From Nitrospirales bacterium (GTDB lineage Bacteria > Nitrospirota > Nitrospiria > Nitrospirales > UBA8639), in assembly GCA_029261355.1 (NCBI GenBank), contig JAJDBM010000033.1, forward strand, positions 1 to 46,010: a stretch of DNA of 46,010 nucleotides, in the 5' to 3' direction. Both the position numbers and the translations under genes were made by a program. Position 1 is the stretch's first letter, and each line of letters starts with the position of its first letter. Of the stretch, positions 1 through 46,010 are shown one piece after another. Under the pieces are notes generated by a model. The model was not told the origin of the DNA, ran no database searches, and saw only the letters and a program-made list of their open reading frames with translations.

Positions 1-126
1 GGACTTACAGCAGAGTGGATCACCATCTACAATGAACACCGTCCTCATGACGCACTACAGGGAGCGGCGCCATGCACATATCATAACCCAACACAGGAAA
101 GCTCTAGTTATGACCTGTCCGCTTGA
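1..126 (+). pseudogene. IS3-family transposase OrfB, C-terminal end (cut by window edge)
   Basis: The frame open from base 1 to the TGA at 124-126 encodes 41 residues with the pattern W-I-x-x-Y-N-x-x-R-P-H-x-A-L followed by a P and a Y. This is the usual C-terminal signature of IS3-family DDE transposases, just after the catalytic core. The 5' part lies outside the window, so I cannot tell whether the element is intact. It is not the same element as the one at 12016-13259, whose tail differs. It sits about 160 bp upstream of the AIPR gene, so that gene is flanked by mobile DNA on at least one side. Confidence 0.7.
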
Positions 127-282
127 CGGGGAAGCTTACAAGTGGACCAACTGTAAAGACGAACATACGAATAGTAATGAAATATGTGTAATGATAAATA
201 AATCCCCTGGTGTAAAGCACATGTACTTCCTTTTAGCCAGCTTAAGAATGTTAAGAAGTTTCGTTTACAGAATTGGAGAAAG

Positions 283-2019
283 ATGAACAACTCCATTTTA
301 CTTAAAGATTGTATAAATGAATTTGAGAAGAATAATGAACTAAACATTCAAAAAGATGACCTATTCGAATTGTTTTCCGTTTCACAAGTTACAAGAAAAT
401 CAAACTTATCAGTAGAAGATATTGAAAGTTCAATTGTGGATGGAGCACAGGATGGTGGAATCGATTGTCTTTTAACATTGGTAGATGATGCACCAATCCT
501 GTCAGACGATGAACTTGAGTTAATTGAATTAAGAGAATCCAGCTGTATTAAACTAACCATAGGGCAGGTTAAGAACAGAAAAACATTTCAAGAAGATGTA
601 CTAGACAAAATTCATATTTCGATTCCAAAGCTTTTTGACTTAGAGGTGAAAGAAGAAGAGCTCCAAAAATCATTTAACCCTTTACTTGTTGAAAAAATAT
701 TGATTTTCAGAAAGCTTTGGCGAAAAGCTGTGATGAAAAATGCTCAAATTGTAATTGAGTTTTTTGTGTGCTGTTTCGCAGAAAAGAAACCTGAAGCAGT
801 GACTTATAATCAAAAGACAAGCCTAATAATTGAGGCCGTACAGGAAAAAGTAACCCCCTGTAGAGTCGTATTCAATATTTTTAGCGCAAAGGAATTGCTG
901 GAAATTTATACTTCTCGACCACAAACGGAGATAGAATTAAATTTGAAAGAAACTCCGGTCTCAGTCGCCTATTCGGAAGGATCTATTGGGTATATAGGTG
1001 TGGCTATTATTCCAGAATATCTAAAATTTCTTACTGATGAAGATGGCTCATTACGAGAGTCAATTTTTGAAGAAAACATTCGTCATTTTCAGGGTGATGT
1101 TGATGTAAATAAAAAGATTCTGGAAACGTTATCAGATGACTTAGAAAGAGATTTCTGGTGGTTAAATAATGGCATTACAATAATTGCATCAAACGTAGGG
1201 CAAATTGGTAAGACTCTTACGCTCAAAGATGCTCAAATCGTTAATGGATTACAAACATCATATACAATCGGAAAGTTTTACGAACCTGATAGCAAAACAG
1301 ATGATTCAAGAGCAATCCTTGTGAAGATTATTGTAAGTAGTGATAAACAGGCAATTGATAAGATCATTTCGGCGACAAACCGACAAAATCCGGTTAATCC
1401 AGCATTATTGAGAGCAACCGATGACATTCAACGGAAGATCGAACTATATTTCTTAAATAAAGGGTATTACTATGATCGTCGAAAAAATTATTATAAAAAT
1501 CAAGGAAAGCCTTCCTCAAAAATATTCAGCATTCAAGGCACAGCCCAAGCAATACACGCAATTATAAATTATAAACCTGGAGAATCTAGGGCAAAACCTA
1601 CTTCTTTAATCAAAACTGAAGAATCTTACAATGCAATATTCTCTGAAAGTTTAGATTTTGAGGGATATTTAAATTGTTGTTTGATATCCAGAAAAGTATC
1701 AGACTTTATAAAAAATGATTTGATAGAAAAACCTGAAAAAAGTTACGCAAGGTTGTTTTCTCATCATATGTATAGAGTGATTCCCTCTTTTCTTTGTAAA
1801 GCGTCACATGCCAATAAAACTTTGATATCTCAGATAAAAATTGAGGAAATAAACAACAAGATAATTAATGATACGTTTGAATTCATAAAAGGATGTGTGG
1901 AAGAATTTAAACTTGAATCTAGAACCAAAAATACAACTTCGATCTCAAAATCTGGAAAATTTGATGAACTTTTATCAAAGTCACTTATTTCAAAATTCGC
2001 AAAACCTCTTACTATGTAG
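283..2019 (+). CDS. AIPR-family protein with N-terminal PD-(D/E)xK-like motif
   Basis: This 578-residue protein matches the AIPR family, named for abortive infection phage resistance. The core is near residues 265-410: an N-I-R-x-F-x-G segment, then FWWLNNGITI, then QIVNGLQTS, then SATNRQNPV. The N-terminal part has D61 in GGID and Q95-x-K97 in the strand IGQVKN. That is the arrangement of a PD-(D/E)xK (Mrr-like) nuclease core, so nucleic-acid cleavage is likely but unproven. GGAGAA at 275-280 lies just before the ATG. The gene is clearly more AT-rich than its neighbours, stands alone, and sits between a transposase end and a repeat cluster, which suggests horizontal acquisition. The AIPR family assignment is firm. 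The phage-defence role is inferred from the family name and context. Confidence 0.85.
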   Translation: MNNSILLKDCINEFEKNNELNIQKDDLFELFSVSQVTRKSNLSVEDIESSIVDGAQDGGIDCLLTLVDDAPILSDDELELIELRESSCIKLTIGQVKNRKTFQEDVLDKIHISIPKLFDLEVKEEELQKSFNPLLVEKILIFRKLWRKAVMKNAQIVIEFFVCCFAEKKPEAVTYNQKTSLIIEAVQEKVTPCRVVFNIFSAKELLEIYTSRPQTEIELNLKETPVSVAYSEGSIGYIGVAIIPEYLKFLTDEDGSLRESIFEENIRHFQGDVDVNKKILETLSDDLERDFWWLNNGITIIASNVGQIGKTLTLKDAQIVNGLQTSYTIGKFYEPDSKTDDSRAILVKIIVSSDKQAIDKIISATNRQNPVNPALLRATDDIQRKIELYFLNKGYYYDRRKNYYKNQGKPSSKIFSIQGTAQAIHAIINYKPGESRAKPTSLIKTEESYNAIFSESLDFEGYLNCCLISRKVSDFIKNDLIEKPEKSYARLFSHHMYRVIPSFLCKASHANKTLISQIKIEEINNKIINDTFEFIKGCVEEFKLESRTKNTTSISKSGKFDELLSKSLISKFAKPLTM

Positions 2020-2145
2020 TTAATATTTTATTTGAAATTCTGTATTTCTAATAACTATATCCTAATGACAAAAAGAAGCTAGTAAAAAACAAGGTCAGTT
2101 TTCTTTTTTTGATTGGACTGTAGACTCGAATTCTTTCGTTAATAT

Positions 2146-2253
2146 GGGCTCAAGCTGCTTGCGTTTGAATATAGCCTTGATATTGACAGACTCTCCTAAC
2201 ACGACGGGAGAACTACAGGCCTTCTCGATGTCCCCAAACCAACCACATCATCT
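2146..2253 (+). repeat. Partial copy of the ~416-bp MITE-like element (left part)
   Basis: The segment begins with a variant of the family terminus (GGGCTCAAGCTGCTTGCGTT). It continues with the family's internal landmarks, including CTACAGGCCTTCTCGAT and AACCAACCACATCATCT. It lacks the right half. It is recognisable by alignment with the copies at 2557 and 5328. Confidence 0.6.
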
Positions 2254-2278
2254 GTATAGCCTGCAATTAATCGGACAC

Positions 2279-2492
2279 GGGAAAGGGGTCATTCTACTTT
2301 CTTAGATCTACAGTCATCCCGTGCTCTCCTTGGTGTATCCCAAATCGTTTGGAACGAAAATGCTACAAAGAACGGTGAGATCGTGAAGTTTCTTACAAAG
2401 AGAGTGGGCACCACCTCATCGCTAAAAAGAAGATAGCCCCCTTCCCCGTTCTAGAAATTTAGAAAGCAACCCAATTTGACTAGACATAAAAA
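2279..2492 (+). repeat. 214-bp direct repeat, copy 1
   Basis: This segment aligns with 3457-3670 at a constant offset of 1178 bases, without net insertions or deletions and with few mismatches. Shared landmarks are GGAAAGGGGTCATTCTACT near the start and AATTTGACTAGACATAAA at the end. Neither copy has a convincing open frame. The two copies bracket the SUI1 gene and one MITE-like element. Confidence 0.85.
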
Positions 2493-2494
2493 TA

Positions 2495-2556
2495 GGGGTC
2501 AAATTGCTTGCTTTATGATATAGGGTTCAATTCGCTACTCTCCTTTCGTAAGATAA
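2495..2556 (+). repeat. Isolated terminus and internal fragment of the MITE-like family
   Basis: The fragment starts with GGGGTCAAATTGCTTGCTTT and continues with TAGGGTTCAATTCGCTAC and a TTTCGTAAG motif. The same unit recurs inside the complete copies (near 2795 and 5570). It ends where the complete element begins at 2557, so this may be a nested or tandem insertion. Confidence 0.55.
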
Positions 2557-2972
2557 GGGGTCAAGTCGCTTGCTTTATAATATCATCTCGATATTGAAAG
2601 GCTCTGCGACCACTCCGGAAAGACCTACAGGCCTTCTCAATACTCACGAACCAACCACATTATCTTGTCCATCACCTCTTGAGACCGTCATTTCTCTATT
2701 AAGTTCAGTGTCCTCATGTCTTTCTGCTTCTCTGTATCTGTCCGAATTATTATAAGAATAAAACCCTGGATTAACTTTTTTTTTCGTCAAAATAGGTTCA
2801 AGTCACTTGCTTTATGACATAGGGTTCAATTCGCTACATTAGCTTTCGCAAGGTCTAGATGTTCTTCTCAGCGCGTTCGTCTTGGAATCGTCACAACATT
2901 CACGGACGCACTATTTGTGAGTCCAATATCCTCCAATCTCCCTCTACCTTATAAAGCAAGCGACTTGACCCC
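2557..2972 (+). mobile_element. MITE-like element, complete copy 1 (416 bp)
   Basis: The two ends form a perfect 24-bp terminal inverted repeat (2557-2580 and 2949-2972) starting GGGGTCAAGTCGCTTGC. There is no intact gene inside. The minus strand holds a broken reading frame with the peptide MWLVREY, also found in the copies at 5328 and 9626. A non-autonomous element mobilised by a transposase elsewhere is the simplest reading. I could not define a target-site duplication. Confidence 0.7.
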
Positions 2973-3069
2973 CTATTTTATGTATTCATAACAGAACCTG
3001 TATATATTCATTCAGCCCTTTGAGTCAGTATAATATCGGCAAATAAGAATAAACCCTGCAGTAACAACT

Positions 3070-3390
3070 ATGAGCGACAATTCAAGAGTGGTTTACTCCA
3101 CAGGAGTGGGCCGAATTAAAGAAGTCAAAAAAACTGATACTTCAGCAGTTAAAACTGATGGTGTCATACGCATTCGACGTGAATCCAAAGGCCGCGGTGG
3201 GAAAGTTGTCTCCGTTGTCGAAGGTGTACCTCCTGAACAACAAAAAGCAATCGGCACACTATTGAAATCCAGCTGTGCGACAGGTGGTGCAATGAAAAAT
3301 GGTGCGCTTGAAATACAGGGTGACCACCGCGAGACGATCAAAGCCCAGTTAGAAAAGAAGGGCTTCAGTGTTAAGTATTCAGGCGGATAG
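3070..3390 (+). CDS. SUI1/YciH family translation initiation factor-like protein
   Basis: This 106-residue protein has the SUI1/eIF1 fold signature: KGRGGK at residues 41-46, a glycine-rich loop with LKSSCATGGAMKNG near 65-78, then the C-terminal E-I-Q-G-D-H-R and a final G-G. Bacterial members such as E. coli YciH bind the small ribosomal subunit and influence start-site fidelity; that role is carried over from the family. Length is normal. No clear Shine-Dalgarno precedes the ATG, and the upstream DNA is the end of a MITE-like element, so expression signals may be recent or altered. The gene lies between two copies of a 214-bp direct repeat and is therefore prone to deletion or duplication. 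Confidence 0.88.
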   Translation: MSDNSRVVYSTGVGRIKEVKKTDTSAVKTDGVIRIRRESKGRGGKVVSVVEGVPPEQQKAIGTLLKSSCATGGAMKNGALEIQGDHRETIKAQLEKKGFSVKYSGG

Positions 3391-4348
3391 ATGAGCGCGT
3401 AGAAAAAAAGAAAGAAATTGGCCACTTATGGATCATGGCCCTCGCCTATTACGGCTGGGAAAGGGGTCATTCTACTTACTTAGATCTACAGTCATCCCAT
3501 GCTCTCCTTGGTGTATCCCAAATCGTTTGGAACGAAAATGCTACAAAGAACGGTGTGATCGTGAAGTTTCTTACAAAGAGAGGGGGCTCCACCTCATCGC
3601 TAGAAAGAAGATAGCCCCCTTTCCCATTCTAGAAATTTAGAAAGCCACCCAATTTGACTAGACATAAAAAAGGAATAATTCCATATTAATTCAGATAAAA
3701 ATAATCAAACTTGAAACCGTTAGTTTAAATCTTCTCAGGATTAAAGGGCTCTGAACCTTTAATCTCTTCTATTAGCCGATATTCTTTACTCTTGCGATTA
3801 ACAAGGACGAAAAAGTCGGAGATGATTATTTGTGGAGGAAAAATACGTTTACTTCTTTGCGTAGCGAAATAATGTAGACAGCCTCTTATTGTCTAACCAA
3901 AAAGAGGTCAAACTATTTTTCTTATCACATAGATTTGGTCTGTGGGAATTTGAGTGCAAGAATCTGGGGTCAGAAAATTTTGTCATGGCCCGGATATGGA
4001 CATGCTTCAAAGAAAAGCCAAGTTGCGAGAAAATAATTCAAGGGATTAGGCCATATGTCATAAAACACCCAATCTCTATTCCTATTAATAAGTATATACA
4101 ACTAGACTTGACCCTACTAATTTTTCAATTTATGACTTGTCATTAGCTCAAAGCTATGTCATATCAATCGTAAGTATAGGATCTTCCGGAGCAGCGTTGG
4201 AGGCTTGAGAGGGGCGAGAAGAAACCCTGTGGAGGCGCAATGCGGCTTCACACTCATGGAAGGCATCAATGCGTAGTCAAATCAACACAATTTACGGTGG
4301 CACTCATCACTCCGTTAGCGCGTTGCATGAGATAAGGAATGTGATTTT
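3391..4348. other. Gene-poor region between SUI1 and the epimerase gene
   Basis: Besides the second 214-bp repeat copy, the region is AT-rich to about 4150 and then closer to average. An 85-codon frame starting with TTG at 3889 has no recognisable domain and no ribosome binding site, and I do not call it. No RNA gene or strong terminator stands out. Confidence 0.55.
3457..3670 (+). repeat. 214-bp direct repeat, copy 2
   Basis: This is the partner of the copy at 2279-2492, in the same orientation. Homology stops sharply at both ends: the left flank changes just before GGGAAAGGGGTC and the right flank just after GACATAAAAA. The gene-like translation in one frame (from 3428) continues only inside the repeat, so it is probably not a gene. 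Confidence 0.85.
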
Positions 4349-5221
4349 ATGATTCATTTGCATAATGAAGAGTTAACGGCGATTGTCAAGCTGAAAGGGG
4401 CCGAGTTATGTAGCTTGAAATCGAACGCGACCGGGATTGAGTACCTCTGGCAGGCGGATCCAAGCTATTGGGCACGACATGCGCCGATTTTATTTCCTAT
4501 CGTTGGACAGGTTAAAGATGGGAAATACGATTACAGAGGAGCGGAGTATCAACTTTCTCAGCATGGGTTCGCAAGAGATCAAGAGTTTGAAGTGACCGAA
4601 CAGAGCCAGGACAGGGTGAGCTTGAGATTGAAGTCCAGCGATGAAACGTTAACTAAATATCCTGTTTCATTCGTTTTACTTTTGACGTATGAACTCGTTG
4701 CCTCACAGGTCAATTGTACCTATGAAGTGTTCAATACCGGAGCAGAAGATATGCATTTTTCGCTTGGCCTTCATCCAGGATTTACGTGTCCGATGGTCGA
4801 GGGAACAAGCTTTCATGATTATGAACTAGTTTTTTCAGAGAAGGAGACCCTCGATCGTCATTTATTGGATGGTCCCCTCCTTTCAGGTGAAGTCGTGCCT
4901 CACTATTTACAGGACGAAGCTGCTATTAGGTTGCATCACGAGCTGTTTAAGGATGATGCCTTAATTTTTGAAGGGTTCAAGTCTCAGAATATACAACTAC
5001 AATCGACAAAAACGGAGCATTTCGTTGAGATGGGATTAGCAGGGTTTCCTTTCCTAGGACTCTGGTCAAAGCCGAATTCGGATGCGCCCTTTGTGTGTAT
5101 AGAACCCTGGTATGGTGTAGCGGACGAAATGAACCGTAAACAATTTATTGAGAAAAAAGGTATTCAGGCATTAGAGGGAAACAGTCAATGGAAGGCTCAG
5201 ACGTATATCAAGGTAAGATAA
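4349..5221 (+). CDS. Aldose 1-epimerase family protein (LacX-like)
   Basis: This 290-residue protein of the galactose-mutarotase superfamily has the LacX-type signature: GAELCSLKS at residues 14-22, W-A-R-H-A-P-I-L-F-P-I-V-G near 41-53, and QHGFARDQEF near 70-79. LGLHPGF near residues 138-144 carries the expected histidine. Family members interconvert sugar anomers, or related hexose-6-phosphates, in the cytoplasm; the substrate here is unknown. AAGGA at 4334-4338 precedes the ATG by about 10 bases. The gene is monocistronic and lies between two repeat-rich gaps. Length and motifs are complete. Confidence 0.88.
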   Translation: MIHLHNEELTAIVKLKGAELCSLKSNATGIEYLWQADPSYWARHAPILFPIVGQVKDGKYDYRGAEYQLSQHGFARDQEFEVTEQSQDRVSLRLKSSDETLTKYPVSFVLLLTYELVASQVNCTYEVFNTGAEDMHFSLGLHPGFTCPMVEGTSFHDYELVFSEKETLDRHLLDGPLLSGEVVPHYLQDEAAIRLHHELFKDDALIFEGFKSQNIQLQSTKTEHFVEMGLAGFPFLGLWSKPNSDAPFVCIEPWYGVADEMNRKQFIEKKGIQALEGNSQWKAQTYIKVR

Positions 5222-5327
5222 CCCCTCATCCTCCCTTGAATTTTTGATTAGTCAGAAACGACAAATTTCAATAGTCCTATGCCCTGAGCTATGAACCGGA
5301 ATAAGCAAATCTAGACCAGCTGAAAAT

Positions 5328-5746
5328 GGGGTCAAGTTGCTTGCTTTATAATATCATCTTGATATTGAAAGGCTCTGCGACTGCAACGGGAGGAACTATA
5401 GCCTTCTCGATACTCCCGAACCAACCACATCATCTTTTCCATCACATCTTGAGATCGTCGTTTCTCTACTAAATTCAGTTTTTTCATTTCATTGTTCTTA
5501 TCTAGATCTGGTCGCATTTTTTATAATGAATAAAACCCTGGACTACCTTTTCCATTTCGTCAAAATAGGGTCGAGTCAGTTGTTATATGACGTAGGGTTC
5601 AATTCGTTACATTAGCTTTCGTAAAGTCTATATTTTCTTCTCAACGCGTCCCTATTTAAATCGTTACAACATTCACGAAATCACTATTTCTTCATCCAAT
5701 ATCGTCCAATCTCCCTCTCTCTTATAAAGCAAGCGATTTGCCCCCC
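5328..5746 (+). mobile_element. MITE-like element, complete copy 2 (~419 bp)
   Basis: The left end starts GGGGTCAAGTTGCTTGC. The right end is its near-perfect inverse (TTATAAAGCAAGCGATTTG then a C run). It aligns with the copy at 2557-2972 over its whole length with many substitutions, so it is an older or independently diverged copy. On the minus strand a 61-codon frame (5332-5517) retains V-M-E-K-M-M-W-L-V-R-E-Y-R-E-G-Y. The same segment is interrupted by stops in copy 1, which suggests decay of an ancestral coding sequence. Confidence 0.7.
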
Positions 5747-5757
5747 TATTTTGTAAC

Positions 5758-6030
5758 TTAGCTCTCTGGCATCGATCTTTCTGATATGCCGACTGAAGGT
5801 ACATACAACCCGATGAAAATAGACGGCTTGGATTCAATGCCTTTATTCGACTTGCTCATTCCATATACTAGCAAATGGGGTTCCTGATACCCATTTCGAT
5901 CAAGATCAATAGGCGGTCTTCCCCCATTCTCATTTCTTTGATCCCTGAATTTCACAAATGAGAATATTTCAAGATTCCTGTTTGAAAACCCGAAAATATA
6001 TACGTAATTCTGCGTTTCATTCTTACTCAC
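5758..6030 (-). CDS. Doubtful hypothetical protein
   Basis: This 90-codon frame with a GTG start has no recognised family, signal peptide or membrane segment. It ends only 12 bases from the end of the MITE-like element and would be transcribed divergently from the histidine kinase gene. The translation is rich in polar residues and looks protein-like in places (Y-V-Y-I-F-G-F), but no ribosome binding site is visible. It may be the tail of an older gene cut by the repeat insertion, or chance. Confidence 0.22.
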   Translation of the reverse strand: MSKNETQNYVYIFGFSNRNLEIFSFVKFRDQRNENGGRPPIDLDRNGYQEPHLLVYGMSKSNKGIESKPSIFIGLYVPSVGISERSMPES

Positions 6031-6078
6031 TCGTGCCTATGATCAAGTGAGAAAGACCTTTTCCTAAAACGATTTTGT

Positions 6079-9000
6079 ATGAAAAATACATTCATGAATC
6101 TCAAGACTTGGCGGTTGCCCCCTGAAGCAGGCATCTCAATTGGCGTCTTTTTGACTCTCGTCACGATGTGCTGGATTTCATGGAATGTCTGGAATGTCTA
6201 CACGATTTCCATGGATATTGAAAAACAAGAAGTGCAGTTTTTGAAACTCCATGGAACCGTGATTCATTTGGATGAAGTGCTCACGATGTCAGCTTCTCTC
6301 GCTGCAGCGACAGGAAAGATAAAATGGGAGGACCGTTATGAAGAAATGGAACCGCAATTGGGACAGGCGTTGGTTCACATGGAACAGCTAGCCATACTTC
6401 TCGGTTTTGATTTTTGGACCACAGAAACTCAATCGGCGAATAATCTCCTCGTCGAGAAAGAACGTAAGGCATTTGAACTCGTCCGACAGGGGCAACAGGA
6501 AGAGGCGCAGAGCCTCTTAAGAGGCGAAGCGTACCTCAAAGCCAAACACCTTTACTCAAAAGGCGTGCAACAAAGTATGACTCATATTCAACAGTGGGTT
6601 CAAGAACAGAAGGATGTCTTGGATCGCCATATTTCACACATCATACTTATAACCATTTTGGCGAATCTCTTGCTCCTTGGGTTGTGGACGAGCCTGTATG
6701 TCTTGGTACGCCGATTTTCTAAGAATCGGCGGCGTTTAGAGAGTCGATTAGGATTGCAACTCCAGGTGGCCCAAGTTTTAGCGACAGGTTCATCATTTGA
6801 AACAGTTCAACAGCCAATTCTTGAAGCCATCTGTACTCAATTACAATGGTCAGTCGGAGTATTATGGGTGACCTCTCAGAATGAATCAAATACCGCATCA
6901 CATTTGAGTTGTGCCACAACCTATCAGGATCACTCCAATTTCTATCCCAACTTTATGAATAAGACCCAGACAACAACATTCGCTCTAGGCATTGGGTTAC
7001 CTGGCCGAGTATGGCAAACCAACTCTCCATCATGGATTCCTAATGTGACACAAGACCCCAACTTCCCTCGAGCTCCGATGGCGTCTCAAGAAGGTCTTCG
7101 TGCAGGCTTGGCATTTCCTATTTTCTTCGATGAACACGTCTATGGCGTGATGGAGTTTTTTAGTCGAAACGTCCATGAGCCAGACCTGGAATTGCTGTTG
7201 ATCATGGGCAGTCTTGGAAGTCAAATTGGCCAATTCATTCAACGAAAATCTGCTGAAGAAACCGTCACGCAACATGCAATGGTACTTGCTCAACAAAACG
7301 GTGAATTAGAAATCGTAAAGGATCAGGCGTTGGCCGTGGCTCAAGCCAAGTCCGATTTCTTGGCTACGATGAGCCATGAAATTCGGACGCCCATGAATGG
7401 CGTGATTGGCATGACGAGTCTCCTCCAAGACCTGGATTTGACAGCTGAGCAAGAAGACTGTGTTCACACAATTCGAAGTTCAGGCGAAGCCCTTTTAGTG
7501 ATCATTAACGATATTCTCGATTTTTCAAAAATTGAGGCAGGAAAATTGGATCTGGAAATTTTGGACTTTGGATTTCGAACAACCGTCGAAGAGACCTTAG
7601 ATTTCTTTGCTGAACCCACTCAAATCAAAGGACTTGAATTGGTCGGACTCATTTCAGCAAACATCCCGCCTTTGCTCTCTGGGGACCCTGGTCGCATTCG
7701 TCAAATTCTGACCAATATAGTGGGCAATGCAATCAAATTTACCGATCAAGGTGAGGTGGCCATTCACGTCATTCAGGTTAAAGAAACCCCTAACACCATC
7801 ACCATACGCTTTGACATTACCGATACGGGAATCGGTCTCACCCCCGAAGGGCAGACTCGCTTATTTCAGGCCTTTTCACAAACCGACAGTTCGACCACTC
7901 GAAAGTATGGCGGGACGGGTTTAGGCTTGGCTATCTGCAAACGCCTTGTGGAACAAATGGGAGGGGAAATTGGAGTCCACAGTGAAATCACCAAAGGGAG
8001 TCAATTTTGGTTTACCATTCCGTTTGGCAAAGCAAGCGTTACCACTCAGGTCATCACACCTCGCACGAATCTTGAAGGCCTGCATGTGTGCCTCATTGAT
8101 GACAACGCCACCAACTTAACTGTACTGCAACATTATACCAAAAGTTTTGGCATGCGCGATCAAACAGCAAGACATGGACCACAGGCCCTCTCAATACTGA
8201 CAGAAGCCTTTGAACGCAACGATCCTTTTGATGTCGCCATTCTGGATTTCCATATGCCTGAGATGGATGGTTTGGAATTGGCAACACGCATCAAAGCAAA
8301 CCCACAATTGGCATCACTCCCTCTGATCATGCTGACGTCAGGAGGGATTCGAGGAGAAGGTGAACGAGCGCTGAACGCAGGGTTTTCAGGTTATCTCCGC
8401 AAACCGGCTAAACAACACGACCTCTATGACTGTCTCGCCATCATCTTTGGGAATACCCCTGCGGATTCGTCAGTCACGGAGACGTCCTCTGCACATCTTC
8501 TCACGCATCACAGGTTGAATGAATTGCGCGCGCGCGCCAGCCGACGTATCTTGGTCGCAGAAGATAACATCGTGAACCAGAAAGTGGCGATCCGTATGCT
8601 CACGAAGCTTGGATTTAAGGCTGATGTTGTTGCTAACGGGCAAGAAACCATTGACGCACTCGCACACATTCCTTATGACCTTGTCCTCATGGATTGCCAC
8701 ATGCCAGTCATGGACGGCTATGAAGCAACACGTGCAATTAGAACGGCCGAACTGATACAGCAAAAAGTGAGTAATCAGAAAGAGGCAGTCTCTCCCTCAG
8801 AAACGTCTCGCGTTTCAGATCTCTCTTCTCACTCAAGAATTTCCATCATTGCTCTGACCGCCAATGCCTTAAAAGGCGATCGTGAACAATGTCTGGAAGC
8901 AGGCATGGACGACTTTCTAAGTAAACCTGTCAAGATGGAAGAACTTGAAAGAACATTAGCGCGTTGGGTACCTCAATCAGATGACGTTCTTCCTACAGTC

Positions 9001-9471
9001 ATTTCCTCAGCTCAATTTGGACAAGAAGACTCTATTCCTTCTACAACAGCGATAACGTCCGAAGACACGCTCCCTATCCTAAACCTATCAACACTGAAGA
9101 ATCTTCGTGTTTTAGGAGATGAGAATGATCCCAATTTCCTGGAATCCTTGATCGAGCAATTCCTCGAAGACATCCCTAGACATTCGACAGCCATTCAACT
9201 AGCCCTTAGCCAAGGAGATGCTGAGGCTCTTCGAATAGCCGCTCATACCTTCAAGGGGAGCGCAAAGTATATGGGGGCGGAACGCCTTGCGAAGCTAGCT
9301 GCAGACCTAGAAACCTTTGGGATAGAACAAAAAACGAAGGAGGCAAAAAAAATCCTCGAAGAATTTGAACAAGCAGTTGAATTCGCAACCACAGAATTCG
9401 TACTGATGTTGAGTAACAATGCATCCCCGCCAATTAACAGAGAAGAGGAAAGTTACACAATTAAGCACTAA
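6079..9471 (+). CDS. Hybrid sensor histidine kinase (GAF-HisKA-HATPase-REC-REC-HPt)
   Basis: This 1130-residue membrane sensor has a complete BarA/ArcB-like phosphorelay in one chain. Two membrane segments (about 19-42 and 187-210) enclose a helical periplasmic sensor. A GAF domain follows (about 225-390), then HisKA with H433 in [10 protein letters not shown]. HATPase_c has N546/N550, DTGIG at 582-586 and GGTGLGL at 611-617. The first receiver has D674/D675, D723 and K775; the second has E828/D829, D872, T927 and K949. The HPt domain carries H1056 in AAHTFKG. All catalytic residues are present, so the relay should be active. No response regulator is adjacent, so the final partner is unknown. 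The ATG at 6079 has a weak ribosome site; an ATG at 6094 is an alternative. The ligand cannot be predicted. Confidence 0.93.
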
Positions 9472-9625
9472 ATTTGTAGGAATTTCAGACTTATCTTGTT
9501 CTCCTACCCAGGGCTTCTAGCAACACCTTTTGACGTACCCAGTTCGTATCAACTCTCTACTCTGCCCTTCTTCTTATAAGGGTCCGTTGAAAAAAAACCG
9601 CCAGCCTTCGCCAAGGGTACGATAT

Positions 9626-9842
9626 GGGGTCAAGTTGTTTGTATTTAGAATGTAACTTTCATATTAAAAGACTCTACGACCACTACCGAAAGAACTACAG
9701 GCCTTTCCGATACTCTCGAACCAACCACATACTCTTGTCCAAGACCTGTAGAAACCGTTGTTTCTCTACTGCTTTCAGTTTTTTTTCATTCTTCTTATTG
9801 AGATCTGGTCGCATTTTTTAATAATGAACAAAGTCATGGATG
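9626..9842 (+). repeat. Half copy of the MITE-like element
   Basis: The segment starts with GGGGTCAAGTTGTTTGTATT and follows the left half of the copies at 2557 and 5328, including CTACAGGCCTTTCCGATACT and ATCTGGTCGCATTTTTT, then loses similarity. The right terminus is missing. On the minus strand the peptide V-L-D-K-S-M-W-L-V-R-E-Y-R is still readable. Confidence 0.65.
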
Positions 9843-9996
9843 AGGTCGTTCTAAACATACAGACACCAAGTTAAGAGTCAGACGCCTCTGTACTGCGATA
9901 CCCGAGCACTTGATGGAAATGCTGGCAGGTATAGAAGTATTCAATCTACTCACAGATCGCCTGACGCACTTCCGTGCGGTCTTGGAATGGTTGTTG

Positions 9997-10256
9997 CTCG
10001 GTGGGAGGGTTTCTTGTCCGGGAAAAGTTTCTGCCTTATGGGGTTCCAGTTCATCCTTTCACCGCTCAATCAACGTGCCACTCACGCCTAAACTTCGTTC
10101 AGCAGCCGCACAACTGGAGCTATGTTCCACCACCACCGCGATCGCTTCCTGCTTAAATTCCCAATTGTGATGCCTGCGTGTTCGCTTCATTCAACATCTC
10201 GTCTCGAATTATTATATAATCCTTAACTCGGTGTCCGATATTCCAGGGGAAGATCA
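9997..10256 (-). pseudogene. Dead right end of the IS3-family element, with truncated orfA
   Basis: This segment aligns base for base with the right end of the intact element (constant offset 3003; 10256 corresponds to 13259). It covers the terminal repeat and the first ~65 codons of orfA, whose start corresponds to 10190. The frame begins M-K-R-T-R-R-H-H but has an in-frame TGA where the intact copy has TGG. Similarity fades before 9997. It is a decayed copy of the same element, 53 bases upstream of the SulP gene, and may influence that gene's expression. Confidence 0.85.
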
Positions 10257-10309
10257 AGCATTACCAGTACGGATTAGTTTTCAAGCATACGATAGAGGAA
10301 ACCATATCC

Positions 10310-11908
10310 ATGAGTATGTCATCCGATTCTACTGAAATCCCCCAAGGGAATCTTGACGGGTTTAAAACCCATGCCAAGAACGATATCCTCTCTGGATTTT
10401 TAGTTTTTCTTATTGCGTTGCCGCTGTGCCTGGGAATTTCCCTGGCTTCAGGATATCCCGCGGTGGCAGGCATCTTTACGGCCATCGTTGGCGGTCTCGT
10501 TGCCACCTTCCTGAGCAATGCAGAACTGACGATTAAGGGACCTGCTGCTGGTTTGATTGTGATTGCATTAGGTTGCGTTCAGGATTTTGGGTTTACGGGC
10601 GGAGAAGACCCGGCAAAGGATTTCCAGGCCTATCGTTTGGCGTTGGGTGTTGGGGTTGTGGCAGGCGTATACCAAATTGTACTCGGACTTTTTCGCGTAG
10701 GGATCCTTGTCAAGCTTTTCCCGAAAGCGGCGATTCACGGTTTGCTGGCTTCCATTGGAATCATCATCATCGCCAAACAATTTCCTGTATTGATGGGATT
10801 GAATCCCAATGGGGCTCCTCTAGAATTGCTCGCTGGTATCCCTTCTTTTGTCATGAACATGAACCCGAAAGTTGCGTTCATTGGAATGATGGGGCTTACT
10901 ATTGTGGTGGTGTATAGCTATATAAAAAATCCAAAATTCAAGGTCATTCCCGCACCCATGTTGATGTTAATGATCACTGTTCCAATAGCCATATTTTTAG
11001 GAATTGGAGAGAAGGGTTCTTATACATTCAATCATCACATCTACGAACTCGGCGAAAAGTTTTTAGTCAATGTTCCAGGTAATTTGCTGAATGCCATAAC
11101 CTTTCCGGATTTTTCAGGAATCACCACGGAGACTGGAATTAAATATACGGTTCTTTTTGCGATCATTGGCAGTTTGGAGGGGATTCTCAGTGCAAAGGCT
11201 ATTGATGGGATCGATCCGTGGGGTCGAAAAACAAACCTGGATCGAGACTTATTGGCCACCGGTATCGCAAACACCCTGTCGGCTTTCATTGGTGGGTTGC
11301 CCATGATTTCTGAAATTGTTCGAAGTAAAGCCAATATTGATAACGGGGCAAGAACCCGGTTTGCCAATTTTCACCACGGGATGTTTTTACTTCTATGTGT
11401 TGCATTGATTCCAGGGGGCATTAATCAAATTCCTCTCGCTGCGTTGGCAGCGTTATTGGTTATCACAGGATTTCGTCTGGCTTCTCCCAACGAGTTTGTG
11501 TCTGTGTATCGTGAGGGAAAAGACGAGTTCATCATTTTTGTCTCTACCATATTGGGTGTACTCGCGACTGACCTTTTATTGGGATTAGCCATTGGCATTG
11601 GAGTCAAAATTGTCATCCATTTAATTCGCGGCGGTTCCATCTTCAGATTGAATGCCAAAATCATTCATGAAAGGGATCAGTCTGTCACGATTTTATTACG
11701 AGGTTCAATTATTTTCAGCTCATGGATTCCTCTAAGAAAACAACTTGATCGTTTCTTTCTGGAAGGGAAGCGGGTCACCTTGGATATGACAGAAACGAAA
11801 CTTGTGGACCGTAGGGTCAGGTCAAAGATTGACGAGTGGATAAGGAAATTCAGAGAAAACGGCCTTGAGTTGTCAGTGCGAGCCAGCATGACATCACTCG
11901 ATGAGTGA
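10310..11908 (+). CDS. SulP-family inorganic anion transporter with C-terminal STAS-like domain
   Basis: This 532-residue inner-membrane protein is mostly hydrophobic helices. The SulP N-terminal signature is near residues 28-85 (A-L-P-L-C-L-G-I-S-L-A-S-G, then a GPAAGL loop). A conserved core near 300-350 (R-D-L-L-A-T-G-I-A-N, GGLPMISEIVRSKANI, GARTR) is typical of the family. A shortened STAS-like domain (about 455-525) ends the protein, with D-M-T-E-T-K-L-V-D. Relatives carry sulfate, bicarbonate or other anions; the substrate cannot be chosen here. AGAGG at 10294-10298 precedes the ATG. The gene stands alone, bracketed by same-orientation copies of an IS3-family element. Confidence 0.9.
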   Translation: MSMSSDSTEIPQGNLDGFKTHAKNDILSGFLVFLIALPLCLGISLASGYPAVAGIFTAIVGGLVATFLSNAELTIKGPAAGLIVIALGCVQDFGFTGGEDPAKDFQAYRLALGVGVVAGVYQIVLGLFRVGILVKLFPKAAIHGLLASIGIIIIAKQFPVLMGLNPNGAPLELLAGIPSFVMNMNPKVAFIGMMGLTIVVVYSYIKNPKFKVIPAPMLMLMITVPIAIFLGIGEKGSYTFNHHIYELGEKFLVNVPGNLLNAITFPDFSGITTETGIKYTVLFAIIGSLEGILSAKAIDGIDPWGRKTNLDRDLLATGIANTLSAFIGGLPMISEIVRSKANIDNGARTRFANFHHGMFLLLCVALIPGGINQIPLAALAALLVITGFRLASPNEFVSVYREGKDEFIIFVSTILGVLATDLLLGLAIGIGVKIVIHLIRGGSIFRLNAKIIHERDQSVTILLRGSIIFSSWIPLRKQLDRFFLEGKRVTLDMTETKLVDRRVRSKIDEWIRKFRENGLELSVRASMTSLDE

Positions 11909-12045
11909 TTTTACTATCGTAGCGTGTAGATGTGAAAAGGCCGCCCCTGGTGGGAGAGGAGTTATTTTTGAATTCTCACTGCAAAAGGCATGAACCCTTG
12001 CGGGCATGAGGCCATTGATCTTCCCCCACGGGACCGGACACAAAG

Positions 12046-12900
12046 TTAAGCTGCCTGTTCAAATACTATCGGGGTCTGATATCCGATAGCGGAATGCCTT
12101 CTTTGCCGATTGTAATACGTTTCGATGTACTCAAAAATACTGACTTTCGCCATGCGGCGCGTCGTGTATCGCATTCGATGAACGAGTTCGACTTTCAGCG
12201 TGTGAAAGAAACTTTCTGTGACGGCGTTATCGTAGCAGGTCGCCCTGCGCCCCATGCTACAACGCAACTGATTGTTCGCCATCAATCGCTGATAGCGTTT
12301 TGAGCAATACTGACTGCCACGATCAGAGTGGAGAATGATGTCCTTTGGAAAGCCCCGACGGAATAACGCCATGCTCAAGGCGTCACACACCAATTGTTGT
12401 GTCATGCGTCGGTTCATCGACCATCCTACAATCGCTCGTGAATACAAATCCATCACCACGGCCAAATAGAGCCACCCCTCGTTCGTCCAGACATAGGTGA
12501 TATCACTGGTCCATTTCTGATTCGGAGCCTCCGCACGAAAGTCCTGTTTGAGCAGATCGGGTGCGACTGGGTTTGCATGAGTCGAATCAGTCGTCACTTT
12601 GAATTTCCTCGCCTGAATCGCCTTCAGTCCGAGTAGGCGCATCCTGCGGCTAATGCGATTTTCGCTACACCGGAGGCCCTCATGGTGTAAGGTTTTCGTG
12701 ATCCGTGGCGCGCCATAGCGTTGCCGATGTTCCCCAAAGATCTCGCGTATCCGTCTATCTAGGTTATGGGGCGAGCTCACGCGCTGCCTCTGCTCACGCG
12801 CGATCCAGTCATAATATCCACTTCGAGAGACGTCCAGAATGTCACACATGAGGGTGACGGGCCAGGCCTTCTTCTGCTCATCAATCAATTGATATCTCAT
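12046..12900 (-). CDS. IS3-family transposase OrfB (DDE catalytic subunit)
   Basis: This 284-residue protein has an rve-type DDE core: D133 in TSDITY, D193 in HSDRGSQY and E229 in the N-A-V-T-E-S-F motif, with 35 residues between the second D and the E. The HTH_21-type region (about 45-100) contains R-Y-G-A-P-R-I, and the C-terminal Y-N-x-x-R-R-H-S-A-I motif is present. It has no separate ribosome site; it overlaps orfA by 4 bases in the -1 frame, so it is probably made as an OrfAB fusion by frameshifting. The reading frame is intact. Confidence 0.95.
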   Translation of the reverse strand: MRYQLIDEQKKAWPVTLMCDILDVSRSGYYDWIAREQRQRVSSPHNLDRRIREIFGEHRQRYGAPRITKTLHHEGLRCSENRISRRMRLLGLKAIQARKFKVTTDSTHANPVAPDLLKQDFRAEAPNQKWTSDITYVWTNEGWLYLAVVMDLYSRAIVGWSMNRRMTQQLVCDALSMALFRRGFPKDIILHSDRGSQYCSKRYQRLMANNQLRCSMGRRATCYDNAVTESFFHTLKVELVHRMRYTTRRMAKVSIFEYIETYYNRQRRHSAIGYQTPIVFEQAA

Positions 12901-13193
12901 GTGCTTTCCTTGGCGAAGAAGGCCGTGGCTTTTTTTAAGATGTCACGCTCCATCCGCAACCGACGATTCTCCGATTCGAGCTCATGGATCCGCTGTCGCT
13001 CAGAGGTACGCTTCCCTTGTCCGGGAAAGGCTTCCGCCTTTTGGGTTTCCAATTCGTTCTTCCACCGCCCAATCAACGCGCCACTCACACCTAAACTCCG
13101 CCCAGCGGCGGTACAACTGTAGCCATGCTCCACCACCAACGCGACCGCTTCTTGTTTAAATTCCCGACTATGATGCCTGCGTGTTCGCTTCAT
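12897..13193 (-). CDS. IS3-family transposase OrfA (HTH DNA-binding subunit)
   Basis: This 98-residue protein has an HTH_Tnp_1 region from the start (K-R-T-R-R-H-H-S-R-E-F-K-Q-E-A-V-A-L), followed by R-S-L-G-V-S-G-A-L-I-G-R-W. A C-terminal leucine-zipper-like helix ends E-S-E-N-R-R-L-R-M-E-R-D-I-L-K-K-A, typical of IS3 OrfA. Length and layout are normal. The protein recognises the element ends and is fused to OrfB after a -1 frameshift. Confidence 0.94.
   Translation of the reverse strand: MKRTRRHHSREFKQEAVALVVEHGYSCTAAGRSLGVSGALIGRWKNELETQKAEAFPGQGKRTSERQRIHELESENRRLRMERDILKKATAFFAKEST
12930..12936 (-). promoter_or_regulatory. Slippery A7 site for programmed -1 frameshift in the IS3 element
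   Basis: On the minus strand a run of seven A followed by G lies near the end of orfA, in the register A-AAA-AAA. A -1 slip here reads straight into the orfB frame without an intervening stop. This is the usual way IS3 elements make the OrfAB transposase; its use here is inferred. Confidence 0.75.
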
Positions 13194-13280
13194 TTAACAC
13201 CTCGCTTTGAATTATTATATAATTCTTAACTCGGTGTCCGATATCGTGGGGGAAGATCACATTTAATTTCCCGCAACAAG

Positions 13281-14480
13281 TCAGTCTTTATCTTGTGACT
13301 TCTCTTTCTGCAATCGATCCAAAAGTTGGTTAAAACTTTGACTCAAGGTGCCTAATTCATTTCGGGAATGGACTGGGAGGCGTTTTTTTTCGTGATTTCC
13401 ATGAGCCAGTTCATCTGCCAGTTTGCAGACATCCAGGATGGGTTCGCTGATTGAGCGAGTAATGTTTGCCCCCAACACGCCGCTGATCAGTGCCGCCGTA
13501 AAAAACAATGCCACCAAAAGAACAATTAAATAATGAGTGCTGCTGGAAATCTTCTCAACATCATTTTCCAGCAATTGCTCCTGAACCGTCGTCATTTCAT
13601 TCAAGAGTTCCTTGATTCGAAAGGCTAATGGGGCAGCCTCAGTTTTCACCCAATAATTAGCCCGATTCCAATCTTCTCCTGACCGAATTCGGATAATTTC
13701 TTTCAGTAAAGGATCGAACTGATTGAGTCCACTTTGCAGGGATTCAAAATTTTTCAACTGCTTTTTACTTAAGTTGTTTGCATGCTCCTTTAATGCGTCC
13801 AGCGACGCAGCACTTTTCCCCCAGTTTTCCAGAGATTCCTTTTTAAATTCTTGTTTGCCAGATAACAAAAACTCGTCGGCTCTTTCCAAAGCCAGGCTGG
13901 TTGTCGTCTCTATAGTAGCGAGAATTTCTATCAGTCGCCTATTTTGTGGAGTAATCTTGCCTTTCATATTCTGCTTGATCATTTGAGAAACGGTTGCCAC
14001 GATGGTTTTTTCCAAAGGTTCCGCTTGATCAAATAGAATTTTTTGTGCAGGAGAATTTTCCGGGGTTCGTGCGATATCTTCAATGTTCTGTTGGACCTTG
14101 TTAAAATCATCGATTTCTTTTTCGATGGTTTTTAACCGGGCCTTATTTTCCGGATCTGTCCAGTGGGGAGCAAGCTGATGCATCTGCTTCAGGGATGGGT
14201 TGATTTGTTCTGCCCAGGCAAGAGCTCGTTCTGTCTGGAATTTTTGATCTCCCAGGAGAATCCACCCACGCAGTGAAGCCAGGGAATGGTTGATACCATT
14301 TAACATCATAAGACTGGCATGAGCCGTGGGAGTTCGAAGGTCGACAACCCTCTTAGTGATAACCTCCATACTTTTTACTTGCTGAATGGTGAGCAATACC
14401 ACTCCCATTAAAATAAGTGTGGTGGCCCCAAAACCCAACCCCACTTTCTTCCCAATCGTCATATCCCTAAAATTAAACAT
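13281..14480 (-). CDS. HBM-HAMP receptor-like protein without signalling domain
   Basis: This 399-residue membrane protein has a first membrane helix at about 12-32 and a large all-helical periplasmic region of about 280 residues, consistent with a helical bimodular (HBM) sensor. A second membrane helix (316-340) and a HAMP domain (about 341-393, with S-E-P-I and R-N-E-L-G-T-L-S) follow. It then stops after a short charged tail, with no chemotaxis MA domain, kinase or GGDEF. The stop lies 22 bases before the IS3 element. The DNA beyond the other end of the element does not continue the gene, so the IS did not simply split it. A purine-rich GGGGGTT precedes the ATG. It may be a natural output-less sensor or a truncated chemoreceptor. 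Confidence 0.8.
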   Translation of the reverse strand: MFNFRDMTIGKKVGLGFGATTLILMGVVLLTIQQVKSMEVITKRVVDLRTPTAHASLMMLNGINHSLASLRGWILLGDQKFQTERALAWAEQINPSLKQMHQLAPHWTDPENKARLKTIEKEIDDFNKVQQNIEDIARTPENSPAQKILFDQAEPLEKTIVATVSQMIKQNMKGKITPQNRRLIEILATIETTTSLALERADEFLLSGKQEFKKESLENWGKSAASLDALKEHANNLSKKQLKNFESLQSGLNQFDPLLKEIIRIRSGEDWNRANYWVKTEAAPLAFRIKELLNEMTTVQEQLLENDVEKISSSTHYLIVLLVALFFTAALISGVLGANITRSISEPILDVCKLADELAHGNHEKKRLPVHSRNELGTLSQSFNQLLDRLQKEKSQDKD

Positions 14481-15080
14481 CTCAACCCCCGAAAATTAAC
14501 CCACCCTGAAATCCCTTGAATCTAACGATTCATCAACTCCTACGTTGTCGCAAGGAGAAGGAATTTATCAAAATATGTAGTTATTATCATAGCAATACTT
14601 AAAGTCTTACTAAAGTCATAGTTTTAGTTTCTCCCGATCCATTTGCTAGACATTGTAAAATGTGGCGCATATCTTCCCTCTCTCTGTCTCGTCATTCATC
14701 GTTTAACCATTCTAACCATTATTTGAAATTTCGAAAAATTTATTGATTCAGGAATCAACCCTGGAATAAATATTGTAGGCCCCCATCTAGCAGAATCCGG
14801 TCAAGTGGAAAAACGTCTCCTGCTCTTTTGTCGTCGTAGGTTCTTCGTCTCAACTGCTGTTATGCCTCGAACGATGAGGTCCCGACTGCCTCCGGCAAGG
14901 GGCTCAGAAAGGGGGTAAAGTTGCTTGCGTTAGAATATGACCACGACAACCTAGATATGATACCGAGGGAGACATGGCAAGAAGGCACTAACCACCAGAT
15001 GAGACGTTTAGACTTGAATGGCACTGAGGGACAAGATAAGGTGAAAAAATATCATTCATCTCTCGCAAAGGAGTATAACA
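14481..15080. other. Intergenic region with a fragment of the MITE-like terminus
   Basis: This 600-base gap separates divergent genes. A single terminus fragment of the repeat family (GGGGTAAAGTTGCTTGCGTT, from 14912) is present without its partner. The AT-rich part at 14570-14780 may hold promoters for the receptor gene, but no consensus pair is convincing. Confidence 0.5.
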
Positions 15081-15518
15081 GTGGCAGCCTTATTTCATGT
15101 GGCGTTTCCCATGAAAAACCTTGAAGCAACGAAGCGGTTTTATGTGGAAGGACTCGGCTGTGCCTTAGGACGAGAATCCAACGTGGCCTTGACGCTGAAT
15201 CTTGGAGGCCATCAAATCGTGGCCCAGATGACTTCTGAGCCAGTAGAGAAACCGCGCAGTATTTATCCCCGCCATTTTGGGCTTGTGTTGACATCGAAGG
15301 AAGAATGGCAAGGGATCGTGGATCGCGCAAAAGACCAGCAGCTGTCTTTCTTCAAAGAACCCAACATTCGGTTTTCAGGATCGCCACTGGAACACCACAC
15401 ATTCTTTTTAGAAGACCCAGCGCATAATTTACTGGAGTTCAAGCATTACACTCATGAATCGGCGATATTCGGAGAACGAGAATTTAGTGATGTAGGAGAT
15501 GCCGACGAGCCGCGATAA
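15081..15518 (+). CDS. VOC (glyoxalase/bleomycin-resistance superfamily) protein
   Basis: This 145-residue single-unit VOC protein has the opening F-H-V-A-F-P-M-K-N-L-E-A-T-K-R-F-Y and a central R-H-F-G-L-V-L. The closing F-L-E-D-P-A-H-N-L-L-E-F-K follows. H6, H65 and the glutamate in L-L-E-F are placed as metal ligands are in this fold. Family members are metal-dependent lyases, dioxygenases or binding proteins; the substrate is unknown. AAAGGAG at 15067-15073, seven bases before the GTG, decides this start. It stands alone upstream of the SOUL lipoprotein gene. Confidence 0.87.
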   Translation: MAALFHVAFPMKNLEATKRFYVEGLGCALGRESNVALTLNLGGHQIVAQMTSEPVEKPRSIYPRHFGLVLTSKEEWQGIVDRAKDQQLSFFKEPNIRFSGSPLEHHTFFLEDPAHNLLEFKHYTHESAIFGEREFSDVGDADEPR

Positions 15519-15643
15519 CGAGACGTTCCTGGGTCTTGAGCAAGAACCATCAACCTGAGCTCGGCTCCAGTTTACGTGAGATTTTCCAGATCTAAGAACC
15601 ATAAAAAAGACATGACAAATTTCCCACAAATAGGATGACCAAG

Positions 15644-16234
15644 ATGAGCATCTCTCGACGTTCACTATTTCCGTGCCTCTGTGCTCTGATTCTCTCGGGG
15701 TGCTCAGTCTTTGGACAGACCGGTGTGGACGTTGCGCCCTATAAGGTCTTGGAGAAAGTTCGTAACATTGAGGTGCGGCATTACGAACGTTTGGTCTTGG
15801 TCTCCACGGCTATGCCGAGTGGCATGGAGGAGCAAAGAAGTCCTTTTCGCAAATTATTTGATTATATTTCGGGAAACAATGATGTGATGAAAGAAATACC
15901 CATGACGGCACCTGTCTTGATTGAGCAACAAAATGACTCGGCTAAGTCGATGTCTTTTGTTCTACCAGATTTTTATTCATTCGAGACCGTCCCTATTCCC
16001 AAAGACCCCGCAGTACAGGTTGATGAACTTGTAGATTATACTGTAGCCGCCATCACGTTTAGCGGCTCTTTTGAGCAAGATTCCATTCATACGCACACAC
16101 AGATCCTCGAACAATGGATTGCCCAACACGGATTAATAAAAAAGGGACCAGTGATCGCTGCTGGCTATAATCCACCCTTTACTCTTCCCGCCTTTCGAAG
16201 AAACGAAGTGTTAATTCCAATTGTCAAACCATAA
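15644..16234 (+). CDS. SOUL family haem-binding lipoprotein
   Basis: The mature region has the SOUL/HEBP pattern: Y-K-V-L-E-K-V-R-N-I-E-V-R-H-Y near the start, then E-I-P-M-T-A-P-V in the middle and Y-N-P-P-F-T-L-P-A-F-R-R-N-E-V near the end. A short basic n-region and a lipobox LSGC (cysteine at residue 20 from this start) predict a lipoprotein anchored in the envelope. AGGA at 15632-15635 fits the ATG at 15644 better than the ATG at 15635. SOUL proteins bind haem or porphyrins; a role in tetrapyrrole handling in the periplasm is inference. Confidence 0.88.
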   Translation: MSISRRSLFPCLCALILSGCSVFGQTGVDVAPYKVLEKVRNIEVRHYERLVLVSTAMPSGMEEQRSPFRKLFDYISGNNDVMKEIPMTAPVLIEQQNDSAKSMSFVLPDFYSFETVPIPKDPAVQVDELVDYTVAAITFSGSFEQDSIHTHTQILEQWIAQHGLIKKGPVIAAGYNPPFTLPAFRRNEVLIPIVKP

Positions 16235-16363
16235 ACCTCCTCACTCCCTGTCAGCATTCGCTTATTAAGGAATAAGATCAAGGAAAACTAGAAGGTAGAC
16301 AATCCTTCTGCAATCATGAGATAACAACTTTTCGATCATTTTCAAACTAATAGGAGACTCGAT

Positions 16364-16642
16364 ATGTCCAAAGCACGCGCCCGACACATTTTAGTAGCCA
16401 CGAACGAAGCTTGTGAAAACATCAAAACACAGATTGAAGGCGGTTCTGACTTTGCAGAGCTTGCCAAAGAGCATTCGTCCTGCCCTTCAGGAAAACAAGG
16501 TGGGGATCTCGGAGAGTTTGGCCCAGGTCAAATGGTTCCGGAATTTGATAAGGTTGTGTTTAATGAAGAAGTCGGGAAAGTTCACGGCCCCGTGAAAACA
16601 CAATTTGGCTATCACCTCCTCGAAATCACCAGCCGCACCTAG
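16364..16642 (+). CDS. Small parvulin-type peptidyl-prolyl isomerase
   Basis: This 92-residue protein is essentially one rotamase domain. The family landmarks are A-R-H-I-L-V near the start, then F-A-E-L-A-K-E-H-S-S-C-P-S-G-K-Q-G-G-D-L-G-E-F, then M-V-P-E-F-D and the final T-Q-F-G-Y-H-L-L-E. There is no signal peptide, so it should be cytoplasmic like E. coli Par10/PpiC. AGGAG lies 8-10 bases upstream of the ATG. It catalyses cis-trans isomerisation of prolyl bonds during folding; its clients are unknown. Confidence 0.93.
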   Translation: MSKARARHILVATNEACENIKTQIEGGSDFAELAKEHSSCPSGKQGGDLGEFGPGQMVPEFDKVVFNEEVGKVHGPVKTQFGYHLLEITSRT

Positions 16643-17175
16643 TCAACGATCGTATACAGAGGTCTTTCTCGGGTAACTCTTGAGATTCTCTCCGAGAAAG
16701 ATCTCAATCCTTCTTCTACCTACCAAAGCGCTTTCATCCCTTGGTCTGCCATTCAAAAACTGGCTCTGCCTTCATCCGAAATGCTTTGATATTTTGTATC
16801 GCGACCTTGAGAAATCCCCAGAGACACCTGACATTTCCCCCTGGCCTCTTCTCAATAGGCAACATTCCAAGCTAATCCAATTTGAGGGAAAACTCACCCT
16901 TATGATTACCCACCTAGAAATACAAAAGAAGAACAGTGATAGAGAAAGAACTGTAAAAGATTATAAGCTAAACTACATAATTTGTAGCCTTTCCTTATCT
17001 TTCTTGTGATTACCAACCGATACATCGTAATATTCACAAATACCTGAAACAACTAAAAGACCTTCGCTCTCGTACTATTTGGCTCAAAGACTACGCCCGG
17101 GCCACAGTCGTTCAATGTGCGGGAAGACATAGCGGCTCCAGCCAATTGCGATAGCATGACTTCAAGGAGGGATCA
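16643..17175. other. Intergenic region upstream of the NHL cluster
   Basis: This 533-base gap starts with a hairpin after the parvulin gene (listed separately) and ends with the strong ribosome site AAGGAGG at 17164-17170 for the TTG start of the NHL gene. A 109-codon frame at 16680 has no recognisable domain and overlaps the hairpin, so I do not call it. Confidence 0.55.
16663..16701 (+). terminator. Hairpin after the parvulin gene, possible terminator
   Basis: TCTTTCTCGG (16663-16672) and CCGAGAAAGA (16692-16701) form a perfect 10-bp stem with a 19-base loop, 20 bases after the stop codon. A solid T run is missing, so intrinsic termination is uncertain. Confidence 0.4.
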
Positions 17176-19344
17176 TTGCGACACTCAACCCCGCTTAATC
17201 TAACTTCCTCTTTTACTGCACCACTTGTGATATTTCTCAGCCTTGCCTGTTGTATGACCAATGATGCTGCGTACGGATTTGAAAATATCACTTACATTCA
17301 AGATCTACGCGGGGGGCTCAAGGAACCCAGTGATGTCGGCATTGCCGCGAATGGAGATATTTTTGTTCTAGATAGAGACTCTTCTAAGGTCTTTATTTTT
17401 GATGGATCCGGAACACCACGGTTAGACTTTGGAGGGAAAGGGTCTGGACCTGGACAATTTGATGACCCCGAATCTCTTGCAGTTTTCCCAAACGGTCATA
17501 CACTTGTGGCTGATACTGGAAATGATCGTATTCAAGCATTCGATTCCTCCGGAAAATTTCTCTTTCAGTTCGGATCTGCAGGAAAGTTACAAGGGCAATT
17601 TAATACACCAACGGGCATAACGATTGATCAATTTGGGATTGTGTTTGTTGCTGATCAAGACAATCATCGTATACAGGCCTTCAGCGAGCAAGGAATTTTT
17701 CTTCACACCTTCCCAATCAATGGGGCCCCGAGAGACGTCGCGATTGATCCTCAAAGAAATCTTTATATTCTCGTCCCAGACTTGAGTGCCATCATCAGAA
17801 TCCCTGCCAATAGAAAAGGATCGGAAACGATTTCGAACAGCAGTGGCTCATTAGGTTTCTTAGACTCGGCCAGCGGAATTGTCGCCGATATGCGTGGAGA
17901 TCTCTACGTTACTGAACAGTCTGACGAAAGTATTAAAAAACTTAATAGCAAAGGGCACATCTTGCTCTCGTTTGGATCAGATGGAGAAGGCCCAGGGCAG
18001 TTTGATGAGCCATCTGGAATCGGAGTTGATCCAGATGGTTATATTTTCATCGCAGACTCTGACAATCATCGAATTCAAAAGCTACAAGTGACAGGAAGCA
18101 AGAAAACTCCTATGCCTGTCGTCACACAGTCTCCTCCCATTATTGAGTTTGATTCGTTCATGAAGGCTGAACAAGGCATTACGGATTTGACCTTTACCGC
18201 CGAACACGGGCTTTTTCTTCTCTCTCTTGGACAGGACCGTATCTTGCGTGTCGGCTCCACCACTCACGTGCTTGGCAACAGTGGGAACCAACCAGGACAA
18301 TTTGATGAACCCCGAGCGTTGGCTGCAATGAATGATGGCTCCATCCTTGTTGCAGACACTGGCAATGATCGAATTCAAATTCTTCGTGCAGACGGCTCAC
18401 CCGTCTACCAATTTGGGAAATCTGGAGACAAAACCGGACAATTCGATGAACCACAGGGAATTGCGATGGGCCACAACAATCTTATCTATGTTGCGGATAC
18501 AGAAAACCATCGTATTCAAATTTTCAATAAAGAAGCCATCTTTTTAAGAGCCTTTGGTCAAGAAAGCCAAGAGATCACAATACAAACACCCGAGCATGGA
18601 AATTTTGATACTCCGACGGCCTTAGCAGTCAATTCCGAGAATCATATCTACGTGCTGGATTCAAAGAATCATCGTGTTCAAGAATTTACTGAGGAAGGTC
18701 AATTTATCAGGCAGATTGGGAAACAGGGGCAAAATTCCGGTCAATTTTTGGACCCTGTTGATATCGCGATCGATGAAAATGATTATCTCTATGTCGCCGA
18801 CCAGGGCAACACACGCATTCAAGTTTTTAGCCCAAAAGGCGATCTGGTTTTCCTATTCGGAGCGTCAGCAGGCAGAAAGCTATTGGGTTTGTCATTTTCA
18901 TTTGGAGCATCGAAAGAAGCTCATCCAGCGAAATTTAATAAAATATCAGCTGTGACTGCTGCTAAAGGAAAGCTCTATGTCGCCGACCATGCCTCGAAGA
19001 CTGTGCAAGTATTTCGCTTTTACCCTACAGGCCTCGTGAAGGAAGAGCGGTTTTATGTCATGAAGTCTGTCTTTCCTCCACAAGAAGCTACCGGTGATCC
19101 CTATACTGTCGCCAAAGAAGCTGCACAGAGTCAGGCGCTCTCGGAGTTGGGCGTTCAAACAGGATTGACTATTGAACAACTGCAAGAGGTATCCAAGCTC
19201 GAAGGGGTTGAGACTCTCTCAACTGGTGCCGTTCAGGTCACAATTAGCGTTCCCAAAAAGCTGATACAACAAGGCCAGAAACAGCCCCCAGCTCCACCCC
19301 AGCAAAAAGAAAAACCTGGCTCTGAAGAGTTCATCTTGCAATAA
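17176..19344 (+). CDS. Secreted NHL-repeat protein, two six-bladed propellers
   Basis: The 722 residues start with a hydrophobic export signal (about 1-34). Twelve NHL-type units follow up to about residue 615, most with G-Q-F-D-x-P, then V-A-D-T-x-N-x-R-I-Q. Twelve units suit two six-bladed beta-propellers. The C-terminal ~100 residues (A-K-E-A-A-Q-S-Q-A-L-S-E-L region) resemble the small alpha-beta domain at the start of FlgT/LPP20-type proteins, and a P/Q-rich tail ends the chain. The TTG start is set by AAGGAGG five bases upstream. NHL propellers bind proteins, glycans or RNA; an extracytoplasmic binding role is inferred. It leads a four-gene cluster with a 46-base gap to the next gene. 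Confidence 0.85.
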   Translation: MRHSTPLNLTSSFTAPLVIFLSLACCMTNDAAYGFENITYIQDLRGGLKEPSDVGIAANGDIFVLDRDSSKVFIFDGSGTPRLDFGGKGSGPGQFDDPESLAVFPNGHTLVADTGNDRIQAFDSSGKFLFQFGSAGKLQGQFNTPTGITIDQFGIVFVADQDNHRIQAFSEQGIFLHTFPINGAPRDVAIDPQRNLYILVPDLSAIIRIPANRKGSETISNSSGSLGFLDSASGIVADMRGDLYVTEQSDESIKKLNSKGHILLSFGSDGEGPGQFDEPSGIGVDPDGYIFIADSDNHRIQKLQVTGSKKTPMPVVTQSPPIIEFDSFMKAEQGITDLTFTAEHGLFLLSLGQDRILRVGSTTHVLGNSGNQPGQFDEPRALAAMNDGSILVADTGNDRIQILRADGSPVYQFGKSGDKTGQFDEPQGIAMGHNNLIYVADTENHRIQIFNKEAIFLRAFGQESQEITIQTPEHGNFDTPTALAVNSENHIYVLDSKNHRVQEFTEEGQFIRQIGKQGQNSGQFLDPVDIAIDENDYLYVADQGNTRIQVFSPKGDLVFLFGASAGRKLLGLSFSFGASKEAHPAKFNKISAVTAAKGKLYVADHASKTVQVFRFYPTGLVKEERFYVMKSVFPPQEATGDPYTVAKEAAQSQALSELGVQTGLTIEQLQEVSKLEGVETLSTGAVQVTISVPKKLIQQGQKQPPAPPQQKEKPGSEEFILQ

Positions 19345-19390
19345 GAAAAACATAATTCACATACTGGCTGCAATCATGACGAGGACGAAT

Positions 19391-21634
19391 ATGAAGAACA
19401 CATCATTCCAGAGAGCTGCAACCCCTCTTGCATTGATTGCCCTTCTTGTAGGTACTGGCTGCAGTTCCTTGAATAATCAATTCGATAACGCTCTGTCGAA
19501 AATGAGTTTAGGGAATAGTGATGCGTATATAGAGGGGAAAAGCTATCTTGACGCTCATGCCTATGATCAGGCCGTTCAGAAGTTCGAACTTGCGCTCAAA
19601 GACAAACCTGGAAATAAAAAAATTCTGTCTGACCTGGAGAAAGCCAGATCCCTTGCCGCACAGGCTCATTTCAAAAGAGGTGAAACACTTTCAGCAAAAG
19701 ATGAATTGAGTGGCGCTCTTATCGCATTTGAAAAAGCCAAAACCTACCAACCCCATAATCAATTATTCGTTAATCGCTATACACAAGAGAGAAAACAGTA
19801 TGACCTTGTGAAGGTCAAAATGACCGAAGTCGAGAAAAAGGCCAGAGAATCCAATCAATGGGAACAGGGCATCACCACACTTCAATCTATGACGCGATAC
19901 GAATCTTCTTTTCCTGAACTTCATAGCCGAATCCAAGCCTTACAGCAACAAGGGGCTCACTATTACGAAACTCGATCTGATGACAAATTATCGCAGCAGG
20001 ACTTTGAAGGCTCGTCGGAAGAAATTCAACAAGCCGCACAGCTTTCAAATGACACAAAATTCTCTAAGAAGAACACCGCGCGACACCATCTTCTTCTGTC
20101 TCGACAGGCTTGGGATACAAAGAAATACTCATTGGCCTATGAAGAAATTCTCAAAGGACTGGAGTTCGAACCAGATCAACCTGAATTCATGCAGTATCAA
20201 CATCAGCTCGTTGAGCAATGGGTTGATGTGATGTACAACGAAGCCATTCAAGCACAAAATAATGGCAATCCGGTGCTCGCGAAGGCTCGGTTACGACGCA
20301 TTTCGCAGTTAAAGCCTGGCTATTTAAATGTTGAAGCGTTACTTGCGGATATCGGCGGTGGCCTGAATGCAACCTATTACACGAAGGCCGATGCATTTCT
20401 GCAAGAAGACGACCGTTCGAAACTTGGCCTCGCGCTGGCTCATTACCTGTTAGTCCGAGAACAGCACGACCCGCAGTTCGCCGACGTCGAAGAAAAGATT
20501 ACCATGACCAAACGAATGTTGCTTGATGACGTACAACTCAGGATCGCCGTTCACTTTGGCAACAAATCCTCTGAGCCGGGAGCGGGAGGTATGGTCTACA
20601 ATCAAATACTGGATCGATTGCGAAACTCAAAGAAAATTAAAAATCTGGCCCTGATCGAACGCGAAGCGATTGACAAAATATTGCAAGAACAAGCCTTGGG
20701 CCAGGGATTCTTAGATCCATCTACGAGCCCACAAGTCAAGAAAATCAAAGGAGCTCATGCCGGACTTTTTGGAGATGTCATCCGAGCCAAGGTCCAAGAA
20801 TCTGGTCGAGATCAGCCGACCTTTGGAAGTTCAACCTATGTCAGCGGGACACAATACATTCCCAACCCCGATTATGCTCCAAGGCGACAAGAAGTGGCTA
20901 ATGCCCAACAAGCCTTTCTGATGGCCAAGCAGGATTTGGGAAGTGCCGAGATTCAGTCAAAGCAAAGTCAGGCAGATTTGATCAATAGACAACAACAAAT
21001 GAAACAAGGCCTCAATTCAAGCAGTAACAAAATGATGGCTATTGGTAATATTCTCCAAGGATTAGGTTCCACCGCGGACTTGAGCGGAGCAAGAGATAGA
21101 GTCAGAAGTGCAGAATCTCGCCTTCAGTCAGCACAAACAGATCTCGCCATTACTCCAGAGACCATAGAAAAAGAAATAGAAGATACCTTTCGGTACCCCA
21201 TTTATGACTTAACCCTTGACGGTGAGGTTGTGCTGGCCTATCGACTCGTCAATTACACCACAGCTGAAGTCGGCGCTTCTCGCACGATCACAAAATCTGG
21301 AGCCAAGAACGACCGATACATCCAAGGGGACCCAGGGAAAGGTGTCCCCAGCGATGCCAACGACTTACCCACCAAAGATGAATTCCTACAAGGCCTCTTA
21401 ACCGAAGCCATCGAAGGAGCGGCTCAAGCCATTGAATCTGAAATGGCGAGCTATGCCGAAAGCTATTATGAAAAAGGCCTGAAAGCCGAGGAACATGGGT
21501 TAGAAGAAGACGCCATCGAGAACTATATTCGATATATCTACTCCGCCTCTAATCTTGGCGATATCAATGTGCAACATGCCAACCAATATATTTATGACAA
21601 GATGGGAGTCTTAGTCATTCGAAGAAAAACATAA
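19391..21634 (+). CDS. TPR lipoprotein with CsgG-like domain
   Basis: A lipoprotein signal (M-K-N-T-S-F-Q-R, hydrophobic core, G-T-G-C with C24) is followed by TPR-like helices (about 40-370). A CsgG-like domain follows (about 382-470: a strand with R-I-A-V, then L-D-R-L-R-N-S, I-E-R-E-A-I-D-K-I-L-Q-E-Q-A-L, then H-A-G-L-F-G-D-V-I). A Q-rich coiled region (about 500-570), a beta-rich segment with Y-D-L-T-L-D-G (about 600-640) and a last TPR-like pair (about 690-722) end the chain. CsgG-like domains occur in outer-membrane export lipoproteins and in flagellar FlgT. AGGA before 19391 and the signal sequence favour this ATG over the one at 19376. Membrane assembly or secretion is inferred. Confidence 0.78.
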   Translation: MKNTSFQRAATPLALIALLVGTGCSSLNNQFDNALSKMSLGNSDAYIEGKSYLDAHAYDQAVQKFELALKDKPGNKKILSDLEKARSLAAQAHFKRGETLSAKDELSGALIAFEKAKTYQPHNQLFVNRYTQERKQYDLVKVKMTEVEKKARESNQWEQGITTLQSMTRYESSFPELHSRIQALQQQGAHYYETRSDDKLSQQDFEGSSEEIQQAAQLSNDTKFSKKNTARHHLLLSRQAWDTKKYSLAYEEILKGLEFEPDQPEFMQYQHQLVEQWVDVMYNEAIQAQNNGNPVLAKARLRRISQLKPGYLNVEALLADIGGGLNATYYTKADAFLQEDDRSKLGLALAHYLLVREQHDPQFADVEEKITMTKRMLLDDVQLRIAVHFGNKSSEPGAGGMVYNQILDRLRNSKKIKNLALIEREAIDKILQEQALGQGFLDPSTSPQVKKIKGAHAGLFGDVIRAKVQESGRDQPTFGSSTYVSGTQYIPNPDYAPRRQEVANAQQAFLMAKQDLGSAEIQSKQSQADLINRQQQMKQGLNSSSNKMMAIGNILQGLGSTADLSGARDRVRSAESRLQSAQTDLAITPETIEKEIEDTFRYPIYDLTLDGEVVLAYRLVNYTTAEVGASRTITKSGAKNDRYIQGDPGKGVPSDANDLPTKDEFLQGLLTEAIEGAAQAIESEMASYAESYYEKGLKAEEHGLEEDAIENYIRYIYSASNLGDINVQHANQYIYDKMGVLVIRRKT

Positions 21635-21681
21635 CGACGATCTTTTTACTATATGTACCATTACAGTCATCTAAAATTTTA

Positions 21682-24600
21682 ATGAATATCCACTCATTAC
21701 ATCCAAAGAATAGTCAATTCAGGGTTCGACTCCTGACTGGTACAATCTTGCTCATTCTACAGGCCCTCATTGTGGGAACAGGACATGCGGTTGTCGAAGA
21801 AAGACCTGGTGACTTTACGAATCTAAACATCGAACGCCACCTTAATACAATATTAAAAGAGTTACCTGTCTATAATCCGTCAAGCAAGACGGTCACTCCT
21901 GACCAGCCTCCATCACGAACGTTACAACAAGCCATGGCAGCCCTTGAAGCCGAATGGAGGAAAGTCCATGCCGCCAGTGACTTACACGACTTAATTCCTC
22001 CGACACGCACCACAGTGTTACAACGCTGCGAACAATTAAAGAACGTCTATACCGAGCCAATCGTTGCAAAAACCACGCTTGAAATAGAATTGCTGAAGCT
22101 TACACAACGTGAACGTTACGTCGATAACGCACGGAAAGAAGTGACATTTCGAAACTGGCAGACGTTTGTCGGTGCAATGGGCCACCTTGTCAAGGAATCC
22201 TACGACTCCTTTAAAAAGCTTATTTCACCGTCTCCTAAAGACGTCAAGAACCTCTTCACAGCAATCATAAAGAAAATGATCAAGCAAGCTCGCGCAAAAG
22301 GAATCAGCAACCCAGCTGGAACTGCTGCTGCCAGAGCTGATGAACAACACCTTGGAAAGAATGGGCTCAAATACTTCCTCGAACACGAAAAAGAAATTAT
22401 TCAAGCCCTAGAGGGGTATGTCAAAACAAGAAACTTTCAACCTCACGAGCTCAAGAACCCTAAACAAATTATTAAAGAACTCTTTATCTTTATTCGACAA
22501 TTTTTACGAAATCGCACAAAAATTGAATTACCAGGAATCCGAAAACGTATCACTGAAGTCCAAAAAGAGCTCAAGAAATATACCGGGGTGACATTACGAC
22601 CAGGATCGAGAAAAATGCTTGATTATGATGATCTCTGTCAACGCATTCGTGATTTACAGCCATGGAAGCAACGACGGATGATTGCCTTGGCGATTGACCC
22701 TAAGCAAGTCACGATCAATGTTGGCGACACGGTAAGCTTTAGAGCCATAGGTACTTATACCAATGGAACTAAGATCTATGTAACCAATAGAGTGAACTGG
22801 CCAAACGGAAAATCATTTACAGGAGTCACGCCAGGGAAGTTTACAATTCTTGCTGAATTTCGCAGCCTCACTGCTCCAGGACGCATTACCGTCGTTACGA
22901 CACCTAAGCCGCCAATACGAACTCCACCGGGACCAACACCGACTCCAGGGCCAGATCCAGGCCCCGAGCCAGTTGAGCCTCCCACGCCTACACCAACAGT
23001 ACCATCACCACTGGAGGCAAGTTTTAGCTGTGGCGATTCATTTGAATTATCGCCCAATGAGGTGCTCTATCCGAAAACCTGTTATGTCCAAGCGAGCAAT
23101 TTCCAAACGACTCGGGAGCAAGTTGAGTTAACAGTTCAATACGACAAAAAGCTGATCGATGTGACCTTTGATGAACAATCTGAAGTCGCACGAATCCCCA
23201 ATACAGAGTTTCTTTTAATGTTTCGAACACGGACAACAGCTCCTCCTACAGTGACGCCAGTCACCATTATCGTCAAACATGGTAATGAGACCGTCAGGAT
23301 TCCCATCACCATTGCGATTCTTGCACCGAACCAAGAATCAAGCAGAGGACCAGGCATTCGCCCTCCTGCCACTGTCGCGACTGGGTCCGAGGGAGGAACC
23401 TATTGTGTCTGGCGTTCAAAATCATTTGGTGACGGACCAAATTGTTTCAATATTACGAGAGCCCAGTGTGATAGCCCACGTTATGCAGGTAAGTCCAAAT
23501 ATGAGTTGGTTGGCTCAAGCATGACCCCCATGGAATCAGCTGTTAGAGCATCTCAACTCAGTCCATACAAAGATGATGCTTATGGGTGTCATAAGCAGCC
23601 TCCAAAACCTCGGGATACTGAAGAAGGACAAGATAGCGGAACCGGAACTGGGCCTTCTGGTGGAACTGGAAACGGTCGAGGGCATGGCACTGGTGATGAC
23701 CAAGGTCCGGATGATGACGAAGGCTCGGGTGATGATGAAGGCCCTGACGAAAATAAAGACAGCGGTGAAGAGCAGGAATCTAGCGGTGAGAAAAACGCCG
23801 AAGAAGAGGCCAACGCAGGAGACAAGGAAGACTCCGACAGCGGCGAAGACCCCGCTGAGAAGAATGCAGAAGAAAATCTCCTATCCGATTTTCCCGATGA
23901 TCCTGATGACGGCAAAGCTGATGAGGACTCAGCGACTCGTGAACAAGAACAAGCGGCTGAAAATTTTAGTGATGGCACTCCTCATTCAACAGGGTCAACG
24001 GACCCAGACAAAATGGTCAGTTCAGATTCAGACAGCGAAGGGTCCACTGATGTGGCGGTAATTGCTCAAGGTGAACGAGATCGCCAAGAAGCGGAAGATC
24101 GAGACCGAGCAACTGAGAGAACGAATGAAGAACGGCAGGATACTGAATCACAACGTGAGACTAATCGGCAAGATGAAGAAGATTATCAAACTCAAGAACA
24201 GGCGGCACAGGACAACGTGCAGCAAGCTCAAGCACAAGGGCAAGCTCAGATCGATGCGGCTCAAGACAAACCAGATCCCCGCATGTCTGCCACAGATGTG
24301 ACTGATGCAGTTCAAGACATTGATGACAAGACCAATGCCGCCGTTGCCGCCATTGATGATCAGATCCAACAACGACTTGGAGGCCGCCAAGGTGGTCCAA
24401 CTATACAGCCTCTTCAACCACCACCTGATATGGGTGGGGGGCCAGTGGACACAGCCGTGGTCCAATGCGATGCGAAATTTGGTGCTGGTGGAGACAATCC
24501 AGGTTTCTTCACCATAGACTTTAATGGGGCCCACGGCGTTGCCAAATTTACTTACAATATGGTGTCGGTCAAAGACCAAATGATTATCAGCGCTGGCGGA

Positions 24601-24765
24601 CAAACGTTTGACACAACATGTCGAAGTAGTGGAGAACCCATGTCCATTTCCATACCTCGCTCAAATTCACCAGTCACCGTCAGGGTAATCCCAAACTGCG
24701 CGTGCAAGAAAGCATCTTGTACAGGAACCCGCTGGAGTTTTACGTTCCATTGTCCAGTTCCATAG
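21682..24765 (+). CDS. Large secreted protein with Ig-like domain and acidic linker
   Basis: This 1027-residue protein is of no recognised family as a whole. A signal peptide (about 1-37) leads into a helical region (to about 330). A Big2-like Ig domain (about 334-408, with T-I-N-V-G-D-T-V-S-F-R-A-I-G) and a P-x-P linker (about 411-445) follow, then a beta domain (about 450-560) and a cysteine-containing segment (about 570-640). A strongly acidic D/E/G-rich stretch (about 642-760), a Q/E/R-rich likely coiled coil (about 795-900) and a six-cysteine C-terminal beta domain (about 917-1027) end the chain. The cysteines suggest disulfides and extracytoplasmic placement. Acidic repeats could bind calcium; this is a guess. 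It lies 47 bases after the CsgG-like gene and is probably the surface partner of the cluster. Confidence 0.75.
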   Translation: MNIHSLHPKNSQFRVRLLTGTILLILQALIVGTGHAVVEERPGDFTNLNIERHLNTILKELPVYNPSSKTVTPDQPPSRTLQQAMAALEAEWRKVHAASDLHDLIPPTRTTVLQRCEQLKNVYTEPIVAKTTLEIELLKLTQRERYVDNARKEVTFRNWQTFVGAMGHLVKESYDSFKKLISPSPKDVKNLFTAIIKKMIKQARAKGISNPAGTAAARADEQHLGKNGLKYFLEHEKEIIQALEGYVKTRNFQPHELKNPKQIIKELFIFIRQFLRNRTKIELPGIRKRITEVQKELKKYTGVTLRPGSRKMLDYDDLCQRIRDLQPWKQRRMIALAIDPKQVTINVGDTVSFRAIGTYTNGTKIYVTNRVNWPNGKSFTGVTPGKFTILAEFRSLTAPGRITVVTTPKPPIRTPPGPTPTPGPDPGPEPVEPPTPTPTVPSPLEASFSCGDSFELSPNEVLYPKTCYVQASNFQTTREQVELTVQYDKKLIDVTFDEQSEVARIPNTEFLLMFRTRTTAPPTVTPVTIIVKHGNETVRIPITIAILAPNQESSRGPGIRPPATVATGSEGGTYCVWRSKSFGDGPNCFNITRAQCDSPRYAGKSKYELVGSSMTPMESAVRASQLSPYKDDAYGCHKQPPKPRDTEEGQDSGTGTGPSGGTGNGRGHGTGDDQGPDDDEGSGDDEGPDENKDSGEEQESSGEKNAEEEANAGDKEDSDSGEDPAEKNAEENLLSDFPDDPDDGKADEDSATREQEQAAENFSDGTPHSTGSTDPDKMVSSDSDSEGSTDVAVIAQGERDRQEAEDRDRATERTNEERQDTESQRETNRQDEEDYQTQEQAAQDNVQQAQAQGQAQIDAAQDKPDPRMSATDVTDAVQDIDDKTNAAVAAIDDQIQQRLGGRQGGPTIQPLQPPPDMGGGPVDTAVVQCDAKFGAGGDNPGFFTIDFNGAHGVAKFTYNMVSVKDQMIISAGGQTFDTTCRSSGEPMSISIPRSNSPVTVRVIPNCACKKASCTGTRWSFTFHCPVP

Positions 24766-24906
24766 GATTCTTTAAACATCCGATATGCGTAACCTTACTT
24801 GTATTATTTGTTTAGCCTCTAGAGTCAATCTATCTGGTAATCACAGAGCTGGTTCTTCGGTCTTCGGACTCAACTAACATGATTTGGGCTTTCACACAGG
24901 ACTGAC

Positions 24907-26130
24907 ATGATGACTCAATCATTTTCCAACAGCCAACATCGACCGTCTCGCTTCTACGTGGCGAAGTTCTGCTTCATCGCCTTAGGCCTCGTTTGCTTCA
25001 ATGCTTCTCTCTGTTGGGGAAATTCGGGTGAATCGTTTCAAGGAATAGGAACCGCTGTCGTAATCAGTGGAGATAAAGATTCGGCAGTAAAAATTGCACA
25101 ACAAGCCGCTCTGCAGAAAGCTATTTCTCAGGCCATGGAGAGTCAGATTCAAAAAGGCACGAAGGAGGAATTGAAATACAATGTCAACCGTCAAGGACTT
25201 CTCAAAGGTCCATTCTCCTTCATCACCCAACAACGAGTCCTAAAAACAGAGATACAAGGAAAATTACTTAAGGTCTTTGTAGGAATTCATGTCGACTCTA
25301 ACCGCTTACTTCAGTACCTCGGACAACAAGGCATCTTGGCTCACAGAATGGAACAACGAAAAAGAAAAGAATTTCCTCCTATCATGGTGTTAGTGAGCGA
25401 AGAAATTAGTGGGAAGGAACACACACCTTCTTTTTCTAGAAATATCTTGAGCAAAACTTTATTGGAAAATCAGTTTGAATTAGTCGACGAGCAAGCAATC
25501 GCACATAGTATCGAACATGACAAGGCCGTACAAAGCCTTTTGAAAGGCAATCAACGAGCCGCTGTAGCTATGGCCCTGCAATATGGAGCGGGAATCATTA
25601 TTTCTGGGAGAGCCACCGTGCATAAAGCTGCCCTCAAGTCAGCAGGCATGCAAGTGTATGGTGCCAATGTTGTGCTGCAAGCCTATCATACTGATTCTGC
25701 AGAAATATTTGCATCTGCTTCCGCTGATGGCACATATCCGCACATTCACATGTTGGCCGGGTCGAGAAAAGCGATTGAAGAAGCGACAGATAAAGCTCTC
25801 AAGAGTCTCCTGAAAGATTTCCAAAGACAATTTGAAACGTCTGAGTCCAAACTCCTAGTTTCCATTAGCGGCATCACGTTTCGCCAATTAGAATATCTCA
25901 AGAGGATTTTGAAGGATCCAGGAAGATTCCCATCACTTTCTGACATTAAACCTAAAAGCTATCAAGCCAAAGTTGCCAAGCTCCAATTCACCATTACCAA
26001 CAGCCCTCAAGAATTTATTGATGAAATGGCAACTTATGATTTTGGGAAATTCGCTTTGGATGTCTTAAGTTATGCACCAAGAAAAATTGACTTTGCTCTC
26101 CGTATAAAATCTCGCTCAGACAGTCGATAA
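24907..26130 (+). CDS. FlgT-like envelope protein
   Basis: The 407 residues begin with a signal peptide (about 1-38, ending near C-W-G-N-S). An LPP20/FlgT N-type domain follows (about 43-140, F-Q-G-I-G-T-A-V-V then A-Q-Q-A-A-L-Q-K-A). A FlgT-middle/CsgG-like domain (about 152-305, with I-M-V-L-V, then Y-G-A-G-I-I-I-S-G-R-A) and a small C-terminal alpha-beta domain end the chain. The size and domain order match FlgT, a periplasmic part of the sodium-motor flagellar ring. No flagellar gene is nearby, so a non-flagellar use of the fold with the upstream CsgG-like lipoprotein is more likely here. The gap from the previous gene is 141 bases, so it may have its own promoter. Confidence 0.75.
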   Translation: MMTQSFSNSQHRPSRFYVAKFCFIALGLVCFNASLCWGNSGESFQGIGTAVVISGDKDSAVKIAQQAALQKAISQAMESQIQKGTKEELKYNVNRQGLLKGPFSFITQQRVLKTEIQGKLLKVFVGIHVDSNRLLQYLGQQGILAHRMEQRKRKEFPPIMVLVSEEISGKEHTPSFSRNILSKTLLENQFELVDEQAIAHSIEHDKAVQSLLKGNQRAAVAMALQYGAGIIISGRATVHKAALKSAGMQVYGANVVLQAYHTDSAEIFASASADGTYPHIHMLAGSRKAIEEATDKALKSLLKDFQRQFETSESKLLVSISGITFRQLEYLKRILKDPGRFPSLSDIKPKSYQAKVAKLQFTITNSPQEFIDEMATYDFGKFALDVLSYAPRKIDFALRIKSRSDSR

Positions 26131-26148
26131 CGAAGGGCCCTACCCCCA

Positions 26149-27300
26149 TTACTCTGGAAGATAGAGACTACCCTGATTGAGCAGATCCAAGAATAGTCGA
26201 AGATTAGACTCTGATGGAATGTTCCTACCAATCTTCACTGTGAGATCAGCACACAATACTTTGACAAGATCTATTTGTTCTTGACTACATCGAAACTGAT
26301 GGCCATCGGCGAATAAGAATAACTCATGATCACGTTCATGAAAGACAAACTTCGACCCTTCATTTCGTTGAAGCATCCCCCCTGCCGTTATATGTGCTCG
26401 TAAATCTTCAAGCTGAATAGTCGGCGTGGCATCTCCTTCATCAGGGTATTTCTGGGCAGTAATAAATCGGCCAAACCAGTCAGTTAAGACATCGTTGTCT
26501 TCAAGATGCTGTCGTACGATCTGATGCACATTCTCTAAGGCTTCTGGTGTGAGAGCCCCAGCATGATTCTGAGCCACGAGGTCTGCGTCACTGTACCGAA
26601 CCTCGTCACTAAGGGTTTCTCCAACATATTCTGCGAATCCTCGAAGAATCTCACTATGCGACGGAGCACGAAACCCAACCGAGCAAGTCATACAATCATT
26701 GCCCATCGCGATTCCACTATGACCAACACATGGTGGAATATACAGCATATCACCCGGTTCTAAAATCCACTCCTGCTCTGGTGTCCAATCAGTCAGGATC
26801 ATCACGGGAGTATCTGCACGACGAGGGGACGTCGAGTCAAATCGTCCTCCAACTTGCCATTTTCGACGTCCGCTCCCCTGGACCAAAAAGACATCATAAT
26901 TGTCATAATGTGGACCAACCCCGCCGCCATCACTGGAATAGCTGATCATCAAATCATCAATCCGCCAGCTTGGAATAAAATGAAATTGCGTGAGAAATTC
27001 AGCAGCAGCAGGCACCCAATGATCGACGGCCTGAACAAGCAAGGTCCAATGTTTGTCAGGCAAAGAGCTAAAGGTCTCCTCCGTAAATGGCCCATGGGTC
27101 ATGTCCCATCGATCACTCACTCCGTCACGAATGACGAGTCGAGACTCAACACATTCTTCACACGCAAGCCCGGCCAATTCATCAGCCGCAATAGGAGGAA
27201 CAAGACCTGGTAAGGCGTTGCGAATCAATAGTGGCTTCTTTTGCCAATATTCCGAGAGAAAGATTTCCAAAGAGAGGTCACCGAGCGGTAGATTTTTCAT
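26149..27300 (-). CDS. JmjC/cupin oxygenase, ribosomal uL16 arginine hydroxylase type (YcfD/RoxA-like)
   Basis: This 383-residue protein matches the prokaryotic ribosomal oxygenase family. S-W-R-I-D-D-L-M-I-S-Y is followed by G-G-G-V-G-P-H131-Y-D133-N-Y-D-V-F-L, and the distal ligand H194 lies in Y-I-P-P-C-V-G-H-S-G. These form the Fe(II) HxD...H triad. The C-terminal ~150 residues fit the family's dimerisation and winged-helix parts. E. coli YcfD hydroxylates an arginine of ribosomal protein uL16 with 2-oxoglutarate and O2; the same substrate is likely but not proven. It is 9 bases downstream of the ElaA gene in the same direction and convergent with the FlgT-like gene (18-base gap). Confidence 0.9.
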   Translation of the reverse strand: MKNLPLGDLSLEIFLSEYWQKKPLLIRNALPGLVPPIAADELAGLACEECVESRLVIRDGVSDRWDMTHGPFTEETFSSLPDKHWTLLVQAVDHWVPAAAEFLTQFHFIPSWRIDDLMISYSSDGGGVGPHYDNYDVFLVQGSGRRKWQVGGRFDSTSPRRADTPVMILTDWTPEQEWILEPGDMLYIPPCVGHSGIAMGNDCMTCSVGFRAPSHSEILRGFAEYVGETLSDEVRYSDADLVAQNHAGALTPEALENVHQIVRQHLEDNDVLTDWFGRFITAQKYPDEGDATPTIQLEDLRAHITAGGMLQRNEGSKFVFHERDHELFLFADGHQFRCSQEQIDLVKVLCADLTVKIGRNIPSESNLRLFLDLLNQGSLYLPE

Positions 27301-27309
27301 AATACCAAT

Positions 27310-27777
27310 TTAGTCTATGGACTTCCTCAGCATGTCAACATGGGGAACGCCAACATCTAAATATCGTTCGGACACTCGCACAAACTGGTACTGCGCATAA
27401 AACCCCTCAAGATATTCTTGTGCCGCAATTTTAATTGAGTCATTGGGCCAACATCGCTGGATCTCCCTCAGCGCAGCGCGCAAGAGTTCATGGCCAAGCC
27501 CTGCCCCACGCACGTCCTTCTTCACAACACATCGTCCAATGCTCGATTCAGGAAACGTGAATCCAGCAGGAAGCAATCGAGCGTAGGCAATCAAATCCCC
27601 GCATTCATCATATCCTGCAAGATGCCTCGTTTCTTTCTGTCGATCGTAAACATCTAATTCTGGATAGGCACATTGCTGCTCAACAACAAAGACGTCTATC
27701 CGCAACTTCAGTATCTCATAAAATTGATCGAGATCGAGCTCAAGAAATGTTCCTATTTTCCAGACAATATGTGGCAT
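27310..27777 (-). CDS. elaA: GNAT family N-acetyltransferase, ElaA type
   Basis: The protein starts M-P-H-I-V-W-K and has the ElaA pattern: L-R-I-D-V-F-V-V-E-Q-Q-C-A-Y-P-E-L-D, then A-Y-A-R-L-L-P-A-G, then the acetyl-CoA loop V-R-G-A-G-L-G-H. The conserved C-terminal A-Q-E-Y-L-x-x-F-Y-x-x-Y-x-F is present. I chose the ATG at 27777 because homology starts there; the longer frame would begin with TTG at 27831 and adds 18 unlikely residues. The substrate is unknown. It leads a two-gene operon with the JmjC oxygenase. Confidence 0.9.
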   Translation of the reverse strand: MPHIVWKIGTFLELDLDQFYEILKLRIDVFVVEQQCAYPELDVYDRQKETRHLAGYDECGDLIAYARLLPAGFTFPESSIGRCVVKKDVRGAGLGHELLRAALREIQRCWPNDSIKIAAQEYLEGFYAQYQFVRVSERYLDVGVPHVDMLRKSID

Positions 27778-28026
27778 ACGACAGGAAAGGGAATGTCCAC
27801 TGGTGATGAAAAAAATTGAACTAGAGTTCAAGGATATCTACATTACCAATCCATACGTGACTCACACATATCTGCAAGAAAGAAATCAGGGTAAAACAAA
27901 TCACTCCAAAGATAAGCAAATGAATTGCACATCATGGAAATTCAAATAATATCACTCAAGTATCCACACTCATAATCCGAGAAATCCTAATAGGGCAGAT
28001 ATGTACGAACAAGAAAGGCTCTAACG

Positions 28027-28413
28027 ATGCACGTTACCACTTCTTCCGATCGCAATTCCATCTCACTCAAGCTGTCAGGACGATTAGATTTCAACGCTCG
28101 ACATTCGATAAAACCCGCTATTCAAGAATGCTACGATTCTAATAAGCCTCACATCATCTTCGACTTAAAGGATGTCACCTTTATCGATAGCGCGGGGATT
28201 GGTCTATTACATCGCTGCATCACGGAAACAAAAGAACTTAAGACCACGGTCACATTTACCAACCCCAAGCAACAAGTTCATGACATTCTCGAACTCTGCA
28301 GTATGGCTGAATACATATCTTCACCTGCCAGTTCACAGGAACCATTGGCCTCAACTTCAACAGGGTCAAACACGAATGTTCTAACAAGAGAGGCTCTTAG
28401 TCATATCGAGTAA
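28027..28413 (+). CDS. STAS domain protein (anti-sigma factor antagonist type)
   Basis: This 128-residue protein is one STAS domain (about 1-100): L-S-G-R-L-D-F-N near the start, then I-I-F-D-L-K-D-V-T-F-I-D54-S55-A-G-I-G-L-L. S55 is the residue phosphorylated in SpoIIAA-type antagonists. A polar S/T-rich tail follows. No anti-sigma kinase or phosphatase gene is adjacent, so its partner must be encoded elsewhere. A partner-switch regulatory role is inferred from the family. Confidence 0.88.
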   Translation: MHVTTSSDRNSISLKLSGRLDFNARHSIKPAIQECYDSNKPHIIFDLKDVTFIDSAGIGLLHRCITETKELKTTVTFTNPKQQVHDILELCSMAEYISSPASSQEPLASTSTGSNTNVLTREALSHIE

Positions 28414-28811
28414 ATTACGAGAATTGACCTCTTTCACCTTTCTTCTATTCGTCACAAAACCAACAGCCAAGTCTCTCCAACCTAGGCGTCGAAATTCTCT
28501 ACCAATACACTTATCCCCACGACTTCGATTCCCCACACTTTCAAAACTTCATGTGAATCAGAGAAACAGGGTCTGGCTCTTAAAGCTCTACACAATTTCC
28601 TGAGCCATACCTTCTCACCCAAAAATGGGATTCATGAATTCGAATGACTCACCGAAGAACAAGCACTGAGAGAGAAATATTTGATTTTTTTGAAGTGGTG
28701 AGTCGGTGTGCAGCATCTTGCCTCAGATACCGATCCACAGGAGATGGGAAAACCAGACGCTAATACAATCAGAAAACCAAGCACTCGCTTCTACAACAAA
28801 AAGATGTGTAC
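28414..28811. other. Intergenic region without recognised features
   Basis: This ~400-base stretch separates the STAS gene from the double-ACT gene, which converge. Short frames occur but none has a domain or ribosome site. A weak inverted pair (CTCACC near 28614 and GGTGAG near 28697) is too short and too far apart to call. Confidence 0.5.
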
Positions 28812-29339
28812 CTATTTATTGGGCTTCAACGTGATATCAACCACCATGTCGTCGGCCAGTTTTTCAAGAGCCGTGCGAATCTGTTCGAAATTGACTTTGG
28901 CAGGAGGAACGAGCTCAGCCTCGACATGAAAGAGCCGTTCTCCGGACATGGGGGCACTCTCAATGACCGTTCGAAGTTCTTGCATACTAACTCCAAGTAC
29001 CGCCAAGTCATGAGAAATTTCTCGCATGATCCCTGGTCGATCTTGTCCGACTAACTCGAGTCGTAACGAATCCCGATGATCAATCACAGCAAGAGACCAA
29101 TCACTGTCGACGACGTTCACGGAAAGCCCTCGGTCTTCTAATGTGGAAAACGCAGCAATCAGCCCATCGGCCTGTTCCTCTTGTAGATGAATCTGGACAA
29201 CTCCTGCAAAATGACCGGCAAGACGTGCCATACGGCTTTCATCCCAATACCCCTGATGTTTAGTAATTAATTCGGCCAACGCTTCAACCAGGCCCGGTTG
29301 ATCTTTACCGATTATCGTCAACACGAGTGCACGCGTCAT
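28812..29339 (-). CDS. Double-ACT regulatory protein, GcvR-like
   Basis: This protein of about 175 residues has two ACT domains: A-L-V-L-T-I-I-G-K-D-Q-P-G-L-V-E-A-L near the start, and L-R-L-E-L-V-G-Q-D-R-P-G-I-M-R-E-I from about residue 90. The repeated G-x-D-x-P-G motif binds small ligands such as amino acids. The layout matches GcvR, the glycine-cleavage repressor partner, though no gcv gene is nearby. GAGGGA about nine bases upstream supports the ATG at 29339 over the TTG at 29363. The ligand and target are inferred only from the family. Confidence 0.86.
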   Translation of the reverse strand: MTRALVLTIIGKDQPGLVEALAELITKHQGYWDESRMARLAGHFAGVVQIHLQEEQADGLIAAFSTLEDRGLSVNVVDSDWSLAVIDHRDSLRLELVGQDRPGIMREISHDLAVLGVSMQELRTVIESAPMSGERLFHVEAELVPPAKVNFEQIRTALEKLADDMVVDITLKPNK

Positions 29340-29864
29340 AAAAATTCGTTCCCTCACATACAAATAATCACGTTGCTCATCAAATAAACATGAAGTGTTG
29401 AGCTAAGCTCATCTATGCGACTCTTTCAAACAGGCCAAGGCTAACAGAGTCTCCTCTATAAGGAAAGAATTATTGCGACCTCACAGCGAAATAGATACAT
29501 TTGCTTTCCACAGGAATACTCTTTATGAACACGATCCATTAATTTGACAAGTCAAAGACGAACTTGGGAAACCATTCGGGGGAATAATGAGAGGAGGGAG
29601 TAAAAAAACAAGTAATCGCAACAAATATCGAAGAGACCACTTTTAGGAACAAAGGCACGCTATTGAATTGATAAGAGAAAATACAAACCCTAAATTTCTG
29701 TGAGGGAAAATATTGGGTTCGTGTATTGGAGGAGCAGATGCGAGGCTATCGAATGCTGGAGGTCATCTCACAATATCCATGGTTGGATGTTAAGTCAGTA
29801 GGTTTCACATGACCTAGATACGGAAGCACAGAAGAGAAGCACTAAGGATCATTTTTTACAGATG
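29340..29864. other. Intergenic region upstream of the double-ACT gene
   Basis: This 525-base gap lies between the double-ACT gene and vapC. Its last part holds one of two diverged direct repeats that bracket vapBC. The rest is AT-rich without a recognisable gene or RNA. Confidence 0.5.
29794..29849 (+). repeat. Diverged direct repeat flanking vapBC, copy 1
   Basis: The 15-base exact core AGATACGGAAGCACA (29816-29830) is shared with 30676-30690. Similarity extends with gaps on both sides (GTCAxTxGGTTTCA before, CACT and CTAAGG after). Both copies lie outside the vapBC pair in the same orientation. Confidence 0.6.
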
Positions 29865-30248
29865 TCACGAAAACAACTGAAGTGCAACTTTGTTCGATAT
29901 TTTTGTGAATACCTGGTCTTCGGAAAGGAGCTCAGCTTGAAGATCAAGTGCGCACTGCGCGACATGCGCATCCGGCGTGGATACGGTCAATCCCTTACTT
30001 AACAAGGTAGCCCGAAGTTGTCCAACTCTAACCCAATGTTGAAGATCGGCTTGGACGAGTGGGAGATCGTCTAAAAAAGACTCCAGGGCAGATCGATGAC
30101 GCGCTGAGAGTTTTCCACTGGTCAATTCCGCCGCAACAACCCCTGATAGGTACACTCGCCCCTCAGCCAAGGCCTCATCAATAATTGAATTTTCCCCATC
30201 ATTGAAATACCCAATCCAGCTTGACGTATCAACGACGATTCCGCTCAC
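29865..30248 (-). CDS. vapC: VapC-type PIN domain toxin
   Basis: This 127-residue PIN domain has the acidic residues D7 (V-V-D-T-S-S-W), E41 (A-A-E-L-T), D93 (T-P-D-A-H-V-A) and D111, which form the metal site of a VapC ribonuclease. Family toxins cleave tRNA or rRNA when freed from the antitoxin. The gene overlaps the upstream antitoxin gene by 20 bases. All four acidic residues are present, so the toxin is probably active. Confidence 0.9.
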   Translation of the reverse strand: MSGIVVDTSSWIGYFNDGENSIIDEALAEGRVYLSGVVAAELTSGKLSARHRSALESFLDDLPLVQADLQHWVRVGQLRATLLSKGLTVSTPDAHVAQCALDLQAELLSEDQVFTKISNKVALQLFS

Positions 30249-30471
30249 GTGAGGTCTCCAAATCTATATCTAAATTCAACTTCCCCTTCAGTCGAGCGGC
30301 TTTTGCCACGGCCTTACTGCGAGCAACCATGGCTAACCCCTGAATGAGCGTATCAGTAATGCCTGAGCCAGATGCATCACAGGCTTCTTCTAGTAAATGC
30401 GTTGGAAGGTTCGCGGTAACTCTTCTCGTTGGACTAGATGTGTTCATATACTTATTCACACCATTATTCAT
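30229..30471 (-). CDS. vapB: VapB-type antitoxin
   Basis: This small basic protein has an RHH-like segment (R-R-V-T-A-N-L-P-T-H-L-L-E-E-A-C, then G-I-T-D-T-L-I-Q-G-L) and a charged C-terminal tail that would wrap the toxin. It lies upstream of and overlaps vapC, the usual order. I chose the ATG at 30471; ATG 30447 and TTG 30483 are possible, and no ribosome site settles it. It probably represses its own operon. Confidence 0.82.
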   Translation of the reverse strand: MNNGVNKYMNTSSPTRRVTANLPTHLLEEACDASGSGITDTLIQGLAMVARSKAVAKAARLKGKLNLDIDLETSRERNRR

Positions 30472-30652
30472 ACCGTCTTGCAAGTTCTTTATCGCACCAG
30501 GAAAAGCTAGTCACTTTCTAAAACAAATGCCTTTGCCCCCTATTTACCAGATTGAAGGGACTGCATGCCATAAACAGGATTGATGACGTAGGAACTGTCG
30601 GAAGTCTCTGCCTGGCACTGATGTCGATTCGGTATAACTAATCGACCAGAGG

Positions 30653-30711
30653 GTCAATGGGTTTCAGCAGGACTCAGATACGGAAGCACATGAGAAAGGG
30701 ACACTCCTAAG
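30653..30711 (+). repeat. Diverged direct repeat flanking vapBC, copy 2
   Basis: This is the partner of 29794-29849, with the exact core AGATACGGAAGCACA at 30676-30690. It lies between the vapB promoter side and the end of the rapA gene. Confidence 0.6.
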
Positions 30712-30743
30712 GCTGATAGATTCACCGGATTTCATTTGACGGG

Positions 30744-33527
30744 TCAATGCGTATAAATGACACGTAGGGCGGACAACTTGAGGGTACTGTCTTGCAAACG
30801 ATTTTCCAGATCTGAAATCTTCGTGCGCAGTGCCTGCACTTCTTCATCACGAATTGTTGGGTTGCGCTTTCGTAGTGTAAGCAGACGCTGTAACTCACCA
30901 TCTAACTCTTCGTGCATCGAGGCGATTGCAACATTGCGAAATACGGGGAGCTGTTGCGCAGCAATTTCCTCAATTTGTTGTACCTGTTTTTTTAATGTCG
31001 CACGTGTCTGATCGATCACTTTCCGTGCGACTTCCAGTTTGATTTTCTCCAGTAAAGGTTCATAGATCTCAGGTGGTAGTTGTCGAGCATAGTCTTTCCC
31101 TTCCTGATTGACCAGCAAGCGCAATGCATGACAAGGAAGGTAGCGTCCGATGTCTAACCCGGCGGGTGCAGGGCAGTTCGACTCAAATATGGCTTCAATG
31201 TAAATATTACGAGGGGGAATTTGTGGCATGTGTAACGCGCAGATACTGACGCGACCTTTTTCTCCGTTTAGAATCATGTCAATTGTCGCGCGCACCAATG
31301 GGTGCTCCCAACTCAGGAAGTGCATGTCTTCACGCGCCAATGCGGTCTCGCGATTGGTTGTCACGGTGATGCCGTCTTCAGGTAATTCAGGAAATTGATC
31401 GACCTCAAAATGAGCACCTGGTCGCACGATCCAACAGTTTTTCGAATGATCTTCAATTTCAATCCCAAAACAATCAAAAGCAGTTTCGAGATATTCTGAT
31501 AACACGTCTGCCTGTTCATTTTGATTGATTCTCTCAATCAACGGATCGGCAATTTCTTTCCGGCAACTACTCAGTTCGAGCAACCGGTTTCGACCGAGAT
31601 CAAGTTGCCGGACCTTTGCTTCGTGCAGATGCTTACACTCACTGATAAAGCGGTCTTCATCAAGGTGTTCGCCTATAAGATAGGCGGAAAATGGTTCTTC
31701 CATCTTGGCCTTGATATATTGTCCGGTGACGCAACTCTGCTCAAATGAATTGAGTGCATGATGGTACCAGCGGCTCAGCCGTGCATCGATTGAACCTACT
31801 GCAACCGGCACGTGGATATCGATATCGTGCTGCTGCCCAATTCTATCCAGGCGGCCAATACGCTGCTCCAGTAAATCCGGATTGTCGGGTAAGTCGAACA
31901 AGATAATATTGTGTAAAAATTGAAAATTTCGGCCTTCGCCACCAATCTCCGAACAAATCAACATTTGCGCACCATCTTCGGCAGCGGCAAACCAGGCGGC
32001 GGCGCGGTCTCGTTCTAGGATACTCATGTGTTCGTGAAACACACCGACTTGCAGGCCATGCTTTTTCAACAGTATTTTTGATATTGAAACTGCGGTCTCA
32101 GCTGTCGCGCAAATCAGTAGGACTTTGTGCGGCGATAGCTCTCGTAGTTTATCGGAAAGCCAATGAATACGGGTCGAGTTTCTGTCATCGTCGAGTACAG
32201 CAGGAACGAAATGACGCTGGGGAAAACCACTGATCGTCGCACGTGTGTTTCTGAACAACATGCGGCCAGTGCCATGTTGATCAATCAAACGGTTGATGAG
32301 GTGTCGTCGAACGGTGGGGATCTCATCATGAGCGGCATTGATGCCTGTAGTATCGATGTCGTCGCTCTCATCAATAAGCAAACGTAATCGCGCGAGATCA
32401 TCTTCAGCTATTGTCTGTTTATCGAGTAGTAGATTCACGAGCTCGACAGTTGCGGCATGTTGTTTTTCCTCCGCTACATAGCTTTTGAGCGAATGAAAAC
32501 GCGCTGGGTCGAGTAGTCGCAAGCGAGCAAAATGCCCTGCAGTGCCAAATTGCTCAGGTGTCGCGGTTAATAATAAAACTGAATCTGTCTGATTAGCCAA
32601 CGTTTCGACTTGTCGGTACTCTCGACTGCTCTCATTTGGGGTCCACTCAAGATGATGGGCCTCATCGACGATCAATATATCCCATTTACACTTGGCCATG
32701 AATGGGGCGATATCATCGCGACAGGAAAAGTGCAACCCGCATAAAACAAAAGGGAATTGATCGAAATAGTTTTCATTAGGGACCACTTCTTCAGGGTCGT
32801 CGATTGCCTCGTCTGGATTTAAAAAATACTGTTCATCAATTAAGGTGAAGCGTAAATTAAAGCGCCGGAGTAACTCCTCTAGCCACTGATGCAGGAGTGG
32901 TTCTGGTACGATAATTAAGGCACGGTGTATTTTTTCGGTCAGAATCAGACGGTGCAGAATTAAACCGGCTTCAATGGTTTTACCGAGGCCCACCTCATCG
33001 GCGAGCAGAACACGCGGAGCGGTTCTACTTGATACTTCATTGGCAATATACATTTGATGTGGAATCAGGCTGACACGTGGCCCATGTAATCCAAAGCTTG
33101 TTGATGTTTGTTGGGTAGCAAGGTGTTGCAGCGTTGCCGCGCGCAGCTCAAACCATCTGTTGTTGTCAACTTGCCCAGCAAACAGTTTATCTTGCGGTAA
33201 ATTAAACGTGTTGTCATCAGACAGTTCACATTCATGCATGGTGGCCGTTTCGCCACTGGCTTGAATCCCATGGTAGCGCACGGTTCCGCTGACATGTTCT
33301 ATGTTGGTGATTGACAGGTTCCAACCATCAATATTTTTAATTGAATCACCGATATCAAATACAACACGCGTCAGCGGGGCAGTATCTTTTGCATAGGTAC
33401 GTGTTTCATCGGCCGCCGGAAATTCCATTTGAATTGTGCGAAAGTCGACAGATTGAACGATGCCCAACCCGAGTGCGGCATCATTGTCACTAACCCAGCG
33501 CTGGCCGGGAGTAAAATCCTGCATCAT
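30744..33527 (-). CDS. rapA: RapA-like SWI2/SNF2 ATPase (RNA-polymerase recycling factor)
   Basis: This 927-residue protein follows RapA from end to end. It opens with F-T-P-G-Q-R-W-V-S-D-x-D-A-A-L-G-L-G and Tudor-like domains (about 1-110). The SNF2 ATPase follows, with Walker A D-E-V-G-L-G-K183-T and D-E-A-H at 288-291. The helicase C domain contains I-G-G-E-G-R-N-F-Q and R-I-G-R-L-D-R-I-G-Q, and a long C-terminal region ends in a coiled coil. RapA binds RNA polymerase and helps release stalled complexes. The protein is close to the usual length and intact. No partner gene is adjacent. RapA is best known from gammaproteobacteria, so its presence beside vapBC and a dead transposase could reflect transfer; that is inference. 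Confidence 0.93.
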   Translation of the reverse strand: MMQDFTPGQRWVSDNDAALGLGIVQSVDFRTIQMEFPAADETRTYAKDTAPLTRVVFDIGDSIKNIDGWNLSITNIEHVSGTVRYHGIQASGETATMHECELSDDNTFNLPQDKLFAGQVDNNRWFELRAATLQHLATQQTSTSFGLHGPRVSLIPHQMYIANEVSSRTAPRVLLADEVGLGKTIEAGLILHRLILTEKIHRALIIVPEPLLHQWLEELLRRFNLRFTLIDEQYFLNPDEAIDDPEEVVPNENYFDQFPFVLCGLHFSCRDDIAPFMAKCKWDILIVDEAHHLEWTPNESSREYRQVETLANQTDSVLLLTATPEQFGTAGHFARLRLLDPARFHSLKSYVAEEKQHAATVELVNLLLDKQTIAEDDLARLRLLIDESDDIDTTGINAAHDEIPTVRRHLINRLIDQHGTGRMLFRNTRATISGFPQRHFVPAVLDDDRNSTRIHWLSDKLRELSPHKVLLICATAETAVSISKILLKKHGLQVGVFHEHMSILERDRAAAWFAAAEDGAQMLICSEIGGEGRNFQFLHNIILFDLPDNPDLLEQRIGRLDRIGQQHDIDIHVPVAVGSIDARLSRWYHHALNSFEQSCVTGQYIKAKMEEPFSAYLIGEHLDEDRFISECKHLHEAKVRQLDLGRNRLLELSSCRKEIADPLIERINQNEQADVLSEYLETAFDCFGIEIEDHSKNCWIVRPGAHFEVDQFPELPEDGITVTTNRETALAREDMHFLSWEHPLVRATIDMILNGEKGRVSICALHMPQIPPRNIYIEAIFESNCPAPAGLDIGRYLPCHALRLLVNQEGKDYARQLPPEIYEPLLEKIKLEVARKVIDQTRATLKKQVQQIEEIAAQQLPVFRNVAIASMHEELDGELQRLLTLRKRNPTIRDEEVQALRTKISDLENRLQDSTLKLSALRVIYTH

Positions 33528-33810
33528 GTTTGTTCATCTTCATGTAAAAGGTCAGAGGTTGTTTGGCCATCAAGCACGAAAATAGGTTTCGTGAAGGTGG
33601 AAATGAGTGTCGTGCATTCCCAGCCATTGCCAATTTTCTTCACAGGGACATTTCATTGCTCTACAGACAGGCAAAGACCGCAAACGTTGACGTCAGTTCT
33701 GACTCATTGGTGGATACCGTGATATCTGGATTTGTCTATGCCAAGCCGACTGTACATGCGTCAACACAAGCGCATGGTACCCACCAAAACAGGCCACTGG
33801 GCATGAGGGC

Positions 33811-33862
33811 AGGTCTTGCAAGCATGCATCTTCGTTTATCACCCTGTCGTTTTGCAAGACCT
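33811..33862. repeat. Perfect 11-bp inverted repeat
   Basis: AGGTCTTGCAA (33811-33821) and TTGCAAGACCT (33852-33862) are exact inverses separated by 30 bases. It lies just upstream of the transposase remnant and may be a leftover element end or a regulatory palindrome. Confidence 0.5.
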
Positions 33863-33880
33863 GGCCCTAAGCCATTCGTT

Positions 33881-34050
33881 TGGCGCAGAGCGTATCTCGC
33901 GGACGTCCAGAATCTGTTTGCTCATCGCGTGATGGGCTGCAATCTATCAGTGACGCCAGATACTGCATTGGAATCCAGGCGCTTAAGCGAGTGGTAGCAA
34001 GGCGACAACCTAAGGCCGGGCTGCTCTTCCATTCAGACCAAGTCGTACTG
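33881..34050 (+). pseudogene. Frameshifted IS3-family OrfB fragment
   Basis: One frame reads A-Y-L-A-D-V-Q-N-L-F-A-H-R-V-M-G, then T-P-D-T-A-L, matching the first catalytic strand region of IS3 OrfB (normally Y-L-A-V-V-x-D-L-F-S-R-x-V-V-G). Near 33977 the similarity jumps to another frame with A-L-K-R-V-V-A-R-R-Q-P-K-A-G-L-L-F-H-S-D-Q, the second aspartate region. The N-terminal part, the glutamate and the C-terminus are lost. It is a fragment unrelated in detail to the intact element at 12016. Confidence 0.68.
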
Positions 34051-34465
34051 AATCGAAGCCGAACCAGTCGTTACGACTTAGCAACAGGGCCAATTGGTCC
34101 AAATAAGAGACACAAGAACATCGCCGAATCCACCTAAACAGGGAGTTCAAATTACTTGACCACTATAAGTTTCACTATAAAATACAAAAAGGTAAATATA
34201 AGATGACAAGGTTGATCCCCACCACAAAAAACAAATAATTAGCATGTCATAAACCTTTGATAAACACCGTCTTAATTTTTCAAAAAATGGCGTTCGTCGA
34301 CTGTTGAGATAGGCATCAAGCTTGACATTTTAATTTCGTACCAATGGGAAAAAAGATAAGCGACTAAACAATTTGTAAGGAGATTTAGAAAAGATTCTCA
34401 CGGGAAACCTCGGGGAATAGAGCTGATTCAAAATCGTTGGTTAACTCTTAAGAGAAGGACAAAAA

Positions 34466-37400
34466 ATGGCAAACTTTTCCAATGATAAAATGAAAAGAAT
34501 TCAATATACAATATTTCTGTTTTTACTTTTCTCACTCTTTTTAACACAAGCGAAACCCACCACTCTTTTGGCCCAAACGACTGAAATCATTATTGACGAT
34601 AGTGATTCAGGCACAAGCAGTACTGGCAATTGGAATAATGCAACGGCTGCCAATAATCACTATGGCAGCATGTCTCAATATGCCACAGTCGGAAATAGCC
34701 TCGATACATTTCGCTTTACACCCAACTTACCCACGACGGCTCAATACGATGTCGCTGTATGGAATTCTTGTTATGATAATCGCGCCACAGACGTGCCCCA
34801 TAAGATAGTCCACGCGTTCGGAGAGATCACCATCGCTGTTGATCAAGATTGTGATACCGGAAGTAGCGGTGAATGGTTTCATTTAGGACGCTTCTCTTTT
34901 CATGCGGGAAATAATGGCTACCTGGAAATCTCTGACGAAGGTTTATCGTATGGTTTTACAACCTACCTGGGTGCCGATGCCGCACGCTTTACCCTTGCAC
35001 CAAACCAAGCGCCGCTGGCAGTTATCGCCACTCCGACTATACACAACCTACATATTTCTTTGGACGGGAGTAATTCCAGTGACCCTGATGGGGATGATCT
35101 GACGTTTAGTTGGAACTTCGGAGATGGACAGACAAGCAGTGAGCAAACCCCTTCTCATACTTTTGCTCAAGCAGGAGAATATACCGTCACCCTCACGGTG
35201 AGTGACGGCCAGTTCACTTCCGAGAATGCTCAAATTTCTGTCACCGTTACGATTCCAATTGAAATTATTATTGATAACATCGATTCAGATATCAGCACCA
35301 TAGGAACGTGGAGCGATGCCACAGGCGCGACGGACCATTTCAACAATATGTCTGTATACGCCACCGTAGGAGGAGACATCGATTCGTTTCGCTTCACACC
35401 AACTATACCCATCACTGATAGCTACGATGTGTATGCCTGGAATTCCTGCTACAACAATCGAGCCATTGATGTTCCGCACAAAATTGTTCATGCCATTGGG
35501 GAAACAATCATTGCTGTCGATCAAGACTGTGACACCGGTAGCAGCGGAGAATGGTTCTTCTTAGGCACCTTTACCTTTAATGCCGGAACCAATGGCTATC
35601 TCGAGATCTCTGATGAAGGCCTCAATTATGGGAGCACAACCTACATCGGCGCTGATGCTGTTCGTTGGACCACTGCGGGAGGCCTCGTGCCAAACACGGC
35701 TCCAATTGCAGTCATCTCCAGTCCTGTTGTCAACGGCTTTGTGGTTAATTTTAATGGGGGGGGATCTAGCGACCCTGAGAACGACGCTCTGACTTTCAGC
35801 TGGAATTTTGGAGATGGCAATACCAGCATTGAACCAAATCCAACCCATACCTACACTCAAGAGGGTAACTACACGGTTAACTTGACGGTGAGCGATGGCA
35901 GTCTCAGTAACCAGGTTCAAATAGCCGTCACCATCTCAACGACCCCTCCCCCACCACCGGCTCCGCCTGCTCCCGGACAGGCTATCGAAGGATTTGCAAG
36001 CGTCACTCAAGCCCTTAATGCAACGGGCACTGGAACTCGATACGATGTCGGAGGAGGAAACAACTTTGCGAGCGAACTTAACGGCGTGCCTTGGCAAAGC
36101 TTACAGCCTGGCGATGTCGTGAACATTTATCACCGCGATACTCCGTATCGACATAAGGTCTTGCTCTCAGAACAAGGCACGGCAGCCAATCCGATCATCA
36201 TTAACGGGGTCACCAATGCTAATGGGGATCGACCAACGATCAGCGCCCAAGATGCGGTGAGTATTAATCCCCAGGAATGGGACAGCGATTACAGAATGAC
36301 CTTGATCATGATCAATAAACGGCATAGTACCGGCACGTACGGAGTCAATGCCGAACATTACCTCATTCAAAATCTTCGTCTGGCCGATGCTCGAACGACC
36401 AATAGTTTCACTCACAATGGGGTAACTGAAAACTACCTTGGCTTTAGTCGTGCGATGTGGTCGGCCGGAGGACAATATATTACCTTGCAAGGCATGGTGA
36501 TCGAAAATAATGGATCCGGTGTGTTTATTCAAGCCAATGATGATCCCGGCTCCCTCTCAAAGACGTGGACCATTCGTGGCAGTAAATTTGAAAACAATGG
36601 ACATGGAAATCGAGACCATCAAGTGTACTTTCAAGCGATATCAGAACCTGGTGAATATAACATCGTGGAAGGCTGCTACTTTGGAGCACCCACACCAGGA
36701 CAAGAAAGCATTGCCCAACTGAAGATGAGAGCAACCGGTGTGGTGGTTCGATACAACTACTTTAACTCAGCGCACCGGACGTTAGACATTGTTGAGGCTC
36801 AGGATGCTATTCCTGACTGGATGTACAGTCACTATTCACAACAGGAAATCCTGAACTACTACAGAACGAGTTATGTCTATGGAAATATTTTTGTCAACGA
36901 CCATCAAGCAAGTTCCGGCCAACCGTCAACCAGACCGCTTCATTTTGGAGCCGACAGCTTTGATGCACCGTTTTTCACCACACCTGGGACAGCCAATGGC
37001 CAACCTGGTCTGCGGGGCTATGAAGCACCCACGTATTTTTTCCACAACACCTTCTACATGCGCGCGGATACAGCAGATATGTGGCGAGGAAGCTTGTTTG
37101 ATACAGAAAATAACAATACGAATGGACCGACTCCAACCCCTGGAGAGGTGAGCGCATGGAATAATATCATTGAGTTTGCCGGTGATACTCGCATTGGCGT
37201 GATGAATCGAAGCGGAACGACCAATTTTGAAGGAGCCAATCTCATTTACTCCTCATCGCTTACGATTTTTACTGAATCAGATCAATACGCCAGCAATGAA
37301 AACTTTGGCGATGATCCTGATATTCATATCGTTTACAACGGATCTGTCCTGCAGCAATCTGCCAGCTTTGTGGATGCAACGAATCCTTCTCTTTCTGCAA

Positions 37401-38992
37401 AGAATTTCAAGCTCCAAACCAATTCTCCAGCCATCGGACAGGCAGCTCCGCTTCCAGCCACACTTGCGGCCTTCCCAGTAGACCTACAACCTGCTGGAGT
37501 GTACGGTGGGGCGGTCCATAGAAATTCGGCACAAGACATGGGTGCGTTTGATAGCGCAATAGTCGGCCCACCACCGACAAACCAAGGACCAATCGCAGTC
37601 ATTGGAACACCTGTCATTAACGATCTAGAGGTGACCTTTACTGGAAGTAATTCAAGTGATCCCGATGAAGATGCGCTCACGTACAATTGGGACTTCGGAG
37701 ATGGGAATACCAGTACACAACAAAACCCCTCACATACTTTCTCCCAAGGAGGAACGTATACCGTGACGTTAACCGTAAATGATGGGGGCTTGAATCATAG
37801 CGTGCAAACCTCTGTAACGGTAACAAACGATATTTCCCTTCCTAGCAACGTGGATCATTTTTCAACGACAAGCTGTGGTCCCATCGAACCATTTAACAGT
37901 AGTGTTGTCACCAATAATGCCTCAGCACTTCCGATTGTTGGAGCGAAATGCGATCGTTATTATGCTGAACTCAATGACAACACCAATGATGTCACCTTGC
38001 ATTACCATCAAAACCAAGGAAGATTAGACGCACACTTATTAAGTTTCCCCTTTGAATTCATTGCACGAAATATTGGAATTGGGACAATCTCCGACACCCA
38101 GAGTGCACCCAGCTCAAATGGAAATCCGTATATTTTTGCAGGGGTACAAGTTCATGTCACTGATCTCAATAGCCGAAACAGTTCCCACGTTGTCATTGGG
38201 CATCGGGGTTCTACCGGCTTTACCATTGAAGGAAAAAATACCGTGAATGGCAGCTCATCGGTTAATGACGATGGTGCGAATGCCCTCCCCTTCGGTCGTG
38301 GAGACATTCGGATCATTGGAAGCGTGAACCGAACTCTGACAGTGTATTGGCAGCAACCAAATCTAAGCCCGGAATCACAGGCAGACACATGGCAATTGTA
38401 CAGCGGCAATGGAAGTCTACCCGGATCTGCGCCTCTTTATGGAAACGATGTGTATGTCGGTCTCATCACGTATGCTTCAGGGCACACCGGTGTTCCCTTT
38501 GTAGGCACAGCTGATTCCATTGAATGGGATAACAATGGAGGTGGCAGTCCTCCTCCTTCCGGCGCTACCGAAATCATCGTGGATAACAATGATCCGGGAA
38601 CAAGTAGTAGTGGGTCCTGGGTTAATGCAAGCGGTGCCAGCAATCATTTTGGAAGCATGTCGTTGTATGCGACTGTTGGAGCGAGTATTGATAGCTACCG
38701 ATTTACGCCGAACTTACCAACAACCGGCGAATACGATGTTCATGCCTGGAACTCCTGCTACAACAATCGAGCAATAGATGTCCCGCACAGAATTATGCAT
38801 GCGACAGGAGAAACAACGGTCGCAGTAGACCAAGATTGTAATACTGGAAGTAGCGGAGAATGGCTGGCATTAGGTCGTTACACTTTTAACGCGGGAAGTA
38901 ATGGTTATTTGGAGATTTCCGATGAAGGTCTGAGTTATGGATCAACAACCTATATTGGCGCCGATGCCATACGCTTTACGTTGGCTGAATAA
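34466..38992 (+). CDS. Giant secreted protein: golvesin-like, PKD and beta-helix domains
   Basis: The 1508 residues start with a signal peptide (about 1-36). A golvesin/xanthan-lyase CBM-like unit (38-178), PKD 1 (180-262), golvesin unit 2 (266-401) and PKD 2 (409-491) follow. A Pro-rich linker leads to a right-handed beta-helix of polysaccharide-lyase-6 type (about 507-1032, with parallel N-rich turns). PKD 3 (1039-1122), a beta domain of unknown type (1126-1358) and golvesin unit 3 (1369-1508) end the chain. The golvesin units share E-I-I-x-D, Y-A-T-V-G, W-N-S-C-Y, V-D-Q-D-C and a final Y-x-G-A-D-A. Binding and cutting of an acidic polysaccharide is plausible; no catalytic residues are confirmed. 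It stands alone, with AGAAGGA upstream. Confidence 0.85.
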   Translation: MANFSNDKMKRIQYTIFLFLLFSLFLTQAKPTTLLAQTTEIIIDDSDSGTSSTGNWNNATAANNHYGSMSQYATVGNSLDTFRFTPNLPTTAQYDVAVWNSCYDNRATDVPHKIVHAFGEITIAVDQDCDTGSSGEWFHLGRFSFHAGNNGYLEISDEGLSYGFTTYLGADAARFTLAPNQAPLAVIATPTIHNLHISLDGSNSSDPDGDDLTFSWNFGDGQTSSEQTPSHTFAQAGEYTVTLTVSDGQFTSENAQISVTVTIPIEIIIDNIDSDISTIGTWSDATGATDHFNNMSVYATVGGDIDSFRFTPTIPITDSYDVYAWNSCYNNRAIDVPHKIVHAIGETIIAVDQDCDTGSSGEWFFLGTFTFNAGTNGYLEISDEGLNYGSTTYIGADAVRWTTAGGLVPNTAPIAVISSPVVNGFVVNFNGGGSSDPENDALTFSWNFGDGNTSIEPNPTHTYTQEGNYTVNLTVSDGSLSNQVQIAVTISTTPPPPPAPPAPGQAIEGFASVTQALNATGTGTRYDVGGGNNFASELNGVPWQSLQPGDVVNIYHRDTPYRHKVLLSEQGTAANPIIINGVTNANGDRPTISAQDAVSINPQEWDSDYRMTLIMINKRHSTGTYGVNAEHYLIQNLRLADARTTNSFTHNGVTENYLGFSRAMWSAGGQYITLQGMVIENNGSGVFIQANDDPGSLSKTWTIRGSKFENNGHGNRDHQVYFQAISEPGEYNIVEGCYFGAPTPGQESIAQLKMRATGVVVRYNYFNSAHRTLDIVEAQDAIPDWMYSHYSQQEILNYYRTSYVYGNIFVNDHQASSGQPSTRPLHFGADSFDAPFFTTPGTANGQPGLRGYEAPTYFFHNTFYMRADTADMWRGSLFDTENNNTNGPTPTPGEVSAWNNIIEFAGDTRIGVMNRSGTTNFEGANLIYSSSLTIFTESDQYASNENFGDDPDIHIVYNGSVLQQSASFVDATNPSLSAKNFKLQTNSPAIGQAAPLPATLAAFPVDLQPAGVYGGAVHRNSAQDMGAFDSAIVGPPPTNQGPIAVIGTPVINDLEVTFTGSNSSDPDEDALTYNWDFGDGNTSTQQNPSHTFSQGGTYTVTLTVNDGGLNHSVQTSVTVTNDISLPSNVDHFSTTSCGPIEPFNSSVVTNNASALPIVGAKCDRYYAELNDNTNDVTLHYHQNQGRLDAHLLSFPFEFIARNIGIGTISDTQSAPSSNGNPYIFAGVQVHVTDLNSRNSSHVVIGHRGSTGFTIEGKNTVNGSSSVNDDGANALPFGRGDIRIIGSVNRTLTVYWQQPNLSPESQADTWQLYSGNGSLPGSAPLYGNDVYVGLITYASGHTGVPFVGTADSIEWDNNGGGSPPPSGATEIIVDNNDPGTSSSGSWVNASGASNHFGSMSLYATVGASIDSYRFTPNLPTTGEYDVHAWNSCYNNRAIDVPHRIMHATGETTVAVDQDCNTGSSGEWLALGRYTFNAGSNGYLEISDEGLSYGSTTYIGADAIRFTLAE

Positions 38993-39433
38993 ACATTTGG
39001 GGGAATTTCGCAAATCAAGGCTCATCGACAGAGGTTGAGACCTCACGAGTTTTCCCTCTGTCACACCACCGTGCATACGAGTCTGTACACGGTGGTGTGA
39101 TTCAGTTACGCCATCGTCCGATGGACCAATCTCGGGAACTTGAACTCATGTCGTAATTGCCATTCAATTCGTCTCCACGAGCGGGACAAAATGATTGTGG
39201 AAGAGTTGATTGGGATTTCAATATCCGCGTGTTTTCCTGGAACGGATTTTCAGGTGGTCGACGGCCTCTTTGACCTGATGCCATGAGACCACCCGAAACT
39301 CCATGTGCTTCAAAAAAACTGGTGTAGGAGGCCATTGGGGTTCTCATGGATGCCTCGCTCCCAAGGTGCATAAATAGGTTGTCAACTCAAGGAATCAAGG
39401 GAGTCAAGTTACCTACGTTATAGGAATTGACGG
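38993..39433. other. Intergenic region with hairpin and decayed reading frames
   Basis: A perfect inverted repeat (39061-39100) lies after the golvesin/PKD gene. On the minus strand at 39108-39320, two neighbouring frames give protein-like stretches (S-W-H-Q-V-K-E-A-V-D-H-L-K-I-R and S-W-R-R-I-E-W-Q-L-R-H-E-F-K-F) that would join after a frameshift. This looks like a decayed gene of unknown type. A weak copy of the repeat-family terminus lies near 39400. Confidence 0.45.
39061..39100. repeat. Perfect 13-bp inverted repeat, possible terminator or group II intron remnant
   Basis: TCACACCACCGTG (39061-39073) and CACGGTGGTGTGA (39088-39100) pair with a 14-base loop. It could terminate the golvesin/PKD gene, but no T run follows. 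On the minus strand the sequence resembles the hairpin that follows intron-encoded reverse transcriptases in some group II introns. I recall this from memory and cannot confirm it. Confidence 0.5.
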
Positions 39434-39625
39434 CTACAAGGTTCGGGGCATCAGGTCAGCCAAGATCTGATTATAACGAACCGGATTGGGAATCGGAGAC
39501 CCTTCGGCCAATAACCCGTCGCCAAGGAGCAATTCCGCGTAATCGGATAACAAGGTGTCCATCGGATCCTTCTCAAAACGTTCTTTGAACTTCGTGACGA
39601 TCGCATGGTCCGGGTTCAGCTCCAT
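39434..39625 (-). pseudogene. Duplicated htpG 3' end
   Basis: The 63 codons match the last 63 codons of the complete htpG gene at 40436 with six substitutions, including the stop. Homology begins at the internal methionine of M-E-L-N-P-D-H and ends at the stop. The fragment encodes only the end of the C-terminal dimerisation domain and has no ribosome site, so it is not a functional chaperone. It lies about 1 kb downstream of the full gene's end, in the same orientation. Confidence 0.9.
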
Positions 39626-39671
39626 ATCGCTTGGTATTGGCCCGGCCTTCGGCCTTGCCCCATAAATCGCG

Positions 39672-40217
39672 TTAAGAGCTTAGAATTCCTGTGGGCTTCC
39701 CATCCAAGCTAATCTGATTCCGCTTTTGCCAATATTCTGAAACCCCTTCTTCGCCACGATTCTCCGCCCACTTGGAAAGTACGTGACGATCTTCTACATA
39801 ATCCATGAAGGGTACGGCATACCCACAGGAAGTCTGGACCAGGTCAATAGACAACAAGAAGTATTGTCGCGTACCAAGTGTAGACGGCAACAAGGTCGAA
39901 CACTCCGCCCAACGAGCATCCCTGGGATGAAAGACTTGCGCCGTACCATAGACACGAAGAATTCGTGGTGGCCCTTCAAATGAACTCCACATCATAGTCA
40001 TCCGATTTAATTCAGAAAGATGTGCCGCGGTTTCGTTTCCACTCCCGGTCAGGTTCATCCAAAGAATCTCTTTGGGACTAAGTACACGAAGTGAATCTTG
40101 CCCCTTCGGTGATAGGTTGATTCTGCCATCACGCGCGGCAGTCGCCACAAAGAAAACATATTGAGCCTGAATAAATTGGCTTAACTCATCACTCAATACA
40201 GAGAATTGCTCAGACAT
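39672..40217 (-). CDS. Pyridoxamine 5'-phosphate oxidase-like FMN-binding protein
   Basis: This 181-residue split-barrel flavoprotein-like protein has F-V-A-T-A-A-R-D-G-R-I-N-L-S-P-K-G near residue 23-39 and L-x-W-M-N-L-T-G-S-G-N-E-T-A-A-H-L near 52-67. M-M-W-S-S-F-E-G-P-P-R-I-L-R-V-Y-G-T-A near 75-93 follows the usual order of the family. Such proteins bind FMN or F420; the reaction here is unknown. The C-terminal W-A-E-N-R-G-E-E-G-V-x-E-Y-W matches a subgroup often annotated only as PPOX family. The gene lies exactly between full htpG and its duplicated tail, so it probably arrived or was trapped in that duplication. Confidence 0.87.
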   Translation of the reverse strand: MSEQFSVLSDELSQFIQAQYVFFVATAARDGRINLSPKGQDSLRVLSPKEILWMNLTGSGNETAAHLSELNRMTMMWSSFEGPPRILRVYGTAQVFHPRDARWAECSTLLPSTLGTRQYFLLSIDLVQTSCGYAVPFMDYVEDRHVLSKWAENRGEEGVSEYWQKRNQISLDGKPTGILSS

Positions 40218-40435
40218 GATAAAATTCCATTCTTTCTAATTTGTACTAAAGTAGTACGATCCTCCGGATCGCTAATGACGCATTAGAGAGTCAGGTTGAT
40301 TTCTTTATACGGTTATCCATCTAGCACCTAGAAGGAGCCAGTCAGCGTCACGACCTATTTTACGCAGCTGAACCTGTCCACCCAACAAGCAGGAATGGAC
40401 AGATCAGGTTTGCTCATCACTCATCAGCTTGGGGC

Positions 40436-42370
40436 CTACAACGTTCGGGTCATCAGATCCGCCAAAACCTGATTATAACGAACCGGATTGGGGATCGGAG
40501 ACCCTTCGGCTAATAACCCGTAGCCAAGAAGCAATTCCGCGTAATCGGATAACAACGAGTCCGTTGGATCCTTCTCGAAACGTTCTTTGAGCTTCGTGAC
40601 GATCGCATGGTCCGGGTTCAACTCCATGATCCGTTTTTGCTTAGGCAAATTACCTTTAGGGAGCAATCGCTCGAGCTGGGGACTGTAATCGTTTTCAGCG
40701 CCCACCAAACACACCGGGGAGGAAGTGAGGCGATTGCTTAAACGAACATCTTTAATGTGATCGTCAAGCTTTTCCTTCAACAGGTCAAACACATCTTTGT
40801 ATTGTTCTTGTAGTGTCTGTAATTTATCCGCTGCTTCCTTCTGCTCGTTCTCGTCACCGAGATCAACCGCTCCTTTTCCGACCGACTTGAGTCGTTTTTC
40901 TTGGAACTCGAACACATATTGCATTAAGAACTCGTCCACGGGGGCTACCAGATACAACACTTCGTACTCTTTGGCTTTGAAGGCTTCGAGGTGAGGTGAG
41001 TTCTCTACCACGCTTCGAGATTCACCAGTGATGTAAAAAATATCTTTTTGATCGGGCTTCATTCGTTGGACATAGGATTCAAGTGTGGTCAAGTTTGTTG
41101 GATCGTGCGATGAGGCAAACAACAACAAGCCTAAAATTCTTTCTTTGTACTCGGTCTCAGCGACGCCTTCTTTCAAAGCGCTGCCAAAAGAATCCCAAAA
41201 TTTGAGATATTGTTCGGCATCGTCACGTTGAATGCCTTCGAGCGTATCGAGAATTTTTTTGGTAATCCATTTACGAATTTGGCTGATGTATCGATCTTCT
41301 TGCAGACGCTGCCTGGAAATATTCAGTGGTAAATCAGCTGAATCCACAATTCCCTTTATGAATCGTAGATACCGTGGTAAGAGTTCCTCACAACGTTCCA
41401 TGATCATCACCCGTCTCACGTAGAGTTGAAGACCATACTCTGAACCATGGTAGTGCAGATCGCTCTGGGGCTGAGAGGGGATAAACAAGAGAGTTTGGTA
41501 TTCAATGCGACCTTCGGCGTGAAAACGCATGGTTTTCATCGGATCGGACCAATCATGGGAGACGTGCTTGTAAAACTCGGCATACTCCTCATCGGTCACG
41601 TCGCTTCGCGTCCAAATCGGTTTCATCGAGTTCAGTGTTTTGTCTTCCACCACAATCGTTTTTTTACCGTCAAGGATAGGCAGGCCCTGTTCGTCTTTTG
41701 CAGCTTCTTCCCGTTCAACCTTGAGCATAATCGGGAACGTGACGAAGTCGGAATAGCGCTTCACGATACGCGTGAGCACCCATTGATCAGTAAAATCTTC
41801 GAGGCCTCCTTCGCTATCGGCGGGCAACAAATCCAAAGTCACCGTGGTGCCGTACGTGTCACGTTGCGTGTCTTCAAGCGTATACTCGCCTTCGCCAGCT
41901 GATTCCCAGCGGGTCGCGGTGTCTTCGCCAGCTCGGCGTGTGATGACCGTGACCTTACTCGCCACCATAAAGGCAGCATAAAAACCCACACCAAATTGTC
42001 CGATCAGTTCGCTCGCAGAGTCGCCGTCCGCATTTTCTTTGAGTTTCTCCATCAATTCACGTGTGCCGGACTTGGCGATGGTGCCGATATGCGACACGAC
42101 CTCGTCGCGGCTCATTCCAATACCGTTATCCTGGATACTCAGCGTACGAGCTTGCGGGTCGGTATCAATTCGAATTTCTAGGGTTTCGCCGTCTTTGGAT
42201 AGTTCCGGCTGCCTGAGGGCTTCGATACGCATTTTATCCAGGGCATCAGAAGCATTGGAAATCAGCTCTCGTAAAAAGATTTCCTTATCGGTGTACAGCG
42301 AATGGACCATTAAGTGTAAGAGTCTTTTGGTATCCGCTTGAAAAGTATGCGTTTGCGCTTCAACTGTCAT
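40436..42370 (-). CDS. htpG: Molecular chaperone HtpG (Hsp90)
   Basis: The complete 644-residue protein has the GHKL ATPase N-domain. It includes E-L-I-S-N-A-S-D-A-L-D-K, then D-N-G-I-G-M, and G-Q-F-G-V-G-F-Y-A-A-F near residues 124-134. A middle domain with R-Q-R-L-Q-E-D and a C-terminal dimerisation domain with S-P-V-C-L-V follow. It is a cytosolic ATP-dependent chaperone active under stress. AAGGAG about 9 bases upstream of the ATG is a strong ribosome site. I see no convincing heat-shock promoter. Its last 63 codons are duplicated at 39434-39625. Confidence 0.97.
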   Translation of the reverse strand: MTVEAQTHTFQADTKRLLHLMVHSLYTDKEIFLRELISNASDALDKMRIEALRQPELSKDGETLEIRIDTDPQARTLSIQDNGIGMSRDEVVSHIGTIAKSGTRELMEKLKENADGDSASELIGQFGVGFYAAFMVASKVTVITRRAGEDTATRWESAGEGEYTLEDTQRDTYGTTVTLDLLPADSEGGLEDFTDQWVLTRIVKRYSDFVTFPIMLKVEREEAAKDEQGLPILDGKKTIVVEDKTLNSMKPIWTRSDVTDEEYAEFYKHVSHDWSDPMKTMRFHAEGRIEYQTLLFIPSQPQSDLHYHGSEYGLQLYVRRVMIMERCEELLPRYLRFIKGIVDSADLPLNISRQRLQEDRYISQIRKWITKKILDTLEGIQRDDAEQYLKFWDSFGSALKEGVAETEYKERILGLLLFASSHDPTNLTTLESYVQRMKPDQKDIFYITGESRSVVENSPHLEAFKAKEYEVLYLVAPVDEFLMQYVFEFQEKRLKSVGKGAVDLGDENEQKEAADKLQTLQEQYKDVFDLLKEKLDDHIKDVRLSNRLTSSPVCLVGAENDYSPQLERLLPKGNLPKQKRIMELNPDHAIVTKLKERFEKDPTDSLLSDYAELLLGYGLLAEGSPIPNPVRYNQVLADLMTRTL

Positions 42371-42786
42371 GTCGTTCGATCTCCTTTTTTAAATCTTAAA
42401 ACTCTGACTACGGCGAAACGATATCAATTTTATCACTAATGACGTGAATGGTGTAAGAGCTTCAAAAGACGCAGGCATTTGGGCCGTCTTGGCCTTATCC
42501 TTTATAAAATTTTACGGCTAGAGATTCGAGGAGTCGAAAGTCAGTCCCCCAAAAGTCCGTCCAGCAAGGCTTCAGCCCTTGGACACGATTGTCCAAAGGA
42601 CATGGACTTACGAACCACATCCTTTGTTGATATCCTGTGCCCTTCTGCAAGTGTGATGACAGGTGTCCAAGTGAAGCAGGGAGCGTACTCCCGTTTATGA
42701 GTACTCACCATTGGAGAGAACGCCGCTGACGGCATTCATCAACAGCCCTCCATACTGAGTCGTAACGATGCAAGAGACAACAGTGT
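42371..42786. other. Intergenic region between htpG and the PIN toxin gene
   Basis: This 416-base stretch holds the upstream region of htpG and the downstream region of the PIN gene. A 64-codon minus-strand frame (42541-42735) has no domain or ribosome site and is not called. No terminator or RNA is clear. Confidence 0.5.
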
Positions 42787-43206
42787 TTAAGAATTTTTCT
42801 GGCGAGAAGGATCGACGATTTTCAGAGATGGTATTCCAAGTCGAAAAAATCCTCGATCACGTGTCAACAGGACATCAGCTTGATGGAGGGCATGCGCACC
42901 TATCAGAAAATCTGCAACCATGCGAGTTCTCTTGCCGCCTTTATCTCTATAGATCTTCCACAGTTGTCCTGCAGTCATGGAGGCATCAGCTTCCAGAGGA
43001 GAATACCCTATTCCAATGCCTTCAAGGGCTTCTTGTGCGATGGATCCTGTCGGGAACAAAGAAATCACTTCGGCCCACACAACCTCACAAGCAATGACCG
43101 ATCCCTGCTGAATACTGGATCGCAAACTTTCTTTCGATCGCCCACCATGGGTAGGATCTGCTCCAAAAATATCGATCAGGATATTCGTATCAATGGCGGT
43201 AATCAC
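42787..43206 (-). CDS. PIN-domain toxin of an AbrB/PIN module
   Basis: This 139-residue PIN domain has D6 (A-I-D-T-N-I-L), E46 (V-V-W-A-E-V), D99 (V-A-D-F-L-I-G-A-H) and D117 (L-T-R-D-R-G-F), the expected metal-binding acids. F-L-I-G-A-H-A is typical of VapC relatives paired with AbrB-like antitoxins. The gene overlaps the antitoxin gene by 4 bases, implying translational coupling. It is probably a ribonuclease toxin. The reading frame is intact. Confidence 0.9.
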   Translation of the reverse strand: MITAIDTNILIDIFGADPTHGGRSKESLRSSIQQGSVIACEVVWAEVISLFPTGSIAQEALEGIGIGYSPLEADASMTAGQLWKIYRDKGGKRTRMVADFLIGAHALHQADVLLTRDRGFFRLGIPSLKIVDPSRQKNS

Positions 43207-43433
43207 TGTGGATCCGGTTCACCGCGAAGAACTTTCATGATCTGATGAGTTGTTCGTTTCGTTTTCAAAATTCCAAAAACCGCATCGACGGGGTCAGCCG
43301 AGGCGGATTTTGTCGCAACGAGCTTCCCTTTTTCTTCTTGAAACTCAAGGACTTGGCCAGCATGTAAGCCAAGACGTTCACGAAGTGGCTTAGGAATGGT
43401 AATTTGTCCTTTCTCGGAAAGAATAGATTTCAT
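43203..43433 (-). CDS. AbrB/MazE-type (SpoVT-AbrB) antitoxin
   Basis: The 76 residues start with a swapped-hairpin AbrB domain (S-E-K-G-Q-I-T-I-P-K-P-L-R-E-R-L-G-L-H-A-G at residues 6-26). The charged C-terminal tail would neutralise the PIN partner. It precedes and overlaps the toxin gene by 4 bases. A near-consensus promoter ends only seven bases before the ATG, so the mRNA is probably leaderless and the antitoxin could repress it by binding over the promoter. Confidence 0.9.
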   Translation of the reverse strand: MKSILSEKGQITIPKPLRERLGLHAGQVLEFQEEKGKLVATKSASADPVDAVFGILKTKRTTHQIMKVLRGEPDPQ

Positions 43434-43439
43434 ACCTAT

Positions 43440-43468
43440 ATTGTATGAATTACTACTTTAAGTGTCAA
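43440..43468 (-). promoter_or_regulatory. Sigma70-type promoter of the AbrB/PIN operon (leaderless)
   Basis: On the minus strand TTGACA (43463-43468) and TACAAT (43440-43445) are separated by exactly 17 bases, an almost perfect -35/-10 pair. The start codon at 43433 lies seven bases after the -10 box, where transcription should begin. No ribosome site fits between. Confidence 0.72.
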
Positions 43469-43662
43469 ACATTCATGGCATGGTAGTTTTTGCAATCATT
43501 CAACAGGCCAATCGATGTCATCTCAACACACTGATACAAAAAGTTTTTAGTATTCATGCTTAAGCTTCAATTAAAAAGTCCCCTGACACCTAATTCAAAG
43601 AGTAAGCAAAAAGGAGGGTACATTTATAACTGCCGCCTTCAGTAAACTTAAAGACACACGGG

Positions 43663-44028
43663 ATGGTTGGTGGCTTTATAAACGGAGTTACGTCTCCTTT
43701 GATGTTCACGAGCGGAGATTCCATGAAGGGGTTATTCAATAAGTCGGGTGATTGGTGGATGGGGTTTGGCACTGGTTTGTTTTGCGCGTTTGTTGGGCTT
43801 ATCAGTGGAAAATTGTGGCGTGGAGAGGCCACAATCTTGGAGTTAATTACTGGTGTGAGTTGGGGGCTAATCATCGCCGTTGGTTTCTTTGTTGGTCTCT
43901 TTCTAATCAATAAACCACGTTTGAATCGTGAAGCAGAAGAGCGCCGAAAGATATCCAAGAAATACGAGCGGTGGGCACGTGGCGACTATACGGTTGAAGA
44001 ACTACAAAACATGAAGACTGAGAAGTAA
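43663..44028 (+). CDS. Hypothetical small membrane protein
   Basis: This 121-residue protein has two predicted membrane helices (about 33-52, W-M-G-F-G-T-G-L-F-C-A-F-V-G-L-I-S-G, and 62-82, I-T-G-V-S-W-G-L-I-I-A-V-G-F-F-V-G-L). A charged C-terminal tail with K-K-Y-E-R-W-A-R-G-D-Y-T-V-E-E-L follows. The hydrophobic pattern and tail look like a real protein. I do not recognise a family. The ATG at 43663 has only a weak GGG ribosome site; ATG codons at 43702 and 43723 are alternatives. It is divergent from the AbrB/PIN operon. Confidence 0.6.
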   Translation: MVGGFINGVTSPLMFTSGDSMKGLFNKSGDWWMGFGTGLFCAFVGLISGKLWRGEATILELITGVSWGLIIAVGFFVGLFLINKPRLNREAEERRKISKKYERWARGDYTVEELQNMKTEK

Positions 44029-44126
44029 TGGCTTGCATTCAAGCCGCCCGCTACGTGCAGTTTTAGTTCCTGGACATGGTCCTAGATGAATTGTCTGAGT
44101 AGATTAAAGCAATAACGCAGGCCTGA

Positions 44127-44429
44127 CCCTACCATTTCCGCCGGTTACTCAAAGGCCAAGGGGGCGAACCCCGTTGGCTCTACACGGACAAACTGAGAAG
44201 CTATGGCGCCGCTCATCGTGAAGTGATGCCCACCGTCGAACATATCAACACGGTCTATGCCAACAACCGCGTCGAAGTCTCGCATCAACCGACGCGCCAA
44301 GAAGAATATCACATGTGCGGATTTACTTCAGCACAACAGGCTCAACGCTTCCTAACGCTCCACGGACTCACGCAGAATCTCTTCCGTCTCGGCCGCCATC
44401 TCATGCAGGCGGTCAACGATCGGCTATAG
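44127..44429 (+). pseudogene. IS6-family transposase C-terminal remnant
   Basis: The frame encodes about 100 residues of an IS6/IS26-type transposase: F-R-R-L-L-K-G, then Y-T-D-K-L-R-S-Y-G-A-A-H-R-E-V-M-P. N-N-R-V-E-V-S-H-Q-P-T-R-Q-E-E, then F-T-S-A-Q-Q-A-Q-R-F-L-T and the final R-L follow. The second aspartate and the glutamate of the DDE triad are readable. The upstream half is scrambled with stops (44124-44126 and earlier), so it is dead. A few other matches upstream to 44070 are too degraded to map. Confidence 0.82.
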
Positions 44430-44513
44430 CGCACGCAGTCGTTCCAGATGTGGAAGGAATCGGTGTGCGTATAAACAGAGAAGGGAAGCGTGTTCCCTTG
44501 TGACTGCACCAAG

Positions 44514-44879
44514 TTAAGTTGACAATGCCGATTCAACTTCTCCATCGTCAAAACGGACACTGTGAATGTCTAAATCATCACTCCATGTTGTCAGTGCGAC
44601 TTCGGTTTCAAATTCAACCGACAGCTTACAGGCAAATTCACGAGCGTGCTCAAACTGCCAATCATTAAAAACTCCGGCTAGCACCACCAAACTTCCTTTA
44701 TTGCCTTGGAGCTCCCCACTCGTACAGCAAGTAGGATCAGTGGCGATTGGAAAATTTGGGGAATCCTTCATTTCCTCAGCAATTTTTCTAATTCTAGTGC
44801 GCATATCCTCCATATCGGCTTTGTTGTCCGAGACGCCCCTACAAAAAATTCCGATCATGTGGCTAATTGGATTACTCAT
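44514..44879 (-). CDS. Hypothetical protein of unknown function
   Basis: This 121-residue soluble protein has no recognised family. Its charged N-terminal helix (D-N-K-A-D-M-E-D-M-R-T-R-I-R-K-I-A-E-E-M) is followed by a short C-C pair and an alternating beta-like region (S-L-V-V-L-A-G-V-F-N, then E-V-A-L-T-T-W). AGGGGA ten bases upstream of the ATG supports a real gene. It follows the dead IS6 fragment and precedes a miniature repeat, so it may be accessory. No function can be proposed. Confidence 0.6.
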   Translation of the reverse strand: MSNPISHMIGIFCRGVSDNKADMEDMRTRIRKIAEEMKDSPNFPIATDPTCCTSGELQGNKGSLVVLAGVFNDWQFEHAREFACKLSVEFETEVALTTWSDDLDIHSVRFDDGEVESALST

Positions 44880-45043
44880 GTGCGATCCCCTCTCAGGCTT
44901 AAACGTTCAGACATTTTCTTGGAATATTTTCAGGAATAATTTTACTTGATTTTGACAATTTCCTTTACGAACCTACAGGAATATCCATCCCCTCCCACAC
45001 GAATTCCGCAACGGGGAATAGGAATTTTAAAATAAAGGGTAAA

Positions 45044-45128
45044 GGGGTCAGGTTGCTCGCTTTATGATATAGCTTCCGGGTAAGGCCAATCCCACATCGG
45101 TATATTGTGAAGAAAGCAACCTGACCCC
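45044..45128. repeat. 85-bp miniature element with perfect 14-bp inverted ends
   Basis: GGGGTCAGGTTGCT (45044-45057) and AGCAACCTGACCCC (45115-45128) are exact inverses. The left part continues CGCTTTATGATAT, like the termini of the ~416-bp elements at 2557 and 5328. It is probably a much shortened member of that family. As a transcript it would form a long hairpin between the genes on both sides. Confidence 0.75.
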
Positions 45129-45163
45129 TAACCCGTAGTAACGGGAATCGGACAGAAGGAGGG

Positions 45164-45403
45164 TTAACCTAGAGTAGTAACCTCCACTTGGAGGCGTTTG
45201 GTCTTTGCTTCATTGACAATAGTTTCAAGACGCGACGCGACGTCATCTTGAATCCAATCAGCTCCACACATCGCGCAAACAAGCGCCGGAACACTTCTGA
45301 CCACCACCACACCAAAATCTAAATCAACAGTGAAGGTAGTAGTCCCTTCCTTTTTCGTACCACCACAAAGCGGACATTGCGAGGGTAAGTATTTTCGGGT
45401 CAC
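45164..45403 (-). CDS. YgiT-type zinc finger protein (MqsA N-terminal-like antitoxin)
   Basis: This protein of about 79 residues has paired C-P-L-C-G-G and C-A-M-C-G motifs that form a zinc site, with the family's hydrophobic strands between. YgiT-type proteins resemble the MqsA N-domain and are commonly encoded with DUF4258 toxins. I chose the GTG at 45403 because GGAG lies six bases upstream; the TTG at 45415 would place that site inside the frame. It lies about 70 bases after the DUF2283 gene in the same direction. Confidence 0.84.
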   Translation of the reverse strand: MTRKYLPSQCPLCGGTKKEGTTTFTVDLDFGVVVVRSVPALVCAMCGADWIQDDVASRLETIVNEAKTKRLQVEVTTLG

Positions 45404-45473
45404 CCTGTTCTCCAAATCAAAATTTCATGGGTAAGACGCAAGTCGATAGAAATCATGCTAAAAAATCTGTGGC

Positions 45474-45674
45474 CTAGCCTGTCGTTTGAAATTCGACTTT
45501 ATCTGCTTCAGTGACACGTTTGGATGCATCCAGAATTTCAATAGAGACCAGATTGCCACCTTCATCATAATCCAGGATGACTCCGGGCTTGTCCTCGTCG
45601 CTTTCAGAAACCGAAGCCCCGTCTTTAAGGATCACGCTAAGGACATCCGACTTCTGATCATAAGAAACTTTCAT
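45474..45674 (-). CDS. DUF2283 family protein, probable antitoxin-like partner
   Basis: The 66 residues match the DUF2283 pattern: M-K-V-S-Y-D-Q-K-S-D-V-L-S-V-I-L near the start, then G-V-I-L-D-Y-D-E-G-G-N-L-V-S-I-E-I-L-D-A-S. The ATG overlaps the end of the DUF4258 frame by four bases, so the two are translationally coupled. DUF2283 proteins often accompany DUF4258 proteins and are thought to be antitoxins; that role is inferred. Confidence 0.85.
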   Translation of the reverse strand: MKVSYDQKSDVLSVILKDGASVSESDEDKPGVILDYDEGGNLVSIEILDASKRVTEADKVEFQTTG

Positions 45675-45955
45675 AACTCTTCCCTCGAATATTTCGAAAT
45701 CTTGCTTGTCCGATATGCAGTAACAACTTCTGCAGGCCGACGATCAATGTCCAAAAAGACTCACACAAGGAATTGTCTAGGAGGATGGCCCAATTGAAGA
45801 CGAGATTGCAAGACATGTCGCCCTGGCCGAACCTCAAACCGTTGTTCTGGTTCATTCAGGACCGCACCGACAATCGCCTCACTCAGCCCCCTCCTGGCCA
45901 TTTCAAATAAGGCATGGTCATTAAAAACAAATTCGGAGATCGGATCAGGTGCCAT
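45671..45955 (-). pseudogene. DUF4258 family gene interrupted by one in-frame TGA
   Basis: The frame from 45955 begins M-A-P-D-P-I-S-E-F-V-F-N-D-H-A-L-F-E-M-A-R-R-G-L-S-E, the usual DUF4258 opening. It stops at TGA (45761-45763) after R-Q-F-L-V. The same frame then continues V-F-L-D-I-D-R-R-P-A-E-V-V-T-A-Y-R-T-S-K-I-S-K-Y-S-R, the normal family C-terminus with its V-V-T-A-Y-R strand, and ends overlapping the DUF2283 start. One base change (CGA to TGA) explains the break. DUF4258 proteins are small RelE-like putative toxins, so the toxin is probably inactivated unless the stop is read through. Confidence 0.82.
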
Positions 45956-46010
45956 GGTTATTCAACTCCTCTGCAAGAATACCATCTTTCAGAGTTTATT
46001 TTCGTAACTT

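What the first reader, a model, noticed from the sequence alone, without database searches (positions are those of the whole stretch)
17176..26130. Four-gene envelope cluster with CsgG-like and FlgT-like domains, NHL propellers and a large acidic secreted protein
Four co-directional genes with gaps of 46, 47 and 141 bases all encode exported products. They are a 12-unit NHL protein, a TPR lipoprotein with a CsgG-like domain, a 1027-residue multidomain protein, and a FlgT-like protein. CsgG forms an outer-membrane export pore and FlgT a periplasmic ring part, but no curli or flagellar genes are present. The set may be an undescribed surface assembly or secretion system. Gene order and domains are seen; the joint function is inference.
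Basis: partly seen in the sequence, partly recalled or inferred. Interest (0 to 1): 0.82.

Follow-up and report, generated by a model that had tools for sequence, protein, structure and literature searches.

The report
Mobile envelope cluster with swappable cargo
In nitrite-oxidising Nitrospirales bacteria, four neighbouring genes for exported envelope proteins are gained or lost as one block, and the large third gene has in some relatives been cleanly replaced by a giant Rhs-type protein, which suggests an undescribed outer-membrane assembly that handles interchangeable surface proteins.

Summary
Four co-directional genes (window 17176-26130) encode exported proteins: a 12-unit NHL propeller, a TPR lipoprotein with a CsgG/PelC-fold domain, an acidic 1027-residue protein and a FlgT-fold protein. 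The CsgG and FlgT matches survive profile and structure searches. The set is a unit: the same order recurs in G020 at another chromosomal site, and relatives of both genera show an empty site where exactly these four genes are missing. In two relatives (Nitrospirales MAGs NPIRA03 and NPIRA06) the NHL and CsgG genes are 96-98% identical to G020, but similarity stops at the CsgG stop codon and the third gene is an unrelated, signal-peptide-bearing Rhs/YD-repeat protein. Slot 3 is therefore an exchangeable cassette. A FlgT-like gene directly upstream of a TPR-CsgG gene recurs in seven distant Nitrospirota genomes, so that pair is a conserved module. My best reading is an outer-membrane-anchored CsgG-like/FlgT-like assembly that exports or displays whatever slot 3 encodes (about 0.4). 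A CsgG-type pore is not supported: the place of its first membrane hairpin is filled by a 93-residue helical hairpin. Function is untested.

The parts
17176..19344 (+). Gene 1: exported NHL protein, 12 NHL units (probably two six-bladed propellers) plus a conserved C-terminal tail of about 110 residues ending SEEFILQ
   Evidence: Pfam NHL 9e-67; orthologue 55% identical in G020; tail conserved in G020, G022, G032
19391..21634 (+). Gene 2: TPR lipoprotein with CsgG/PelC-fold domain (lipobox cysteine at residue 24; alternative start at 19376)
   Evidence: Pfam CsgG 6e-6 and TPR_2; 61% identical in three relatives; model pLDDT 68
20531..21478 (+). CsgG/PelC-fold domain, residues 381-696 of gene 2
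   Evidence: VIA-align: PelC 5t10 Z 9.6 (2.6 A, 120 residues), HpaA 8t8d Z 9.7, CsgG 4uv2 Z 9.0
20873..21151 (+). Antiparallel helical hairpin, residues 495-587 of gene 2, inserted at the position of CsgG's TM1; absent from other Nitrospirota family members
   Evidence: model helices H495-539, H546-587; family alignment; resembles MacA/AcrA hairpins, Z about 9-10
21682..24765 (+). Gene 3 (slot 3): secreted 1027-residue protein; basic helical N-terminal region, Ig-like segment, Cys-rich block, acidic coiled-coil stalk, Cys-rich C-terminal domain
   Evidence: 48% identical in G020, which adds a PASTA domain; no family hit
23602..24261 (+). Acidic low-complexity/coiled-coil stalk of gene 3 (residues 641-860, pI 4.05); 32% identical to the slot-3 tail of G232
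24427..24762 (+). C-terminal domain of gene 3 (residues 916-1027, six Cys); close match only in G020, replaced by another C-terminus in G232
24907..26130 (+). Gene 4: periplasmic FlgT-fold protein (FlgT_N/FlgP-like N-domain plus TolB/CsgG-like middle domain)
   Evidence: FlgT 3w1e E 1.1e-9 and LPHT-ring FlgT 8z5n E 2.3e-9; FlgP 9hmf_C E 1.5e-6
16673..26147 (.). Extent of the block present here and absent at the same site in G003 (142 bases there) and G002
   Evidence: blastn of window flanks against L123 and L125
16364..16642 (+). Left flank: 92-aa parvulin-like (PpiC-type) ORF that marks the insertion site
   Evidence: 94-96% identical in G001 and G003; type assigned from sequence
26149..27300 (-). 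Right flank: ROXA/YcfD-like JmjC protein that marks the insertion site
   Evidence: Pfam JmjC_2 1e-36; 69-73% identical in G001-G004

Best explanation
The four genes are one transferable envelope unit. Gene 2 is an outer-membrane lipoprotein whose CsgG/PelC-fold domain, together with the FlgT-fold gene-4 protein, forms a ring-like periplasmic assembly under the outer membrane. This assembly exports, presents or anchors the large Sec-exported protein encoded in slot 3. The TPR arm and the NHL propellers of gene 1 are client-binding or scaffold parts. Slot 3 is exchangeable: an acidic multidomain protein here and in G020, an Rhs/YD-repeat protein in NPIRA03/NPIRA06, and another stalked protein in G232. 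Shown by tool results: gene content, folds, shared gain or loss as a block, the cassette break, and the conserved FlgT/TPR-CsgG pair. Inferred: ring formation, export or display of slot 3, and all roles of gene 1.
For: Same four-gene order in G020. Empty sites at two different loci: S8 peptidase|UPF0114 in G018 and G012, and PpiC|JmjC in G003 and G002. Cassette break: NHL+CsgG DNA is 98.3% (G022) and 95.8% (G032) identical to G020 up to the CsgG stop, then slot 3 is unrelated. The G032 slot-3 protein has RHS repeats 2e-86 and an Rhs core domain 1e-22, and this Rhs N-terminus occurs nowhere else in 235 Nitrospirales genomes. A slot-3 variant with a shared stalk but another C-terminus is in G232. 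A FlgT-like gene sits directly upstream of a TPR-CsgG gene in seven genomes of four other families. Fold matches to ring formers CsgG, PelC, TraT and FlgT. PMC12222027 reports that ring formation in the FlgP/FlgT SHS2 family goes with an insertion after the SHS2 helix; the FlgP alignment runs through that region without a gap.
Against: No oligomer could be predicted. There is no recognised outer-membrane barrel in the unit, and the CsgG TM1 position holds a helical hairpin flanked by a strand with 40% charged residues, so how cargo would cross the outer membrane is unknown. No export signal shared by the slot-3 proteins was found (gene 3 against Rhs: no significant match). In other Nitrospirota the pair is followed by a fibronectin-III protein rather than a cargo-like gene. 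The Rhs gene is cut by a contig end in both MAGs, and its gene-4 neighbour lies on a separate contig.
Confidence: 0.42

Rival explanations
1. A non-secretory envelope scaffold: the CsgG-fold/TPR lipoprotein and the FlgT-fold protein tie the outer membrane to the cell wall or regulate wall or envelope upkeep, as LpoB- and GNA1162-like lipoproteins are thought to do, and slot 3 encodes a structural or adhesive partner that happens to vary.
For: Nitrospiraceae relatives of gene 4 lie among GNA1162-, LpoB-, CsgG- and LPP20-type lipoproteins; other Nitrospirota pairs have TPR-SLH and fibronectin-III neighbours and no evident cargo; no barrel protein in the unit.
Against: Patchy gain and loss as one block and wholesale replacement of slot 3 beside 98%-identical genes are unusual for housekeeping scaffolds.
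Confidence: 0.33
2. An antagonism island: slot 3 encodes polymorphic effector proteins (the Rhs type clearly of that class) delivered to rivals, with genes 1, 2 and 4 as a dedicated export apparatus.
For: Rhs core with DPxGL-type end followed by a long non-core tail in G032; C-terminal variation among slot-3 proteins; sharp cassette exchange.
Against: No toxin domain or immunity gene identified; no PADLOC match; gene 3 here has no Rhs repeats and ends in a small Cys-rich domain of unknown kind; the Rhs C-terminus is not assembled.
Confidence: 0.15
3. A polysaccharide export module in the manner of PelB/PelC, with the TPR-CsgG protein as a fused PelC-like ring.
For: PelC is among the closest folds of both gene 2 and gene 4; one relative pair lies next to rml and sugar-transferase genes (L133).
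Against: No glycosyltransferase, synthase or barrel gene in the window cluster or in G020.
Confidence: 0.05

Closest known systems
CsgG, curli export lipoprotein
   Same: CsgG Pfam domain over cut-off; same core fold (4uv2, Z 9.0); outer-membrane lipoprotein signal
   Different: Large N-terminal TPR arm; helical hairpin in place of TM1; no CsgA/B/E/F genes nearby
PelC, ring-forming lipoprotein of Pel polysaccharide export
   Same: Closest compact fold match of the gene-2 domain (2.6 A over 120 residues) and of the gene-4 middle domain (Z 12.3)
   Different: No Pel synthase or PelB barrel; TPR fused to the CsgG-fold domain itself
FlgT, H-ring protein of the Vibrio flagellar motor
   Same: Best whole-model structural match of gene 4; FlgT_N/FlgP-type N-domain plus TolB/CsgG-like middle domain
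   Different: About 10% identity; no flagellar genes nearby; partner is a TPR-CsgG lipoprotein
Rhs/YD-repeat proteins and bacterial teneurin-like proteins (PMC13018210)
   Same: The slot-3 protein of NPIRA03/06 has RHS repeats and Rhs core; NHL and YD modules co-occur in one unit
   Different: NHL and YD are on separate proteins; gene 3 of the window has no YD repeats; no toxin domain seen
Operons of GNA1162-, LPP20- and CsgG-type lipoproteins
   Same: Same superfamily parts, found with gene-4 relatives in Nitrospiraceae
   Different: Different gene set; no exchangeable large slot known to me

Membership tests
Curli secretion system (CsgG type) | CsgG-fold domain | tested here: met
   Pfam CsgG 26.1 bits, cut-off 20.8; 4uv2 Z 9.0 over 165 residues
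Curli secretion system (CsgG type) | Two transmembrane beta-hairpins that build the pore | tested here: inconclusive
   TM1 position holds a 93-residue helical hairpin; the strand after it is 40% charged against 14% in E. coli CsgG TM1; no oligomer model possible
Curli secretion system (CsgG type) | Curlin subunits and CsgE/CsgF partners | tested here: not met
   no such domain among the scanned main window ORFs; the rest of the genome was not searched for curlins
FlgT | FlgT_N/FlgP-like SHS2 domain | tested here: met
   13 of 14 aligned relatives match FlgT_N, best 1e-9 (window member alone 18.1 bits, below 28.8); FlgP 9hmf_C E 1.5e-6
FlgT | Whole-protein FlgT fold | tested here: met
   3w1e rank 1, E 1.1e-9, 8z5n rank 2
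FlgT | Part of a flagellar motor | tested here: not met
   no flagellar genes in the window or the G020 neighbourhood; the genome as a whole was not searched
Rhs polymorphic proteins (slot 3) | RHS/YD repeats and Rhs-associated core | tested here: met
   met for slot 3 of G032 (RHS_repeat 2e-86, Rhs_assc_core 1e-22); not for gene 3 of the window
Rhs polymorphic proteins (slot 3) | C-terminal toxin with cognate immunity gene | tested here: inconclusive
   both Rhs contigs end inside the gene; no family hit downstream of the core
PelC | PelC/CsgG fold | tested here: met
   5t10 Z 9.6, 5t0z Z 9.2 for gene 2
PelC | pel-type polysaccharide genes alongside | tested here: not met
   none in the window scans
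Bacterial teneurin-like proteins | NHL and YD shell in one polypeptide | tested here: not met
   NHL is gene 1, YD repeats are slot 3 of relatives

The most novel reading that the evidence does not exclude
A previously undescribed outer-membrane export system of Nitrospirota, built from a TPR-CsgG lipoprotein and a FlgT-like ring protein, that carries interchangeable Sec-dependent cargo including giant Rhs proteins, for which no outer-membrane exporter was previously known.
Probability: 0.22. Interest if true: 0.88.

Novelty: new variant of a known kind. Interest (0 to 1): 0.62.

Why it matters
Gram-negative Rhs and teneurin-like proteins that carry a Sec signal have no known way across the outer membrane; [quoted passage not shown] A compact unit in which the putative machinery stays constant while the large client is swapped gives a concrete, testable candidate. 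It also shows that FlgT-type ring proteins pair with CsgG-type lipoproteins outside flagella across Nitrospirota, including nitrite oxidisers that matter in the nitrogen cycle.

Tried and rejected
Pore claim: I looked for amphipathic transmembrane strands at both CsgG hairpin positions and found none convincing, but could not exclude them. NHL tail as a FlgT_N-like domain: hhalign overlaps the right helix but has probability 2%, so not claimed. Helical hairpin as a TolC-docking adaptor: MacA/AcrA hairpins match at Z 9-10, but long coiled hairpins score so in general and no adaptor domains are present; not pursued. Slot-3 proteins sharing a signal: gene 3 against Rhs gave nothing. Profile searches of PDB sequences with genes 2 and 4 alone gave no useful hit; the wider FlgT set was needed. 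Whole-model Foldseek of gene 2 is swamped by TPR proteins. Plasmid and viral collections: no relatives of gene 2. Defence library: none. Flanking direct repeats: none beyond chance at either site, so the means of transfer is unknown. Papers: no text holds FlgT, CsgG and outer membrane together, and none holds 'CsgG-like' with TPR, lipoprotein and gene cluster.

Full report
What is there. The four ORFs are real and lie as described. Gene 1 is an NHL protein. Gene 2 is a TPR lipoprotein with a CsgG domain over Pfam's cut-off. Gene 3 has no known family. Gene 4 is only weakly FlgT_N-like alone, but an alignment of 14 relatives settles it: 13 match FlgT_N, the profile finds the Campylobacter flagellar disk protein FlgP (9hmf_C, E 1.5e-6; identity of 9HMF from PMC12222027), and the AlphaFold2 model (pLDDT 81) has FlgT 3w1e and the LPHT-ring FlgT as its two best PDB matches.

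Host. The window is a whole contig of a 4.6-Mb assembly. Two close relatives are named 'Nitrospirales bacterium' NPIRA03 and NPIRA06. The family is probably UBA8639 (Nitrospira lineage IV); that is an inference from kinship labels and from PMC12342949. G+C of the cluster (0.44-0.47) does not differ from its surroundings.

The set is a unit. Of 59 relatives, none of the other four members of the window's genus has a gene 2 or gene 4 orthologue, while G020 in another genus has all four in order at 48-62% identity. Among 235 genomes of the order only four have a full-length gene 2. In G020 the block lies between an S8 peptidase and a UPF0114 gene; in G018 and G012 those neighbours, 84-93% identical at DNA level, are separated by about 455 bases and the four genes are missing. 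In the window the block lies between a PpiC-like ORF and a JmjC gene; in G003 these are 142 bases apart in the alignment, and G002 is alike. In G001 the same site holds about 10 kb of other genes. So the same four genes came or went as one block at two different chromosomal sites. No flanking repeats were found.

Slot 3 is exchangeable. In G022 and G032 the DNA is 98.3% and 95.8% identical to G020 through the end of gene 1 and all of gene 2, and the match stops within four bases of the gene-2 stop codon. The next gene, about 160-250 bases on, is an Rhs/YD-repeat protein with its own hydrophobic N-terminus, RHS repeats at 2e-86 and an Rhs core at 1e-22. Its N-terminal 213 residues occur in no other of 235 Nitrospirales genomes. 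In G032 the similarity to G020 resumes inside gene 4 on another contig with the same downstream gene. In G232 the gene before gene 4 shares only the acidic stalk with gene 3 (32-35% identity) and ends differently. G020's own slot-3 protein differs from the window's by an added PASTA domain. Two divergent MAGs with the same junction make misassembly unlikely, but both contigs end inside the Rhs gene.

The FlgT/TPR-CsgG pair is older than the unit. In a phylum-wide search, gene-2 homologues appear in other Nitrospirota families. In seven of them (L133, L134, L136-L140) a FlgT-like gene lies directly upstream on the same strand, 3 to 91 bases away (in L133 the FlgT-like ORF is short). The third gene there is an exported protein with several fibronectin III domains, with a sub-threshold CsgG match in one case. 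G024 has both genes 1.2 kb apart, beside large exported proteins. Pairwise identities of the two proteins across ten genomes correlate at 0.98, though shared species history explains much of that. Two further gene-2-like genes (L135, L141) have no FlgT-like neighbour, so the pairing is strong but not universal.

Structure of gene 2. The model (pLDDT 68) shows a confident TPR arm and a CsgG/PelC-like domain at residues 381-696. VIA-align gives HpaA Z 9.7, PelC Z 9.6, CsgG Z 9.0 and TraT Z 8.1; these Z values are moderate, and the Pfam hit supports them. At the place where CsgG has its first membrane hairpin lies a helical hairpin (495-587) that other Nitrospirota members lack. E. coli CsgG (L142) has 14% charged residues in TM1, and the corresponding strand here 40% (the TM ranges are from memory of the CsgG structure). 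A CsgG-like barrel is thus neither shown nor excluded.

How it most likely works (inference). Gene 2 sits lipidated in the outer membrane and, with gene 4, forms a periplasmic ring-like assembly, as PelC, CsgG, TraT and FlgT do. The Sec-exported slot-3 protein is its client and is exported or held at the surface. The TPR arm and the NHL propellers are likely binding modules. The exchange of slot 3 beside near-identical machinery is the main reason for preferring a client model over a plain envelope scaffold, which remains the chief rival.

Verdict. The new points are the block gain or loss at two sites, the cassette exchange with an Rhs protein, and the phylum-wide FlgT/TPR-CsgG pair. I found no description of this combination in the paper library, which holds only open-licence papers.

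Noticed in passing
L124 (G001) about 3390-13486: The PpiC|JmjC site that holds the four genes in the window carries about 10 kb of unrelated genes in G001, so it may be an insertion hotspot.
   Followed up: partly
L133, L134, L136, L137, L138, L139, L140: Conserved trio in other Nitrospirota families: FlgT-like, TPR-CsgG, and an exported multi-fibronectin-III protein (one with a weak N-terminal CsgG match); some neighbourhoods also have a TPR-SLH protein or a transglutaminase-like protein.
   Followed up: partly
L028, L089, L092: Nitrospiraceae FlgT-like genes lie next to GNA1162-, LpoB- or CsgG-like lipoproteins and what look like CHASE2-type signalling proteins (the latter by eye).
   Followed up: partly
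L029 10579-12126; L097 about 9768-11438: Caspase-like proteins whose C-terminus matches the CsgG-like middle domain of gene 4.
   Followed up: no
L027 5940-8543: Exported 867-residue protein with a weak match to the MXAN_6640 metalloprotease family, beside the distant FlgT-like/TPR-CsgG genes of G024.
   Followed up: no
window 34466-38992: 1508-residue protein with many PKD domains and Golvesin_C domains.
   Followed up: no
window 12046-13193: IS3-type transposase gene pair on the minus strand.
   Followed up: no
window 283-2019: AIPR (abortive phage infection related) protein in a 34% G+C stretch, probably foreign DNA.
   Followed up: no
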